DNA of 64,000 nt from Kiritimatiellia bacterium (GTDB lineage Bacteria; Verrucomicrobiota; Kiritimatiellia; RFP12; UBA1067). The stretch lies in the NCBI GenBank assembly GCA_017406465.1, contig JAFQYM010000029.1, positions 1-64,000 on the forward strand. The letters run 5' to 3'. Made by a program: the position numbers and the translations under genes. The notes under the pieces are model-generated. The model was given only the letters and a program-made list of their open reading frames with translations. It was not told where the DNA came from and made no database searches. Shown here piece after piece: positions 1-64,000 of this stretch (position 1 is the first letter of the stretch; each line of letters begins with the position of its first letter).

Positions 1-1331
<1,331 letters not shown>

Positions 1332-1348
1332 CATGGCTTTCTTCCTTC

Positions 1349-1373
1349 TTGGGCTGTTGAACGTAATGCCCAA
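1349..1373. terminator. Inverted repeat between rhamnosidase gene and intron
   Basis: TTGGGC (1349-1354) and GCCCAA (1368-1373) form a 6-bp stem with a 13-nt loop. It lies about 75 nt past the rhamnosidase stop codon and 17 nt before the intron 5' end on the minus strand. No strong T tract follows, so it is at best a weak terminator; several group II introns insert just after such hairpins. Confidence 0.35.
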
Positions 1374-1449
1374 AACATATCAAAAACCACGCCACGCCGT
1401 CAAATCAAGACGTTGCGTTTTCGGAAAAACAAAAGTTACGGCTTTGCGC

Positions 1450-3225
1450 CTACCTGACTATCGTAACGCCCTGGGGGGCTTCGATCTTGGTGTCGATGGA
1501 CCCGTCAGGACGCTTCGTGTGGCGAACGCGCACGACACCCTGCGCTGTCGGTAGCGCACCTTCCGCCCAATCGAGATCACCAAGGAACGGACGGACGCGA
1601 ACGGTTTTTCCACCGACATCAAGCGCCTCCAACCCCAGGACGTGCGCGATGCACCATGCCGCAGGCCCCGCGCTCCATCCATGGCAGAAGGAATGGCGAT
1701 AGCCGGGATAGCAGAACTCGCCGAAATCGCCGTGGATGTCCTTCTTGCCCTGGACAGGCATTTCATCGAGACGAGTGGCGTTGTTTGTCCACGAAAGACT
1801 AAAGTCCTCCCAGAAGCTTGTAGCGCCCATGTCGAGCATGCCGCCCCAGTAGTCGCGCACGGTGTCAATAGCGCGCTGATTCTCTCCGGCCGCGCTCATC
1901 GCCTCCAGCATGTAATAGCCATAGAAGGTGGAAACTCCGTCGTTGCCGTTCTTCCCTATGACGTCGCGGAACATTTCCTTCGCGTCCGAAAGACCGCTAA
2001 GCGCAAGAAGCGCGGCGGCGGACTTCGCCCCAGCTGGATCGGGTCTTTCCGTGCGCACCTTCGCGGCCTCATCGCGGCATTTCGCGGCAAGCGCAGAGTC
2101 GCCCGCAACGTCCATCAGCTCCGCCGCGTCGTCAAGCGTGAGCGCGAGAAGTCCGCGCGTTCCGGCATGGACGGCGGGCTTGTTGTGCTGCGTTGGCCAG
2201 TCGAGAAACACGTTGGAGAGCGGACCGTCTCCGTACGCGGCGGATTCGCCGCGTACGTTCTCCAACACGTGCGCGACGGTCGCTTTTAAGTATTCGCCGC
2301 GTGCGCGTACCCATTCGGCGTCGCCGGTGTAGCGATGCCATTCGCGCACGACGCGGAGGAACCAAAGCGTGTAGTTCGGCATGTTGTTCATCCAGCCGTC
2401 GGCCGGAGTCGTGGCAATCGCGTAGTCGATTGAATCGGAGAGGACTTCAGTCGCGCCGAAGACGGACAGTATCGCGCGCGCCTCGGGATGCATGTCGCCG
2501 AGCCAGACGAGCCGGTCGCGCTTGATGCCGTCCCAAAGATAATCCTGGCAGCAGAGGTGGACGGTGCGCACGGCCGTATCGAAAATGCGGTTCAGGCGCT
2601 CGTTTGAACACCTGAACTCGCCGAGACGCGGCATCGGCCGCATGAGCGAAACGGCGCGTACGCACTCGAGGTTGACCTTCCCCGCGGTGACGAGATCAAG
2701 ACGCACGAACCGGAAACCCGTGTTGCCGATTTCGACAACGCCCATGAACGGTATGTCGTGCACACCGTCGCGTATCGCGTGATCGTTACTTGCCGACTTC
2801 GTTCCGACATCCGCCATCACCTCGCCGACGCTCTCGCCAAACCGCACGCGCATCTTCATGCCGCGCGGACACATGCTCCCGATCTGAAGTCCGCCGTGCA
2901 GTTCGCGCCCGAAATCCAGGAGTACCGAGGCGTTCTCGCCGTTGTTCTCCATCGCGCAGCCGCAGACGCCCCTCCAGCGCTCCTCGGGAATCTGTCCGTG
3001 GCGTGGCAGCAGGAGACTATCGGCGTTTTTCACAACCGACCTGTTTCCATAGACCGTGTCGCCAGAGGTCCAAACAACCCGAACTGGCGACACAAATGTG
3101 CGGACACGTGGATCCTGACGTTCTGGCACAGTCGCGAAAAGACTGAAAGCGGCGGCAAGGACCGACATTGACGCAACGGTGCGCACCGAAACGCCCGCAA
3201 GACGCAGTGCATTCGATTTTTTCAT
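1450..3225 (-). CDS. Secreted GH78-like alpha-L-rhamnosidase
   Basis: Predicted 591-residue exported glycoside hydrolase removing terminal alpha-L-rhamnose. After a signal peptide (about residues 1-30) comes a beta-sandwich region and then the (alpha/alpha)6 catalytic domain of the bacterial rhamnosidase family, recognisable from DGIKRDRLVWLGDMHPEA (the D...RDR..W.GD signature), GWMNNMPNYTLWF, GATSFWEDFS and CHGWSAGPAAW. It is shorter than many GH78 enzymes because N-terminal modules are reduced. The frame is open further upstream to 3345, but ATG 3225 is chosen because a TATAAT box ends 6 nt before it and the longer version would run into the tex reading frame. The protein ends in GVTIVR, resembling the tails of the surface proteins in this window. 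Substrate is inferred from the family. Confidence 0.82.
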   Translation of the reverse strand: MKKSNALRLAGVSVRTVASMSVLAAAFSLFATVPERQDPRVRTFVSPVRVVWTSGDTVYGNRSVVKNADSLLLPRHGQIPEERWRGVCGCAMENNGENASVLLDFGRELHGGLQIGSMCPRGMKMRVRFGESVGEVMADVGTKSASNDHAIRDGVHDIPFMGVVEIGNTGFRFVRLDLVTAGKVNLECVRAVSLMRPMPRLGEFRCSNERLNRIFDTAVRTVHLCCQDYLWDGIKRDRLVWLGDMHPEARAILSVFGATEVLSDSIDYAIATTPADGWMNNMPNYTLWFLRVVREWHRYTGDAEWVRARGEYLKATVAHVLENVRGESAAYGDGPLSNVFLDWPTQHNKPAVHAGTRGLLALTLDDAAELMDVAGDSALAAKCRDEAAKVRTERPDPAGAKSAAALLALSGLSDAKEMFRDVIGKNGNDGVSTFYGYYMLEAMSAAGENQRAIDTVRDYWGGMLDMGATSFWEDFSLSWTNNATRLDEMPVQGKKDIHGDFGEFCYPGYRHSFCHGWSAGPAAWCIAHVLGLEALDVGGKTVRVRPFLGDLDWAEGALPTAQGVVRVRHTKRPDGSIDTKIEAPQGVTIVR

Positions 3226-3231
3226 ACTGGA

Positions 3232-3237
3232 ATTATA
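3232..3237 (-). promoter_or_regulatory. Extended -10 promoter of the rhamnosidase gene (leaderless)
   Basis: TGGTATAAT on the minus strand, with TATAAT at 3232-3237 and only 6 nt to ATG 3225. The expected transcription start coincides with the A of the start codon. No clear -35 box. Confidence 0.65.
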
Positions 3238-3262
3238 CCACATTTCGCCGCCGTCCGCCGCG

Positions 3263-5509
3263 TCAGAGGTTGGCAAAGGGGTTGCAGGAGAAGCCGCCAG
3301 AGCCAGAAGAAGGCCCGAACGTCGTGCGCGGCTCGCGCTTCGCACGCGGTGCGCCAGGCGTTGCCGCGCCGCCTATCGTCGGCTTCGATTTCGCGGAAAG
3401 GGAAATGCGCCCTCTCGCGCGGTCGACGCCGATCACGGTGACCTGAAGACGGTCGCCCGCCTTTACGACGGACGCGGGATCGGAGACGAAATTGTCCGAG
3501 AGCTCAGAGATGTGGATAAGTCCGTCTTGATGGACGCCAATGTCTACGAATGCGCCAAAAGCTGTCACGTTCGTGACGACGCCTTCGAGCTTCATCCCCT
3601 CCTTGACGTCTTCGATCTTGGTTACGTCATCGCGGAACTTTGGCGGCTCGAATGTCGCACGGGGGTCGCGCCCCGGCTTCACGAGTTCCGACACGATGTC
3701 CTTCAATGTCGGCTCTCCGACGTCGTTCGTTATGTAGCGCCTGACGTCTATCTTCTTCGCCGCGGCGGAATTGCCGACGAGTTCGCTCACCGAAAGCCCG
3801 GCGTCCTCGGCCATCTTTCCGACAAGCGCGTAACGCTCGGGGTGCACAGCAGACGAGTCAAGCGGATTCGCCGCGCCACGGATTCGCAAGAAGCCCGCGC
3901 ACTGCTCGAACGCCTTGTCGCCAAGCCCCTTCACTTTCTTGAGGTCGTTGCGAGAAGAGAACTTTCCGTTTTCGTTGCGCCATTCTACGATGCTCTTTGC
4001 AAGCGTAGGCGTGATTCCGGAGACGCGCTCCAAGAGCGGCGCGGACGCCGTATTGAGCTCGACGCCAACGCCGTTCACGCAGGAGACTACGACTTCGTCG
4101 AGCTTTGCGCCAAGCATCGGCTGCGAGACGTCGTGCTGGTACTGGCCTACGCCAATCGCCTTCGGGTCGACCTTCACAAGTTCCGAGAGAGGGTCTTGCA
4201 GGCGGCGGCCAATCGAGATCGCGCCGCGCACAGTGAGATCGAGGTCGGGGAATTCCTTGCGGGCGATTTCACTCGCGGAGTAAACGGACGCGCCTGCCTC
4301 GCTTACGGAGACGACGATCGGCGTCGGAATCTCGGGGTGCTGTGCGTGAAGCTTCTTCAGCGTGTCGCGCACAAACGACTCCGTCTCGCGCCCTGCCGTT
4401 CCATTGCCGACGGCGACTGCCTCGACATGGTATTTAGCGACGATCATCGCTACGGCCTTCGCCGCCTCAAGTGGATTCTGCTGCGGGAAGATTACTGTCT
4501 TGCCGAGATACTTGCCGGTCGAGTCGAGCATCGCGACCTTGCAGCCGGTGCGGATGCCAGGGTCGATTGCGAGGACCGCCTTTTCGCCGAGCGGCGAGGC
4601 AAGAAGGAGATGGCGCAGGTTTTCAGCGAACACCTCGACTGCTGCGCGGTCTGCCTCGGCCTTCTTGTCCACCGTCACGTCGATTTCGCATGACGGCGCG
4701 AGAAGCCGCCTGTAGGCGTCGTGAGCTGCGAGCTCAAGCTGTTCGTCGCATGTATCGTTGTGCCGCGCTCCGCGCAATGCCGACAAGATCTCAACAATGC
4801 GTTCGACGACAGGATCTTCATCGAGGACGAGCTTAACCCAGAGCACCCCTTCCTTCTGTCCGCGGCGAATAGCGAGATAGCGATGCGAGGGAATCGTCGC
4901 TATCGGTTCCTCGAAATCGTAGTATTGCTCGTACTTCGTCGGCTCTTTGGGCGCTGGGCTCGCGACTTCGCTCTTGACGCGCGAACGGCGGGCGAATTCG
5001 TTGCGCACGAAACCGCGCACGTCGGCATTGTCGGCGATTCGTTCCGCGATTATATCGCGCGCGAACTGCAAGTCCTCGTCAGTCGGCTCGCCGCCGTTCC
5101 ACTCGAGCGAGCGCCCTTCCCAGATTGCGTCCGCAAGCGGTTCGTATCCCTTCTCTTTTGCGACCTGTGCACGAGTGCGGCGCTTCGGCTTGTAGGGCTG
5201 GTAGATGTCTTCGAGGCGAGACTTAACAAAGCAACCGGCGATTGCGGCGCGAAGCTCGTCGGTGAGCTTGCCTTGCTCGTCGATTGACTTGAGAACAGTC
5301 TCCTTGCGGGCTTCGAGCTCGGTGTAGTATTCGAGCCGATCCTTGATCTTTCCTATCGCGACTTCATCGAGGTTTCCATGGGCTTCCTTGCGGTATCGCG
5401 CGATGAACGGGATCGTGTTTCCTTCGGCAAGAAGCTTTTCGACTGCGGAGATCTGGCGAGCGTTCGCCCCGACCTCCGTTACCATTCGGTTTAGTATTTC
5501 AGCGTTCAT
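3263..5509 (-). CDS. tex: Tex-family transcription accessory protein (S1 RNA-binding)
   Basis: 748 residues, the usual length for Tex, a cytoplasmic nucleic-acid-binding protein linked to transcription and RNA turnover. The order of domains is visible: N-terminal helical region with PFIARYRKEAHG (near residues 33-45), a YqgF/RNase H-like core starting at AIDPGIRTGCKVAMLD (about 310), helix-hairpin-helix segments around the VNTASAPLLERVSGI and LKKVKGLGDKAFEQCAGF stretches (about 470-540), and a C-terminal S1 domain at VVTNVTAFGAFVDIGVHQDG (about 645-710). The tail is rich in Gly, Pro and Arg. It follows trmB after 73 nt that contain a short repeat array. The start lacks a good Shine-Dalgarno. 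Confidence 0.95.
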   Translation of the reverse strand: MNAEILNRMVTEVGANARQISAVEKLLAEGNTIPFIARYRKEAHGNLDEVAIGKIKDRLEYYTELEARKETVLKSIDEQGKLTDELRAAIAGCFVKSRLEDIYQPYKPKRRTRAQVAKEKGYEPLADAIWEGRSLEWNGGEPTDEDLQFARDIIAERIADNADVRGFVRNEFARRSRVKSEVASPAPKEPTKYEQYYDFEEPIATIPSHRYLAIRRGQKEGVLWVKLVLDEDPVVERIVEILSALRGARHNDTCDEQLELAAHDAYRRLLAPSCEIDVTVDKKAEADRAAVEVFAENLRHLLLASPLGEKAVLAIDPGIRTGCKVAMLDSTGKYLGKTVIFPQQNPLEAAKAVAMIVAKYHVEAVAVGNGTAGRETESFVRDTLKKLHAQHPEIPTPIVVSVSEAGASVYSASEIARKEFPDLDLTVRGAISIGRRLQDPLSELVKVDPKAIGVGQYQHDVSQPMLGAKLDEVVVSCVNGVGVELNTASAPLLERVSGITPTLAKSIVEWRNENGKFSSRNDLKKVKGLGDKAFEQCAGFLRIRGAANPLDSSAVHPERYALVGKMAEDAGLSVSELVGNSAAAKKIDVRRYITNDVGEPTLKDIVSELVKPGRDPRATFEPPKFRDDVTKIEDVKEGMKLEGVVTNVTAFGAFVDIGVHQDGLIHISELSDNFVSDPASVVKAGDRLQVTVIGVDRARGRISLSAKSKPTIGGAATPGAPRAKREPRTTFGPSSGSGGFSCNPFANL

Positions 5510-5548
5510 TTTAAATTCTTGGTCTGTTTTTATCGGCTTGTTGTTAAC

Positions 5549-5580
5549 GCAGAGTCGCAGAGACGCGGAGTGCGCAGAGA
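5549..5580. repeat. CGCAGAG-type short tandem repeat between tex and trmB
   Basis: Four degenerate 8-nt units (CGCAGAGT, CGCAGAGA, CGCGGAGT, GCGCAGAG) in the 73-nt gap between trmB and tex. Similar CGCAGAGA arrays occur between genes in many unrelated bacteria. No function is evident; they lie in the presumed tex leader. Confidence 0.55.
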
Positions 5581-5582
5581 GA

Positions 5583-6260
5583 TTACAAGCGACGAACGAT
5601 TCCTTCGCGCGGTTCTGCTTCGGGCGGGATTGTCAGCGGAGTGAGCGGTGCGTCGTCGCCGGGAAGCGACTTCCACGCGGCAGAATAAATGGGGAGCCCT
5701 TGCTCACGGAACATCGTCTCGAACTCGGTCCACACTTCCTTCGGGCGCGGCATCGGCTCTACGCGCTCGAAACGCTGGTCTGGCGCGAAGCCCTCGCACA
5801 CTTCGTCGAAATACTCCTTGTGGTCTGTCGCGAATTCGAGCTTGCCGCCGATTTCAAGGCGCTTCCAAAGCGCGGTGCGGAAGAGCGGCCCGAAAAGCCG
5901 GTGCGAATGGTGCTTCTTCTTCGGCCACGGATCGGGGAAGAACACGTATACGGTGCGCGCGTGGTGCGCGGGCAGGAGATAGTGGAAAGTGTAAAGCGCT
6001 TCAAGCCGCAGCACCTTCGCGTTTGCGAGATTCGCCCTGCGGCACTTGCCGTCGAAAAGCCGCACGCGTTCGAGCATGCGCTCGATGCCGAGGAAATCGC
6101 AGTCTGGGTTTTCTGCTGCGCGGCGCGTCAGGAACTGGCCCTTGCCGCAGCCGACCTCGATTTCAAGAGGCCGCGAGAGGTCGATTTCAAGTGGCTTGCA
6201 AGGATCCGTTACGCGGATTATGTGCGCCCCTGGCGCTTCGCCGATCAATTCGCGGTGCAT
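5583..6260 (-). CDS. trmB: tRNA (guanine-N7-)-methyltransferase
   Basis: Makes m7G46 in the tRNA variable loop using S-adenosylmethionine. The SAM-binding motif EIEVGCGKGQFL (about residues 32-43) and the family signature FPDPWPKKKHHSHR are clear, followed by ATDHKEYFDEV. The length (225 residues) fits. The frame is open to 6440, but ATG 6260 is chosen because it lies 16 bp inside the end of pgpA, the normal coupling overlap, and the extra upstream residues look like antisense-type Arg/His-rich sequence. Co-transcribed with pgpA. Confidence 0.94.
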   Translation of the reverse strand: MHRELIGEAPGAHIIRVTDPCKPLEIDLSRPLEIEVGCGKGQFLTRRAAENPDCDFLGIERMLERVRLFDGKCRRANLANAKVLRLEALYTFHYLLPAHHARTVYVFFPDPWPKKKHHSHRLFGPLFRTALWKRLEIGGKLEFATDHKEYFDEVCEGFAPDQRFERVEPMPRPKEVWTEFETMFREQGLPIYSAAWKSLPGDDAPLTPLTIPPEAEPREGIVRRL

Positions 6261-6727
6261 AGCTTGGCGAAAAAGAGAATGTACACGATCCAGTTGATCG
6301 CGAGTGAATAAAGGTTCGCGAAGAAGTCGTCGATGACAATGCCGCGGCCGCCTGGGATCGACTGAAGCCCGCGGCACGGCCACGGTTTTACGATGTCGAC
6401 GAAACGGACGATGCAGAAGAAGACGATCATCGTCCACCATGGCAGTTCAAGGAGCGGGATTCCGACGAAGGCGATCGGATAAAGCATCCATTCATCCGCA
6501 ACGATGCGCCCGTCGTCTTTTATTCCAAACGCCTTCTCCGCAACGTCGCAAAATGGAATCGCGAGAAGCGTGAAGCCGAGGCAGACGGGCATCTGAAGCC
6601 AAAGCGGAAGCGCCGAGACGGCGTATGCGAGCGCCACTCCCGGGATCGAGCCAAATGTCCCAGGCGCAAACGGAGCGAAGAGCCCTATCCCGAACCCCGA
6701 CGCGACAAAAACACAGAATTTCTTCAT
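6245..6727 (-). CDS. pgpA: Phosphatidylglycerophosphatase A
   Basis: Integral inner-membrane phosphatase converting phosphatidylglycerol phosphate to phosphatidylglycerol. 160 residues with the PgpA signatures GTFGSIPGV (about 22-32), DDGRIVADEW (about 71-80) and the C-terminal RGIVIDDFFANLYS, plus several hydrophobic segments. ATG 6727 overlaps the stop of the upstream giant gene in an ATGA, yet a strong TGGTATAAT promoter lies inside the last codons of that gene, 8 nt before the ATG, so pgpA probably has its own leaderless transcript. The 3' end overlaps trmB by 16 bp. Confidence 0.94.
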   Translation of the reverse strand: MKKFCVFVASGFGIGLFAPFAPGTFGSIPGVALAYAVSALPLWLQMPVCLGFTLLAIPFCDVAEKAFGIKDDGRIVADEWMLYPIAFVGIPLLELPWWTMIVFFCIVRFVDIVKPWPCRGLQSIPGGRGIVIDDFFANLYSLAINWIVYILFFAKLCTAN

Positions 6728-9700
6728 CGGCGGATATTATACCAAATCGCGGCCTTCCAGCCGGCCTCAAGATCCTCCGCCGACTTGCCGGTAGTCTCCT
6801 GCCAGAACTTGTCATTGTCGAAGGTGTGGTCACGGAGCGCGGAGTTGAGCTTCTTCATGGTCCCTGGGTAACGGCTCTCGACGAAGCCGAAGAAAAGCGC
6901 AGTGACGCGGTAGGAGTCGTTGTAGTGGTATTTCGCGGGATTCTTGCGCACGTAGCCGCAGCCGTCTGACTCCGGCTCAAAAAGTATCCAACGAATATAG
7001 TCCGCATAGCCCTCGACCGCCCAGTCAGGACAGTTATCCTTGTTCTGCCCCTTCGACCAATAGGCCTGCATGATATGGGTGAGTTCGTGAATCGTCGCAC
7101 CCAACGCCTCGCCGTTCAAGTTCGCCCTGAACCAGTCGACCCGAAGGCTGACCCGCCCTTCAGTCGAAGAAGCCCACGCCGGCGCGTTTGTGTCCCACTG
7201 CAACGGCTCCACGACGAACTTGAAGAGAATGTCCTTCGGCGGCTCCCAGCCGTCGGACGCCATGATGTCCGTGAGTTTCACGACCCATTCGCACATCGCG
7301 GGCGCGAACTTCTCCTCGGTCCACTTCCTCAGGTCCGGTGCGTTCGACGTGTCGAACACGAGCTTCGCCGAACCCGGCGCCTGGACCTCATAGGGCGTCG
7401 CCGGCGTCGCGCCGAGGACAACTTCCGCGACCGACGGGAAATGGTCGGACGGATAGAGATTCTTGCCGGGGCGGGTGGCCGCGATTGTACGGTAGCCAAG
7501 AACCCTCGTGCCGGGCGAGACGTAGATGTAGTCGATGCGCTTTGAATCGGACTTGCTGCCAGGTATGCTACGCTCGCGAACCGGTTTCGCAAGCGCCTCT
7601 GCAATCGTCTGCTCCTTCTCCTTGTAGCTCCAGTAGTTGAACGTGCGCCACGACCCTTCGGGCGGCGTCTCCGAAATGTATAGCGCGTCCTTCAATAGCT
7701 TCGCGACCGCTTTCGCGGGCTTTTCGTACTCAAGGCAGTTGTGGTCGCCTACGAACACGACTGGCGCATCGCCGGAAAACTCCTTCATCCGCTCGATCAC
7801 GAGCAGCATCCCCTTCTCCCGCGCCTCTTCGCTCGCGTGGTCGGTGTGGGTGTTGGCAAACGCAAGCGTCTTGCCTGTCGCCTTGTCCTTGAGGACCGCG
7901 TAGGAGCAGATCCGCGGAAGCGCCGCCTTCCAGCTCTTCGAACCCGGCTCGTCGGGCGTTTCGGAGAGCCAGAACGTGCCGCTCTTCACTGGCTCGAAGC
8001 GGTCTTTCCTGAACGCGATGGGCGACGCCTCGCCGTTGATGCGGTCGGCGTTGCGGCCGTCGCCAACGAAAACATATCCCGGGAACCTCGTCTCCAACCA
8101 CTTGCGCTGGTCGGGCAGGACTTCCTGAAAACCGGCGACATCGGGATTCGCCGACTCGACGAGGTTGCCAAGATCGTCGCGCCGCGCCTCCCAGTTGTTG
8201 TCGGCAGAATTTCTGTCGCCCGCCGAATAGCGGATGTTGTAGGTCATCACCTTCATCGACTCGCAGCCCTTGTTAATGGGCGCACTCGCCTTGGATGCCG
8301 GCGTAAACCTCGCGGCAAATCCGCCGCCCGGGGCGAGACGCACCTTGATGCAATCGCCGGCCTTTATGGTAAACTCGCGGCGGACATAATGTTCGGCGTT
8401 GACGTCGGCATCGGCCGCGTCCTCGAACGCCTCGACCTTCCACTCGCCATCGCCGAGGAACTTCGTCGAAAGCTCGAGCTCGCGCTTCTCCCAGTTCGTG
8501 ATCGCACCGAGCCACCAGTCGCGGCCCTTCCGCCGCGCAACGGACGCGAACGCGCCGATCTCGCCCGCGACGCCAACAGTCTCGTCCCAGACAGTCGGGA
8601 CCTTGCTCAGGAACGCAAAACACTCGCCCGCCGTGCGGTACTGCGTCGGCGAGTCGCAGAGCATCTGCACAGGCGCCTCGAAAATCGGGAAAAGCGCAAG
8701 CTGGTGGCAGCGCGTGCCGTAGCAGGAAGGCGCGTCAATCCCCTTCTGGAACTCCGGCGCATTGAAGGCGCGGTTCCTCATCGCGCCGGGAGTGTAGTCC
8801 ATCGCGCCTGCAACCATGCGCGTATAGGGAAGGTTGACGTCGTTCGCGACGACGACCTGCTGACCGCCCCTGCTGTGCCCCTGCTCAAGCCCGTAGACGC
8901 CCTCGTAGTTGAGGACGTTCGGGAATGTGCGGCAGAGCCCCGTCGGCTTGTGGACGCCGTGGTACATGACGACGAGCTTGCGCTTTGCGGCGTCTGAGGC
9001 CGTGTTCTCGAGGAACCTCTCGATGTCCTGGTCGTCGCGGTCCATGAAGTCGATCTTGAAGCCCTTCGCGCCCATGGCGGCGTAGCGGTCGAAGACACGC
9101 GCACGGTCCGCGGGATCGTAAAGCATCGCCCACGCGGCCCAGAGGATCACGCCAACGCCCTTCTCCTTGCCGTAGTTGATCACGCCCTCTACATTCACCG
9201 CGTCGCGCGGCTTGTCGAGGTTCAGGCGCTCCGACCACCCTTCGTCCATGATGATGTACGGTATGCCGCTCGCGGAAGCATAGTCGATGTACGCCCTGTA
9301 AGTCTCGTAGTTGCAGCCGCTCTTGAGCCCCGGAACGTCGGTGATCTTGAAGCCGTGCCACCAGTCCCACTGCACAAGCCCCGGCTTGACCCACGAAGTG
9401 TCCGCGAGGCGGCACGGCTCCGCGAGCGCATACACGGCATCGGACGAGACGAGGTCGGACGGCGTGTCGCCCAGCACGAACACGCGCCACGGATAGACGC
9501 GCGTGCCCGACGTCTTCGCGAGATATGAATGACGGTTCTTGACGCGGATCCAGCGTCCCTTCCGCTCGGTTTCAGAAGGAACGCCGGCCTGCCACGAGCG
9601 CAGCATGTCCGTCTCGCCGTCCCGGCGGTAGAAGTTGAGCCCGGGATAGTCCAGGAGGTTCGACTCCGTTATGCACACGACGCCCGCTCCGGGGACGCTT

Positions 9701-11658
9701 GCCGTAAGCGGAGTTATGACGATCTGCGGATGGCCGCTCTTGACGCTCTCCACCGGGCCGATCGTCGCCGGCTTCTCGAAGCTTGTCGCAAAGCCGCCGA
9801 CCTGCCCGTAGCAAAGCATCGCGCCCTTCGGGAAGCGGACGTTCGTGTTCTCTGCGGTGACTGTCGCTTCGCCTTCGTACTTCGTCTCGAACCGCCATGC
9901 CACGCCGTCGTTGCGCGCGTGAAGCACGACCGCCCAGTCGCCGAAGTCTACGCGCGTCTCGTTCGCCGCGAGATCGACCTCGCTCTTCTTGTAGATCGGC
10001 GTAGCGACCTTGCCCTCGACCTTTCGCGTAGTGGTATTGGGGTCTGCGTTCTCGCCGTTCATTCTCCCGTGCTCACTCGTCACAAGTGAAATCGCCGTCG
10101 GCTCGACGAGCGCCTTGCCGCGCCGCCACACAGAATACGACATTCCCTTATCGCCGACTTCAAGCCGCACTTCGTTGAGCCCGTTCGGTGAGACTGCGCT
10201 GAACGGCGCGGGATCGGCCTTTTCGGCAAACGGCGCCGATTTCTTCAGCTCCTTCAGATGCTCCACGTACTTGGCCGCGCCGCCGTCCCTGTAGCCGGTC
10301 TTGCCGACCTTCTTGCCGTCGCCGTCGAGGATGAGCGCGGTGGGGAAGCCCTTGATTTCGTATTTCTTGACGAGCTTGTCGTTCTCGGCCTTCGCATGGT
10401 CGGAGAGAAGGTTCTTGTCGCTCGGCGAGTCGATAAACACGAGGACGTAGTCATCCATAGCTCCCGCAACGAACAGCGGATCGGAGAGAACTTCCTCCTC
10501 CAGTCTCTTGCACCATCCGCACCAGTCGCTGCCGGAGAAGCAGGCGTAGACAAGCTTGCCCTCTTGCTTTGCCTTTGCAAGCGCCTCGCCCAAGTTGTCG
10601 GTGAAGCCAGCAGGGGTCGACGTGCCGTCGGTCTTCGCTGGCACCTTCTTCATGGCCTCTGCACGCGCCTTGCGCTCGGCCTCGACCTTCTCCATGCCTG
10701 TCTTGCGGGCCTCCTCTATCTTCGCGAGAAAACCGTCCACACCGCCTTCCCTATCCTTCTTTTCGAGAAGCGCGACGCGCTTGCCGTCGGGATCGACTAT
10801 CGCAACTTCCGGCGGTCGGAAGGAACCGCCGCGGGAAGCGTACTTAAGCGCAACCATGACGTTGTCCTTCGCCGCCCACGACTGCTTGGTGTCGTCGAGT
10901 TCGCACATGTAGAGGACGAACGACTTGCCCGCCCGCTCGACGAACTCCTTTGAACCAAGCACGTCGCCGTCGAGGATGCCCGGTTCGCCCTTGCCACGCT
11001 TGCGCGAGTTGAGGAAGTAGGCGAGGACAAGTTTGCCCTCTGCCTTCGCCTTGGCCTTCGCCGCTTCAAAGTCCTCGGTCCACCCCGGGAGGAGCGTGGT
11101 GGTGACGGCGGGCGGCGGCGACAGCGGTTCGAGGACGTCGAACTCATCGCCTTCCTTCAGCTCTCCGTGCGCATACACGACGTTGACCGGCACGTCGCCG
11201 ATGTAAAAGCTGCCGCAATCCTCGCCTTTGTCGTCTTCGAGCGTCACCGACAGGCGCACCGACTTGAGATGCACATGCTTGCCGTGGCAGTCGTCGCCAA
11301 GATGGAGTATTCTCTCGGTCTTGCCCTTCCCGGAATGCAGGCCGGACGGACTGGAGCCGAAGCGACCGCCTGCGCCGCTGTGCGTGCAGTTCGGCTCAAG
11401 CCAGATGCGAGCGGACACGTTGTCGGGCAAGGCGTAGTCGATGAAGAACATCGCCAGCTGCTTCTCGGACTTGACCACGACGCGAGTCTCCGGGGAGGCG
11501 ACCTTGCCGACGAGCTTGTAGTTCTTTCCCGTATCGTTGGCCACTGCGACACCCGTCACCTTTAGCTTGAAGTCCGACGCCTTCGGCCCGTCTGCGAACG
11601 CACAGCCAGCAGCGAGCGCCATTGGCAAGAGAAATTTAAACGTCCTTGACAGCATCAT
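6724..11658 (-). CDS. Giant secreted fusion: two thioredoxin folds, GH97 glycosidase, EEP phosphoesterase, BSP metallopeptidase
   Basis: 1644 residues with a signal peptide (about 1-22) and a good Shine-Dalgarno (AGGAGG, 8 nt from ATG). Domains in order, positions rough: N-terminal beta domain 25-185; thioredoxin-like fold 190-330 without a CxxC pair; thioredoxin fold 350-480 with WCGWCKRLEE (CxxC near 379); GH97 alpha-glycosidase 488-1120 with YIIMDEGW (about 803) and GFKIDFMDRDDQ (about 865), the aspartate of which sits where retaining GH97 alpha-galactosidases have their nucleophile; endonuclease/exonuclease/phosphatase domain 1137-1415 starting VMTYNIRYSAG and ending YPSDHFPSVAEV; basic-secretory-protein type metallopeptidase 1433-1644 with zinc motif HELTH (about 1523) and WAVEGYADY. 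No frameshift or stop separates the parts. It follows the other BSP peptidase gene and GH20 in one apparent operon. Fusion of these enzymes in one chain is unusual. Confidence 0.9.
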   Translation of the reverse strand: MMLSRTFKFLLPMALAAGCAFADGPKASDFKLKVTGVAVANDTGKNYKLVGKVASPETRVVVKSEKQLAMFFIDYALPDNVSARIWLEPNCTHSGAGGRFGSSPSGLHSGKGKTERILHLGDDCHGKHVHLKSVRLSVTLEDDKGEDCGSFYIGDVPVNVVYAHGELKEGDEFDVLEPLSPPPAVTTTLLPGWTEDFEAAKAKAKAEGKLVLAYFLNSRKRGKGEPGILDGDVLGSKEFVERAGKSFVLYMCELDDTKQSWAAKDNVMVALKYASRGGSFRPPEVAIVDPDGKRVALLEKKDREGGVDGFLAKIEEARKTGMEKVEAERKARAEAMKKVPAKTDGTSTPAGFTDNLGEALAKAKQEGKLVYACFSGSDWCGWCKRLEEEVLSDPLFVAGAMDDYVLVFIDSPSDKNLLSDHAKAENDKLVKKYEIKGFPTALILDGDGKKVGKTGYRDGGAAKYVEHLKELKKSAPFAEKADPAPFSAVSPNGLNEVRLEVGDKGMSYSVWRRGKALVEPTAISLVTSEHGRMNGENADPNTTTRKVEGKVATPIYKKSEVDLAANETRVDFGDWAVVLHARNDGVAWRFETKYEGEATVTAENTNVRFPKGAMLCYGQVGGFATSFEKPATIGPVESVKSGHPQIVITPLTASVPGAGVVCITESNLLDYPGLNFYRRDGETDMLRSWQAGVPSETERKGRWIRVKNRHSYLAKTSGTRVYPWRVFVLGDTPSDLVSSDAVYALAEPCRLADTSWVKPGLVQWDWWHGFKITDVPGLKSGCNYETYRAYIDYASASGIPYIIMDEGWSERLNLDKPRDAVNVEGVINYGKEKGVGVILWAAWAMLYDPADRARVFDRYAAMGAKGFKIDFMDRDDQDIERFLENTASDAAKRKLVVMYHGVHKPTGLCRTFPNVLNYEGVYGLEQGHSRGGQQVVVANDVNLPYTRMVAGAMDYTPGAMRNRAFNAPEFQKGIDAPSCYGTRCHQLALFPIFEAPVQMLCDSPTQYRTAGECFAFLSKVPTVWDETVGVAGEIGAFASVARRKGRDWWLGAITNWEKRELELSTKFLGDGEWKVEAFEDAADADVNAEHYVRREFTIKAGDCIKVRLAPGGGFAARFTPASKASAPINKGCESMKVMTYNIRYSAGDRNSADNNWEARRDDLGNLVESANPDVAGFQEVLPDQRKWLETRFPGYVFVGDGRNADRINGEASPIAFRKDRFEPVKSGTFWLSETPDEPGSKSWKAALPRICSYAVLKDKATGKTLAFANTHTDHASEEAREKGMLLVIERMKEFSGDAPVVFVGDHNCLEYEKPAKAVAKLLKDALYISETPPEGSWRTFNYWSYKEKEQTIAEALAKPVRERSIPGSKSDSKRIDYIYVSPGTRVLGYRTIAATRPGKNLYPSDHFPSVAEVVLGATPATPYEVQAPGSAKLVFDTSNAPDLRKWTEEKFAPAMCEWVVKLTDIMASDGWEPPKDILFKFVVEPLQWDTNAPAWASSTEGRVSLRVDWFRANLNGEALGATIHELTHIMQAYWSKGQNKDNCPDWAVEGYADYIRWILFEPESDGCGYVRKNPAKYHYNDSYRVTALFFGFVESRYPGTMKKLNSALRDHTFDNDKFWQETTGKSAEDLEAGWKAAIWYNIRR
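6736..6741 (-). promoter_or_regulatory. Extended -10 promoter of pgpA inside the upstream coding sequence
   Basis: TTTGGTATAATATCC on the minus strand; TATAAT at 6736-6741, 8 nt before ATG 6727. The same bases encode the last residues (IWYNIRR) of the upstream protein. Confidence 0.65.
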
Positions 11659-11703
11659 AATTGTTTCCTCCTAATTTCGCCTTAAAAGCATGATTTCAGA
11701 TTG

Positions 11704-13668
11704 TCATTTTCGTCGATAGACAGTAAGGGATTTCTTGTCCGTCGAGGGCTTGAACTCGGCGGCAGACGGATCGTCCGTGCCGTGCAGCGCAAGACGCGAA
11801 AGGTCTTCGGGAAGCTTGTCAACGCGCAACACCTTGCACGTCTTGCCCTTCTGCGGCATGACGCCGGGCTTGATCGAAACGCTCCCCTCCCCAGAAAACG
11901 CAAGTTCTCCGACGAGCGCGGCCGCCGGGTTCTCTGGAAGCCGCAGGACGCTCCCGCCCTTCATGTCGAGCTTCCCCGCCACCTTCATGGCCGTCGTCAC
12001 GGCGAGTTTCCCGTCGAGCCGCACGCGCTCCCCGCGCAGCTTCGACACGGCGAGCGCATTGTCGCCCCTCGATATTATCCGCGAATTGTCCTCTATGTCG
12101 ACGACATTGACGCCCCGCAGGTCGATGCTGTCGTCAAGTATGGCGAGCCCCGCGATTGTGAAGGACTTGCACTGGAACTTCGCGCCTGGCTGTATGTTCG
12201 GAATCTTCTTCCCGTACACCTTGACGGCCGTGTCCTTCGTCGGAATTGCGGCAATCCTCTCGCCTATCGCGTTGACGCAAAACCAGTTTTGCGGAGAGTC
12301 AAGATCCTTGCCTCCCGGTGCGCCAATCCATTCAGCCGTCACCGCGACCGCCGGACGGTAGTCGGCGCCGAAGGTGTCGGCGTATGACTTCGTCTCGCGC
12401 GGACGGAAGGCCCTGTTGAACACACGCACGTCGTCTATCCGCACTCCTGCCTCGCCCTTCGGCTCCGAAAACCCGCTGATGCCGAAACCGCCGCTGACAC
12501 CGCCTATCGCGAACTTCGGCTCAAAGCTGCAACCTTTGCACTTTGAACTCATGTCGATCTTCACGGCCGGCCCGCCGTCGAGGACGACAAGCGCAGTATC
12601 GCCGCCATCGACCGAGAGAACCACGGAATGAGGACTTTCCGCCATGTCCTTTACGGGAATCTTCGTCGTCGAGACTATCTGGCACGAGGAACCAGGGCAA
12701 TGCGCGATGACATGCGCCGACAGGAGGTTTGACTTTCCCGACGTAGCGAGCAAAATCGCCTTGCCCGAGCCCTCCCCCGGCGCACCAAGAGAGGCGATGG
12801 CCGTCTGTGTGCCGCCATTCGGGAACCATCCGTGCAGAGCGATTGCAATGCTGCCGTCCTTCACGGTCGTGGCTTCGCCTGCCGTCGCGCCCTCTATCCA
12901 CGCGCCGGACTTGTCCTTTGCGTCGCTCACGGACAAGCCGGAAATCCGGCAGTGTTTCTTGTCATGGCGCACGACGCCCGATGCATCGCCGTTGTACGTC
13001 CACTCGAATATCGGATCGTATATCGTCTCCATCTGCCGCCATTCGGCGATCAGTCCGTCGAAGTTCTTGCCGAATAGCTTTTCCCACGGGTCTTTGCCGT
13101 GCTGCTTGTAGCCCATGAGTATCTTGTAGATTGTTCCCTCGCCGTAGTTCTGCGTCATGAAATCGACAAAGTTCGCGCCTGCCATGTACTTGCCGTAGCC
13201 GCGCCCACCGCGAAGGGCCTTCCAGCGCCACCGAAGGACTTCGGGGGGATTGGTGCACCTATAGTAGCGCACCCAGTCCGCCATCGCCTCGGTGAAGACC
13301 CTGTCCGACCCCATGTCGAGGACATGGGTCATCTCATGTATGAGAATGCCCGGGCAGCCCCAAATCTCGCCGCTCGGGTGTTCGCCCACCTTCCACGTAA
13401 CCCTCCGGCCTACCGCAAACGCGGGGTTGCCGCCCTTGACCGGGGCAAGATAGAGAAGCATGTCGAAGTTCTCGTGGTGGCGAGAACGTTCGTTGTCGCC
13501 GTAGAGCGCTTCGCATATCCTTTTTGCGGCGACTTCCATGTGCTCGCGCAGGCAGTTTTTGTCACCCCACTCGCGGTGCGACTCGGGCGTTCGTCCGTCG
13601 TAGCTGACATTCAACGCCGCCGCGGAGACCACGAGCATGGCCACAAACGCTGTCAGTGCAAATCGCAT
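11704..13668 (-). CDS. Secreted BSP-type zinc metallopeptidase with LamG-like and surface modules
   Basis: 654 residues. Signal peptide (about 1-17), then a basic-secretory-protein-like peptidase domain (about 20-250) with HEMTH near residue 109 and the downstream FTEAMADWVRYY, the usual zinc site arrangement. A LamG/concanavalin-like region follows (about 240-425, ending RIDDVRVFNRAFRP), then a beta-rich segment opening with EWIGAPGGKDLDSPQNW, the W-G...N-W module shared with giant surface proteins here, and the tail KSLTVYRRK. ATG 13668 lies 8 nt after the GH20 stop; the longer open frame runs inside GH20 and is rejected. Likely surface or periplasmic proteolysis of glycoproteins (inference). 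Confidence 0.85.
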   Translation of the reverse strand: MRFALTAFVAMLVVSAAALNVSYDGRTPESHREWGDKNCLREHMEVAAKRICEALYGDNERSRHHENFDMLLYLAPVKGGNPAFAVGRRVTWKVGEHPSGEIWGCPGILIHEMTHVLDMGSDRVFTEAMADWVRYYRCTNPPEVLRWRWKALRGGRGYGKYMAGANFVDFMTQNYGEGTIYKILMGYKQHGKDPWEKLFGKNFDGLIAEWRQMETIYDPIFEWTYNGDASGVVRHDKKHCRISGLSVSDAKDKSGAWIEGATAGEATTVKDGSIAIALHGWFPNGGTQTAIASLGAPGEGSGKAILLATSGKSNLLSAHVIAHCPGSSCQIVSTTKIPVKDMAESPHSVVLSVDGGDTALVVLDGGPAVKIDMSSKCKGCSFEPKFAIGGVSGGFGISGFSEPKGEAGVRIDDVRVFNRAFRPRETKSYADTFGADYRPAVAVTAEWIGAPGGKDLDSPQNWFCVNAIGERIAAIPTKDTAVKVYGKKIPNIQPGAKFQCKSFTIAGLAILDDSIDLRGVNVVDIEDNSRIISRGDNALAVSKLRGERVRLDGKLAVTTAMKVAGKLDMKGGSVLRLPENPAAALVGELAFSGEGSVSIKPGVMPQKGKTCKVLRVDKLPEDLSRLALHGTDDPSAAEFKPSTDKKSLTVYRRK

Positions 13669-13676
13669 ATATTGTG

Positions 13677-15170
13677 TCAAGGGAGCGGCGCGGCATTTAC
13701 GCCGTCTTTGATCAGCGCCTCGCGCTGAACAGTGGCGCGGCGCTTGAAGTCGTCCAGTCCCGGCTTCTTCTCGCCCATCCAGAAGACTTCCGAGAGCGCC
13801 ATCATGCGCGGCCAGTATTTCCATTCGAGATCCTTCTGGTCCCACGAATACTCCGTCCACTGGCATCCCTGCCCGCCGATCACGTGCTTTACCGCATCGC
13901 CGGTGACGCCATGGCACGGATCGAACGAATAGCACTTCTCAAGCGTGCGGCCGCCGCCACCGTAGGGATACGGGTCGTCCTTGAGCTCCTGACTATGGTT
14001 GAGATAGCAGAATGGCGAGGGCGTCACGATCATGTCGTGCCCTTCCGACGCACCCCTCGACACTACGCGAGGAACGTTCTGGCCCATCCAGACCATGCCC
14101 ATCGCCTCGGCGGGGACGCCCGCGCCTAAGTACTCCGCCCAGCCGATCGTGCGCTTGCCGCGCTTGGCGAGGAACTCGACCATGTGGCGCGTCAGCCACG
14201 CCTGGAGCGCGTGTTCGTCCTTGAGTCCCTCGGCCTTGATGCGCGCCTGGCACTTGGAGCACTCCTTCCAGCGTCCTTTGGGACATTCGTCGCCGCCAAT
14301 GTGGACGCATTCGAACGGAAACAGCTTGCAAACGTAGTCAAGGACTTCCTCGACAAACTTGATGGCTTCGTCGTTGCCCGCGCACATCACCTCCGGCTCG
14401 ATGCCCCAGGTGCCGCGTCCGCAGCGGCTCTTGATCCGTTCGGGGAAGCAAGCGTAGGCGGGATATGCGGCGAGCGCCGCCCGGAAGTGTCCCGGAAACT
14501 CGATTTCCGGCAATACCTCAATGTGACGCTCCTTGGCATACGCAATCACCTCCTTGATATCGGCTTCCATGTAGAAGAACGGACCGTATTTCTTCCCATC
14601 GCTGACCTGCTTCTTCTTGTTGCACTCGCCGCCTTCTGGTGGACGCTTGGGGCTGTACGGACGCCACGAGCCATACTCAATAAGCTCGGGGTGTCCCGGC
14701 ACGTCGATGCGCCAGCCCTGGTCGTCGGTTAGGTGCCAGTGGAAGCGATTGAGCTTGAATCGCGCCATTTGGTCGAGCGTCGCCTTGACCGCGTCCTTGC
14801 CAAAGAAGTGGCGGCTCTCGTCAAGGTGAAGTCCGCGCCACGAGTAGCGCGGCGCGTCCTCAATCTCGCAGCACGGGAGGGACGCGCTTGTCGCGTCCTT
14901 TAGCTGCTCAAGCGTCTTAAGCGCGTAGAACGCCCCCGCCTTGTCGCTCGCGGCGACATTGATTCCATTCGCCGTCACCGAAAGCCTATAGCCCTCGTGT
15001 GGAATGGACGCATCCTTGGAGAGCTTCACGACTTTCCGGAGTTCTTTGCCAGCAGGGCATTTGAACACACCGGGCTTCTCGACGACCGATGACGGATACG
15101 GCACGACATTAATCTCCGCCCGCGCGACGAACGCCGCCGCGAGCACCATTATCGTATATGCTATTTTCAT
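13677..15170 (-). CDS. Secreted GH20 beta-N-acetylhexosaminidase
   Basis: 497 residues. Removes terminal GlcNAc/GalNAc from glycans by substrate-assisted catalysis. Signal peptide (about 1-18), an N-terminal chitobiase-like domain (INVVPYPSSVVEKPG), then a TIM barrel: RGLHLDESRHFFGKD, RFHWHLTDDQGWRID, EFPGHFRAALAAYP, and the catalytic Asp-Glu pair in HIGGDECPKGRW (about residues 292-303). Start ATG 15170 is preceded by AAGGA/CAGGA. It heads an operon with the two BSP-containing genes downstream, spaced 8 and 45 nt, pointing to joint attack on glycoproteins. Confidence 0.93.
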   Translation of the reverse strand: MKIAYTIMVLAAAFVARAEINVVPYPSSVVEKPGVFKCPAGKELRKVVKLSKDASIPHEGYRLSVTANGINVAASDKAGAFYALKTLEQLKDATSASLPCCEIEDAPRYSWRGLHLDESRHFFGKDAVKATLDQMARFKLNRFHWHLTDDQGWRIDVPGHPELIEYGSWRPYSPKRPPEGGECNKKKQVSDGKKYGPFFYMEADIKEVIAYAKERHIEVLPEIEFPGHFRAALAAYPAYACFPERIKSRCGRGTWGIEPEVMCAGNDEAIKFVEEVLDYVCKLFPFECVHIGGDECPKGRWKECSKCQARIKAEGLKDEHALQAWLTRHMVEFLAKRGKRTIGWAEYLGAGVPAEAMGMVWMGQNVPRVVSRGASEGHDMIVTPSPFCYLNHSQELKDDPYPYGGGGRTLEKCYSFDPCHGVTGDAVKHVIGGQGCQWTEYSWDQKDLEWKYWPRMMALSEVFWMGEKKPGLDDFKRRATVQREALIKDGVNAAPLP

Positions 15171-15193
15171 TCCTGTTTTTCCTTAAACTATTG

Positions 15194-15368
15194 TCATTTA
15201 CGCCGATAGACGACGAGCGATTTCTTGTCCGTCGAGGGCTTGAACTCCACCGCAGACGTTCTCCATCCAGTCCAGCGGGTCGCCGAGAGGCTGCACCTTG
15301 GCCGCGCGACGCAGCGCCGCAACCAGTACCATCATCATATATGCTTTTTTCAACCGTGCAACCTCCAT
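15194..15368 (-). pseudogene. Relic: signal-peptide head fused to a peptidase-type C-terminal tail
   Basis: Between the ATPase and GH20 genes a Shine-Dalgarno (GGAGG) and a signal-peptide start (KKAYMMMVLVAAL, like the GH20 leader) are followed after about 30 codons by a segment nearly identical to the last 18 codons of the BSP peptidase gene at 11704: it reads EFKPSTDKKSLVVYRRK then stop, but in another frame than the head. The body of the gene is missing. The duplicated tail spans about 15190-15250 and matches 11700-11760. This is what remains of a deleted paralogue. Confidence 0.75.
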
Positions 15369-15403
15369 TGTTAGGCGTTCTGGGGTCTGTGTCCGCCGTT
15401 TCA

Positions 15404-16825
15404 CTAGAAAAGGCGGTCGGCGGGGATGACAAAATCGAGCATGTGTTCTGTGCGGATCGACGGAGCAAGCATGCCGTCATAGACAAGAACCGTACGGACG
15501 GACACACCGGAGCGGAAACCGACGGCCTTGACCTTGTCGTTTATCTCCGCCGCAATCTCGGCTCCAATGCTGTCACGGCGCTTTATCTCCACGACATACG
15601 CCGTTGTCTTCGTCTGAATCAGCAAATCGACCTGCACACCGCAAGTTGCACCTTCCTTTGCACGGCGATATGGTGTAGCCGAAAGCAGCGACGCACCGTC
15701 TATGCCGAGCACGGGAAGCAAAGAACGAAAGTTGGATACGACAAGATTTTCGAACTGAAGTCCCTTCACCGAATCCCATCCTTTTAACGCCGAAAGGGAG
15801 TCATATTTGAAAAGTCCTGACTCTATCTCCTTCGCATTTGGCTCCACATGATGCAGATAGAACCTGGTGTAGTTGTCCTTGAGCCGATAGCGCACGGTGC
15901 GGCCAGGCAGTCCCGTACTTGGATTTACCCCGCTGTCCTTTGAAACAAACCCGGCAAGTTCAAGTTCGGTGAGATATTCCACAAGATGCCCGTTGCGCTC
16001 CGACCCCATGGCCTCGGCAATTTCCGCGGCAGACTTCGACCCGTATGCAATGGCGCGTAGAAGAGACTTCCGCTCCATGGCCTTTTTCCCGAATATCTGG
16101 TTGAATATCTGATTGAAATCACGGAAAAGGATTCCCTCGCGCGTAAAGCACAGTTGGCGGATGTTCTCGCCGGATGACAGGCTAGGATTAATCTCCTCAA
16201 GGTATTTGGGCACCCCGCCTGTAACGGAAAGCACGTCAAGCATTTCCGATATCGACGTGCGCTCTGCCGCCGCACCCCAGAACGCCCTGCACACAGACAG
16301 AGGCAGTTCGTTCACAACGAGGTCAAGCGAATCCCTTCCGACAAAACCGGTTCCGTTCAGAATGTTGTCTGCAATCCAGCTCGAGACACTTCCGCAAAGC
16401 ACCAAAACGAGATTATCCCTCTTCTTGAGCATTTTGTCCCAGACAATCTTGAGCGTTCCCGCAAAAGACTTGTCGTACCCGCCCATCCACGAAATCTCAT
16501 CCAAGAGCACCACGACCCGTCCAGTCCTCGGCAACGAGCTGCCAAGCATACTAAAAGCCTGAAGCCAGTTTTTGACGGCAACGTCAGGCACCTCCGTCTG
16601 CATTGCAAGTTGCTCCATAAAGCTTTTGAGCTGAACTCTGTTGTTGACGCCATCGCCCGGAGCCTGACCGTCTATGGAAATGAAATGGTCGGCGGTGCGT
16701 CTTGCAAATTCGGCTATGAGAGTCGACTTGCCTATCCGTCGCCGTCCGCGCACAGTCACAAGCGATGGCGTCGACTTTTGCCAAAGCCCACCAAGTCTAT
16801 CCAAAGCTTCTGTCCTGCCAACAAA
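15404..16825 (-). CDS. AAA ATPase of the ATPase_2/DUF234 type with nuclease-like C-terminus
   Basis: 473 residues. N-terminal P-loop ATPase with Walker A GRRRIGKST (about 25-33), Walker B VVVLLDEISW (about 105) and LVLCGSVSSW; a middle winged-helix region (about 260-330); C-terminal DUF234-like part with a PD-(D/E)xK-style core VQVDLLIQTKTTAYVVEIKRR broken as D...EIK (about 400-415). Proteins of this family are widespread in bacteria and archaea and their role is not settled. ATG 16825 is used, with AGAGG before it; an in-frame upstream start at 16870 would precede the -10 box. Expression is likely controlled by the operator array overlapping its promoter. Confidence 0.85.
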   Translation of the reverse strand, partial: FVGRTEALDRLGGLWQKSTPSLVTVRGRRRIGKSTLIAEFARRTADHFISIDGQAPGDGVNNRVQLKSFMEQLAMQTEVPDVAVKNWLQAFSMLGSSLPRTGRVVVLLDEISWMGGYDKSFAGTLKIVWDKMLKKRDNLVLVLCGSVSSWIADNILNGTGFVGRDSLDLVVNELPLSVCRAFWGAAAERTSISEMLDVLSVTGGVPKYLEEINPSLSSGENIRQLCFTREGILFRDFNQIFNQIFGKKAMERKSLLRAIAYGSKSAAEIAEAMGSERNGHLVEYLTELELAGFVSKDSGVNPSTGLPGRTVRYRLKDNYTRFYLHHVEPNAKEIESGLFKYDSLSALKGWDSVKGLQFENLVVSNFRSLLPVLGIDGASLLSATPYRRAKEGATCGVQVDLLIQTKTTAYVVEIKRRDSIGAEIAAEINDKVKAVGFRSGVSVRTVLVYDGMLAPSIRTEHMLDFVIPADRLF

Positions 16826-16860
16826 CATATACACGACCTCTCTAGATGATTTCTGACGGT

Positions 16861-16889
16861 ATTGTATCACACTTTGGGCACGAAATCAA
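16861..16889 (-). promoter_or_regulatory. Promoter of the ATPase gene
   Basis: On the minus strand TTGATT (16884-16889), a 17-nt spacer and TACAAT (16861-16866). The predicted start near 16854 leaves a leader of about 28 nt to ATG 16825. The first copy of the operator array fills most of the spacer and half of the -35. Confidence 0.7.
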
Positions 16890-16971
16890 CTGCGATATAT
16901 ATTTCGTGCCTAAATTTCACGTAAAGAATTCGGGCACTAAAATCGCTCATTCACACATTTCGCGCCCAAAT
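16873..16971. promoter_or_regulatory. Four-site operator array with exact 28-bp phasing
   Basis: Four copies of ATTTNGGCACGAAAT alternate in orientation: 16873 (forward), 16901 (reverse), 16929 (forward), 16957 (reverse). Starts are exactly 28 bp apart. The first pair is a perfect 10-bp inverted repeat (GGCACGAAAT/ATTTCGTGCC). The first site overlaps the ATPase promoter, which suggests repression, possibly by a protein bound as several dimers. Confidence 0.7.
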
Positions 16972-17033
16972 CTCGAAATTTTGGGGACAGACACCACGAG
17001 ATTTCATTTTCGCTCCTTTCCAGATTGCATTTG

Positions 17034-17186
17034 TCATTTCCGCCGGAAATATATCGTCCCCTCAGGCTCTCCCAGCGACTTCGCTATCGCGGGGACGGAC
17101 ATTCCGCTTCCGGCAGTTCTTCGCAGACGCGCCCCTTTGTCTGGGCGCTCGCGCAATTCACGCAATATCTCGTTGTCATCGTTCAT
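17034..17186 (-). CDS. Small 50-residue protein with sigma-region-4-like HTH, perhaps a remnant
   Basis: ATG 17186 to TGA 17034 encodes 50 residues beginning MNDDNEILRELRERPDKG and containing SVPAIAKSLGEPEGTIY near the C-terminus. That stretch resembles the helix-turn-helix of ECF sigma factor region 4 (AIAxxLGxPxGTVxxR), but the protein stops just after it, and the region 2 part is absent. It may be a small DNA-binding protein or the 3' scrap of a sigma gene. It lies between the SGNH hydrolase and the ATPase operator array, on the same strand. Confidence 0.45.
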   Translation of the reverse strand: MNDDNEILRELRERPDKGARLRRTAGSGMSVPAIAKSLGEPEGTIYFRRK

Positions 17187-17223
17187 CTACAGTGTCAAAT
17201 GTGCGATGCCAGCGAATCCTTGG

Positions 17224-17913
17224 CTATTTTTTCAAATCCGACGCGGCATTGCCCGGCGAGCTGCGGATGGCATCGAAGAACGCCTCGGCCATCAGCATGT
17301 GGCCCTTCCAGTTCGGATGAAGCTTGTCCTTGAAGAAGACGCCTTCCTCCGCGAGCGGGCACTTCTCGTACAGATCGACGAGGACGAAGTTCTTCGGGAG
17401 GCGGCCGGCCTTGCAGTCCGCGCGGATCAGGTCGTTTACCGCCACGGCAAGCTCGTGGCCGATTGGCCCCTCGCCGTAGAAGTCGCGGTCGAGAATCGTC
17501 CCGCAGACGATCTTCGCGTCTGGCCAGCGCGCGGCAACAGCGTCCACAAGCTTCTTCCAGGACTCGTATATCTCGGACACCGCCTTCTCGGACGACTTGC
17601 CCTTGTCCTTGATGTCGCGCTTCTTGTGGTTGATGTCGTTCGTGCCGATGAGCATCGTTACGAAATCCGGCACTTCGCCATCTGCGACCCAGTTGGACTT
17701 CTTGCCGAGCAACCCGCCCGCACCGGTTATCCGCGTCTCGCCGACGACGAAAAGCGGCTCGGCGGTGAAGTTTACGACATCGACGACTTCCTGCGCCGCC
17801 ACGCCGCGTTGAAGCACCCCGCGACCGGATTCACCAGCGACGGCACGTCCCCCGCCGGCAATTGCCACGCACACAAGCGCAGCCAACACAAAGACAAGAG
17901 CTTTTCTTTTCAT
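17224..17913 (-). CDS. Exported SGNH/GDSL-type hydrolase lacking block I
   Basis: 229 residues with a signal peptide (about 1-26). Block III (VTMLIGTNDIN) and block V (DKLHPNWKGH, the catalytic Asp-x-x-His) are well formed, and the VDLYEKCP segment between them fits the family. The first block with the nucleophile serine (GDS) is not present: the signal peptide runs into GESGRGVLQRGVAAQEVVD with no match. The gene therefore appears to have lost about 40-50 codons by deletion and may be inactive as an esterase. Promoter with TATAAT at 17948-17953. Confidence 0.75.
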   Translation of the reverse strand: MKRKALVFVLAALVCVAIAGGGRAVAGESGRGVLQRGVAAQEVVDVVNFTAEPLFVVGETRITGAGGLLGKKSNWVADGEVPDFVTMLIGTNDINHKKRDIKDKGKSSEKAVSEIYESWKKLVDAVAARWPDAKIVCGTILDRDFYGEGPIGHELAVAVNDLIRADCKAGRLPKNFVLVDLYEKCPLAEEGVFFKDKLHPNWKGHMLMAEAFFDAIRSSPGNAASDLKK

Positions 17914-17947
17914 TTCACTTTTCTCTGTGAATTATGAATACGGCTCT

Positions 17948-17986
17948 ATTATAAAACACTGGCATACCCTGGCATACCGTATGGCA
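17948..17986 (-). promoter_or_regulatory. SGNH gene promoter with GGTATGCCAG repeats
   Basis: TATAAT at 17948-17953 (minus), 34 nt before ATG 17913. In place of a -35 box are two tandem 10-bp units, CTGGCATACC at 17959-17968 and 17969-17978, and an inverted partial copy GTATGGCA at 17979-17986. Looks like a regulator binding site at the -35 position. Confidence 0.5.
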
Positions 17987-18026
17987 AATGCAAGGACATG
18001 AAATCCTGTTGCATATTTCCGACGCT

Positions 18027-21000
18027 TCAGTTGATTATGAACACAAGACCCTTGGGCTTGACATCAAGAACGATATTGCCGGTTGTTTCGTCAACCGAAA
18101 TGCCATCCACCCAGTCCGGCGCACCTTCGGCAAGCGTTACATTGGCGCCGGCAAAATTGCCGCCGGAGGTGAGAACGTTCTTGCCGCTCTTGGCGCGCTT
18201 GCCGTTTTCCGAAGTAATCTTGACAACGATATTCTTGTTATCGCCAAGCGTCACGTTCTTGTTCGTCAAATCCAGCACCGGCGCGTTGCGTGTAGAATAG
18301 TTGAAGCCGAGACACGCGCCGTCGGCAAGCGTCAAATCGCCGCCTATCGCCACCGTGCCCGACCCGGCGACAGCCAGCGTCGCGCCGCTCGCCACGGTTG
18401 TGGTGTCCGTCGTGAGCAACGCGCCGGGCGCGAACGCCAATGTCGCCGTATCCGTCACCGTCACCGGCGGCTGGTCGGTGTTGCTTGCCACGCTGTTCAC
18501 CAGAACCGTGCCGGAGCCGGCCACCGTGAACGACGGCGTATAGTTGAACCTCGGACGGGCATTCAGCGTAATCTTGCGCCCGACGCCGTTCTCGTCGTCC
18601 GTGTTGAACGTGATGCTGCGGAACATCCACATGTCGAAGCCGTCGGCATTGCCTACGCCGGTCCCGATGGTGAAGTCACCATACCACGGACGTATCGTCT
18701 GGGCATCGTCGTCGACATTCCTTCCGACGCCGAAATACCCCTTGCCGCCGCCGAAGTTGATGCCGCCAGCGCCGAAGTAGTAGGTTCCGTGGCTTGCGCC
18801 GTTGCCATCTCCAAAGTAGAACGTGTAGCCGTCCGTCTTGTTGCACGTGGCTTTCTCGATCTTGAACACGTTCGCGGAGCCAGTGCCGGCGTTGTAGCTC
18901 ACGTATCCGTCCTTCTTGTTCGAACCGGACACCGTGAACTCGTCGGTTATGACATACTCGCCCTTGTTTTGGTAGGAGAGCCGCTTGTCCTCAGGCAGGG
19001 CCACAACGCCATTTGTCACGGCGGCGCCCGTGCCGATGTAGAGCTCCGTCAAATCACCTGCATACGTGATGTGGAGCACAGAATTGTCCGCAAGGCAGTT
19101 GCGCCTGGTGCTGCCCTGATACGAAGCCGTCCATGGACTGCCCGCTTCAGGATAAAGATAGTAGTCGCCGAACATGCAGCGCGAATAGACGGCGGCGGTG
19201 TCGCCGTTCTCTATCGCATATCCCTGTGCGGCATGTGCGCCGCCCGCGAATGTGACATGCGCCTTGGTGAGATCGCCCGTCTCCGCCATCGCGGCCTGCT
19301 TCACCTGTATGTCGCCCGCGAAATAGACTGGCACGTTGATCGTGTGCGAAATGATCGTAGAGAGGTTCGTAATCGCCACAACGCCAAAAATCGCCTCGGT
19401 GCCGTTGATCGTCACCGCCGCAGAACCGGCCGCAAAGGTGATGGACGCGGGGGAGAAGTCCGGAATGTCGCAGACGAGCGTCGCCTCGCCCGCCGCCGCG
19501 ATATGCACGCACGAGCCGTTCGCGGGAACCTGACCGCCCATCCAGTTGTCGCCGTTGCTGAAATTCGTGTTCTCGCCGCCGCCCGTCCAGATGGCGTCGT
19601 TAGCACCCTTCAAGACAATGTAGAGCGTGCCGCCCTGCGCGACGTACACTGGCGTCATGCCCGCCGGTACGGTCGCATTGAGCGTGACATCGAAGTTGTC
19701 CCACGCATCGGCGGAAACAGCGGTCGCAGACTGGATAATCGCGTTGTAGCCCTCGACTAGCGCACCGCCCTCGATGTTGAGCGCGACCTTGTTTTCCGCC
19801 GTCACGCCGTCGAACGCAAGCGCATTCACGGAAAGCGGCAGGACGCCGGCCGTGAACGTCGGGACTCGGAGCGTTGTCCCGCCCGCCATCGTCAGCGTCC
19901 CCGTGACGGGAACCGTGCCGGAGCCGGACTGAACGAGGTAGAACGTCGCCGTGTCCCTGAGCGTCACATTGCCCTTGCCAGGATAGACGCCAGACTTGAC
20001 GGCGACGGTCACGCTGTTGGACGCAACCAGCCCGCCGGTGAACTTGCCCTGCTTGTTGAACGCAAACGTGCCGTTGCCGGCCACGCCCAGACCGCCGGAG
20101 CCGGTCAGGACGTTTGTCGATTTGCTCCCCGTGTTGTTCACCGAGACAGTATGTCCCGGAGCCGTCGGGTCGTCATAGTCCGCCGTATCGACCACGAGCC
20201 CGTTCGCGCCGATGACCGTGCGGCCCGCGCCGTCCTCGCCGCCGTAATTGCTGTTCGTGATGTCAAACTGCCAGTTGCCGGTGCTATGGAAGACGTAGCC
20301 GTTGACCTGGAAGTAGCCGCGCTGCATCTCGATGCCGCAATCGCCGCTGCCGAAAATTATCGTCGCGGTCTTGGCCGGCGTGAAGGCGAAGTCACGCACG
20401 AAGTTGCCGGAATGGTGGTGGATTCCATTGACGCGGAGAACACCCGAAAATCCGCTATTGAAGGTGACTCCGCCATGGTTGTACTGATAGATTCTGTCGA
20501 CTGTGAGGTTGCCGGCGTACGTGCCGAAGATGTTCCCGCTCACATTGAGCGTCAGCTGCTTGATTGCAAGCGTTGAGCCCGCCTCGGCATTGAGGAGACT
20601 TGTGCCGGAGGTCTCGATTTTCGTCCCTGTCGCCGTCACGGTCGCGTTGGCGGCAAGAGTGATGGCCGACGAAAGGCTCCACGTCCCTTGCGTCAGCGTG
20701 TAGTTGCCGTAGAAAGTCGAGTGGTTGGCGGGGAGAGACCCCTTCACGCCGCCGGAAAACTCCACCTCGCCCGTCACGTCGATCGGCGCGTAGGCGTCGG
20801 AGGCGTAGAACTCGACCGGGACGCGGATGACGTGCCGCTCTTCGGCGTAGTTCTTGATCGTCGCCGCGCACGTGATGGTGCCCGTGCCGTCAATCGTCAC
20901 CCTCGCGGAGGTGACGGGGAATGTCATCGAGTTGACGCTCAGCGCAACGTCGCAGTCGAGCGTCGTTTCGGCGGAAACGCTGATGACGACATCATCGTCC

Positions 21001-22631
21001 GCACCCGGCACAGCCTTGCCGAGCCAGTTGTCCACGGACGAAAACTTGCCGTCGTTCGCTCCGCCCGTCCAAGTGGCGGGATTCGTGGCGGGAACCGTCA
21101 GGACGAGCGACGCGCCGGAAACGGAAAGCGCTGCGCCTTCGGGCGCGTTTTCGTCAAGAGCGAATTTCGCCTTGTCGCCCGCTGCGAACTCGCCGCCGCC
21201 GGTAATGGTGATGAGCGGATATGTGCCGCTTGCAATGCTACCCGCATCGTCGAATTTGATCTTTACGGGCTTCGCCGCAGTCGCAGTCAGCGCAAGCGAA
21301 GCGGCGGAAAATGAATCGACGCCAAGTTCGCCGCCGGTGATGGCAAGCGTCGCGCCCTCGCCCAATGTCATCGCCCCGACCGTGCGCGAGACGACCGAGC
21401 CGGTGCGCAGGTTCAGCGTTCCGCCGTCCGTCGCGGCCATATCGGGTGCGGTGGCCGTCAGCGATCCAGAAAGCGCGAGCGTGCTATCCGCGCCATCCAC
21501 CGCGAACTTCGTTGCCGCGTATGTAAGCGAAGACGAATAGGTTCCGTTGGAAACGACAAGCGGGCCGGTAAACGTCATCGTCTTGGCCGAGGAGGACGAT
21601 ACAATACTGTTTACGGTAATCGACCCGTCACCGATCTTGGTAAGGCCGCCCGCGCCCTTCAGGACGGACATGTTCGATCCTGCGGTGAACGACTGGTCGG
21701 ACGGAATATCAATTGTGAGACCGCCAGTTCCAAGTGTATAGATGTCGCCGGAAACGCCGGTGTGCTGCCCTATGAAATTGGCGTCGCTGCCGGACTTGTG
21801 GACTGTCGCGCCATCGAACAGCACTTCCGGCACCAATGACTTATAGGCGTAGATGTTGTTGCACGTGATGTCCGCGCCAGGCCCGAACACGACATGCACA
21901 TAGCTGTTGCCCGCATCGGTGACCCATTTCGAACTTGAAATGTTTGAACCGATGTAGATTTGATCCTTCACGGTAATGGTCGAGTTCGTGACGGCGAAAT
22001 CGACCTTTGCCGTCTTTGCCGGGTACTTTGCCTGGCTTTCGTTTTCCCGTCCGCCGCTGATTCTGAGCTTGCCGTTAGGAACAGAAAGCGTGCTGCCGTT
22101 CTTGACGACGACGGCCACCGACGAATCCTTGCCATTCGCATTAGCATTGTTGTTCCAGAACATGGCGAAATTGAGCGCCACGGCACCGGTACTGGAGCTG
22201 CCATCGTCTGTGATAAACGTTCCGTTGTCGAGCGTGAACTTGCAGTCGCCGTAATGGAACGGCAACAGGGTTCTGCCGTCGCTCGTCCGCGTCTGATGGA
22301 GGACGCCTCCGTCGACGATGTTCCAATCCCAATCGCCATTGAAACCAGGCCCCGCGGCGTAAGTGACTGTCGCGCCGCTCCCGATGGTGTATTTGCCGGC
22401 CGTACTATCGGACGGACTGTTGGAGAGGTTGATTGTGCCGTTCTGGATGATCTTGTCCTTGTAGGCACTGAAAGCCGTCTTGTCGGCGGAAATCGTTTCG
22501 CCGTTCAGATCAACGACTTCATCCGCCAGTGCCGGGAGGGCCGCGCTTGTCGCGACCGCGAAAAGGACGGCGAGGAGATAACCTAGAGTTTTACCCCCCC
22601 CCCTGACAATATTTGCAATTATCGCTTTCAT
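18027..22631 (-). CDS. Giant beta-strand-repeat surface protein with G10 tract in its signal peptide
   Basis: 1534 residues, no recognised enzyme domain. Signal peptide about 1-37 (MKAIIANIVRGGGKTLGY...ALADE). The rest is Gly/Thr/Asn/Ser/Ala-rich beta-helix sequence of the autotransporter-associated beta-strand type, with two copies of the W-T-G...N-W module (WTGGANDGKFSSVDNW near 520 and WTGGGENTNFSNGDNW near 1014). No barrel domain; the protein ends KGLVFIIN. ATG 22631 has an excellent Shine-Dalgarno (AAGGAGG). Codons 10-13 contain ten consecutive G, a candidate phase-variation tract. Transcribed divergently from a XylR-like regulator, with a strong promoter and direct repeats upstream. Confidence 0.85.
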   Translation of the reverse strand: MKAIIANIVRGGGKTLGYLLAVLFAVATSAALPALADEVVDLNGETISADKTAFSAYKDKIIQNGTINLSNSPSDSTAGKYTIGSGATVTYAAGPGFNGDWDWNIVDGGVLHQTRTSDGRTLLPFHYGDCKFTLDNGTFITDDGSSSTGAVALNFAMFWNNNANANGKDSSVAVVVKNGSTLSVPNGKLRISGGRENESQAKYPAKTAKVDFAVTNSTITVKDQIYIGSNISSSKWVTDAGNSYVHVVFGPGADITCNNIYAYKSLVPEVLFDGATVHKSGSDANFIGQHTGVSGDIYTLGTGGLTIDIPSDQSFTAGSNMSVLKGAGGLTKIGDGSITVNSIVSSSSAKTMTFTGPLVVSNGTYSSSLTYAATKFAVDGADSTLALSGSLTATAPDMAATDGGTLNLRTGSVVSRTVGAMTLGEGATLAITGGELGVDSFSAASLALTATAAKPVKIKFDDAGSIASGTYPLITITGGGEFAAGDKAKFALDENAPEGAALSVSGASLVLTVPATNPATWTGGANDGKFSSVDNWLGKAVPGADDDVVISVSAETTLDCDVALSVNSMTFPVTSARVTIDGTGTITCAATIKNYAEERHVIRVPVEFYASDAYAPIDVTGEVEFSGGVKGSLPANHSTFYGNYTLTQGTWSLSSAITLAANATVTATGTKIETSGTSLLNAEAGSTLAIKQLTLNVSGNIFGTYAGNLTVDRIYQYNHGGVTFNSGFSGVLRVNGIHHHSGNFVRDFAFTPAKTATIIFGSGDCGIEMQRGYFQVNGYVFHSTGNWQFDITNSNYGGEDGAGRTVIGANGLVVDTADYDDPTAPGHTVSVNNTGSKSTNVLTGSGGLGVAGNGTFAFNKQGKFTGGLVASNSVTVAVKSGVYPGKGNVTLRDTATFYLVQSGSGTVPVTGTLTMAGGTTLRVPTFTAGVLPLSVNALAFDGVTAENKVALNIEGGALVEGYNAIIQSATAVSADAWDNFDVTLNATVPAGMTPVYVAQGGTLYIVLKGANDAIWTGGGENTNFSNGDNWMGGQVPANGSCVHIAAAGEATLVCDIPDFSPASITFAAGSAAVTINGTEAIFGVVAITNLSTIISHTINVPVYFAGDIQVKQAAMAETGDLTKAHVTFAGGAHAAQGYAIENGDTAAVYSRCMFGDYYLYPEAGSPWTASYQGSTRRNCLADNSVLHITYAGDLTELYIGTGAAVTNGVVALPEDKRLSYQNKGEYVITDEFTVSGSNKKDGYVSYNAGTGSANVFKIEKATCNKTDGYTFYFGDGNGASHGTYYFGAGGINFGGGKGYFGVGRNVDDDAQTIRPWYGDFTIGTGVGNADGFDMWMFRSITFNTDDENGVGRKITLNARPRFNYTPSFTVAGSGTVLVNSVASNTDQPPVTVTDTATLAFAPGALLTTDTTTVASGATLAVAGSGTVAIGGDLTLADGACLGFNYSTRNAPVLDLTNKNVTLGDNKNIVVKITSENGKRAKSGKNVLTSGGNFAGANVTLAEGAPDWVDGISVDETTGNIVLDVKPKGLVFIIN
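22594..22603 (-). repeat. Homopolymeric G10 tract in coding sequence
   Basis: Ten consecutive C on the plus strand, read as G10 in codons 10-13 of the surface-protein gene (Arg-Gly-Gly-Gly). Slippage by one base would shift the frame within the signal peptide. The frame is open with ten G. Confidence 0.85.
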
Positions 22632-22682
22632 TATCGTGCCTCCTTGTAAATACTGAACTTGCCTATAACTTGATTTTTCTAC

Positions 22683-22711
22683 ATTGTAGCAATTTATCCG
22701 CCCGCTGTCAA
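22683..22711 (-). promoter_or_regulatory. Near-consensus promoter of the surface-protein gene
   Basis: On the minus strand TTGACA (22706-22711), 17-nt spacer, TACAAT (22683-22688). The predicted start is near 22676, giving a leader of about 45 nt that carries AAGGAGG before ATG 22631. Confidence 0.8.
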
Positions 22712-22723
22712 CCCGCAATCACA

Positions 22724-22770
22724 TTCAAAATCCAACACTTCGCAGTCAATCCTGTTCAAAATCCAACACT
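22724..22770 (-). promoter_or_regulatory. Pair of 16-bp direct repeats upstream of the surface-gene promoter
   Basis: TTCAAAATCCAACACT occurs exactly twice (22724-22739 and 22755-22770), 31 bp apart, about three helical turns, just upstream of the -35 box. This is the placement expected for an activator acting on the surface-protein promoter; the adjacent XylR-like gene is the obvious candidate. Confidence 0.6.
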
Positions 22771-22877
22771 CCGTCCCCAATTCTCCGGAGGTCGCCGATT
22801 CAGGAAGGCTGTAGAATGCGCAGGAACAAGGAACATAGCCATGTAGTGCGTAAACCTGTCCTTGCGGAGCAAGCTGG

Positions 22878-22906
22878 TTGACTGCGGCACGATGCTGTTG
22901 TATAAT
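22878..22906 (+). promoter_or_regulatory. Promoter of the XylR-like regulator gene
   Basis: TTGACT (22878-22883), 17-nt spacer, TATAAT (22901-22906) on the plus strand. It excludes any start codon before about 22912 and supports the GTG at 22920. Confidence 0.75.
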
Positions 22907-22919
22907 GTCTAATGTCGAC

Positions 22920-24098
22920 GTGATAAAGGGACAGAACAGAAGACTGGACGGACGGAAGGCGAAGACCATTGCGTTCGTCTCGGAAAGCATCCTTCCGACG
23001 CAGGTCGGCAGGATGCTCGACTGTGCGGCGGCCTACGCACAGGGGAACCGAAGCTGCTCCATACGGCTTGTGCTTGAGAAACTGTTGAGCCGGCAAGGCA
23101 TTTTCGCCGGCTGCGACGGCATCCTTGCGGACGTCTACAAGCCAGCCACCATTGAATTGCTCAAGGCGACGGGATTGCCGATAGTGGCAACCACGATTCT
23201 TGGCGATCCTGACATCGCATGCGTAGACTTCTCCCCTGAAGCAACCGGAGCAATGGCGGCGGAATGGTTCCTGCAACGCCGATTCACAAGTTTCGCGTTC
23301 TGCGGAACTTACGGCAACCTGTTCTACGACCGGCTTGGGGAGGCTTTTTCGACGACTTTGAGAAATGCGGGCTTCGACTGCATCACTTGCGACCGCAAAA
23401 AAATCAACGAGACGGCGCTCCGGACGCGTGCAGTCTCCGTTCCGTCATATCTGGACAAATGGATTCCGACGCTGCCGCCGAGAACTGCGGTCTTCTGTAT
23501 ACACGACCGCAGGGCGTCGCTTGTGATTGAATCGTGTCTGCGCCTCGGACGGGCCGTTCCGGGCGACATAGCCGTAATGGGCCGGCACAACGACGTAGCG
23601 ATCTGCGCGTGCTCGCCAATGGCCATTACCAGCATCGACCCGAACTTCCGCCTGCAGACCTACACCGCCTTGCAGCTCCTGGAGGAGATGATCGACAATC
23701 CGGACAGTGCGAAAGAGAAGAAGTCCATACTCATTCCCCCGCTCGGCGTCGTCGAGCGCGAATCAACGAACGTCTATCCAGTCGACCCGCCGTGGCTCGC
23801 GAAAGCCCTCTCGCTCGTAGACGACAACATAAACCGGCGCGTCACGCTTGAAGACCTCGCCGCCGCCGCGAACATCTCGCAATCGGCGCTGCAGAACGCA
23901 ATCCACAAGACGTTCGGCATGAGCGCTAACAAGTACATCCTCTCGGTCAAGATGCGCGAGGCGAAGCGACTCGTAGACCTCGGCGGCTACAGCGTAAAGG
24001 AGCTTGCCGCAAGAACCGGCTTCTCGACGCAAAGCTACTTCACCCGCGCCTACACCGCCTACTACGGCCACCCGCCCAGCGCCGACCTGCAGAAATAG
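22920..24098 (+). CDS. XylR-like transcriptional regulator (sugar-binding domain plus AraC HTH)
   Basis: About 392 residues. The N-terminal two thirds is a LacI/periplasmic-binding-like sensor (FDGILADVY-type and LPIVATTILGDPDIACVDFS segments, then GDIAVMGRHNDVAICACS near the hinge); the C-terminal 100 residues form an AraC double helix-turn-helix (LEDLAAAANISQSALQ and VKELAARTGFSTQSYFTRAY). This is the XylR arrangement, typical of sugar-responsive activators. The frame is open upstream to 22878, but -35 and -10 boxes lie there, so GTG 22920 is chosen; its leader would be only about 8 nt. The only plus-strand gene of the window; divergent to the surface-protein gene and convergent with the MFS transporter. 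Confidence 0.88.
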   Translation: MIKGQNRRLDGRKAKTIAFVSESILPTQVGRMLDCAAAYAQGNRSCSIRLVLEKLLSRQGIFAGCDGILADVYKPATIELLKATGLPIVATTILGDPDIACVDFSPEATGAMAAEWFLQRRFTSFAFCGTYGNLFYDRLGEAFSTTLRNAGFDCITCDRKKINETALRTRAVSVPSYLDKWIPTLPPRTAVFCIHDRRASLVIESCLRLGRAVPGDIAVMGRHNDVAICACSPMAITSIDPNFRLQTYTALQLLEEMIDNPDSAKEKKSILIPPLGVVERESTNVYPVDPPWLAKALSLVDDNINRRVTLEDLAAAANISQSALQNAIHKTFGMSANKYILSVKMREAKRLVDLGGYSVKELAARTGFSTQSYFTRAYTAYYGHPPSADLQK

Positions 24099-24134
24099 GG
24101 CCACCACCGTGGTTGTGGAGACAGGCCGAAGTGG

Positions 24135-25322
24135 TTATGACTTCCGATTCGCAGACGCAAGTCCGTAGACCGCGGTGACGAGCGAGATCGCTATGGCGAC
24201 GACGTAGGCAGTCGTCCACGGAGTAGGCGAAGACGACTTGAGAATAGCGTCGAAGAGGAAGTTCGAAGCGAAGACGCCAACGCCTGCGAGGATGAGGTTT
24301 ACGAGCCCCTGCGCCTGGTTGCGCAGTTCGGGCGGCGCGACCTCGTCGACGAACATCTGTGCGCCGACTACGAGTAGCCCGAAGATGAGCCCGTGCACGA
24401 CGATCCCGCAGAAGTCAAGCGCAGCAAAGCCGTAGGCGGAGGAAACAGCGAAGAATATGTTGCGAAGCGCTAGGACGGCGAGCGCGAGGACGAGGGCGCG
24501 CCTGTAGCCGATGCGCCGGAAGATCAGCGGAACGAGAAGCATAAAGAATATCTCACCCGCCTGCCCGATGTTCATCGTCGTTGTGAGATACTGGTAGCCG
24601 GATTCCTTCAAGTACGCGGCACAATAGACGTTGTACCACTGAAACGGAATCATGGCAAGGAGAAGCAAAATCGCGAATGAGCGAAACGACTTGTCGCGAA
24701 GCAGCACGAGAGCGCCGAGCCCAAGCGCGTCGCCAACCGATATCGGCGTTCCCTTCGCCTGCGGCGGCGTCTTCGGCAAGGCAAGCGAGAAAAGTCCTGC
24801 CGCAGCCGTGACCGCCGCGCCACCAGCGAATATCCACGGCGACGAGTCAAATCCCTTAAAGCCCCCTGCCGCTGCCGCGAGCGAGAACACGCACGAGCAA
24901 ATCCAGCCGATCGTTCCAAAGACGCGGATGCGGGGAAATGCGTCCTTGCTCGCATGAGCCATTGCGACAGTCGCCGTGAGCGCCCATGTCGGCATGTAGA
25001 AAAGCATTGTCGTGAGAAGTACGATGAATAGCAGCGCAGGCGAAGTTACGAAGAATGCGCCCGAAAGCAGGGCCGCAGACGAAAAGTAGCAGATTGCGAG
25101 AACCCTCTCCGCGTTGAGGCGACGGTCTGCGAACATACCGACGAGAGGAGATGCGAAAGTGCCTATGCCCATTATGAGCCCGCACCAGAGAGTCCAGTTC
25201 TCGCCGCCCTGCAGCGACTTGACATAGGGGAGCATTGGCACAAACCACACGGGCATGGCCATATACTCGAGGAACATCATCGTCGCAAGGACGACCGTCC
25301 GCCTATTGACGCAACCGCTCAT
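24135..25322 (-). CDS. MFS transporter of the nucleoside:H+ symporter type
   Basis: 395 residues with about 12 hydrophobic segments. The N-terminal pattern (FLEYMAMPVWFVPMLPYV), GTFASPLVGMFADR in the first cytoplasmic loop, RIRVFGTIGWI and the long central loop match the NupG/XapB-like nucleoside proton symporter branch of the major facilitator superfamily. Substrate is inferred from that branch only. The start overlaps the stop of the DUF975 gene (ATGA), so the two are translationally coupled. It ends convergently 37 nt from the XylR-like gene. Confidence 0.85.
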   Translation of the reverse strand: MSGCVNRRTVVLATMMFLEYMAMPVWFVPMLPYVKSLQGGENWTLWCGLIMGIGTFASPLVGMFADRRLNAERVLAICYFSSAALLSGAFFVTSPALLFIVLLTTMLFYMPTWALTATVAMAHASKDAFPRIRVFGTIGWICSCVFSLAAAAGGFKGFDSSPWIFAGGAAVTAAAGLFSLALPKTPPQAKGTPISVGDALGLGALVLLRDKSFRSFAILLLLAMIPFQWYNVYCAAYLKESGYQYLTTTMNIGQAGEIFFMLLVPLIFRRIGYRRALVLALAVLALRNIFFAVSSAYGFAALDFCGIVVHGLIFGLLVVGAQMFVDEVAPPELRNQAQGLVNLILAGVGVFASNFLFDAILKSSSPTPWTTAYVVAIAISLVTAVYGLASANRKS

Positions 25323-26305
25323 GCAGTCACGCCTTCCGACGGCTCGGCTTCTTTCGTTGCATCGACTTCGGCCTTAGCGTCACGGTAGAACACGGCCTGA
25401 CCGATTGCAGTGTAAAGAACAACAAAGATTCCAATTAAGATCGACACGACAAACGCGCCGATCATGACGATGGAGCACTCATCCGGTATCGCGTCCGCTT
25501 GTGCACCAGCGCTCGCCGCCGACAAAGCGCCCACAACGCTTGCTGTAAGGGCAAAAGGCAGAATTACAAGAATGAACCACCCGATGTAGGACAGCCAGAA
25601 GAGGAAAAGCTTCCACTTGCGCCCGCGCATTAATTCACAGCTCCGCTTGATGCAGGCATTTGCTCCAATTTCAACGTTCTCTGACTTGACATACCATGTA
25701 AGCACATAGCGCAAACTTACGATGATGGCGGCGATGCAGGCGGGGATGCCGCACAATAATCCAACCAACACTCCCATCTGTTTTTCTGTCACCATGCCAC
25801 ACACCCGAAGGACGGCCGACACGATGCCGCCAATAAAACCACCGATAAAGGCGAAGGCGAGCGCCCAGACGACAACCTTGATCATTATCAGGGCGGTAAG
25901 CCACAAAAGATCGAACGGGCGCTTGAAACCGCCGAAAGCACTGGCGAACCATCCATTGGAATCGTCCTTTATGCACTTGACAAGCGTTGTGACGAGGCCG
26001 AAGACGACAATACTCTGAAAGAGATACTCGACAAACGTCGAGAATCCGCTCGCGAATGTCATTCGCAGTGCTTCATGGCCAGAAGCGATGGTGAGATCAA
26101 CACCAGAACGCTTGGCCGCAAGCTGCGCCTCCCTAAACGACGACCATGTCTGGATTCCAACTGACTCGAAGATAAATTCGAGCCCGATCAAGACGGCGAC
26201 CAGGATTGCATACAACACTATGCCGTTGAGAAGTATCTTCCATCCCCACTTCGAGCCAGTCAAAATGTTCCAGGCATCTTGACGCATTTCCTTGCATGAT
26301 CTCAT
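25319..26305 (-). CDS. DUF975-family multi-pass membrane protein
   Basis: 328 residues, roughly six hydrophobic segments, no signal peptide. N-terminus RQDAWNILTGSKWGW followed by a membrane segment and the central NACIKRSCELMRGRKWKLFLFWLSYIGW stretch (shown broken; residues about 218-245) are typical of the DUF975/YciC-like inner-membrane family, whose role is unknown. Good Shine-Dalgarno (AGGAGA). It overlaps the transporter gene by 4 nt and may assist it, but no biochemical role is known. Confidence 0.75.
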   Translation of the reverse strand: MRSCKEMRQDAWNILTGSKWGWKILLNGIVLYAILVAVLIGLEFIFESVGIQTWSSFREAQLAAKRSGVDLTIASGHEALRMTFASGFSTFVEYLFQSIVVFGLVTTLVKCIKDDSNGWFASAFGGFKRPFDLLWLTALIMIKVVVWALAFAFIGGFIGGIVSAVLRVCGMVTEKQMGVLVGLLCGIPACIAAIIVSLRYVLTWYVKSENVEIGANACIKRSCELMRGRKWKLFLFWLSYIGWFILVILPFALTASVVGALSAASAGAQADAIPDECSIVMIGAFVVSILIGIFVVLYTAIGQAVFYRDAKAEVDATKEAEPSEGVTA

Positions 26306-26345
26306 TTTTGTCTCCTATAGTTTCTTATTTTCAACGAATTAACCA

Positions 26346-26399
26346 TGTAGAACGTGTAGAACATGCAGAAATTCTACACGATCTACATGTTCTACACGG
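26346..26399. repeat. Mirror array of six 9-bp units
   Basis: Three direct units (TGTAGAACG, TGTAGAACA, TGCAGAAAT) are followed without a gap by three inverted units (TCTACACGA, TCTACATGT, TCTACACGG), 54 bp in all. The arms CGTGTAGAACATG (26353-26365) and CATGTTCTACACG (26386-26398) can pair perfectly over 13 bp. It lies between the pyrophosphatase stop and the DUF975 start, both minus, and could be a terminator hairpin or a mobile short repeat. Confidence 0.7.
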
Positions 26400-26434
26400 C
26401 TCAACAAAAAGTTTTGCAAATAAACCTCCACATA

Positions 26435-27718
26435 TTATGCCAGCGCGGCAAGCACTTCAGGCAGAAGCTGTTTCTTGCGCGAGAGGACGCCTGGCATCAG
26501 GAGGACGCCAGACTCCGCGCGACGGTATGGAAGCGCTCTACGAACTGCCTCGTCGCCCTTGAAGAGAAGCTCGGAATTGCCGCGCACCGGATCTGTCACC
26601 ATAAGCGCCGCAAAGTCGAGCCCGTTGCCCTTCTTCGTCTTCTCAAGCGCCGCGGCAAGCTCCGCCATGTGACGGTGGAAGACGGCGAGATGCGACTCCT
26701 CTATCTGAGCGAGGATAAACTTCTTCCCAGCCTCGCTGTAGAGCTTCGCGTCCGCCGCGACGGCTTCGTCGGCGGACATCGAAGTGAGCGGAGAGGCGAC
26801 TGACATGAGCCCTTCCATTATCGACGCGGCGGATTCGCCGCAGAGCTTTTCGAGCCATGCGCACATCGCGCGGTCGTCGTCGGTCGTCGTGGGCGACTGG
26901 AAAAGGAGCGTATCAGAAACGATACCCGCAATGAGAACTCCCGCGACTTCCTTCGTCGGCCGCTCTCCCGCGCCGCGGAACATCCGCGCGACGAGCGTGC
27001 AAGTAGAGCCCACGACGTCCGCCGTGTACTTGATCGGGTCCTTCGTCGCGGCGAATGAAATCCTGTGATGGTCGACGACTTCCACTACGGGAATTTCCTC
27101 AAGTCCCGGGATGCCCTGCTCCGTCTCGTTGTGGTCGACGAGTATCATCCTCGCCGGCGGCGGCTCTGCGAACGCGCGCTTAAGGACGGTGCCCACGAGA
27201 ACACCCTTGTCGTCCACCACTGGGAAGTGGTTGTGCGCATTGCGGACGGCGGCGGCGCGTATGTCATGAACGCGGTCGTTCTCGGAAAGCACCTGTGCGC
27301 AGTGGTGAAGCGGCGCCTTGCCTACGGGGATAGAAAGATTGGCTTTTTCAATAAAAAGCGAGAGTAGCTTCGCTGGCGAGAGCATCCCGACAAACTTTCC
27401 AGCCGCGTCCTTCACTGGAAGCGACGACTCACCCGACTTCTCAAGCTCTCTTAGCGCATCAACAAGAGACATGTCCGCATCGATCATCGGAACAGACGCA
27501 TCGACGAGATCCCTGACGCGCACATAGACGTCGCGCTTTGGACGGACGCCCTTAAGGTGGAAGTGCTCGAACACCCACTTTGCGCGCGGCGGCAGACGTC
27601 CAGCGCATATCGCCTCGACGTCGCTCATCCCGGTGCGCCGCCTCAGGTCGGCAAGCGCATACGCGCTCATGACCGAGTCGACGTCAGGATTCCTATGTCC
27701 GCATACAAAAGTCTTCAT
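26435..27718 (-). CDS. ppaC: CBS-domain family II (Mn-dependent) inorganic pyrophosphatase
   Basis: 427 residues. Hydrolyses pyrophosphate in the cytoplasm. DHH-family motifs are GHRNPDVDS (about 7-15), VDHNETEQ and VDHHRISF; DHHA2 C-terminal domain ends with ESGVLLMPGVLSRKKQLLP. Two CBS domains are inserted after the first DHH segment (about 70-185: VDASVPMIDADMSLVDALRE and VHDIRAAAVRNAHNHFPVVD), the mark of nucleotide-regulated CBS pyrophosphatases; no DRTGG domain is seen. It follows the beta-helix surface-protein gene by 33 nt on the same strand, an unexpected neighbour for a housekeeping enzyme. Confidence 0.92.
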   Translation of the reverse strand: MKTFVCGHRNPDVDSVMSAYALADLRRRTGMSDVEAICAGRLPPRAKWVFEHFHLKGVRPKRDVYVRVRDLVDASVPMIDADMSLVDALRELEKSGESSLPVKDAAGKFVGMLSPAKLLSLFIEKANLSIPVGKAPLHHCAQVLSENDRVHDIRAAAVRNAHNHFPVVDDKGVLVGTVLKRAFAEPPPARMILVDHNETEQGIPGLEEIPVVEVVDHHRISFAATKDPIKYTADVVGSTCTLVARMFRGAGERPTKEVAGVLIAGIVSDTLLFQSPTTTDDDRAMCAWLEKLCGESAASIMEGLMSVASPLTSMSADEAVAADAKLYSEAGKKFILAQIEESHLAVFHRHMAELAAALEKTKKGNGLDFAALMVTDPVRGNSELLFKGDEAVRRALPYRRAESGVLLMPGVLSRKKQLLPEVLAALA

Positions 27719-27751
27719 TCAGCTGGCCTTCTTGTCCCTCTTCTACCGATA

Positions 27752-30700
27752 TCAGCGCACGAAAATCAAAAGTCCAGTACCATTGTATTCATAGCAACCG
27801 ATGTCGACGACCTTACGCTTGATGCGATCATTGCCGTCAAGGTCGCACGAGGCGGCCAGTCCACTCCAGGCATCGTTGTCACCCGCGTCTATGGCTGGCG
27901 AACCTGCCGAAAGCCTAAAGTTGCCCGCCAACGCGTTCTTGAAGTTCGGATTGACATTGAAAAGGTTGTTCGCGCTCGTGCCGCCCGAAACCGTCGCCGC
28001 GACGGCAATGTTGTTCTTCGCCGTTCCAGCTGTCATGTAGAGGTCGGCTCGCGCGGCGGCGGCGGCCGTGTTGCCGGCGGCCGTGCAGTTGTAGAGACTG
28101 GCCGAAGATCCATTGAGCCTGATTCCGGCGGGATAGTCAGCGTGCGAGGTCCTGTGGCCCCAGACGAGGCTGTTGCGGAGCGCACCCACCAAAATCCAGA
28201 CGCCCTGGACGCCATTGGACCAGATTGCGCAGTTGTCCGCCGAGGCCGATGCCTTGTTGAGATACAGCCCCATTCCGTAGTTGTCGTAGGCCGTCTCGCT
28301 GCTGATCTTCAATCCGTTCTCGTGGATGCTGCAGCGCAGTATCTTCCCGGTTCCTTCCACGTATGCGCCAACGCCTTTCGCCTCGTTGCGATTGCCGCCC
28401 TTGTTGTTCAGGCGGACATTCCCGTAGATTTCGCAATCGACGGCCAGACCGCCGGATATGTAGAGCCCGACCCCATCGCCGGAGCCTGAGTTCGACATGT
28501 GGGCGTTGGAGTCGAGGACGCAGTTCGTCGCGACGCCGGCCGTCATGTAGAGGCCGGTGCCCTGGTTTCCATTGCCGCTGCCTGTCGTGAGGAAGGCGTT
28601 GCGCGTGGAGCGCACGTTTTCCACGCGGGCGTTCGCCGTCATGTAGATGGCGGAGCCCGCAAGGGCGTTGGTGCATCCGGTGACGGTCAGGTCCCTGAGG
28701 ACGGCCGAGGAGTGGCTTAGCTCGAAAGCTCGGCGGTTCGACGGAAGCCCCGAGAAGTTCAGGACTGTCGCATCGCGTCCGGCGCCGCGAATCGTGATCG
28801 GCGTCGCCATCGAAACCGCCGCCGCGCAGTCGAAGGTGCCTTCCCCGATGGAGACTTCGCTTTCGACGGAAGGCGCGACGTAAAGCGCGCCAATGGCGTC
28901 TTCGAAGGAACGCGCCGCCTTGCCGGCCGTGTCGTATGGATAGGTGTCCGAACCGGACTTCGAGACATAGACCTTCGCGGGCTTGACGGTCCAGGCCCCG
29001 GCGTAGGTGTATTCCGCGGTCAGGGAATCGTCCACGGCGTCGGTGACGACGAGGCGGACCGTATGGCGTCCGGTGCCGATCGAGGATGCCGCGACGGAGA
29101 GCGTCGCCCCGGTCTCGCCTTCGAGCAGGACTCCATCGAGATGCCAGGCGTAGGTGTAGGAGCCGCTTCCGCCGGCGGCGCGGGCGGTTGCCGCGACGGT
29201 TCCAGACGTGCCGCATTCGCCCTGTTCGACAATCACCGCCGCTTGAAGAGTGGAGGCGTCCGCCACGTATTCGTATGCGCCGATGTCGAACGCGCCGCCC
29301 TGCGGGCGCGCCGTGCCGCCGATGTCGTCCGCCACTCCGGCTATCGTCTCGCCGGCGTCCACCGCCGGGGAGTCGAACCCTACCGTGTAGTCCTCGTTGG
29401 CCGCATCCGCGAAGCGCGGGTCGGTTGCGAGATTGCCGGCCACCGTGCCGCCGGTGTAGGTCGCGGCGCCGACTATGTTGTTCCTGAAGGTCCCGCCGGC
29501 AACCAGGATGTCGCCGTCGGTCCCGTTGCCGTAGATTATGTTGTTCGCTGCCGTGCCGCCAGTCATCCTCAGCCCCGAAAAGGCCGTCGCTGATGTATTG
29601 CCCACGACAGTGTTGTTGTAGAATTTCGCATTGTTGCCGGACAGATACACGCCAGACTCGAATCCGCTCTTTGTCGTGGCGTGGCCATGGACGAGGCAGT
29701 TGCGGACGGTCCCGCTGTTGACTATCACGCCCGACACGGCGTTGCCGGCGATGACGCAGCGCTCAGCCACCCCGCTGTTGTTGTTCAGGTAGAGGCCGCA
29801 GCCGCCGCAGCCGCCATACGACTGGCCTTTCGACCAGTTGCCGGCGATGCGGCAGTCGCGGACGGTTCCCGCGCCGCCAACATAGACGCCGCAACCCTTG
29901 ACTTCGCCGTTGTCGCGCCCGTTGCCGGTTATGGCGCAGTCGGTGACAAGCGCATTGCCGGCGATGTATATCCCAATCCCGTCCGCAGAACCGCTGCCGG
30001 AATTCATTGCCACATTGGAATCGACAAGGCAGTTGGTCACTGTGCCGCCGGCCATGTAGATCCCAACGCCCTTCCAACCGTTGTTCTTGTAGCTGAAGCC
30101 CTGCCCCACGCGGACACCATCGAGTGTTCCGGCGGTCATATAGACGCTGTTGCCGCTTTCGAGGTTGTTTGTGCAGCCGAGGACTGCGAGGTCGCCGAGC
30201 TTGGAGGCGGCCGCCGTCATGTAGATGAGGCGGTTCGCAAGGCCGGGTTCCGGCGTAAGGATTGTAGCGTCCATGCCCTGCCCGGAGAGCGAGACGCCGT
30301 TGGTGAGGCACACCTGCGCGGAAAGCGTGTAGGTCCCGGAAGCGAGGCGCAGCGTGGAACCCGGCGCGGCCGCCTCGATGTAGGGGTTGAGGTCGTGGAC
30401 GCGCGGCAGGCAGGCGGCGTCGGAATACGCCACAGCGACATCGACCGGCCAGGCCGGCATCGCGAACTGGAACGTCGCCCCGGCGTATGTGCGCCTGTTC
30501 CCGAACCCCTCGTGGTTCGTCGTGTATTCGGACTGGAGGCCGGCGTTGGGCGCCGGGGCCACCGCCGCCGTCGCCCCGGCCATGACCCACGACGAACCCG
30601 CCGTAGCGAGTGTGCCGCCGTCGCTGTCGCTAGTCTGCGTAAGAAGCGCATAGACGGCGCCGTTCTCGACTTTTACGCCCGGGTTGTCGGAGGCCGACGC

Positions 30701-31342
30701 CACAAGCGGGAAGTTCCGCGGATACAGGATGGCACCAGTCACGCTGTCCCAAAGGCCGGCCACGCCGTCCTTCTCGCATGGGATGAGGTTGGCGGAAAGA
30801 GCCTTGCCGTCCGCCCAGATGCGGCAGCCATATACGCGCTGGAGGACGCCGCCTTTCGAGTAGGGGGTGCCGTTCATGTTGTAGTTGAACAGATACAGGC
30901 TGTTAGCGTTCGCGCCGCCCTTCTGGTGGTTCGCATTACCCTTGATAGGCACGAACGTCCTATCGCCGACTGTGACGAAACTGTAGAGGCACTCGATGTC
31001 GTAGATGTCGCCAACGGCAGGCGCGATGCCCGTGTCGGTGGACCCCCCCGTCCAGTCTGCGCGGAACTTCTTGTTCACATACGAGATGCTCTCGGAGGAG
31101 TTGCTGTCGCCGTCGCCCGTCGCCGCGCCGAAAACACCGGATTGGGTGTCGGTCTGCGCGGTGACGGCAAGGCGGACGAGCATCCGCGTGTTCGCCGGCG
31201 TCCCTACCACACCCGTATCGACGTATGTGGTCTTGTTCGTCGATTCGACGTATTCGACGAACCGGTCGGGCAACTCGGCAAAGGCCGCAACCGCGAAAAG
31301 CGTGGCGCAGACCGCCACCATCCATTGATACCATCTTACCAT
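27752..31342 (-). CDS. Secreted double beta-helix surface protein with choice-of-anchor Q domains
   Basis: 1196 residues. Signal peptide MVRWYQWMVAVCATLF...; an N-terminal lectin-like domain (about 22-200) opening with FVEYVESTNKTTYVDTG and ending GVAGLWDSVTG, a module common in gut bacterial surface proteins; first right-handed beta-helix (about 337-647); choice-of-anchor Q-like segment ending GGAFDIGAYEYV (about 657-694); Ig/PKD-like strand domain (about 700-790); second beta-helix (about 797-1130); second anchor-Q-like segment ending DIGCYEYN followed at once by the tail GTGLLIFVR. The two helix halves look like an internal duplication. ATG 31342 is chosen by match to the paralogue at 37606 although the frame opens at 31378. 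Confidence 0.83.
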   Translation of the reverse strand: MVRWYQWMVAVCATLFAVAAFAELPDRFVEYVESTNKTTYVDTGVVGTPANTRMLVRLAVTAQTDTQSGVFGAATGDGDSNSSESISYVNKKFRADWTGGSTDTGIAPAVGDIYDIECLYSFVTVGDRTFVPIKGNANHQKGGANANSLYLFNYNMNGTPYSKGGVLQRVYGCRIWADGKALSANLIPCEKDGVAGLWDSVTGAILYPRNFPLVASASDNPGVKVENGAVYALLTQTSDSDGGTLATAGSSWVMAGATAAVAPAPNAGLQSEYTTNHEGFGNRRTYAGATFQFAMPAWPVDVAVAYSDAACLPRVHDLNPYIEAAAPGSTLRLASGTYTLSAQVCLTNGVSLSGQGMDATILTPEPGLANRLIYMTAAASKLGDLAVLGCTNNLESGNSVYMTAGTLDGVRVGQGFSYKNNGWKGVGIYMAGGTVTNCLVDSNVAMNSGSGSADGIGIYIAGNALVTDCAITGNGRDNGEVKGCGVYVGGAGTVRDCRIAGNWSKGQSYGGCGGCGLYLNNNSGVAERCVIAGNAVSGVIVNSGTVRNCLVHGHATTKSGFESGVYLSGNNAKFYNNTVVGNTSATAFSGLRMTGGTAANNIIYGNGTDGDILVAGGTFRNNIVGAATYTGGTVAGNLATDPRFADAANEDYTVGFDSPAVDAGETIAGVADDIGGTARPQGGAFDIGAYEYVADASTLQAAVIVEQGECGTSGTVAATARAAGGSGSYTYAWHLDGVLLEGETGATLSVAASSIGTGRHTVRLVVTDAVDDSLTAEYTYAGAWTVKPAKVYVSKSGSDTYPYDTAGKAARSFEDAIGALYVAPSVESEVSIGEGTFDCAAAVSMATPITIRGAGRDATVLNFSGLPSNRRAFELSHSSAVLRDLTVTGCTNALAGSAIYMTANARVENVRSTRNAFLTTGSGNGNQGTGLYMTAGVATNCVLDSNAHMSNSGSGDGVGLYISGGLAVDCEIYGNVRLNNKGGNRNEAKGVGAYVEGTGKILRCSIHENGLKISSETAYDNYGMGLYLNKASASADNCAIWSNGVQGVWILVGALRNSLVWGHRTSHADYPAGIRLNGSSASLYNCTAAGNTAAAAARADLYMTAGTAKNNIAVAATVSGGTSANNLFNVNPNFKNALAGNFRLSAGSPAIDAGDNDAWSGLAASCDLDGNDRIKRKVVDIGCYEYNGTGLLIFVR

Positions 31343-31378
31343 TTCAATGGTTCCTTTCATCTTCAGTTTTTGTGACAC

Positions 31379-34300
31379 CTATCGTACCATTATAAATGTT
31401 CCCAATCCCCTGCCACGCAACCACCAGATGCTTCCAGCCGTGCCGCTCCAGCACGGGTAGGTCGCGCTGTTGTTGATGTTAGTGCCACCGTCAGCCGAAA
31501 TCGCCCCTGCCGAGAATTCGGCGCGGTTCGCGTCCGTAATCTCGGTCGCCGTCACCTTCGCGGGGACGACGCCCGTCGCATAGAGCGCGTCAATCTTCGC
31601 CGCGTCGAGCTTTTCGCAGACGAGGATACGCCCGCCACCACCACCGCCGCCGTTGTTCGTGTTGTTGCCACCATCCGCGCTGACCGCCGCGCCCGCGGCA
31701 TTGACGAACTTCGAGCAGCTGATCCAAATTCCGCCGCCTGAACCGCCGCCACACGAGCCTCCCGCCTGCGTGCCGTTGGCGCTGATCCGTCCGGCGTTCG
31801 AAATCTGCCCCGTGACATCGATGCGAAGTGCGCCGCCGCCGAACGAGCCGTCCCAGTTGCCGCCGGGGCTGCCCGGCAGATAGGGCCGCAGCGCATCGCC
31901 GTAAGTATTCTTGTTGCCGTAGTCGGTCACAAGGGCGGGTTTGCCGTTGTAGCCGCCGCCGAAGCCGCCGTAGGCGCCGCCGTTGTAGGAGCCGCCCATG
32001 TCATTGTAGGAGTAATAGACATTCACGCCGCCGATCGACGAACGTCCCCATCCACCGCAGTCGGAGTGGAGAACGCCCGTCGCGCCGACTGTGAGCGTCC
32101 CCGCCGCGACCTTGCATGGCGAACCGGAGAGCCGTTCACCGTAGATGGCGAGCTCGCCGTCCACCGTCATCGCGCCGCCGGCCGAAACAAGCGCCGACGG
32201 GATGCGCCAAAGCGCAGGCGACGCCTTCGCACCAGGCGCAGTTAGGTCAAGGCGATAGCCGCCATTGACCGTCACGGACGCGCCCTCGGCGATTGTGAAG
32301 GCACCACCCGCGACAGCCTTGGCATCGGCCGCCGAGTCGCGGCGACCCGCCACAAGCGTCCCGGCGACGGTTATGTCGCCCGACGCCACGACGCCGCAGT
32401 CGTGCCAGTCGTAGAGCGAAACCGATTCTGGATAGAGACGCGGATCCCACGAGGTCGTGGCATACGAGCCCTCTGGCAGGATGGAGAGCGAGGCCCCGGA
32501 GGCGACGGATAGCGACTTCACGTTGAAGACAAGACCCGCCGAGACGCTGACGGAGGCTCCAGTGCCGATGACCACGTCGCTCTTCGGTCCCGGGACCTTG
32601 CCCGTTGACCAGTTCGCGTCGTCGAGGAAGCTTGCGCCGTCGCCTTCCCCGGTCCAGGTGGCCGTGCCGGCGTCGTCCGAGACGAATACCGCCGCGACGC
32701 GTAGCGCGCCCGTGACGTTCGTCGAGAGCGTGGCGTCGTACTGGACGGCCTCGTCGATCTCGCCAGTCCATCCCGCGAAGCGGTAGCCGGAGGCGGGCGT
32801 CGCCGTAACGCTCAGCGCCGAGCCGTCGGCCTGCCAGTCGCCGCCGGCCGCGCCGATCGCGTTTGTCGTGATCGTGCCGCCCGCAGTCTCGACGCCGACA
32901 TCGACCGAGTGCTGGAGCGTCGTGAGTTTCCACGTCAGCGTGTAGTCGCCGTCAATCGTAAGAATATCGGATGTCGCCGAAGAATCGGCGACCACATCAC
33001 CCGTTCCGGTGTCCGTGAGCGTGTAGCCGACGGCGACGCGGCGCGAGCGGTTGTCGTCCGTCACGTAGGCGGTCTCCGGGGCGGCGATGGGAATCACTTC
33101 GCCGTCGTCGAATACCTGCGGGCCGTAGGCGGGCGTGGGCGAGCCGAGGTTCGCGGGGTCGCCGGCGACGGTGAGCGTCCTCTTCCCGGCGGTGTTGATG
33201 AGGTAGTAGGCCGTGCCCGGCCAGCCCCTGGTGTATGTGCCGACGACGCCCGTGCCGCCCTCGACGGAGACGCGCGCGCCGAGCTTGTCAGAAAGTTCCG
33301 TGACGGTCACGTCGGCCGGGGCCTCGTGCGTCGCGAAGAGTTCATCGACCTGCTCGGGCGTCAGCCCCTCGCAGATGGCGATGCGCCCGCCGCCGCCGCC
33401 GCATTTCCTGTTGCCGCCGTCCGCTAAGACTTGGCAGTTGTCGCCAGCGTTGAAGGCGTCGCAGACAACCCAGATCGAGCCACCGGCCGCGCCGCCCTTG
33501 CTGTTGGCGTCCTGTCCGGTGGCGATGAGGCCGCCCTCGAGGTCGAGCGTGGCGCAGTCGAGGCGGATGGAGCCGGAGCCGCGGTTCCCGCCGTCGCCGC
33601 CCTTGCGGCTTCCGGGGAACATCGGCGTGAGCGCGTAGTCGTAAACCCTCGTCGTCTTTGTCGGCGTGCCGTATACGTCAACATTGTTGGCGTTCCCGTT
33701 GCCCGCGCCGCCGAGGCCGCCGTGGCTGCCGCCGTCGTAGCTGTCGCCCGTCTGGTGACCGCCGGGGCAGCAGGAGTAGGTGCGGTCGCCGGAGACGCCC
33801 TGTGCGTTGAAGCTCCCGTATCCGCCGAAGAACGAGGTGATGCAGCCGCCTTCGCCCACTTCGACGTCATTGAGGTCGAGCCAGACGGCGACGCCGGTGC
33901 GGAAGTCGTTGCCGACCTGGAGGAAGTTGTGGACCTTGGTCGCCGTCGGCGCGCGGACGCGGGTCGTGCCGTCGACCTTGAGGAAGTTGGAGCCCCTGAA
34001 GAACTCCTGCGGGTTGTCGAACTCGATGACGCCGCCGTCAACGGCCTGCGAGGCGTCGGGGACGAAGTCGAACGGGTAGCCAGCGATGACCTGGAAGGCG
34101 CCGTTGACGATGTCGAGGTCGCCGGCGACGTTCACGCGCGTCGGGCAGCGCGCCGCCGTGCCGCCCACGAAGACCGCGCCGCCGCTGTTGCCGTTCGCGT
34201 AGCTGCGGTTGTAGCTGTCGAGGACCACGTCGCCAAAGACGTCGAGGCCGACGGGCTCCGTGCGCGTCTCGTCGTATGACACAGAAAGGTAGTATGCGTA

Positions 34301-37300
34301 GTTGCCGTTCTGGTCGGGGTCCCAGTATCCGGCGGGGTTGTTGTTGTTCTGGGTGCCGCCGTCGTATCTGGCGTAGCGGGCGCCGACGAGGAGGACTGCG
34401 TTCGAGACGACGAGGTTCCCAACGGCGGCGAAGGACGGCGCGATGACGCGGCCCTTGTTCTGGGATTGGTGGAGGTTGTAGGTGGAGGTGTTCAGCAGCA
34501 CCGCCGTGTCGTTCGTGCCGGGAATGACGCCGTCTGCCCAGGCGGAGGCGTCGAACCACTCCTTGCCGACATTGCCATTGTAGGAAAGCGTGCGCGTCGC
34601 GCCGTTCGCCGCCGTCGCGCCAAAGAAGGCGCAGATGTTTTTCGCCGCGTCGCCGGAGACGGTGAGCGGGTTGTCGTAGCGGTTCGACCAGGCCACGTCG
34701 CCGTACCAGTACTGGAACTCCATGCCCGGCGTCGTCGTCGAAGCCGTCAGCGTGACCGGCGAGGTCGCAGTCGTGTAGTCCGCCGACTTCGCGATGGTCG
34801 CGCCCGCATCGTTCACAGCCGTCGCCGTTACCGGATAGCTCTCCGCGTAGTGCCAGGTGATCTCGGCGCGGCCCGCCGGGAAGGTGTAGTTGAAGGAACT
34901 TGTGCCGTCCGTCACGGTCGTGGTGGAGACGACCGTCGCCGCGTCGCCCGCCGCGTATTCCGTGAGCGTGTAGCCCGTGCAGGTGAAATGGATACCGTTC
35001 GAGGTTACGTCCGTCGGCGCGGTCAGCGTCACGGGATCGTCCGCCGCGTAGCCGTCGCTGTCGCCGAGCGCGGGCGAATAGCCGTCAAGCGCTTCCGCCG
35101 CGTCGCTCGCGACGGTGAGCCGTCCGTCGTGCGCAACGGAGACAACCGTAACGCCAATCGTCTTTGCCGCAGTCGTGAATGCCCCGCCGTCGGGAAGCGC
35201 TCCGTATGCGAGAAGCGTAGTATCTATCGAAGCCGACCCAGCGCTCCAATCGGCAAGCGGGATGTCCGCGAACGTCCCGACCGTCGAATAGATCGGGCTG
35301 TCGTCCGCAACGGACAGCGTAATCGAGCCGCCTTTGCCGTTCGTCTTGAAGAGATTGGTCGCCTCCTTGCTGCCGCAACGGATCGGCGCCGACGAATATC
35401 CGCCGGCCGGGACGTGGAATGTCAGCACGGCTGCGGACGCCGCGCTCCCGTATGGCATGAAACTCACGTTGTTCTGGGCGGTGTCGATCAACGGATGGTC
35501 GCCGAAGAATTCAAAGGTGCCGCCCGAACCGTTGGCGTTGAGTCCGACCCAGGAGCGCGCCACGTAAGTGGAATTGTCGATTACGAAAACACCACTGCCG
35601 CCGATGTAGAAGAAATGCGCACTCGCCGTCGAGTTGTCGTGAAGTTCGAACCGGGCCCCTTTCCGATAGAGTCTGAAGTCGCTGCCGCTCTGGTAGTAGT
35701 CGGAGCCGTTGACAAGGGAGAATACGAACCCCTGACCGAATTCCAGAGCCGTGGAACCGTTTTTGAGCGCGGCGTTGTCAAGCGTGAGGGAGCCAAGCGG
35801 CCCATTGATATTTATCGAGGTCGCCGTCAGCACCTTGTTCGTGCCGGTCGCCGTCGCGCCCTTGAAGGTTACATCGACGCCGCAGGCGTTCGCGGCGTCC
35901 GTCAGGTTCTTCGTCGCGTGGAGGTCGAGGGTACCGACTTTTTCGTTGTCTGAGATCGTGACAGTGATGTTCGTCCCGGCAGGGAAGACGGCCGTGGAAT
36001 TGCCGGTGCGGGGATAGCCGTACGCGGAGGGGAGATCGCTCGCCCAGTGCGCCGTGTCGTGCCAGTCGCCGTCCCAGTCGCCGTTCACCGCCTGCCAGGT
36101 GTAGGTCGTGGTGTCCTTGGTGGCGGCGTTGAAGATGTCCGTGGCGTCGGTGTAGTTCGTGACGCCGCCTTCACCGATGTCGAAGAGCCGCCACTGGAAA
36201 TAGTAGGTCACCTCGCCGTTGTCCTCAGGGGTGGAGAAGGACGCGGAGATCTTCGAGGGCGCGGAGTCGGGAACGACCGTCGCGACATTCTCCATCGTCG
36301 CGGCGTTGTTCGCTGTGCCGCACCAGAGTTCGACGTGCGTCGCGTCGCCGTTGGAGGCGAGCGCCGTCACGGTTCCGGTCGCCGTGATGACGTTGCGGGC
36401 GACCGTCGTAGCCTTCTGGTTCAGGAGGCAGCCGGGACCGGTCGCCGTAGGCGTGGCCGCAGTGCCGGAGCCGATTGTCGCCCAGAGCGCGACGGACGAT
36501 GACGTGTCCGTTCCCGTTTCGTCCGAAAGGCGCTGCGTCGATGTCGTGTCGTCGCCGTTCGTCGCCTTCACGGAGGTTATGCCGTTGAGCGAGTAGAAGA
36601 GCATGCAGTCGGTCTGCGTTCCGGCGGAGAGCGCGGGCGAGGACTGGAGGACGTTGAAGCGGAAGTAGCCGTTGGGCGAGTTGCCATTGGAGCGGAAGGC
36701 CTGCTGGCCCATCCACTGGATCGGCGGCGCGGCGAAGCCGCCCTCCGGGACGACGAAGTCGAAATCGAAGTGGCTCGTCATGTTCGCGTTGTTGACGCTG
36801 TCCTTGAACTCGCCTGTCCCAGAACCCTTCAGCATGGGGTTGCCGCCCTTGAAAATGATGCGCCCGCCGCCAGGCGTGGCAGTTCCAAGGTTGGCAGCGC
36901 CCTTCACCAGCAGCGCCGCGTTGTCGATGGAAAGGAGCGTGTTCGGACCGTTGATGCTGAGATTGGTGCTGATCTTCATCGTTGCGCCGTTCGAAAGCAG
37001 GTTCGTCGCCGTGTTCTTGAACGCGAATTCGCCGCTGGCGGTCCATGTCGCGTTGTCAACGGCAAGGAGGGTGCCGACACTGCTGTCGGCGTCAATCCAG
37101 CCGGAGGAAACGACCGAACCGCTCAAAATGGAGACCCTTGCCGCCTTCTTGACGGTGGTATTCCCAAGGCGCAGGTCGGAGTTGTTCTTCACTGTCAGCA
37201 CGGCGCCGCTGCCGAGCACCATGGCCTTTCCGCCATCGACGCGGATATGGTCGAACTCGATAGTGTTGTTCTCGTTGTCGACTTCCCACGCGTTCTTGAG

Positions 37301-37606
37301 GTCGAGCCGCGTCTCGGCGGTCGGGTCGGCCGCGTAGAATCGGACGTTCGCACCCGCGAGGACTTTCAGCTGATTCACTGCCTCGTAGTTGTTGGTCGCG
37401 CCAAGCTCCACCTCGGCGGTGCAGTCCGCCGGGAAAATCGCCCGGTCGCCGCCTTGGGGATACTTCGTCGTCTGGCCCCAGTTGGCGGGCGTGCGCCAGC
37501 CGTGGTCGTCACCGCCCTCGCCGGTCCAGGTATAGTCCGTGGCGAAAGCCGCTGCGGAGAAAAGCGTGGCGCAGACCGCCACTGTCCAATGATACCCTCT
37601 TGTCAT
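31379..37606 (-). CDS. Giant secreted glycine-rich beta-helix surface protein
   Basis: 2075 residues. Signal peptide MTRGYHWTVAVCATLFSAAAFA, then three W-T-G...N-W modules (about 25, 504 and 1645), a repeat-like region with InlB-type strands (FQYWYGDVAW near 970), and two related glycine-rich beta-helix blocks (about 1270-1420 and 1870-2060) each ending in a G-rich run followed by RIAICEGL or RILVCEKL. No enzyme domain is recognised. The tail is GLGTFIMVR. Two in-frame ATGs (37612 and 37606) share the Shine-Dalgarno GAAAGGA; 37606 is the one conserved in the paralogue and has better spacing. Promoter TTGCAA-17-TATACT upstream. Likely outer-surface structural or adhesive protein (inference). 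Confidence 0.82.
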   Translation of the reverse strand: MTRGYHWTVAVCATLFSAAAFATDYTWTGEGGDDHGWRTPANWGQTTKYPQGGDRAIFPADCTAEVELGATNNYEAVNQLKVLAGANVRFYAADPTAETRLDLKNAWEVDNENNTIEFDHIRVDGGKAMVLGSGAVLTVKNNSDLRLGNTTVKKAARVSILSGSVVSSGWIDADSSVGTLLAVDNATWTASGEFAFKNTATNLLSNGATMKISTNLSINGPNTLLSIDNAALLVKGAANLGTATPGGGRIIFKGGNPMLKGSGTGEFKDSVNNANMTSHFDFDFVVPEGGFAAPPIQWMGQQAFRSNGNSPNGYFRFNVLQSSPALSAGTQTDCMLFYSLNGITSVKATNGDDTTSTQRLSDETGTDTSSSVALWATIGSGTAATPTATGPGCLLNQKATTVARNVITATGTVTALASNGDATHVELWCGTANNAATMENVATVVPDSAPSKISASFSTPEDNGEVTYYFQWRLFDIGEGGVTNYTDATDIFNAATKDTTTYTWQAVNGDWDGDWHDTAHWASDLPSAYGYPRTGNSTAVFPAGTNITVTISDNEKVGTLDLHATKNLTDAANACGVDVTFKGATATGTNKVLTATSININGPLGSLTLDNAALKNGSTALEFGQGFVFSLVNGSDYYQSGSDFRLYRKGARFELHDNSTASAHFFYIGGSGVFVIDNSTYVARSWVGLNANGSGGTFEFFGDHPLIDTAQNNVSFMPYGSAASAAVLTFHVPAGGYSSAPIRCGSKEATNLFKTNGKGGSITLSVADDSPIYSTVGTFADIPLADWSAGSASIDTTLLAYGALPDGGAFTTAAKTIGVTVVSVAHDGRLTVASDAAEALDGYSPALGDSDGYAADDPVTLTAPTDVTSNGIHFTCTGYTLTEYAAGDAATVVSTTTVTDGTSSFNYTFPAGRAEITWHYAESYPVTATAVNDAGATIAKSADYTTATSPVTLTASTTTPGMEFQYWYGDVAWSNRYDNPLTVSGDAAKNICAFFGATAANGATRTLSYNGNVGKEWFDASAWADGVIPGTNDTAVLLNTSTYNLHQSQNKGRVIAPSFAAVGNLVVSNAVLLVGARYARYDGGTQNNNNPAGYWDPDQNGNYAYYLSVSYDETRTEPVGLDVFGDVVLDSYNRSYANGNSGGAVFVGGTAARCPTRVNVAGDLDIVNGAFQVIAGYPFDFVPDASQAVDGGVIEFDNPQEFFRGSNFLKVDGTTRVRAPTATKVHNFLQVGNDFRTGVAVWLDLNDVEVGEGGCITSFFGGYGSFNAQGVSGDRTYSCCPGGHQTGDSYDGGSHGGLGGAGNGNANNVDVYGTPTKTTRVYDYALTPMFPGSRKGGDGGNRGSGSIRLDCATLDLEGGLIATGQDANSKGGAAGGSIWVVCDAFNAGDNCQVLADGGNRKCGGGGGRIAICEGLTPEQVDELFATHEAPADVTVTELSDKLGARVSVEGGTGVVGTYTRGWPGTAYYLINTAGKRTLTVAGDPANLGSPTPAYGPQVFDDGEVIPIAAPETAYVTDDNRSRRVAVGYTLTDTGTGDVVADSSATSDILTIDGDYTLTWKLTTLQHSVDVGVETAGGTITTNAIGAAGGDWQADGSALSVTATPASGYRFAGWTGEIDEAVQYDATLSTNVTGALRVAAVFVSDDAGTATWTGEGDGASFLDDANWSTGKVPGPKSDVVIGTGASVSVSAGLVFNVKSLSVASGASLSILPEGSYATTSWDPRLYPESVSLYDWHDCGVVASGDITVAGTLVAGRRDSAADAKAVAGGAFTIAEGASVTVNGGYRLDLTAPGAKASPALWRIPSALVSAGGAMTVDGELAIYGERLSGSPCKVAAGTLTVGATGVLHSDCGGWGRSSIGGVNVYYSYNDMGGSYNGGAYGGFGGGYNGKPALVTDYGNKNTYGDALRPYLPGSPGGNWDGSFGGGALRIDVTGQISNAGRISANGTQAGGSCGGGSGGGIWISCSKFVNAAGAAVSADGGNNTNNGGGGGGGRILVCEKLDAAKIDALYATGVVPAKVTATEITDANRAEFSAGAISADGGTNINNSATYPCWSGTAGSIWWLRGRGLGTFIMVR

Positions 37607-37637
37607 TTCCATGATTCCTTTCAATTTCTTAAGATAA

Positions 37638-37666
37638 AGTATACCAATTACGCCGTCACATTGCAA
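37638..37666 (-). promoter_or_regulatory. Promoter of the giant glycine-rich protein gene
   Basis: Minus strand TTGCAA (37661-37666), 17-nt spacer, TATACT (37638-37643) with an extended TGG just before it. Leader of about 25 nt with GAAAGGA. Confidence 0.65.
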
Positions 37667-37688
37667 CACCATTGCACAGAATGGAATG

Positions 37689-37769
37689 CTATCTCAAAAT
37701 CGGCTCCGCAGGCGCGAAAAACACAAGCGCGGTGCAGACCGCCACCGTCCCCTGATACTCTCTTGCCAT
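37689..37769 (-). pseudogene. Signal-peptide relic of a third paralogue
   Basis: ATG 37769, preceded by GAGGAAAGGGG, opens a 26-codon frame MAREYQGTVAVCTALVFF... that stops at 37689. It aligns with the signal peptides of the two surface proteins downstream (MTRGYHWTVAVCATLF and MVRWYQWMVAVCATLF). All that follows the signal peptide is missing. It lies between the GH2 giant and the glycine-rich giant. Confidence 0.75.
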
Positions 37770-37882
37770 CCCCTTTCCTCTCCTCATCTTCATTTCATTT
37801 TCTACGACATTGTATGCCAAATCCCTGCTTCAGGGCAACAAGCAAACAGCGCATTCTCGTGTTAAGTCCCCGGGTATGATTA

Positions 37883-40800
37883 CTAGAAAGTCACAGTGTC
37901 CGAAGTGTCCTTGCCCTGCACTCTGATTTCAACCCCGGGCGTGAAGTCCCTTGCCGTAAATACCGCGATATGGTCGACGACAGCCACCGTCTCGGCTGGA
38001 GTCTGACTATCTCCAATGTACATTGACAAGGTGCCGTCTTTGGCGTCGTTGGTGTAGCACTTGATCTTTCTATCGGTCGTCTTCGTGTAGTCCTTGCCAC
38101 AGATATGGACGAACTTATCCTTCGAATTCCATTCCGCCTTGTAGATGTAGAACGTGTCCTTTTTCGTGACGTGGTCGCGTTCCACGAGACCCTTGTTGTT
38201 CAGATATTTCAATTCGTCGTTGGTTGTCGCGTTTTCGCCATCAAGGCACTCCGTGTAGCCCTCTTTTCTGCTTGACACCGCGATGTCGAACAACTGCCAC
38301 TGACCAGTGAAGAGAAGTTGCGGGTAGTTTCGGATTGCGGCGATGTGTCCTTCATGCAACCACATCTGGTACTCGATGTCGTGCCTTGGGTTGTTGCCGG
38401 AGGTCGTCGTGCTCAGGAAGTTCGTGGAATGGCAATGCTGCGTTCCGCCGCATCCATACTCCGAGAGCGCAAGCGGCTTGCTGCGGTCTGTTATGGTGCT
38501 CTTTATGCGCTTGTTCAACTGAGATGAAGGGTCGTTGATCGTCTTGTCGATGTACCATCCGACATAGAGGTTGCAGCCGAACCAATCCACATCAGGGTTG
38601 TTGTAGTACCCAGAGGGGTCGCTGTAGCTGTGCGACATGACATAGCCGACCATGCGCTCCGTGTCCATAGACTTGATGAGGTCGTAGTATCCCTCTATCT
38701 TCTCCTTGCCAAAGGCCTTGTCATCCGTAGTTGTCTCGTTGCTGAGTCCCCAGAACATGATGCATGGGTGGTTAAAGTGCTGTTCGACCATTTCAATGTA
38801 TTGTGTTTCGAGGTGCGTGTAGTAGTCCGAGGGCATCGTCGACTGGAGCTTGTTGACGCATGGCACTTCGGTCTGGACGATGATTCCGAGCTGGTCGCAC
38901 CGGTCGTACACCTCCTTCGGGTGCGGATAGTGCGCGAGGCGGATGAAGTTACACCCCAGCTCCCGTATAATGGCGAACTCCTGGTCGTAGTCGCTGTCGG
39001 TGAGCGCGTTGGCCTTCCCCTCCACGTCGTCGTGCATGCAGACGCCCCTCAGGAGGTAGGGTTCCCCGTTGAGCAGGAAGCCGGTGTAGGTCTCGCCATT
39101 TACCGTCTCATTGATGACGTATTCGTAGTACCGGAATCCGTATGGGCGCTGATACCTGTGGTAAAGTTCCCCGTCCTTGTAGATTTCAAGGGTCACCGTG
39201 TAGAGATGCGGGTTTTTCGTTCCGTTCCACAATTTCAAGTCGCTTCCTGCGATGGTGGTCGTGAAGGTCTGCGCTCTTCCCTCGCTTGCCACCGTGTTTG
39301 TCCAGGCGTACGAATCATCGGAGATGATGCACTTGAGGGACGCGCCGGCCGGGACCTCGGTCTCGACATTGATCGTTGCGTTGGTCGTCGCGGAGGAAGC
39401 GGACACCGTCGAGGTGATGTGGAATCCGTCGTAGCCGTATTTCATCGCAGGAAGGACCGGGCTCGTGAACAGCTTGACGTTGCCGAGCGTGGCGTTGAAG
39501 TTGAAGTCGCCGGCCGCCGGAGCCAAGGAGTTCCTCGTGGTGTTGCACAGTGCCACGCGGATGTTGTTAATTCCACGGTGGACGTATTCGCTTATATCAA
39601 CGAAGAACGCGTTGTAGCCGCCCCAGTGCGTCCCGACATTCACGTCGTCGACGTAAATGTCCGCGCTCTGGTCGGCGTGCTGGAACCACAGGTAGGTTGG
39701 CTGAGCCGCGCTGAGCGTTATGGAGGTGTCGAACGAGAACGTTCCTTTGGAGTAGCTGGACGAGTGTCCGTTTATTCCGTTGACGGAATACGGCGTAGTG
39801 ATGGTGTTGCCGTTGTATCTCCATGTCGTGAGGTCCTTGTTCGACTTCTGGAACGGAGTCTCATGCACGTACACGCAAGTCTGGCTTACTGTCGGGCTCG
39901 TATGGTCCTGATAGGTGGAATACGCCTCGACGATAGTGTCCTCATTGATGGAAATTGGTCCCGTGTACAGGGCGAAATCGCCTGTCTGCCCAAGTCTATA
40001 GTAGATTTCGGCACCTTCCGTTGGGCATTCCAGTTCAATCGTATCGCCGAAAAACGATACTTCGGGCGGCAGCAGCAAAACATCCTCGCACACGAGCCAT
40101 CCCGTAGGTATGCCATTGACGCCTGTCGTCCAGGAAGTTACGTCTGCGGCCTTGACGAATGCGCCGTCGCCAGCCACATTTTTAACCCATCCTTCCAAGC
40201 ACTTGGAGTTGTTGAACCCACTTGTGGCAAGGCATGTGATTTGACTTAGGAGTCCGCATCCCTCGAACATGTGTCCATAACACTCAGCCACCAAGGTCGT
40301 GGCGTTGAGGACAGGAGCCTCTGTGATGGCACATTGTTCGAACATGTACCAGTAGCATCCCTTGGCAAGCGTAGTGGCTGGAAGTTCGGGGGCCTTTGTC
40401 AATGATGTGCAATAGCTAAATAGGGCGCGGTAACAGTAGTCCTTTAGCGTCGTTGCCGGGAGAACGAGGTTTTCCGCCGAAATCACCGGAGCTTTTTTGA
40501 ACAACGAGCAGAATATGTAGCTGCCGCCCTGGAAGGTCGTGCTTTCGGCAAAGTTGTCGCCATCCAGAAGACTCATGATGTTACCTTCGATGTCGTATGT
40601 CGCGGTTCCTCCCTCGAATCCGGAATAATTATTTTTGTCCGTGGCGTATGTCGTGTTGCTCCCCCTGAATCTGACCAAGTTGCCCTGTGCCACGAAAATG
40701 GTCGCCCCTTCAGACGTGGCGGTTAGGGAAGTCCATGCGCCGTTGTCGATGCTGTAATCGATGGTCTTGGTCGCGTTGCCAAACGCTTTCCAACTGATTG

Positions 40801-43800
40801 TTCCAGGTGTGAGCACTCTGAATGTAAGGTAGTCGGCGCTGTAGTCATGTTCCACAGGTGGTATTGTATGCGCCATCCCCATAATCAAGATTACTGTACC
40901 CATCGGGCGGTTCTCAACGGTCATTTCCACCGAAGGTTCGCTTTCCACCGGCAAACCGGCGATGGTATAGACGGCTACGGCCTGATAGGTGTCAGTCGGA
41001 TTGTCCCCCGGCCTGCGCCAATTCACAATCAGCGTTCCGTCTGCGCCTCCTTCGATCACCACGCCGTTCTTCAGCCAGTAGTATGACGTCGCGCCATCCG
41101 CGGACGCCGTGAGCGTGACCGTCTTTCTGACAGAAACCTTCGTTGCGGTCGGGTGGACGTCCGGCGCTGACGCTTCGGAAATGAATTCCGCACTCGGCAT
41201 GTCAGTGGTAGTTAGCGTCTTGTCCCCATCCATGACGATAGAGACTGTCGCTTCGCCCGTAAGACGGTAGCTGGATTCGGCGGCGAAGGTCGCTACGACG
41301 GTGGCATTGCTGAAGACCGTGTAGACACCAGCGTTGCCAACAACCGCCACGTCGTTGGTCGTCACCGAGACGAGCGTCATGTGGTAGGACGTGAGGTCTG
41401 GAATCGTCAAGTTCACGGTCGGGCGCAAGGTGGTGAATGGACCGACAACGTTCGAGCGATGAACCACATGTCCTTCGTTCTCCATGCGCAGACGGAGGTA
41501 ATATTCCGTCTCGGACTCCAGCCCAGAGATTGTGAGAGGGGCGTACCATTGTGTCCCCTGGTTCTCGACACTATCCGAAGACAGAAAAGTCTCGAAATTG
41601 TCAGCCGACGCCTCCAGTCGGATTGTCGCGGTAGTCGCACCAGTGCCAGGGGAATGAAGATACCCCGTAGCGGTAATCATCGTGGTGCCAACCTGGACCG
41701 GACGAGACAAATCATTTGTGACGATATGGCCAGAAGGTGCACCGGGAACTTTTGTCCGGAACTCAACCGGGTCAGTTTCGAAATATACTGGGGGCGCTAG
41801 GTTGTTCGTGAGCGACGCGCGGACGAAGTAGGCCGTGTTGAACGTCAGGGCGGACGCAGAGCCAGTAAGCGTTCCGGCCTCCGTGAGTGTTCCGCTGGCA
41901 TGGAATGTCCAGTAGGTCCCCTCCTCGAAGTCCTCGTCGTCGCAGACTTGGAAGACGCCCAACACACTCGTCGCGCCTTCACCAAGCCCCGTCACGTTCG
42001 CGGCAAAGGTCGCAGTGTGTTGCTCGGTGGCTGTCACAGAGACGGTCGCCTCCGGCGCCTTGGGGTTGACAAATGGGATCGTTTCAATCTTAGGCGAGAG
42101 CGCGCTCACCACTGCATTCGTAGCGAGGACCCGAAGATAGACCGTCCGGTCCTGATCGGACAACATGAACGTACCCGTCCCGCGGCCGATCACGCCCGTA
42201 GCGGACGACAGGGCATTCGTATGGTCAAGATCTCCCTTCCGGAAGCCCCAGACCACAAGAACATCCGCGTAATCGTAGCCATCGCCAGCCCACGCAACAC
42301 GATAGCCGACGGTCGTGAGCCCATGATTCGGACCATCTGGATCATCGACTCGACTGAGGCTTTCAAACGCGACGGCCGGCTCGTACATACCCTGCCCATT
42401 ACCTTGCACATCGTAGCGGAAAATCACGACACCGTTGCCGCCGTTGCCACCCTGCTGGCAGCCCGATTTCGTGCTGCCGCCACCGCCACCACCGCCCTTG
42501 CCGTTTTCACCGCTGTTAGCGTATTCAGAGCCCGGGATATCGGTGTTCTCCATACCACCAGAACCACCACCGCCAAGACCACCGCCGCCGCCGGTGCCAC
42601 CACCGCTTTTGTCGCCGCCACCGCCGCCACCGCCTGCGTAATGGGTCGAAGTGCCGGAAATGGAAGATTGGATGCCATCGCCGCCGCCGCCGCCAGAAAT
42701 CATAGAGCCAATGGAGATCGAGCCGCCAGTCGCCGAAGCGCCGCCGCCGCCGCCACTAACTTTCTTATTACCATCTTGGCTACCCAAGCCGCCGTCATTG
42801 CCCTGTCCTGTTCTTCCAGAACCCGCGGGATTATTCATATGGGAGGCGCCGCCACCGCCACTTCCGCCATCCACACCCGCGCGGCAAGCATCATTTCCAG
42901 AGACAGCGCCATTTCCGCCAGCACCGCCGCCGAATGCGTGGGCGTTGTTGATTATTGAACCGCCAGCCAAAGTAACGAAGGAATCACCGCCATTCTCACC
43001 ATACTGAGCGGAGGACGCGGAAGCAATGCCTCCCGCACCGACCGTCACCTGATAGGTCGCGCCGCCCGTCACGGGAAATGCATCGTAGTAGAGCAGGCCG
43101 CCCGCTCCGCCACCGCCGCCGCCGTTGTAGCCGCCGGGGCCACCGCCCGCAACGACAAGCGCCTCAACGCTGGTTGCGTAGGATGGCGGAACGAATTCGA
43201 ACGTGTCCGTTCCGTCTCGCGCGATGGTGAACGTGTGCACAATGCTGTCACCGTCGCGCTTTACATCGCCGCCCGAACCGATTTCGCCCGCGCCGCTCGT
43301 CGTGAACGTGCCTTCCACGACAGTGGAGTCGAGCGGCTCTGGAAGATTGTTCACTGCTTTAATCTTGAACTGGTAGGGCGTATTGGGAAGAAGCCCCACG
43401 AGGGAGGCAGAAAAGGTATCGTTCGCGGCCAAACCGCCTGCAATTTCCGTCCAAAGGTTCGTTTCAGTGGCGCCATCTGGCCACACCTTGGCGAGAACGC
43501 GGCACGCCGTCGACGTGCCACCGCAGACCGAAATAGATCCCGAGAATTGCGCGAACGCCGCACCGGAGTCGGCAAGTGCAAGCGACGCAACAGGATTGGC
43601 TGCCTCCGCGAAAGTCTGCACAGCTCCATAGTCGATGAAGGCATCGGCCTTCTCCTGCACATAGGAGGCCTTCATCCAGTCCGCGCTTGGCGTAAAAGGA
43701 CCAACACGCACCTCGTCCATGTCGCCAAAGAAGGTCCGCTCGCCTCCCGCGAAACCACCGCCGATATACAAAATACCAGTTCCTGTAACCTGCTTGTAGC

Positions 43801-44830
43801 CAAAATCGCCTTTCGTGCTTTGAACGCCATTCGTATAAAGGACATAGTTACTAACATCTCCAGTTCCTTTTTTTGGATAAGCTGCGTTCCCGTAAGCATA
43901 AATGACATCTATCTTGGTCCATTGATTCTGGACAAGCGGGACTGTTCCTTTGGCTGTCGTTGGCATCGTTTTGTCGGTTGTGTCATTTCCCCAGATTCGC
44001 ATATCGGTGCTGTTGGCTGCCAACTGGAGATGCCAAGCAGGATCGGTCGTGGCTGTTTTGCGCCCGATAAGAACGTTGTAACGAACGCCCTTATTCTGTG
44101 TCGTCGTAATCGTGCCGACCGGGCGCATCCAGAACGATACGACAAAATTTGTGCCGAGCGTGTCGAGTGCGGACAGTGCCGCAGATGAATTGTTGATCTT
44201 GATTGAAGTATCGCTTTTCTGGTTCTCCGTACTGGTGATTCTGCGCGAGGTTCCGACAACGCCATCCTTCGTGTCGCCCTCTGGACCCGAAAGGCCATTC
44301 AAAGCGTTTGTCGTAGAGTCGCTAATGCTGGCAGATGTTCCATAAGCAGTCTCATTCAAGTGCCAGACACCAACATAGTTCGTGAAGGCGTTGCCGTCGC
44401 AAACCTCCTTGCCGGACTTGGACGAGCGGTAGAACATTGCAAACTCGGTATTGTTCTCAAGCGACGGGAGAGAGACCCAGACGAGCGATGTTCCATTGGG
44501 ATTCCACGTGTCGATATCGTATGCGAGCGGCGTTCCGTTCTCATCCACAAAGGCGATGTCGCGGACGGAGTCCTGAAGATCCGTTCCCGAGAACATCATA
44601 TCCGAGTATTGGAATCCGTCGATTCCGCTTTCGGAGATTCGCACGAGGACTGGGAAGTTCTCGAGCGCCGCAGAACCAGTATAGTTCGTGACGGTCAGCA
44701 CTGTGCCGCGGGAGAACCCATCGGGCTTGATCGCCTCAAGGTTCGAGATCGCGGCCCGTGCGGACAGCGCGAGCGCATGCGCGGTGACCGTAACCGCCAA
44801 AGCGGCTGTCATCAGTTTTTTAACGTTCAT
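37883..44830 (-). CDS. 2315-residue composite surface GH2 glycosidase
   Basis: Domains in order, positions rough: signal peptide 1-27; DUF2341 (30-155, NFPVLVRISESGIDGF); LamG/concanavalin-like (155-395, MDEVRVG); fibronectin-like (405-500); ALK-type glycine-rich domain (540-800); further Ig/fibronectin-like strands (800-1300); BspA-like repeats (1410-1545, with the ELPATTLAKGCYWYMF type unit); chitobiase-type beta domain (1583-1657); GH2 sandwich and TIM barrel (1660-2310). Catalytic glutamates are seen in FWGLSNE (acid/base, near 2028) and LSEYGCGG (nucleophile, near 2123), so the hydrolase should be active, probably on beta-galactosides or related sugars. Shine-Dalgarno GGGGGAG. Follows the GH109 gene by 52 nt. 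Confidence 0.88.
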   Translation of the reverse strand: MNVKKLMTAALAVTVTAHALALSARAAISNLEAIKPDGFSRGTVLTVTNYTGSAALENFPVLVRISESGIDGFQYSDMMFSGTDLQDSVRDIAFVDENGTPLAYDIDTWNPNGTSLVWVSLPSLENNTEFAMFYRSSKSGKEVCDGNAFTNYVGVWHLNETAYGTSASISDSTTNALNGLSGPEGDTKDGVVGTSRRITSTENQKSDTSIKINNSSAALSALDTLGTNFVVSFWMRPVGTITTTQNKGVRYNVLIGRKTATTDPAWHLQLAANSTDMRIWGNDTTDKTMPTTAKGTVPLVQNQWTKIDVIYAYGNAAYPKKGTGDVSNYVLYTNGVQSTKGDFGYKQVTGTGILYIGGGFAGGERTFFGDMDEVRVGPFTPSADWMKASYVQEKADAFIDYGAVQTFAEAANPVASLALADSGAAFAQFSGSISVCGGTSTACRVLAKVWPDGATETNLWTEIAGGLAANDTFSASLVGLLPNTPYQFKIKAVNNLPEPLDSTVVEGTFTTSGAGEIGSGGDVKRDGDSIVHTFTIARDGTDTFEFVPPSYATSVEALVVAGGGPGGYNGGGGGGAGGLLYYDAFPVTGGATYQVTVGAGGIASASSAQYGENGGDSFVTLAGGSIINNAHAFGGGAGGNGAVSGNDACRAGVDGGSGGGGASHMNNPAGSGRTGQGNDGGLGSQDGNKKVSGGGGGASATGGSISIGSMISGGGGGDGIQSSISGTSTHYAGGGGGGGDKSGGGTGGGGGLGGGGSGGMENTDIPGSEYANSGENGKGGGGGGGSTKSGCQQGGNGGNGVVIFRYDVQGNGQGMYEPAVAFESLSRVDDPDGPNHGLTTVGYRVAWAGDGYDYADVLVVWGFRKGDLDHTNALSSATGVIGRGTGTFMLSDQDRTVYLRVLATNAVVSALSPKIETIPFVNPKAPEATVSVTATEQHTATFAANVTGLGEGATSVLGVFQVCDDEDFEEGTYWTFHASGTLTEAGTLTGSASALTFNTAYFVRASLTNNLAPPVYFETDPVEFRTKVPGAPSGHIVTNDLSRPVQVGTTMITATGYLHSPGTGATTATIRLEASADNFETFLSSDSVENQGTQWYAPLTISGLESETEYYLRLRMENEGHVVHRSNVVGPFTTLRPTVNLTIPDLTSYHMTLVSVTTNDVAVVGNAGVYTVFSNATVVATFAAESSYRLTGEATVSIVMDGDKTLTTTDMPSAEFISEASAPDVHPTATKVSVRKTVTLTASADGATSYYWLKNGVVIEGGADGTLIVNWRRPGDNPTDTYQAVAVYTIAGLPVESEPSVEMTVENRPMGTVILIMGMAHTIPPVEHDYSADYLTFRVLTPGTISWKAFGNATKTIDYSIDNGAWTSLTATSEGATIFVAQGNLVRFRGSNTTYATDKNNYSGFEGGTATYDIEGNIMSLLDGDNFAESTTFQGGSYIFCSLFKKAPVISAENLVLPATTLKDYCYRALFSYCTSLTKAPELPATTLAKGCYWYMFEQCAITEAPVLNATTLVAECYGHMFEGCGLLSQITCLATSGFNNSKCLEGWVKNVAGDGAFVKAADVTSWTTGVNGIPTGWLVCEDVLLLPPEVSFFGDTIELECPTEGAEIYYRLGQTGDFALYTGPISINEDTIVEAYSTYQDHTSPTVSQTCVYVHETPFQKSNKDLTTWRYNGNTITTPYSVNGINGHSSSYSKGTFSFDTSITLSAAQPTYLWFQHADQSADIYVDDVNVGTHWGGYNAFFVDISEYVHRGINNIRVALCNTTRNSLAPAAGDFNFNATLGNVKLFTSPVLPAMKYGYDGFHITSTVSASSATTNATINVETEVPAGASLKCIISDDSYAWTNTVASEGRAQTFTTTIAGSDLKLWNGTKNPHLYTVTLEIYKDGELYHRYQRPYGFRYYEYVINETVNGETYTGFLLNGEPYLLRGVCMHDDVEGKANALTDSDYDQEFAIIRELGCNFIRLAHYPHPKEVYDRCDQLGIIVQTEVPCVNKLQSTMPSDYYTHLETQYIEMVEQHFNHPCIMFWGLSNETTTDDKAFGKEKIEGYYDLIKSMDTERMVGYVMSHSYSDPSGYYNNPDVDWFGCNLYVGWYIDKTINDPSSQLNKRIKSTITDRSKPLALSEYGCGGTQHCHSTNFLSTTTSGNNPRHDIEYQMWLHEGHIAAIRNYPQLLFTGQWQLFDIAVSSRKEGYTECLDGENATTNDELKYLNNKGLVERDHVTKKDTFYIYKAEWNSKDKFVHICGKDYTKTTDRKIKCYTNDAKDGTLSMYIGDSQTPAETVAVVDHIAVFTARDFTPGVEIRVQGKDTSDTVTF

Positions 44831-44882
44831 TTTCTTGGCTCCCCCTTTTTATACGTTTCAATTCCCACCGCCCTCCGGACGC

Positions 44883-46343
44883 CTACACGTTGAGCGCCGC
44901 GGCGTCTTTGTCGACGCCGCCCGCGTCAAGACCCATCTTCTTGAGGTCGACATTCACCACGCCCCACGGCGCGACATTCCGCCAATTCCCGCGCGTGAAA
45001 TCGGGCACGCGAACCGGTTTTGATCCGCTGCGGACCGACTTCTCCGTGAGCTCGCAGAGGCAGCTCGTCGCCGCGAGATCGTACACGTCCATGTCGAGAG
45101 GGAAGCCGTTCTGCAGGCAGTAGGCCCACCGGAGATCCATGATGAAGTCCATGCCGCCGTGTCCGCCCACCTTCTTCGCCACGTCCGAGGCGGTGCGCCA
45201 GAGTGGATGCATGTACTTCCTGCGGATTTCGTTCGCCGCGTCCTCGCCAAACCACTCGTGCGCCTTCTGGTCGTAGTACTTGTCCTCGAACGCGCACTGG
45301 AACGGATAGTCGCGGACGATGCCTTTCGTCCCGGAAATCAGGCAGATGCGCGAATAGGGCCGCGGCGAAGACACATCGTGCTGAACCATTATCGACTTGC
45401 CATTGACGGTCTTGATGAGCGTCGTGTTCATGTCGCCCATCTCCGCCGGCGGATCGAACTTGCGCGGATCGTCGTCCTTTAGGATCTCCTTCTTCATGCG
45501 TTCGTAGTTGACGTTGTGCGGGCCGTTCTCAAGCGAGACAAGATAGTCGAACCTGTCGCCGCGGTTAATGCCCATCGTCTGGCAAATCGGCACAAGGCCA
45601 TGCGTCGGATAGCGGTTGCCCTTGTGGCGCATGTTCTCTCCGTAGCGCCAATGCGCCTCCGACGGATGGTGCGTAGTCGAGGGGACGAGTCCGCGCAGGT
45701 CGTGGATGTAGGCGCCCTCGGCGTGGACGATTTCGCCAAACATCCCGAGACGCGCCAGATTGAGTTCGAGAAGCTCGATTTCGCCGTAGACGCAGTTCTC
45801 GAGCTGCATGCATGGAATGCGGAACTTTTCGCTCGCCTCGACAAGTTCCCAGCACTCGTCCACCGTCAGCGCGCTCGTGACCTCGACGAGCGGAAGCTTG
45901 CCGCCGTACAGCGCACGCAGCGCCACGGGCTGGTGGAGATGCCACGGCGTTGCGCAGTAGATGACGTCGCAGTCGCCGAAGTCGCAGAGGTCCTTGTACG
46001 CCTCGTCGCCCACGTATGATTTCGGCACGACGGGATATTTCCTGTCGGCGAGCCATTTCAGGTTTTCGTCGACGCGCTCGCGCATGCGGTCGCAAAGCGC
46101 GACGATCTTGACGCCGGGGATCATCGACACGCGGTGGACCGCCCCCCTGCCGCGTGAGCCGATTCCAACAAATCCGACGCGGATGTCACGGCCTGCGAGC
46201 TTCGTGTAGCGGTAATCCTGCATGACTCCGCCATCGCCGAAACCAAGGCGGTCAAGACGGCATCCTGCAGCGACCGCCGCCGCGCCCATCCACGCCGCCC
46301 CCTTGAGGAACCCCCTCCTGTCCGACATGTGCGTTGCATTCAT
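44883..46343 (-). CDS. GH109-like alpha-N-acetylgalactosaminidase (Gfo/Idh/MocA fold), Tat signal
   Basis: 486 residues. N-terminus SDRRGFLKGAAWMGAAAVAAGC is split here as a twin-arginine motif (residues 9-10) plus a possible lipobox cysteine, so it is exported folded with its cofactor. Rossmann domain GFVGIGSRGRGAVH (about 55-68), DVIYCATPWHLH (about 130), and the GH109 hallmark YPTHGLVPICQTMGINRGD with FDYLVS. The family uses NAD to remove alpha-GalNAc, typical of mucin O-glycans. The frame is open to 46715 but ATG 46343 follows GGAAG and gives the signal peptide. Lies between the phosphoesterase and GH2 giant genes. Confidence 0.88.
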   Translation of the reverse strand: MNATHMSDRRGFLKGAAWMGAAAVAAGCRLDRLGFGDGGVMQDYRYTKLAGRDIRVGFVGIGSRGRGAVHRVSMIPGVKIVALCDRMRERVDENLKWLADRKYPVVPKSYVGDEAYKDLCDFGDCDVIYCATPWHLHQPVALRALYGGKLPLVEVTSALTVDECWELVEASEKFRIPCMQLENCVYGEIELLELNLARLGMFGEIVHAEGAYIHDLRGLVPSTTHHPSEAHWRYGENMRHKGNRYPTHGLVPICQTMGINRGDRFDYLVSLENGPHNVNYERMKKEILKDDDPRKFDPPAEMGDMNTTLIKTVNGKSIMVQHDVSSPRPYSRICLISGTKGIVRDYPFQCAFEDKYYDQKAHEWFGEDAANEIRRKYMHPLWRTASDVAKKVGGHGGMDFIMDLRWAYCLQNGFPLDMDVYDLAATSCLCELTEKSVRSGSKPVRVPDFTRGNWRNVAPWGVVNVDLKKMGLDAGGVDKDAAALNV

Positions 46344-46389
46344 TGTCTTTTCTTCCTTTTCGTCTTTCACGGTCTGTGGGTTATTTCCT

Positions 46390-47817
46390 TCAAGGTTTCG
46401 CAGGCGGCGGATAGAGCCGCCTGAGAAGAAGCTCGACGCATCCGCGCAAGGAGATTTCAGTGTCCTCACGCGCGGCGGAAGCGGCATTCGCGATTTCGCG
46501 CAGGACCGGATATGCGCCGTCGGAACCGTCTGCTGCGTAGGCCCCGAGTGCCAGGCGTATTGGATGGTCCGGAAGATTGTCGTAGTCGAGGGCGTGGGGA
46601 ACGAGGCGGCAGCCCTTCGCCTTCTGCTCGTCGACGATTCGGCGCAGGTCGTCCGGCGAGACGGCGATGACGGAAAGATAGTCCTCGCGCGGCGCGAGGC
46701 GGTAGACCCGCACACGTGTCACGACGCCCGTCGGCAGCGCGACACGCCGGCCTACTTCGGCGAGGGCGGCGTCCGCATGCGTCGCCTCGGCCATCGCCTG
46801 GGCGCAGAAGCCAGGAAGCGGATTCTCGGCAGCGGGGTCTTTGCTCGCAGGGCAAAGCCACACGCCTTCGGGGAGGACGGCGACGACCTCGTCGCCGGCG
46901 GTCTTCGCCCGCTCGGAACGTGCCGTCCACTCTCGGGGCATCTTCGGCCAGGGCTCGGCGTCGCGCGCATAGAGAAATACGTTCGTCACAGAGACGACCG
47001 AGCGGCGGTCGGTGTCGAAGGAAAGCGTGACGCGGGCGGCGGCCTTTGCCTGATAGGGCGGCTGGACCATCCAGCAACTGTCGGAAAGCCGTTGCAGCGG
47101 AATCGTCTGGTGCGTGTGGCCGGCAAGGAGCAGAGTTACGTCCGGGCGGGCTGCGAGGAAATCCGATAGCTTGGCAAGTGCCGCGTCGTCGGCGCCGGAA
47201 GAGGAGCGTCCGCTCAAGTGGGCGGCAACGACGACGATGTCCGGCTTGGCCCTGCGAACGTCCAGAAGGACTTCATCCAACGCCTTCGCCGCAGACTGCG
47301 TCGCGATTCCCCGGTAGAGGATGCCGCCGTACCAGCGTTCGCGGTCTGGAGAAACGAGCCCGATGACGGCAACGCGGAGCCCGGACCTCTCGTAGAGCTT
47401 CCATGGCAGGATCTTGCGGCGCGGGGCGGGGGCCTGAGGAAAGGAGAGATTCGCCGCGAGAACGTCGCCAGAGCGGAACATCTCCAAGACGCGGCGGAAG
47501 TTGGTCTGCCCGGCGCGGAACTCGTGGTTACCCGGCACCCAGACGTCGTAGCGCAGGGCGTTGAGCGTGGCGACCTCGGCCGCGCCACCGTCGATAGTGG
47601 CGGCAAAGTTGCCGGTGTTGCGCGTGAGGTCGCCGCAGTCGACGAGCAGGACGTCGCCGTTCGCCGCACGCTCGCGCGCGATGTGCGTCGCCAGGCGGGC
47701 GAAGTCTGGGTCGGCGTGGATGTCCGTCGTCTGAATAATGGTCAGCGTGTTTGTCGCCGCGCTAGCGGCGAACACCGCCGCAAACGCAGCAACAAGGGTG
47801 AGTTTCACGCTTTTCAC
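46390..47817 (-). CDS. Secreted calcineurin-like phosphoesterase/5'-nucleotidase
   Basis: About 475 residues. Signal peptide KSVKLTLVAAFAAVFAASAA, then a metallophosphatase domain with TTDIHAD, DCGDLTRN, VPGNHEF and LLAGHTHQT (the metal ligands), and a C-terminal 5'-nucleotidase-type substrate domain (about 320-460) ending LRGCVELLLRRLY. It probably dephosphorylates nucleotides or similar phosphate esters in the periplasm; the nucleoside-type transporter elsewhere in the window would suit the product, but that link is only inference. The frame has no ATG near the signal peptide; GTG 47817 after AGGG is chosen. Confidence 0.85.
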   Translation of the reverse strand: MKSVKLTLVAAFAAVFAASAATNTLTIIQTTDIHADPDFARLATHIARERAANGDVLLVDCGDLTRNTGNFAATIDGGAAEVATLNALRYDVWVPGNHEFRAGQTNFRRVLEMFRSGDVLAANLSFPQAPAPRRKILPWKLYERSGLRVAVIGLVSPDRERWYGGILYRGIATQSAAKALDEVLLDVRRAKPDIVVVAAHLSGRSSSGADDAALAKLSDFLAARPDVTLLLAGHTHQTIPLQRLSDSCWMVQPPYQAKAAARVTLSFDTDRRSVVSVTNVFLYARDAEPWPKMPREWTARSERAKTAGDEVVAVLPEGVWLCPASKDPAAENPLPGFCAQAMAEATHADAALAEVGRRVALPTGVVTRVRVYRLAPREDYLSVIAVSPDDLRRIVDEQKAKGCRLVPHALDYDNLPDHPIRLALGAYAADGSDGAYPVLREIANAASAAREDTEISLRGCVELLLRRLYPPPAKP

Positions 47818-47834
47818 GAATGCCCTATCTGATT

Positions 47835-48071
47835 TTACCAGACAATAATCATCGCACACTTGGCGCGACCGGCCGTGCTCGGGCCGGCCGTAAGGAAGTC
47901 GCCGCTCGCCATGGAGTCGTATTCGGCCTTGATCCGGTCACCGGCATAGCCGTTCACGGTGTACTTGACTGTCCACGGAAGATCATCATCCGCGATAGAC
48001 ACAAAACACGCAAGCATGACAGATGCCAGCGCGACGATATTTTTCATTGTGAGCTTTACCCTTGCTTTCAT
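47835..48071 (-). CDS. Small exported protein of unknown function
   Basis: 78 residues (70 if the second ATG at 48047 is used). A clear signal peptide (KNIVALASVMLACFVSIA) is followed by about 50 residues, WTVKYTVNGYAGDRIKAEYD and a C-terminal KCAMIIVW. No family recognised. Shine-Dalgarno AAAGGGA before ATG 48071. Located between the alpha/beta hydrolase (55 nt upstream) and phosphoesterase genes, so probably in one transcript. The hydrophobic end recalls the short tails of the larger surface proteins. Confidence 0.6.
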   Translation of the reverse strand: MKARVKLTMKNIVALASVMLACFVSIADDDLPWTVKYTVNGYAGDRIKAEYDSMASGDFLTAGPSTAGRAKCAMIIVW

Positions 48072-48126
48072 CGCTATTTCCCTTTGTCGAAATCGCTAAA
48101 TCGTTGGCCTGCTTTCCTTGACTGAC

Positions 48127-48927
48127 TTACTTCTTCTCGAAGAAATTGACAATTGGCGTGGTCTTGTCCGGATCGTCGCCGTGGGGATGGTGACCGAAGA
48201 ACGGTCGCGGCTTCACGCCGAGAAGTTTGTTGACCTCGCCTGCCTTCTTGTAGAAATCCCAAAGCGCCTCGGCGTTTTTCTGCGGCGCAACGGTCTTGTC
48301 CTGGCCGCCGTAGTAGAGGAGAATAGGAATCTTTGCCTCAAGTATCTTCCCCGCAAGATTTATCGGCATCCGCTCGTCTGTCGCCCAGCTACCGCCGTGC
48401 GGCTTCTCGTTCGCCCAGGGGCCTATTCGCGCAACATCGAAACCGTCAAAGGTAAGCAGAGGGCCGTCGAGCCACACCTTTGCAACGCAATCCGGATGGG
48501 CCGCGGCATAGCGCATTGAGAAGAATCCTCCCCAGCTCATGCCGACAAGACATGCCTTTGGCGCAAAAGAACGCTGCTCCACGAGATATTTCTGAAAGCT
48601 GCGGCTGACGCGCACACCCTCGTCGTTCATCCTGTGCTTAAATGTGTCAATGGTGACGTGGTGCCATCCTTTAGCGAGAAGGTCGAGAACGCCAGTCCTG
48701 TCGACAAAGGCATCCGCCCACTGCATCGTCCAAGTCCAAGGCCGCCCTTCCGCCGGCGCGACCTTCGGCTCGACGATCCACGCGCTGTAGCCGTCGAAGT
48801 CCAGAAGCGTGCGCTTGTAGCCATGCCAGACATCCTCGCCAATGACTTTGCATTCGGCTACCGCCGAAAGGCCCAAAAGCACAAATGAAAGGAACGTGAC
48901 TACAGCTCCGGCTGTTTTGATCATCAT
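48127..48927 (-). CDS. Exported alpha/beta hydrolase
   Basis: About 266 residues with a signal peptide (IKTAGAVVTFLSFVLLGLSAVA). Nucleophile elbow GMSWGG (serine near residue 131), acid in YYGGQDKTV and histidine in FFGHHPHGDDP form a complete triad; WTMQWADAF and GWHHVTIDTF precede it. Family members act on esters or deacetylate sugars; the substrate here cannot be told. ATG 48927 (or 48924) is chosen because a TATAAT ends 6 nt before it; the longer frame begins within the promoter. Confidence 0.82.
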   Translation of the reverse strand: MMIKTAGAVVTFLSFVLLGLSAVAECKVIGEDVWHGYKRTLLDFDGYSAWIVEPKVAPAEGRPWTWTMQWADAFVDRTGVLDLLAKGWHHVTIDTFKHRMNDEGVRVSRSFQKYLVEQRSFAPKACLVGMSWGGFFSMRYAAAHPDCVAKVWLDGPLLTFDGFDVARIGPWANEKPHGGSWATDERMPINLAGKILEAKIPILLYYGGQDKTVAPQKNAEALWDFYKKAGEVNKLLGVKPRPFFGHHPHGDDPDKTTPIVNFFEKK

Positions 48928-48933
48928 GCAATA

Positions 48934-48939
48934 ATTATA
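48934..48939 (-). promoter_or_regulatory. -10 box of the alpha/beta hydrolase gene (leaderless)
   Basis: Minus strand GGAGTATAATTATTGCATG: TATAAT at 48934-48939, 6 nt before ATG 48927. No TG extension. Confidence 0.6.
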
Positions 48940-48975
48940 CTCCAAAACATGCCGTTTGGCAAGGGAGTGGCGAGG

Positions 48976-49824
48976 TTAAAATTGCAGTCTGACAAAGACA
49001 GCGTCATGGTCTGATATCCTGAGCGCAGGAATCACCTTTGGCGGGCTTTCGACGCGGCAGCCGCGCATATAAATGTAATCGAGCGTACTGCCTGTAAAAC
49101 GGCCTTTCCCAGGATGCGTCAGGCGCCCATCTTGTGGTACGCCCTCGAACGCATCGACAAACCCCGCCTTTTCAAGCGATTGAAAGATTGTTTCCTTGTC
49201 GAAAGACTTGGCAAACCGGTCTGCATTGAAATCGCCAGCAATTATCACCGGAGAGCGAAATTTGCCACGTTTTGGCTTCTCCTGATCTACAAGCTGATCA
49301 ATTGCAAAGGCGCGCTTGAGCCGATTTGTTGCCGCGATGGCTTCCGACGTCTGGCCGTAGTTGGATTTGAGATGAACCGCATACACCGTGGTGGTAACGG
49401 CGGGCGAAACTATGACTTCGGCACGTGCGTATCCACGCGGCGGAATCGCCTCCTTGTGCGTCTTCCAGGTGCTCCAATTGGCTTTTGCAACGGGAAGTGT
49501 CGTCATGATGACGTCCTGCTGCTGGTCAAACCTGTCGCGCCTGCGGTATGCCGTGACGATGGCGACGGTGAGATTCGTGCGTCCTATCGCGGAACATAGC
49601 GCCTGCGCCGTTTCGAGGTCGCGTATTTCGTTAAGGCAGAGGACAACGTCGTCTCTTCCTGACGGATCGGCAGCGGAAATCCCTTCGCTGAGCATCTGGC
49701 CTGCGGCGCGAATCGCCGCGCGCTCCACCTGCTCGTTCGCCCTGTGCTCTGCGCGCCCAGACGGGAACCACTCGCCGTTCCAAGTTCCGACTACAAGCGC
49801 GAGAAGGAGCGAACTTGCGAGCAT
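48976..49824 (-). CDS. Endonuclease/exonuclease/phosphatase-family protein, probably exported
   Basis: 282 residues. Short hydrophobic N-terminus (LASSLLLALVVGTWNGEWFP) that could be a signal peptide, then EEP motifs: LCLNEIRD (metal-binding Glu), HLKSNYG, IIAGDFNADRF, and the C-terminal LDYIYMRG and ISDHDAVFVRL with the catalytic His. Substrate could be nucleic acid or a phosphoester. ATG 49824 shares an A with the cysE stop (TGATG), so translation is coupled to cysE although the functions seem unrelated. Confidence 0.85.
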   Translation of the reverse strand: MLASSLLLALVVGTWNGEWFPSGRAEHRANEQVERAAIRAAGQMLSEGISAADPSGRDDVVLCLNEIRDLETAQALCSAIGRTNLTVAIVTAYRRRDRFDQQQDVIMTTLPVAKANWSTWKTHKEAIPPRGYARAEVIVSPAVTTTVYAVHLKSNYGQTSEAIAATNRLKRAFAIDQLVDQEKPKRGKFRSPVIIAGDFNADRFAKSFDKETIFQSLEKAGFVDAFEGVPQDGRLTHPGKGRFTGSTLDYIYMRGCRVESPPKVIPALRISDHDAVFVRLQF

Positions 49825-50570
49825 CACCCGATTTTCTTTATCACCGGCGCTGGCGGTTTGTTGTAGACGCGGGAATACGGGGGAACCGACTCCTTGATCC
49901 AGACGTTGCCGCCTATCTCGGAATCGTGGCCTATCGTGGTGTCGCCGCCGAGGATCGTCGCGTTCGCGTAGATCACGACGTTGTCTTCGATGTTGGGATG
50001 GCGCTTAAGCCCCTTCACCAGCGCGCCGGTAGAGTCCTTGTCGAAGGAAAGGCCGCCAAGCGTGACGCCCTGGTAGAGACGGACGTTTCGCCCAATCACC
50101 GTAGTCTCGCCTATTACGACGCCGGTTCCGTGGTCGATGAAGAACCTCTCGCCTATCGTCGCGCCCGGATGGATGTCGATGCCCGTCTTGGAGTGCGCAA
50201 GCTCGCTCATGACGCGCGGGATGATCGGGACCTTAAGTTTGTATAGGACATGCGCGAGGCGGTGAATCGTCACCGCATAGAGCCCAGGGTACGCCATTAC
50301 GACTTCCATGCGGCTCGTGGCCGCAGGATCACCGTCGTACGCGGCCTGTACGTCCGTCTCGACGAGACGGCGCACTTCGGGAAGCGCTGCGAGAAATTCG
50401 TCGACGATCTCCTTCGCGTCGCGGTTGGGGCAAAGGAGCGCAATCTCCTTCTGGAGGTCGGCCGCGATCTCTCCGACCGCTCCGCGCGCGGTCAAGTCGC
50501 CGTAGACGCACGGATGCAACGCCGCGAGTCCGTGGTTTACGATATGCGCTATTCTCTGCGGAAGTGTCAC
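49824..50570 (-). CDS. cysE: Serine O-acetyltransferase (EpsC/CysE type)
   Basis: 248 residues. Acetylates serine, the first step from serine to cysteine. Left-handed beta-helix hexapeptide region with [41 protein letters not shown] and [14 protein letters not shown]; catalytic histidines lie in IDIHPGA and FIDHGTG. The N-terminal helical extension (about 1-100) matches the plant/EpsC-like subgroup. It overlaps metXW by ATGA (50567-50570), forming a sulfur amino acid operon. Confidence 0.94.
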
Positions 50571-52342
50571 TGACGCCTCCTTCCTATGCGTGCCACGATA
50601 CGCGACGCGCCGAGGTTTTTGAAGCCAAGCAACATGAGGACCTTGCCGATGAGGTGGCGGCTCTCGGCCTTAACCTCGAGGATTTCGATCCCCTCCTTGT
50701 CGCAAAGCGACTTGAAGTCCTTAAGCGTAATGCAGTGGATGTTCGGCGTGTCGTACCACTGGAATGGAAGCTGCTTCGAGACGGGGAGCCGCCCCGTGAG
50801 CGCGAGCGTAAGGCGAATCCTGTACGCGGCGAAGTTCGGGAACGAGACTATCGCCTCGTTCGCGATCCTGAGCGCCTCGCTCAAGAGCCCGCGCGGGTTT
50901 CTCACCTCCTGGAGCGTATCGGAGACGATTGCCGTGTCGTAGTATCCGTCTGGAACAAGCGTAAGCCCTTCGTCGACGTCCTCCCAGAAGACATCGTGTC
51001 CGTCGGCAATCGCTTCCTCGTAGCGATCTACGTCGATTTCCACGCCGTCGCCCTTCGCGCCTTTCTTGTCACGGAGAACGTCGAGAAGAGTCCCGTCGCC
51101 GCAACCGATGTCGATTACGTGAGACCCCTCCTTCACCATCGCAAGGACGTTTTTGTGCAAACGCTCCTGCCACTTCATCACCTTGACTGGACGCTCGGAG
51201 AGAAAACCGCCGACGACCTTGGAAAGATGCTCGATGTCCGTAAGGAACGAGTCGTGTCCCGTGCCGCTTTCGAGGTGGCAGTAGCTCACGGACTTCTTGT
51301 TCCTGAGAAGCGACGCGACGATCTCCTTCGACTGCCACCACGGGAAGAGAATGTCGTTTTCATACGAGACGACGAGCACCTTCGAGTTAACACGGGAAAA
51401 AGCAGCATCAAGCGACCCGTAGCGGTCGCAGGGATCGGAAAGATCCATCGAACGCGTTATGTGAAGGTAGGAGTTCGCGTCGAAGCGACGCAGGAACTTC
51501 ATCGCCTGGTAGTCGAGGTAGCTCTCGATCTGGAAATACGTCTTGAAGAGGCGGTCGCGCTCGGCGCGTTCTTCTGCGGGGGCGTTCACGAAGTTGTTCT
51601 GAAGCTTTCTTCCGAACTTCTGCTGCAAGAGCTCGCGCGAAAGATACGTTATGTGCGCAAGCTGACGCGCCGCGGCGAGACCCGCCTTCGGGCCCTTGCC
51701 GTCACCTTCGAGATAGTAGTCGCCGCCCTTCCAGTTGGGATCGTCCGTAATGGAGTTGCGGCTCATGACGCTCAGGGCGATCGCCTGGGTGTTTAGGCTC
51801 GCGCTCGTCGCGATGAGGCACGATTTCTCCATGTCGTCGGGGAAGCGCGTCATCCAGTTGACGACCTGAAGGCCGCCATAGCTCCCGCCGACGAGCGCGG
51901 CAAGCTTCTTCACGCCAAGCTGCTTCAAGAACATTCTGAAGACGTCAACGGCGTCGTCGAAGTTGTACTGCGGGAACGAAGAGCCATAGGGCTTCCCGGT
52001 GTCAGGATTGATCGACATGGGGCCCGTTGTCCCAGTGCAGCCGCCGAGCACGTTCGCGCAGATGATGTGGAATTTGTTCGTGTCGAACGCTCGGCCAGGA
52101 CCTACCATCTCCTCCCACCAGCCGCTTGGCTTTTCCTCGCCGGGCTTTATGCCCGCGACATGCGCGTCGCCTGTAAGCGCGTGGCAGATGTAGATTGCGT
52201 TGGAGTCGTTAAGCGGCGCGCCGCACTCTTCGTATGCGACCTCGATTTCCTTCAAAACGCCGCCATAAGCAAGCTTGAGCCCGCCGTCCGGCAGGTTCAG
52301 CTTCATTTTCTTCAATTCTACAACTCCAACGCCATCAGTCAT
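50567..52342 (-). CDS. metXW: MetX-MetW fusion: homoserine O-acetyltransferase plus methyltransferase-like partner
   Basis: 591 residues. Residues about 10-385 are MetX, an alpha/beta hydrolase that acetylates homoserine: [10 protein letters not shown], nucleophile elbow GGSYGGLQ (Ser near 153), [10 protein letters not shown] (Asp) and [11 protein letters not shown] (His). Residues about 388-591 are MetW, with SAM-type motif [15 protein letters not shown] (near 410), [10 protein letters not shown] and [14 protein letters not shown]. MetX and MetW are usually separate adjacent genes and MetW is needed for MetX activity in several bacteria. ATG 52342 is preceded by a TGGTATAAT box 11 nt upstream, so the leader is only a few bases. 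Followed by cysE. Confidence 0.93.
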
Positions 52343-52353
52343 GATTGGCGGAT

Positions 52354-52359
52354 ATTATA
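52354..52359 (-). promoter_or_regulatory. Extended -10 promoter of metXW
   Basis: TATGGTATAATATCCGCC on the minus strand, TATAAT at 52354-52359, 11 nt before ATG 52342. Flanked by GGCGGA and TCCGCC, a 6-bp inverted repeat enclosing the -10 box, which could be an operator. Confidence 0.65.
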
Positions 52360-52385
52360 CCATAATTGTCCGCCACCAAAGGCGG

Positions 52386-54077
52386 TTAATCGCGGCGTTT
52401 CGCGGCGGCGCGAACGGCGAAAACGACGAGGATGACAGCGAGCGTCAGGAGGAAGCCCGTCGCGCCGCCCTTCACGAAGTCGAGCTTTTCCCCCGAGAAG
52501 CTCTTCCAGCAGAGCATGCCGAGCGCGATGGAAGATACCGACAGCATGAACACCATCGGGACACCCGTCATCCAAGCGGGCTTCTTGTTCTTCACGAACC
52601 AAAGAGTCGCAGAAAGAAGCGTGAGCGCGGCGAGAAGCTGGTTTGCGGACGCAAAGATCGTCCAGAGCTGCTTCGCCGTCTCGGGCGCGCCGAGGAGAAG
52701 CCCCGCCGCGAGCCCCACCACGACGAGCGTTCCAAAGTACATGTTGTATGCGACCTTCTTGGCGGGGCCCGCCTTCTCGTCGGGCTTGCCGACGAGCTCC
52801 TGCCAGCTGAAGCGCGCAAGACGCGTACCGGCGTCGACGGACGTCATCAGGAACGCGGAAACCGACAGGAGCATGAAGCTCTCGGCGATGCGCTTGCCTG
52901 TCGCAGGCTCGAGACCGAGCGCCGAGAAGAGCTTCACGCACATTCCCGCGACAGTCGAGGCGAACATCTGAACGGGCTCCATGCCCTTGATCGCCGTGAC
53001 ATATTCCTGCTGAGAGGCGTATGCGCCTGCTACGCCAATGAGCGCGATGATCGCGAGGACGCCCTCGAGAAGCATGCCGCCATATGCGATGGGCCTCACG
53101 CCTCGCTCGTTGTCGAGCTGCTTTGCGCTCGTGCCGGACGCGACAAGCGCATGGAAGCCGGAGCATGCTCCGCAGGCAACGGTGACGAAGAGGAGCGGGA
53201 AGAGAAGCTGCTCGCCGAAGCGCCCTTCGCCGACGAGGCCGGTAAAGGCGTCGAGCTGCAGCGTCGGGTGTGCGATGAAGACGCCGAGGAACCCGAGCCC
53301 CATCATCGCGTAGAGGAGATAGGCGTTCAGGTAGTCGCGCGGCTGGAGGAGGATCCAGACGGGGCAGGTCGAGGCGAAGAAGCAGTAGACGAGAAGGACA
53401 ACCGTCCATATCATCCTGACGGTCTCGGGCGCGAAGCCCCACTTGGTGAGGTCGAGCGGATAGAGGTTGCCGATCCACACGAACGCGAACATCACGGGGA
53501 CGAAAACGACAGAGGTCCAGAGCACGGACATCTTCCACTTGTTCACGCAGAGCCCGAAGACAATCGCCTCGGCGATGAAGAGGAGCGACGCCGTCGCGAT
53601 CGCAGGGTCCGCGACGAACGTTCCGGCGATCTGGCGGTTGAACTCCGAGACGACGAGGACGAGAGCCGACCAGCTGAACAGGAGGAACAGTATCTTGCCG
53701 GGCTTGCCGAGAATCGTCCCTATGACGGAGCCAATAGACTCGCCTCCATGCCTCACGGAGAGGAAGAGCGAGATCATGTCATGCGCAGCGCCTATGAAAA
53801 TGCAGCCGAGGATGATCCAGAGAGCTACAGATGCCCATCCGAATTCGGCCGCAAGGACCGGACCCACGATCGGTCCGGCACCTGCGATTGCCGCGAAATG
53901 GTGCCCGAAGAGCACCGTCGGATGGGCGGGAATGAAGTCGACGCCGTCTTTCTTCGTGTGAGCGGGAGTCGGGATCGACGGGTCAACCCCGAGCTTGCGC
54001 TCTATTAGCTTCGCGTAGATGAAGTACCCTGCGAGAAACGCAGCCGAAGCGATGAGAAGAAGTACGGCACCATTCAT
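52386..54077 (-). CDS. cstA: CstA-family carbon starvation protein (peptide/pyruvate transporter)
   Basis: 563 residues, many membrane segments. Family features: YFIYAKLIERKLGVD at the N-terminus, FIPAHPTVLFGHHFAAIAGAGP (split: residues about 45-66), GPVLAAEFGW, FVDPAIA-type region and GACSGFHALVASGTSAKQL. Members import peptides or pyruvate during carbon limitation. ATG 54077 is one base past the purL stop with AAGGGGG upstream; an alternative start 7 codons earlier would overlap purL. Downstream is a CCGCC...GGCGG hairpin before metXW. Confidence 0.92.
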   Translation of the reverse strand: MNGAVLLLIASAAFLAGYFIYAKLIERKLGVDPSIPTPAHTKKDGVDFIPAHPTVLFGHHFAAIAGAGPIVGPVLAAEFGWASVALWIILGCIFIGAAHDMISLFLSVRHGGESIGSVIGTILGKPGKILFLLFSWSALVLVVSEFNRQIAGTFVADPAIATASLLFIAEAIVFGLCVNKWKMSVLWTSVVFVPVMFAFVWIGNLYPLDLTKWGFAPETVRMIWTVVLLVYCFFASTCPVWILLQPRDYLNAYLLYAMMGLGFLGVFIAHPTLQLDAFTGLVGEGRFGEQLLFPLLFVTVACGACSGFHALVASGTSAKQLDNERGVRPIAYGGMLLEGVLAIIALIGVAGAYASQQEYVTAIKGMEPVQMFASTVAGMCVKLFSALGLEPATGKRIAESFMLLSVSAFLMTSVDAGTRLARFSWQELVGKPDEKAGPAKKVAYNMYFGTLVVVGLAAGLLLGAPETAKQLWTIFASANQLLAALTLLSATLWFVKNKKPAWMTGVPMVFMLSVSSIALGMLCWKSFSGEKLDFVKGGATGFLLTLAVILVVFAVRAAAKRRD

Positions 54078-54078
54078 T

Positions 54079-57942
<3,864 letters not shown>

Positions 57943-57964
57943 CTTAAGAGTATCCTTTCGAAAA

Positions 57965-58050
57965 TGGAGCCGGGGATCGGATTCGAACCGATGCGTCCTT
58001 GCGGATCCTGATTACAAATCAGGCGTAGTCAACCACTGTACCACCCCGGC
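57965..58050 (-). tRNA. tRNA with anticodon TGT (Thr) and a long variable arm
   Basis: 86 nt including an encoded CCA. Acceptor GCCGGGG pairs with CCCCGGC, discriminator T. Anticodon stem CCTGA/TCAGG with loop TTTGTAA gives anticodon TGT (genomic 58014-58016). T arm ATCGG-TTCGAAT-CCGAT is canonical. The variable region is 14 nt and folds as TCC-GCAA-GGA, a class II feature normally limited to Leu, Ser and Tyr tRNAs. G1-C72, C2-G71 and anticodon G35 U36 agree with threonine identity. Promoter at 58064; purL starts 22 nt downstream. Confidence 0.9.
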
Positions 58051-58063
58051 AATGTAGGTAGAT

Positions 58064-58069
58064 ATTATA
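58064..58069 (-). promoter_or_regulatory. Extended -10 promoter of the tRNA-purL transcript
   Basis: TTTGGTATAATATC on the minus strand; TATAAT at 58064-58069, 13 nt before the tRNA 5' end. Confidence 0.65.
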
Positions 58070-58111
58070 CCAAATTTTCCGCCGCTTATGTGACGCAAAT
58101 GAGTACGGTGG

Positions 58112-59050
58112 TCAAGTGAGCTGATATGGCTTGAATGACGCCCTGTCGGCTGGCGTAGTACCGCGCACATAGGCGTTTACGAGAGACTGCGCAAGCGGGA
58201 TATCCGATTCAGAGACGAGGACGGGAATCGCCGCCGTCGGCCCGGGGATTCCGTTCGTCGGCTTCAATATCGCGGCAAATGAGCCATTCTCAAGCAAAGC
58301 GTTTTCATTGGCGTCGCGGCCGAGTATCACGGAGCTACCACCTGGCAGACGAAAGCGCCGCCCGACAACGAGGAGATCGAGGAGCGTGCGATTGACTGCG
58401 CCAGTCGCCTTATCGCGAAGGCCCTCGTGCTCCATGAGGTCACGGAGCTTGCGGCCGTATGCATCCTCGGTCAGCTTGCAGCCGCCGGCGGGCGACGGGT
58501 AGTCTGTTATTCCGAATTCCTTTGCGAGAGCGATCTGACGCTCGCGCGAACGGCCGTGGATGTCGAGAAGCTTCTCGCGGTCAAGCTTGCCCTCTATTTC
58601 AGGAATAGTGGGCTCGAGCAACTTTGCAGACATCGGACGGATGAGTCGTCCTTTAAGTCCAGAGGATTTCTCGACCGTGCAGAGCGACTGCTTGTTCTGC
58701 GACATCGGCCTCTGCCCCATCACCTCGCCTGTCGAAACGAAGTCGAAGCCGAGCGATGTCATCAGCTCGCCTGCGCGGCGTATCATCGTCGCGTGGCAGT
58801 CGATGCATGGGTTCATCGCGCCACCAAAGCCGTGAGGAGGATTTTCAACAAGAGACACCTCGTCTTCCGTGAAATCAAGGACGTGAAGCTTCACGCCAAG
58901 GGCAGCGGCGGCCTTGCGCGCGTTCGCAGACGAGAAGAACGGAGTCTCAAAGCACACGCCCTCCACCTCGGCGCCCGCTCTCTGAAGAACACGCACGGCA
59001 AGCTGGCTATCAAGCCCGCCGCTCATCAGGGAAAGTCCTCTGCAGCTCAT
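58112..59050 (-). CDS. PP-loop ATPase related to tRNA sulfurtransferases (ThiI/MnmA-like)
   Basis: 312 residues. N-terminal PP-loop LMSGGLDSQLAVRVL (about 8-22), then NPCIDCHATMIRRA and a paired cysteine in PSPAGGCKLT, the CxxC/C pattern of sulfur-transferring ATP-pyrophosphatases. The C-terminal part (about 225-312: FRLPGGSSVILGRDANEN) resembles the NFACT-R RNA-binding domain found at the end of such proteins. It likely thiolates or otherwise modifies tRNA; the exact position modified is unknown. Starts in an ATGA overlap with the small upstream gene; the tRNA gene lies just downstream. Confidence 0.78.
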   Translation of the reverse strand: MSCRGLSLMSGGLDSQLAVRVLQRAGAEVEGVCFETPFFSSANARKAAAALGVKLHVLDFTEDEVSLVENPPHGFGGAMNPCIDCHATMIRRAGELMTSLGFDFVSTGEVMGQRPMSQNKQSLCTVEKSSGLKGRLIRPMSAKLLEPTIPEIEGKLDREKLLDIHGRSRERQIALAKEFGITDYPSPAGGCKLTEDAYGRKLRDLMEHEGLRDKATGAVNRTLLDLLVVGRRFRLPGGSSVILGRDANENALLENGSFAAILKPTNGIPGPTAAIPVLVSESDIPLAQSLVNAYVRGTTPADRASFKPYQLT

Positions 59051-59331
59051 TTTACCCTCACTTTCACGCGATTGCCCGTCGTCGGAACAAAAGTGAACAC
59101 CGACTTTTTCCCAAGCGTAATGGGCACTGGATGTTCCGCAAGCCAGCGAAGCCGGAAGTCGGCCTTTGCGGAGCCGCCTGCCGTCTTGAACACGGGATTT
59201 CCTTCGACGAGGTCAATCGTGAGCCCTTCGGCAAAAACCTTGACCTTCATCGAGCGCGGCGTTGCATCGAGCGCGGCGAACACCTCTGCGAAAAAGGCGC
59301 GGTATTCCTCCGGCGTCCGTTCAACCGCCAT
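59047..59331 (-). CDS. Small conserved-looking protein of unknown function
   Basis: 94 residues, no signal peptide or membrane segment: VERTPEEYRAFFAEVFAAL helix, then beta strands including VFAEGLTIDLVEGNP and a basic end GNRVKVRVK. It is locked between two overlaps (TGATG with the acyltransferase stop, ATGA with the PP-loop gene), so it is very likely a real, coupled gene. A longer open frame to 59655 lies inside the acyltransferase gene and is rejected. Function not recognised. Confidence 0.7.
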   Translation of the reverse strand: MAVERTPEEYRAFFAEVFAALDATPRSMKVKVFAEGLTIDLVEGNPVFKTAGGSAKADFRLRWLAEHPVPITLGKKSVFTFVPTTGNRVKVRVK

Positions 59332-60149
59332 CAGTCGTTCCTCCAGCGGCGGTGCGCCCAGAGATACTGCTCGGGGTACTGCCTTATGGCGCTTTCGAGA
59401 CGGTCGTTGAGAAGCTGCGTCGACGCGTTCATGTCGCTCGACTTCGAGAACACGAGCGGCTTGTCGCCGACGAGCCGGTATTTGAACGGCGCGATGCGGA
59501 CAAAAGAGCCGACGACTATCGGATATCCAGTCCTCATCGCAAGCCGCGTCGCAGAAGTGAAAGTCTTTGCGGGACGGCCGAAGAATTTGAGCATTGCACC
59601 ACCAGAGGTGTGCTGGTCCATGAGGATCGTCATCGCCGCGTTCGTGTCCTTCCACTGGCGCATGATCTCCGGCTTAAATCCCTTCTTCTTGTCGATCACG
59701 GTGACAGGCCCGCGGAAATGGTGCTTCGCCATCCACTTCGCGGCGAGCTTGTTGTTCATGACGCGCGCAATCGCGATCATCGGACGCGCGAAAGAAAGGA
59801 CGTTCGTCGCCGCTTCCCATACGCCATGGTGGGAGCTTACGAGTATGATCGGCGTGTCAGGAGTGTCGAGAAGAAGCTTGACGGTTTCCGGATCGGCAGC
59901 AGAGAAGTCGAGGTGCTCGCGGAAGTTTTCCTTCGTCACCACGCCTGGAACGAAAAGCGCCTCTGCAATATGCCCGGCGAGATGGCAGAACGACTTCTTC
60001 GCGATTCGCCGTGCCTCCTTCTCGTCAGACGCGACGCCGCACTTCATGACATTCTCTACGGCAATTCTGCGACGCTTTGGCATGAACGGCCACACGCAGG
60101 CCGCAAGACCGGCCCCGACGTCGTATGCATGCCTATGGACAAAATTCAT
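59331..60149 (-). CDS. LpxL/HtrB-family lipid A acyltransferase
   Basis: 272 residues, inner-membrane enzyme adding a secondary acyl chain to lipid A or a similar lipid. Motifs: an N-terminal hydrophobic segment, the H-x4-E catalytic motif in SSHHGVWEA (about 105), ILMDQHTSGGAM with FFGRPA, and YRLVGDKPL near the C-terminus with YLWAHRRWRN at the end. It shows that the organism makes an outer membrane. Leaderless: TGGTATAAT ends 7 nt before ATG 60149. The stop overlaps the small downstream gene. Confidence 0.9.
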   Translation of the reverse strand: MNFVHRHAYDVGAGLAACVWPFMPKRRRIAVENVMKCGVASDEKEARRIAKKSFCHLAGHIAEALFVPGVVTKENFREHLDFSAADPETVKLLLDTPDTPIILVSSHHGVWEAATNVLSFARPMIAIARVMNNKLAAKWMAKHHFRGPVTVIDKKKGFKPEIMRQWKDTNAAMTILMDQHTSGGAMLKFFGRPAKTFTSATRLAMRTGYPIVVGSFVRIAPFKYRLVGDKPLVFSKSSDMNASTQLLNDRLESAIRQYPEQYLWAHRRWRND

Positions 60150-60156
60150 TATATGT

Positions 60157-60162
60157 ATTATA
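60157..60162 (-). promoter_or_regulatory. Extended -10 promoter of the acyltransferase gene (leaderless)
   Basis: TTTGGTATAATACATATA then ATG on the minus strand; TATAAT at 60157-60162 with 7 nt to the ATG. Confidence 0.65.
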
Positions 60163-60195
60163 CCAAATTATGCCGTGCGCCAGCGCGACACCAAG

Positions 60196-61734
60196 TCACT
60201 GTTCGCGCTGGCCTAGCGAACCGGCGCGCTTTGAGAACATCCAATCCCACAACTCGTCGGACGTCCACACGCGATCCCACCAGACCCCGTCCGCATCGTC
60301 GCGACGCGGCACCTCGACGAACGCACAGTCCCCGCCGCCCGCGCGGACGTTCGCCGTGAATTCGGACTTGAGCTTGCCCCAATACTCGCGGGCTTTGGCG
60401 CGCGCGTCGTCGGACTTCCGCGGTAGGTTGTAGAACCGCCAGTTCCCGGGATTCTCGGGATGGACGATCGGCGAGTACGGATGGGCCCACACCGGCGCGA
60501 CGGCGGCGAATCGCCCAGGGTGGTCCAGCGCCATGCCCATCGCGATGGCCGCACCGGAGCCAAGTCCCGTCAAGTAGATGCGGTTGGGGTCGATGCGCGG
60601 CGCATTTGCCGCACGGGCATACGCGAGCACGAGATCGTTGTACGCCTCGTTCACGCGGTTCGCCGCTTCGAACGGATAGCCGTACCCGCAGTTGACGTTG
60701 CCGTATTCCGGCGGCGCGATCACGAGGAAATACGCAGGATGCCGCGCCTGAAACGCGCTGGACGTCACCTTCGCGAGACAGGCCGTCTGCCGGAACTGGA
60801 GCTTCAGGTCCTCGCCCTGCTCGCCGCTCCCGGGCATGTAGACGACGAGCGGCACGGAATCGTCCGAGTCCGTTTTCGGACGGTACGCGAGAAACGGCAG
60901 GCTCGGCGGCAGAGCGTGGTCGCAACTCCGATCCACGGGCCGTCGATGGCACGCAACCGCACGGACATACTCTTCCGCGTTCGGGTCCGGCGGCTTCGGC
61001 ATCCCGAGGTCGAACCACATCGCGACGAGCGAATGGCGCGACATCAGGTCCTTGAGCGCATCGTCCGCGTCGTACAGGCGGAACGCGCCTGGCATCCCGC
61101 TGCCGGGCGCACCGGCGAGGTCGTACGGATACGGACGGCGGACGCGGTAGTTTGGAGAGTATTCGGCAAAGACATACTCGTAGGCCCGTCCTGTCTTGAT
61201 CTCCCCCTCGCCGTCGAAGAACTGCCGAGCCCGCACGCTGCCGTGGTTCGCCGCGAAGCGAAGGAAATAGTCGGCCTCCTCGGGCGTCCACTTCGTGTAG
61301 GGATTTCGCTTGTTCCCCTCCGCCGTCAGCAGCAGGAATATCTCGAACGCGAGATCGCCGCTGCGCGTCTTCACGAATTCCGACACGAGCTCGTCGGCGC
61401 ACAGTCTCGCCCCTTCCCGGCTTTTCCCCATCTCTTCGACATGCCGCTTTAGCCAGGCGTTGTAGTCGGCGGGCGGGTCGGGCAGCTCCCATGGCTCAGG
61501 ATCTGGCGTCTGCCAGAACGCCCGCAACTCGCGACCCTCAATTACATGCTCGTGCACACGCTCGGGATCCGGCCGAGGGGGCATGCGCGGCTCCTCTATG
61601 AGCCTCGGCGCAGCCGTCGCCGTCACCACGAAGTAGCGGACGGGCGGAGGCGGGGGCACATAGTCGGCGGAACGAAACGGATATTCCGCCGGACGGACGA
61701 GCGCGAACGCGGCAAGAAGCACGGACGCCGTCAT
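60196..61734 (-). CDS. Large secreted esterase-like alpha/beta hydrolase
   Basis: 512 residues. A probable short signal peptide (TASVLLAAFALVRPA), a Pro-rich linker, an unassigned helical N-terminal half (about 70-240), then an alpha/beta hydrolase of the PHB-depolymerase/LpqC-like kind: VPLVVYMPGSGEQGED (about 290), YLTGLGSGAAIAMGMA (nucleophile Ser in GLGSGA), AAVAPVWAHPYSP. No clear substrate. ATG 61734 overlaps the stop of the LRR gene by 4 nt. Confidence 0.7.
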   Translation of the reverse strand: MTASVLLAAFALVRPAEYPFRSADYVPPPPPVRYFVVTATAAPRLIEEPRMPPRPDPERVHEHVIEGRELRAFWQTPDPEPWELPDPPADYNAWLKRHVEEMGKSREGARLCADELVSEFVKTRSGDLAFEIFLLLTAEGNKRNPYTKWTPEEADYFLRFAANHGSVRARQFFDGEGEIKTGRAYEYVFAEYSPNYRVRRPYPYDLAGAPGSGMPGAFRLYDADDALKDLMSRHSLVAMWFDLGMPKPPDPNAEEYVRAVACHRRPVDRSCDHALPPSLPFLAYRPKTDSDDSVPLVVYMPGSGEQGEDLKLQFRQTACLAKVTSSAFQARHPAYFLVIAPPEYGNVNCGYGYPFEAANRVNEAYNDLVLAYARAANAPRIDPNRIYLTGLGSGAAIAMGMALDHPGRFAAVAPVWAHPYSPIVHPENPGNWRFYNLPRKSDDARAKAREYWGKLKSEFTANVRAGGGDCAFVEVPRRDDADGVWWDRVWTSDELWDWMFSKRAGSLGQREQ

Positions 61735-63431
61735 CTTGCAACCCTCCGCTTCGTCTCCCGTCCGCTGCTGTCGAGGGAGAAGACCTTGCCGTTGGAAGTC
61801 TCGCGCTCAAGGCGCGTGCCGTCGAAGCGCAGGATCGGCAGCTCAACCCTTCCCAAATCCAGGTCGACCGAGGGCCCGAACGATTCCGCGGCCCGCATAA
61901 AATCCAGCGGAACGTTGACCTGCCGCGGAAAGACGTTCGTGCAGGGGATGGAGGTCCATTTGCCACGGTTCTCCAGACTCGAATCATCTTCCGCAAACCG
62001 ATGCTGTCCGACGAAGACTGCCGCAAAGTCTTCCGCGCAGCCGGCGAAGGCGTCCTCGGCGACGACGAGCCGGTCGTTCGGACGCAGGACGACGAATGCG
62101 TTCAGCTGAGGGCAGTTCGCAAACGCCTTCTCCTGAATGCGGGCGAGGGAACCGCCGAGCAGGACGACCGAGCGCAGCCCGGCGTGCCCCGCGAACGCGC
62201 CCGCGCCAATCTCGGCGGACGGCTGGTCGATGTAGAGCGTCTCGAGCGCGGGCAGGTCCTTCGCGGGATTCGAGGTGTAGACGGCGCGCGGGAAGACGTC
62301 GGGCACGCGCACGGACGGCGAGACGCATCCAAAGCAGAGCGCCGAGCGTCCGTCGGGCGAGACGCCGAACGCCAGGAGGTTCGTGTCGGACGGGGCGAAC
62401 CGCTCCGGCGGAGGCGGAAGAACCGGGCGCCGCTCGTCTGGCTCGAGCCCGCGGTCGCCCGGCTCGGCGTTGACGCACCACTTGAGCCTTATCTGGAAAC
62501 AGTCCTCCGGCTCGCTCGTGAACGTCATGGACTTTCGGTCGACGTTCTGCCGACGGACATGCACGTACCTCTGCGACTTGCCGACAATCGGCGTGCCTTT
62601 CGTGTAGCCATAATGTCCGCGCACGCGGAAGCAAAAGGCGAAGTTGCGGCCGAACATGTCGCAGCGAATGATGCGATTCGTGCAAATCGCGTCATCCGCT
62701 TCGTACGGCATGCCGAAATCGTCGTCAAAGGTCCTCTCCATCTGACCCGTCCCGTCGCCCTCGTTTAAAAAGACCATGACGTCGTTCCTCTGGCGCGCAA
62801 AGTCGCCCTCGCTCATGCGCATGACGCCCGACACGCCGTTCGTGGACCGTGAAGGTAGGATGCGTCCGAAAAGAGGTTCGGCGAGACCGTCGAACCTGAA
62901 CTCCGCGTCGGCATGGATGCCGTATCCATACGGCGCGAGCAGATCGCCTTCGACGAGGTCGATCTGAACCACGGCGTTCGTCGCCGACATAGGCAGCGTG
63001 ACGTCGACCTCGTGGTTCAGCATCCGATGCGGCCGGCGCTTTCGCCGCAGCACGATCTCAGTTTCCCCGCAGTCGGACGACAAGGTGACCTGCCGCGAAT
63101 AGTATCCCTCGCAAGACACCTTGATTCTCTTGCCGTCATTCACATAGCAATTCAGGACAATGCGCCCGTCCTCGTCCAACGGCAGCTCAACGGAGTTCCG
63201 TCCATGACGGTCAAGCTCAACGACGCGGGCTGCCGCAAGCGGCTCGCCCGAGTCCGAGACGATGCGCGGTCCCTTCGCCACCCAGGCGCCGTATCGCCAG
63301 GCGAGATTGGGAGCGAGACGAAACTCGGCTACTTCCGCCGCGGGCGTGGGAGTGTCTGCCCTGAGCGTCCCCACACACGCGACGGGCAACACGGCCAGCG
63401 CAAACGCGTGGCCAAAAACACTGTTGCGCAT
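61731..63431 (-). CDS. Secreted protein with BspA-like leucine-rich repeats
   Basis: About 566 residues. Signal peptide RNSVFGHAFALAVLPVACV with a possible lipobox; a carboxypeptidase-regulatory-like beta domain (about 50-120: GEPLAAARVVELDRHGRN, RIKVSCEGYYSRQVTL); a long unassigned region; then BspA-type leucine-rich repeats (about 400-490: LPALETLYIDQ, IGAGAFAGHAGLRSVVL, IQEKAFANCPQLNAFVV, VAEDAFAGCAEDFAAVF). Surface or periplasmic. Start is uncertain: 63464 is an alternative, and a TTG at 63509 overlaps the hisD stop. Ends coupled with the esterase-like gene. Confidence 0.65.
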   Translation of the reverse strand: MRNSVFGHAFALAVLPVACVGTLRADTPTPAAEVAEFRLAPNLAWRYGAWVAKGPRIVSDSGEPLAAARVVELDRHGRNSVELPLDEDGRIVLNCYVNDGKRIKVSCEGYYSRQVTLSSDCGETEIVLRRKRRPHRMLNHEVDVTLPMSATNAVVQIDLVEGDLLAPYGYGIHADAEFRFDGLAEPLFGRILPSRSTNGVSGVMRMSEGDFARQRNDVMVFLNEGDGTGQMERTFDDDFGMPYEADDAICTNRIIRCDMFGRNFAFCFRVRGHYGYTKGTPIVGKSQRYVHVRRQNVDRKSMTFTSEPEDCFQIRLKWCVNAEPGDRGLEPDERRPVLPPPPERFAPSDTNLLAFGVSPDGRSALCFGCVSPSVRVPDVFPRAVYTSNPAKDLPALETLYIDQPSAEIGAGAFAGHAGLRSVVLLGGSLARIQEKAFANCPQLNAFVVLRPNDRLVVAEDAFAGCAEDFAAVFVGQHRFAEDDSSLENRGKWTSIPCTNVFPRQVNVPLDFMRAAESFGPSVDLDLGRVELPILRFDGTRLERETSNGKVFSLDSSGRETKRRVAR

Positions 63432-63505
63432 GTCAATGGCATGACTTTCCATCATCACCCTCATGAATTTCCACGGCACGGAACCGAGGCGGTCCAAAGG
63501 ACGAA

Positions 63506-64000
63506 TCAAGCGTTGAATCGTATCGTCGCCGCGCGGCCGTGGCCGTCAAGCCCTTCGACGGCGGCGAAAGATTCGATCGTCGCCTTCGTCTCGGCGAGAT
63601 CGCCCTTCGTAAACGCGACGAAGCTGTGACGACGGCGGAAGTCGTCAGGCGTGAGGCCGTTGAACATGTTCGCGGCGCCACCGGTCGGAAGCACGTGGCT
63701 CGGCCCTGCGACAAAATCTCCCGCAGACTCGGGGGTCCACGGTCCTGCGAACACCGCGCCAGCGCTCCTTACGCCCTTCATCACCTTTGTGGCGTCCTTC
63801 GTCATAATCTCGAAGTGCTCGGGCGCGAAACGGTTGACAACTTCAAGCCCCTCGGCGACGCTCTTCGCGACGACGATGAGGATTCCGTCTCTGTCAATTA
63901 CGCGCTTGACGAGCGCCTTTCTCGAAAGCGACTCGGTCTGGCGAAGAACCTCGGCTCGAATCTTCTCCGCGAACTTCGTTGAAGTACAGACACAAAGCGA
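63506..64000 (-). CDS. hisD: Histidinol dehydrogenase, C-terminal part (runs off the right edge)
   Basis: Last enzyme of histidine synthesis, oxidising histidinol to histidine with NAD and zinc. The visible 164 residues contain NRFAPEHFEI (a catalytic Glu-His pair of the family), GAVFAGPWTPESAGDFVAG and GPSHVLPTGGAANMF, then the terminal domain ending GRAATIRFNA. The stop overlaps the possible TTG start of the downstream LRR protein. N-terminal two thirds are outside the window. Confidence 0.95.
   Translation of the reverse strand, partial: SLCVCTSTKFAEKIRAEVLRQTESLSRKALVKRVIDRDGILIVVAKSVAEGLEVVNRFAPEHFEIMTKDATKVMKGVRSAGAVFAGPWTPESAGDFVAGPSHVLPTGGAANMFNGLTPDDFRRRHSFVAFTKGDLAETKATIESFAAVEGLDGHGRAATIRFNA

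Follow-up and report, generated by a model that had tools for sequence, protein, structure and literature searches.

Phase variation through G tracts has been described chiefly in mucosal pathogens. In porA and opc of Neisseria, a poly-G tract in the promoter, located between the −35 and −10 boxes, alters promoter spacing. In pilC of Neisseria gonorrhoeae and Neisseria meningitidis, a homo-guanine tract is located in the signal-peptide region and gives rise to on/off switching by frameshift (PMC5354566); the tracts of Neisseria pilC comprise G9-20 (PMC5953494). Among Campylobacter autotransporters, capD has its poly-G tract within the coding sequence and capC in the promoter region, and the capC tract length did not account for gene inactivation in the published analysis (PMC7168839). 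In Akkermansia muciniphila, G8/C10 tracts were proposed to phase-vary capsule genes (PMC3048395).

The window analyzed here is a 64-kb stretch of DNA in contig 57 (C57) of a 3.5 Mb, 102-contig MAG from a Kiritimatiellae genus of the ruminant gut. It contains a G10 tract near the start of a gene for a large surface protein, with the following features, listed with the evidence used:

22594-22603, minus strand: G10 homopolymer in codons 10-13 (R10 G11 G12 G13), proposed slippage switch (sequence)
18027-22631, minus strand: 1534-codon gene of a secreted/surface protein, start at 22631, end at 18027 (open frame; ON at n = 7, 10 and 13)
22524-22631, minus strand: signal peptide MKAIIANIVRGGGKTLGYLLAVLFAVATSAALPALA with the shared N-terminal module MKxIIxxIxRGGGKTLNYLLAxxFA (sequence comparison)
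22639-22645, minus strand: ribosome-binding site AAGGAGG (from sequence)
22683-22711, minus strand: predicted sigma-70 type promoter TTGACA - 17 - TACAAT, 11/12, extended −10 (from sequence)
18027-18059, minus strand: C-terminal tail KPKGLVFIIN plus stop; the ending KPxGxxhhhhK/R/N* is common to sibling genes (sequence)

An earlier note on this DNA had placed ten Gs in codons 10-13 of a 1534-residue gene open at this length and had noticed no other G tract as long. All of this was borne out: ten Cs on the plus strand, equivalent to ten Gs on the minus strand, were found at exactly this position, the gene has an ATG start, a ribosome-binding site and 1534 codons in a frame that is open at n = 10, and G10 is the sole G/C run of ≥8 in the window. 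The tract begins 28 nt past the A of the ATG in the layout aGG GGG GGG GGt. Recomputing the product for each tract length gave the full protein at n = 7, 10 and 13, and peptides of 12, 15, 13 and 16 amino acids at n = 8, 9, 11 and 12, respectively; both wrong frames end at most 5 codons past the tract, ahead of the hydrophobic core of the signal peptide. In the 1534-codon gene, a change by one unit flips the frame and truncates the product early, as expected of a contingency locus, and the ten Gs lie above the G/C homopolymer length of ≥9 that such loci are expected to have, the threshold being that of PhasomeIt (PMC5953494). The predicted promoter is a strong one with near-perfect −35/−10 boxes, and the signal peptide is typical.

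The arrangement resembles pilC in that the tract lies inside the signal-peptide region, where it would switch the frame. The 1534-aa protein has no homology to PilC, and whereas pilC exists as one or two paralogues of a pathogenic species, the tracts found here occur in the signal peptides of several giant surface proteins that are not homologous to one another and belong to an uncultured lineage from the gut; some of these proteins share a module. With capC and capD the lineage has in common poly-G in the coding sequence or promoter region of large surface proteins, but no autotransporter β-barrel was detected in the 1534-aa protein. A type V autotransporter identity was considered and found no support: Pfam and NCBIfam gave no C-terminal barrel translocator, and the protein ends in the short tail KPKGLVFIIN; no Pfam or NCBIfam family scored above the cut-off at all. 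Akkermansia muciniphila belongs to a related broad phylum and has homopolymer tracts as well; those affect capsule enzymes instead of surface-protein signal peptides, and the module is not shared.

The signal peptide would be cleaved between ALA and DE. Short hydrophobic C-terminal tails that end in K, R or N are common to the secreted proteins (e.g. KPMGTLFFVR, KPMGTVIIFK and GTGLLIFVR) and possibly serve for sorting or anchoring through an unknown export route. They were located as follows:

Window: 18030-18059, and the ends of the genes at 1450, 27752 and 31379
Other contigs: C52, C77, C78, C92 and C93

The surface-protein gene adjoins a divergent neighbor (22878-24098, plus strand) encoding an XylR-like regulator (Peripla_BP_3 and AraC-type HTH), which could act on the surface gene on top of the switch.

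Composition alone makes one G10 in a window of 60% GC no more than slightly unusual: the mean number of G10 tracts in dinucleotide shuffles of this DNA was 0.14, and 11 of 100 shuffles had at least one. As a single G10 is not remarkable, the judgement rests on position, frame and comparison. At the level of the whole genome, eight runs of exactly G8 and two of exactly G9 were counted next to 19 runs of G≥10, where a decaying run-length distribution predicts at most ~2 (P ~1e-12 or less for 19). This hump at G≥10 is unlike ordinary run-length decay.

The position of such tracts was evaluated with 155 distinct tracts of ≥9 Gs from the same genome and about a dozen relatives, which were picked regardless of position. 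Early signal-peptide location was defined as 9-66 nt past an ATG with ribosome-binding site, followed by a hydrophobic stretch, with a long open frame that slippage of at most one base would reach. On the G strand, 21 of the 155 tracts were located in this way (12 ON, 9 OFF), on the C strand none; among control runs of G4-G6 in the same DNA, the share was 9 of 1734 (P ~3e-17). The enrichment of tracts in early signal-peptide codons is about 30-fold and confined to the coding strand, and most of the 21 tracts cluster 24-32 nt past the ATG. Their near 1:1 mix of ON and OFF is the residue expected of a wandering tract length. In two of the 21 cases (L149, L210), a second possible start just past the tract makes the switch less certain. 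About 80% of the sampled G tracts of the genus lie neither in signal peptides nor in promoter spacers.

The promoter spacers form a side class to which the window gene does not belong, and which resembles Neisseria porA and opc. Allowing ≤2 mismatches in 12 for the promoter boxes, 9 of the 155 tracts were located between −35 and −10 boxes versus 0 of 3020 random placements:

Same genome as the window, C14:75661-75670 (L004): G tract between −35 and −10 boxes, upstream of a signal-peptide gene
Relative G023, L138, L154, L183, L191, L193, L194, L196 and L223: tracts in the promoter spacer, upstream of signal-peptide genes

The tract lengths at these loci are G9-G12, and those of G023 mostly follow a recurring TTGACA-G(9-12)-TAAATGATA layout. 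Judged by this layout, transcriptional phase variation is probable.

Within the genome of the window, at least seven sibling genes contain a tract at the same place, 28-51 nt past the ATG, four of them assembled ON and three OFF:

C11: n = 10, ON, 1460 aa
C52: n = 11, ON, 1368 aa
C55: n = 10, ON, at least 783 aa
C92: n = 10, ON, 1296 aa
C77: n = 8, OFF, 2675 aa if n = 10 (2660 codons open downstream)
C78: n = 11, OFF, 671 aa if n = 10 (656 codons open downstream)
C48: n = 11, OFF, 622 aa if n = 10 (606 codons open downstream)

In each OFF sibling, one unbroken downstream frame would be joined by one tract length. Several tract-bearing siblings encode other large secreted proteins, and some have the module of the window gene in common, even at the DNA level. 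In contigs C47 and C48, a G11/G12 tract lies 42 nt from the contig end (C47:1-54 and C48:8381-8434; L044, L045), as would happen if mixed tract lengths had made a de Bruijn assembly (k ~55) branch; a search of the bin for a partner contig of these ends, giving two tract lengths at one locus, found none. C47 (n = 12), which stops at this distance past its tract, was given no ON/OFF call.

G tracts of ≥10 were present in 58 of 61 genomes of the genus and also in the wider family. One genome of another genus of the same family (G113) has ~360 such tracts in 2.5 Mb, far more than its relatives, an excess that may reflect either an artefact of assembly or a very large number of switches. Named records that contain the module derive from yak omasum, sheep colon and a rumen MAG series. 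The module together with a tract was found in four species at lengths of 8, 10, 12 and 13; the copies include n = 10, 10 and 12 (OFF) in G049, n = 13 (ON) in G022 and n = 8 in G032. A reversed control pattern of the module gave zero matches, and a Phocicoccus match in the scan of the whole collection was taken as chance.

The earlier note had proposed to compare the tract length in related genomes. For the set as a whole the lengths do differ, as expected of homologous copies of contingency loci: the C52 gene (C52:29674-29684, L019) and its counterpart G021:C134:16619 (L101) are near-identical both before and after the start, with n = 11 (ON) versus n = 13 (OFF), and the siblings span n = 8-13. 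The comparison turned out differently for the window gene itself, whose sole orthologue among the 61 genus genomes (G024, 53% identity over 1026 residues) carries AGGGGTAGGGGT, with length and frame unchanged and the homopolymer absent. As this interrupted tract does not switch, switching is not retained at every orthologue, and judging from this sequence the switch at this locus was either lost or never gained in the G024 lineage. Interrupted tracts were also found in G049 (AGAGGGGTGGGC) and in the C93 copy of the genome of the window, where a T breaks the tract (AGGGGGTGGGGT); in all three the amino acids are altered and the ON frame is retained. The C52/G021 gene is near-identical across two species and its upstream flank is divergent, which suggests a recent horizontal transfer of this putatively phase-variable gene.

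The likely phase variation put forward in the earlier note is supported by the ON and OFF paralogues with intact frames, the 11 versus 13 homologue pair, the interrupted copies in the ON frame and the ~30-fold positional enrichment. On this comparative evidence, G10 is very probably a contingency locus subject to translational phase variation by slipped-strand mispairing, and one member of a multi-locus set. Mispairing at replication would add Gs to G10 or remove them and so shift the frame of the 1534-aa surface protein, which would be ON at 10 or 10 ± 3 and OFF at other lengths; in the OFF state, translation would terminate 1-5 codons past the tract, ahead of the hydrophobic part of the signal peptide.

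An improbable alternative is a tract whose DNA length changes only slowly and on which transcriptional or ribosomal slippage occurs: RNA polymerase would slip on G10, and each cell would mix in-frame and out-of-frame mRNAs. Homopolymers of about ten bases, the size of G10, are slippery for polymerases too, and this process would also account for the intact downstream frames behind OFF tracts, but it leaves unexplained the DNA lengths of 8-13 among siblings and homologues and the interruptions that keep the ON frame. Transcriptional slippage may take place alongside DNA slippage. It is likewise improbable that the Gs serve to encode a functional Arg-Gly-Gly-Gly in the n-region of the signal peptide, with the DNA homopolymer being incidental. 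R-G-x-G is often kept, even in interrupted copies; yet GGG accounts for just 12% of the Gly codons in the window genes and is used across the whole tract, n = 13 copies encode four Gly, and signal peptides of unrelated sequence have the tract at the same codon. Since the residues encoded mid-tract in interrupted copies are W, R, V or I and many copies are out of frame, this protein-only explanation was rejected. An assembly or sequencing artefact (two-color Illumina poly-G, homopolymer miscalls) behind true lengths that are all in frame has a negligible chance. In its favor, the genome is a 102-contig MAG, and in other MAGs some G tracts are located exactly at contig ends (L104, L106, L122, L123). 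Against it, the window tract lies inside its contig and is flanked on either side by unique coding sequence, OFF lengths recur at many loci in assemblies made independently, tracts in early signal-peptide codons are confined to the coding strand (21 versus 0) and interrupted copies have a 10-nt segment at the same place. The contig-end tracts of other MAGs were left out of the evidence, since they can arise as poly-G artefacts. A MAG consensus can miscall a homopolymer by one base; the pattern across many loci and independent assemblies does not hinge on any single length.

Under slipped-strand mispairing at the DNA level, poly-G tracts would act within the signal-peptide coding region of a number of giant surface proteins that otherwise differ, some with a common N-terminal module, so that cells of one population would display different combinations, like a mosaic. 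The slippage rate and the reversibility within one population are what we infer, and the benefit would probably be varied adhesion to glycans or particles, or escape from phage or host immunity. The chances are about even that the module is a portable signal-peptide cassette with its own poly-G switch, copied or converted among unrelated giant surface proteins and complemented by promoter-spacer switches, with some species having ~15-40 G tracts per genome, a set the size of that of Neisseria.

None of the papers searched mentions both Kiritimatiellae and phase variation. The mechanism is an established one; what appears to be new is the lineage, the extent and a shared signal-peptide module that carries the tract. 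If true, a large set of switches on giant surface proteins of uncultured gut commensals would mean that bet-hedging at the cell surface is widespread among members of the gut community. It is also a caution that genes with a broken-gene annotation in these MAGs may merely be OFF.

Follow-up and report, generated by a model that had tools for sequence, protein, structure and literature searches.

The tRNA-Thr(UGU) gene of a gut Kiritimatiellae genome has very probably crossed from class I to class II architecture, and its product is a faithful and apparently the only tRNA-Thr(UGU) of that genome, its charging with threonine being predicted from the identity elements. A long variable arm is the textbook mark of leucine, serine, tyrosine and selenocysteine tRNAs. 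The gene lies in the 64,000-nucleotide stretch of DNA analysed here (the window), in which ARAGORN placed a minus-strand tRNA-Thr(tgt) at precisely 57965-58050 and Rfam matched the tRNA family over 57968-58050 with 58.9 bits against a threshold of 29 bits; for both it was the one tRNA in the window. Parsing by stems gave the acceptor stem GCCGGGG/CCCCGGC, the anticodon arm CCTGA-TTTGTAA-TCAGG, the T arm ATCGG-TTCGAAT-CCGAT followed by U73 and the encoded CCA, and the variable region ATCCGCAAGGACGC, that is A-UCC-GCAA-GGA-CGC, with a 3-bp stem TCC/GGA and a GCAA loop (Table 1). A variable region of at least 10 nt with a stem marks class II architecture, and this one has 14 nt and a stem of 3 bp. 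The initial annotation had described the region in this way from the letters, together with the TGT anticodon and a threonine-type acceptor, and ARAGORN (anticodon at position 35), Rfam and the stem parsing (GCC...GGC acceptor) bear this description out; the long variable arm is real and confirmed.

Table 1. Features at and around the tRNA-Thr(UGU) gene (positions in the window)
Feature	Position	Strand	Basis or detail
tRNA-Thr(UGU) gene, encoded CCA, 86 nt	57965..58050	(-)	ARAGORN, Rfam, genome tRNA typing
Variable region, 14 nt	57993..58006	(-)	parsing by stems, comparison of arm-bearing genes
V stem and GCAA loop	58005-58003 paired with 57998-57996; loop 58002-57999	(-)	
Anticodon TGT, reads ACA	58014..58016	(-)	ARAGORN, position 35
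D arm, 3-bp stem	58025..58041	(-)	G10-C25, U11-A24, A12-U23; C13/C22 unpaired
Discriminator U73	57968..57968	(-)	genome tRNA typing
purL (FGAM synthase)	54079..57942	(-)	starts 22 nt downstream of the tRNA
ORF upstream of the tRNA	58112..59050	(-)	HUP domain (tRNA_Me_trans/ThiI-like), sub-threshold NFACT-R match

All stems are paired, with compensatory changes, in seven distinct arm-bearing copies from the genus. Across the whole cloverleaf six pairs change on both sides, a number reached by 1 of 500 shuffles, and the V stem is paired in 7/7 genes with one compensatory change (C-G to U-A in G115). Two of its three pairs are invariant in these genes and hence uninformative for or against pairing, and the 3-bp V hairpin taken alone could be due to chance. 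Thermodynamic folding of the bare sequence was modestly better than chance (z -1.66; 14 of 200 shuffles were equally good); the minimum-energy fold misplaced the D arm, and the V hairpin was present in both reported structures. It is scarcely credible that the gene is a pseudogene or an assembly artefact, because it recurs in 27 genomes from several studies and hosts, its stems are kept paired as described, and ACA is in normal use with no alternative Thr(UGU) gene found; this holds even though the source is a MAG, certain copies lack an encoded CCA, and some matches of a wider pattern are assembly gaps or tRNA remnants, none of them among the examined genes of the genus.

The genome is 83% complete, with 3.5 Mb on 102 contigs. 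It gave 35 tRNA matches, and ARAGORN typed 35 tRNAs, among which are three threonine genes, GGT and CGT, both class I, and TGT. The initial annotation had left the other tRNA-Thr(TGT) genes to be counted, and none was found besides this one among the 35 tRNAs, but in a genome 83% complete a second Thr(UGU) gene could be missing, which weighs against reading this one as the sole working tRNA. A mechanically chosen set of 27 long ORFs in the window has 1314 threonine codons, and ACA accounts for 159 of them (12.1%), near the shares of CCA (12.5%) and GCA (12.7%) within their own codon families. ACA is thus used normally, and no gene other than this tRNA was found to carry the matching anticodon.

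In E. coli the threonine identity pairs are G1-C72 and C2-G71. Both pairs are present here, GCC...GGC is invariant in the seven arm-bearing genes, and the anticodon TGT at position 35 is of the NGU kind expected of tRNA-Thr. Position 73 is U, neither the discriminator G73 of serine tRNAs nor the A73 of leucine tRNAs, and in the same genome U73 stands on all three threonine tRNAs, G73 on the three serine tRNAs and A73 on the four leucine tRNAs. The genome's threonyl-tRNA synthetase (ThrRS) matched editing, catalytic and anticodon domains, and no TGS domain was matched. ThrRS would recognise the acceptor end (G1-C72, C2-G71) and the anticodon bases G35-U36 and would ignore the variable arm. SerRS and LeuRS would be expected to reject a tRNA with a threonine acceptor stem, an arm of only 3 bp and U73 in place of G73 or A73.

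The initial annotation had posed two possibilities, an unusual but faithful tRNA-Thr or a tRNA with altered charging, in which the arm would draw SerRS (or LeuRS) and ACA would be read wholly or partly as another amino acid. By domain search the genome's own SerRS does have an N-terminal domain, with which known SerRS bind the long arm. According to the available text of PMC9976931 the anticodon is not read by SerRS, leucine identity rests on A73, and threonine identity consists of acceptor pairs and anticodon, position 73 being usually weak; the available text of PMC7609411 has SerRS recognise the long arm together with G73. Against SerRS charging stand U73 in place of G73, the threonine acceptor, and an arm of 3 bp in 14 nt compared with 18 and 22 nt in the two own serine variable regions that were parsed.

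Decoding of ACA was assessed by aligning ThrRS, SerRS and PurL and scoring, at each ACA codon, the residue in genomes with a class I tRNA. The 10 arm-bearing genomes contributed 10 PurL, 7 ThrRS and 6 SerRS sequences; the split ThrRS of G133 and the partial or weak SerRS of G008, G019 and G044 were left out, and 28 of 30 PurL loci were used, without L321 (G050) and L322 (the second piece of G001). The 32 scorable ACA codons, in 29 columns, gave mean shares of 0.52 for threonine, 0.07 for serine and 0.05 for leucine, and the 16 ACA cells in columns conserved to at least 60% comprised 14 threonine, 1 glycine and 1 valine, with no serine or leucine. At ACA codons of genomes with class I tRNA the threonine share was similar, 0.56 in the genus and 0.57 in other genera, which speaks against altered charging. 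Two points weigh against the faithful reading: these counts are small and partly non-independent, and the share of 0.52 is below the 0.61–0.64 at the other threonine codons of the arm-bearing genomes. Moreover, the comparison is blind to low-level mischarging. As far as class I genomes can tell, ACA is probably read as threonine, and miscoding is not supported, with 14 of the 16 well-conserved cells being threonine.

Altered charging is therefore highly improbable, and that half of the earlier proposal is without support. The faithful half stands: this is the sole Thr(UGU) gene found, it has a threonine-type acceptor and U73, some arm-bearing genes of the genus have a neighbour that also adjoins Thr(UGU) genes of the intermediate and class I forms (see below), and ACA falls at threonine sites. 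The sequence points to threonine charging of the arm-bearing tRNA, and we consider it very probable that this is the genome's working and apparently only ACA tRNA, that it carries threonine and that it descended from a class I tRNA-Thr(UGU).

To see how the forms are distributed, the family's 114 genomes were scanned with a pattern matching the class I form as well as longer ones, and the forms were tallied. Among the 61 genomes of the genus (a genus of gut Kiritimatiellae), the 14-nt arm-bearing form was present in 27, including the genome studied here, a 7-nt intermediate in 12 and a class I form in 11; in the remaining 11 the scan gave no tRNA-like Thr(UGU) match. The scan of these 61 genomes showed no case of two forms in one genome, and the duplicate copies in G110 and G001 are of a single form each. 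The 7-nt variable regions read AATTACC or CATTACC, and for those intermediates whose ARAGORN sequences were inspected the D stem likewise has 3 bp. No long form was seen by the pattern scan in 53 genomes of the family's other genera; a doubtful match in G069, of another genus, contains no tRNA gene by ARAGORN. A stricter pattern matched 11 of 288 genomes of the class, all in the genus, but it requires an encoded CCA and misses genes without one, as some arm-bearing copies are. With the wider pattern, no long arm on Thr(GGU) or Thr(CGU) was found among the matches listed in the family. The named arm-bearing records are MAGs labelled Kiritimatiellae, Kiritimatiellia, Lentisphaerae, Verrucomicrobia or uncultured bacterium, with sources including goat, yak, roe deer and horse gut samples, and others with RUG isolate names. 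The initial annotation had held that relatives sharing this tRNA as their only Thr(UGU) gene would make miscoding unlikely and reduce the arm to a lineage trait. The first part agrees in spirit with the 50 genus members with a detected gene, which have one Thr(UGU) form each; the second is too simple, since the genus contains the class I, the intermediate and the class II form side by side and other phyla have the arm as well.

Blastn was used to compare the flanking sequences (up to 2.5 kb) of 22 loci and of the window. The gene ridA lies downstream of tRNA-Thr(UGU) at 6 of the 22 loci, four of them arm-bearing (L059, L128, L156, L166), one intermediate (L051) and one class I (L060); its product has 125–128 aa and belongs to the Ribonuc_L-PSP/RidA family (one copy tested). 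Because arm-bearing, intermediate and class I genes have this neighbour in common, the three forms appear to be orthologous. Moreover, arm-bearing L050 and L062 share their upstream side with L128, and arm-bearing L145 and class I L063 have 471 bases of upstream sequence in common. The remaining loci, including several arm-bearing ones, intermediate L053 and class I L061, L063 and L065, showed neither ridA nor purL, and purL is a neighbour only in one sub-lineage of the genus, that of the present genome (G000, L054, L151, L171, L177). Most simply read, one gene exists in three versions and has moved in some lineages, and the arm most likely arose within a threonine tRNA; the presence of ridA at only 6 of 22 loci and the purL neighbour of the own sub-lineage weigh against a threonine origin.

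Over 57 core positions, the nearest sequences outside the arm-bearing set were the 7-nt form (46) and one of the order's class I Thr(UGU) genes (44), and among the genome's own tRNAs Thr(CGU) matched at 39, Leu(UAA) at 38, Thr(GGU) at 32 and serine tRNAs at 28–29, a ranking that agrees with the threonine origin. Alloacceptor remoulding, in which a tRNA-Leu or tRNA-Ser gene gained a threonine anticodon and acceptor and displaced the original Thr(UGU), would draw on the likeness of Leu(UAA), which also has GCCGG and the D-arm start TGGT besides its 38/57, and on the genome's Leu(CAG), whose arm is of this kind, GCAA loop included. It is nevertheless improbable. At a locus linked to ridA, different genomes carry class I, intermediate or class II forms; the order's class I Thr(UGU) genes have a matching anticodon arm, CUGA-UUUGUAA-UCAG; outside the arm-bearing set no sequence is closer than the intermediate; and a serine source fits worst. 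Because Leu(UAA) comes close to Thr(CGU) in core similarity, a conversion event with tRNA-Leu could have contributed to the D arm or V arm. Under the threonine origin, the ancestor would be an ordinary class I tRNA-Thr(UGU) whose D stem shortened to 3 bp and whose variable loop grew, plausibly through a 7-nt stage that survives in the genus, the direction and order of these steps being conjectural. Comparison with relatives indicates that the arm was acquired recently.

A PurL tree of 24 rows (outgroup rows G064, G060, G044 and G038 left out) required 5 changes of the arm-bearing label (4–6 over bootstrap trees), and well-supported branches force at least 2. The arm-bearing rows formed one clade in 0 of 200 bootstrap trees, and constraining them together was rejected (AU p 0.00046), as was constraining arm-bearing and intermediate rows together (p 0.00018). 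This one gene tree fits repeated switching of the arm as well as an exchange of tRNA alleles or of purL itself; the trees of SerRS and ThrRS had poor resolution inside the genus. A coupling of the arm to the type of ThrRS is not supported, as both catalytic-core types occur with all three tRNA forms among 15 genus genomes (the type of the present genome with 5 arm-bearing, 3 intermediate and 2 class I genes, the other type with 2, 1 and 2, respectively). As a separate observation, the genus ThrRS loci (L233-L259) are mosaic: editing and anticodon domains stay similar, and the catalytic core is of two types about 47% identical. The own ThrRS (L243, G000:C50:46372-48054) shares 90% identity in the core with the ThrRS of G037, of another family, but only 56% in the editing domain, which suggests that the core may have been exchanged as a cassette.

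A scan of genome contigs for long-gap Thr(UGU) returned at least 117 stretches, and all counts are lower bounds. ARAGORN confirmed at least 26 complete long-arm bacterial tRNA-Thr(UGU) genes and one cut by a contig end; among the matches listed, 13 are of the Kiritimatiellae type (including the cut one), 9 are from Eremiobacterota, and Betaproteobacteria, Rhodospirillales, Bacillota, Acidobacteriota and an uncultured bacterium have one each. The other listed stretches had no tRNA called or were tRNA-Tyr, archaeal genes that seem to contain introns or assembly gaps in the sequence; in L116 and L118 the gap is runs of N, and matches in Pseudoalteromonas (L142), Paraglaciecola (L135) and Nitrosomonas (L131) had no tRNA called, the 5′ part being absent or degraded. 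In five Eremiobacterota genomes the armed gene is the only tRNA-like Thr(UGU) match among those listed. Judged by match length in 98 Eremiobacterota genomes, with ARAGORN confirmation for the fetched ones only, the variable region is 13–18 nt in 22, 11 nt in one and 6 nt in three, and most other tRNA-like matches are of class I length. Of two odd matches that were fetched, one proved to be a tRNA-Tyr and the other a further Thr(UGU) whose variable region has 21 nt. No long arm on Thr(GGU) or Thr(CGU) was seen by eye in these 98 genomes (wider pattern, encoded CCA required). In G425 of this phylum, an arm-bearing gene (L426:154-246) has the anticodon loop CCTGTAA, with C at position 33 and not the near-universal U. 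In the order of the Rhodospirillales case the 14-nt form occurs in 1 of 79 genomes, and G518 has an odd 9-nt match beside a class I gene. The Betaproteobacterial gene lies inside an array of many tRNAs, and its genome (G337), like that of the uncultured bacterium (G339), also has Thr(UGU) genes without a long arm, so the armed gene is not alone there. That array (L121 / L344, a dense one on a 6.7-kb contig of a MAG) also carries leucine genes with short variable loops, and has the look of a phage or another mobile element. Crossing of the class I/II divide has occurred repeatedly in a functional isoacceptor.

It is possible, but rather unlikely, that the arm is an allele repeatedly gained, lost or exchanged between species for an advantage; such an advantage might be escape from tRNA-cleaving toxins or phage effectors recognising tRNA-Thr(UGU), or relief from a competing synthetase. 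In that case one functional gene would occur in the genus as a natural series, in its class I, intermediate and class II states. The natural variation of the arm together with the other two forms makes class I/class II interconversion directly testable, these tRNAs are material to study the tolerance of ThrRS and SerRS, and isotype prediction by arm length can mislead. Elsewhere in the window, the ORF upstream of the tRNA is possibly a tRNA-modifying enzyme, as judged from its domain match. On the minus strand, 27755-44830 holds three very long threonine-rich ORFs (1202, 2097 and 2315 aa), the first two with similar N-termini (...VAVCATLF...AAFA); these are perhaps large surface or secreted proteins.

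Among the papers listed from an open-access library, none announces a bacterial tRNA-Thr with a class II arm in its title or the opening of its abstract, and within that scope we provisionally regard a class II tRNA-Thr as unreported. Compared with known systems, the gene agrees with class I tRNA-Thr(UGU) in anticodon, GCC...GGC acceptor and anticodon arm, and with those of the order also in U73 and, in part of the genus, in the downstream ridA, but differs by its 14-nt variable region and 3-bp D stem from their 5 nt and 4 bp. With class II tRNAs (Leu, Ser, bacterial Tyr, Sec) it has in common a long variable arm with a stem and a 3-bp D stem, and with the own tRNA-Leu(CAG) the arm size and GCAA loop; unlike them it has a threonine acceptor, anticodon and U73, and the arm is not expected to act as an identity element. 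Nematode nev-tRNAs likewise combine a long arm with the anticodon of a class I amino acid; in the available text of PMC4033280, nev-tRNA-Gly reads GGG as leucine and its expression is much lower than that of canonical tRNAs, whereas for ACA no gene but the present one was found, and it carries threonine identity elements. Allo-tRNAs and selC* tRNA-Cys are also bacterial and have long arms with non-Ser/Leu/Tyr anticodons, but, as far as the available text of PMC7609411 describes them, allo-tRNAs have 8/4 or 9/3 stems and mostly serine identity and selC* tRNA-Cys has an 8-bp acceptor stem, whereas the arm-bearing tRNA-Thr(UGU) keeps a 7/5 body of acceptor and T stems with threonine identity elements.
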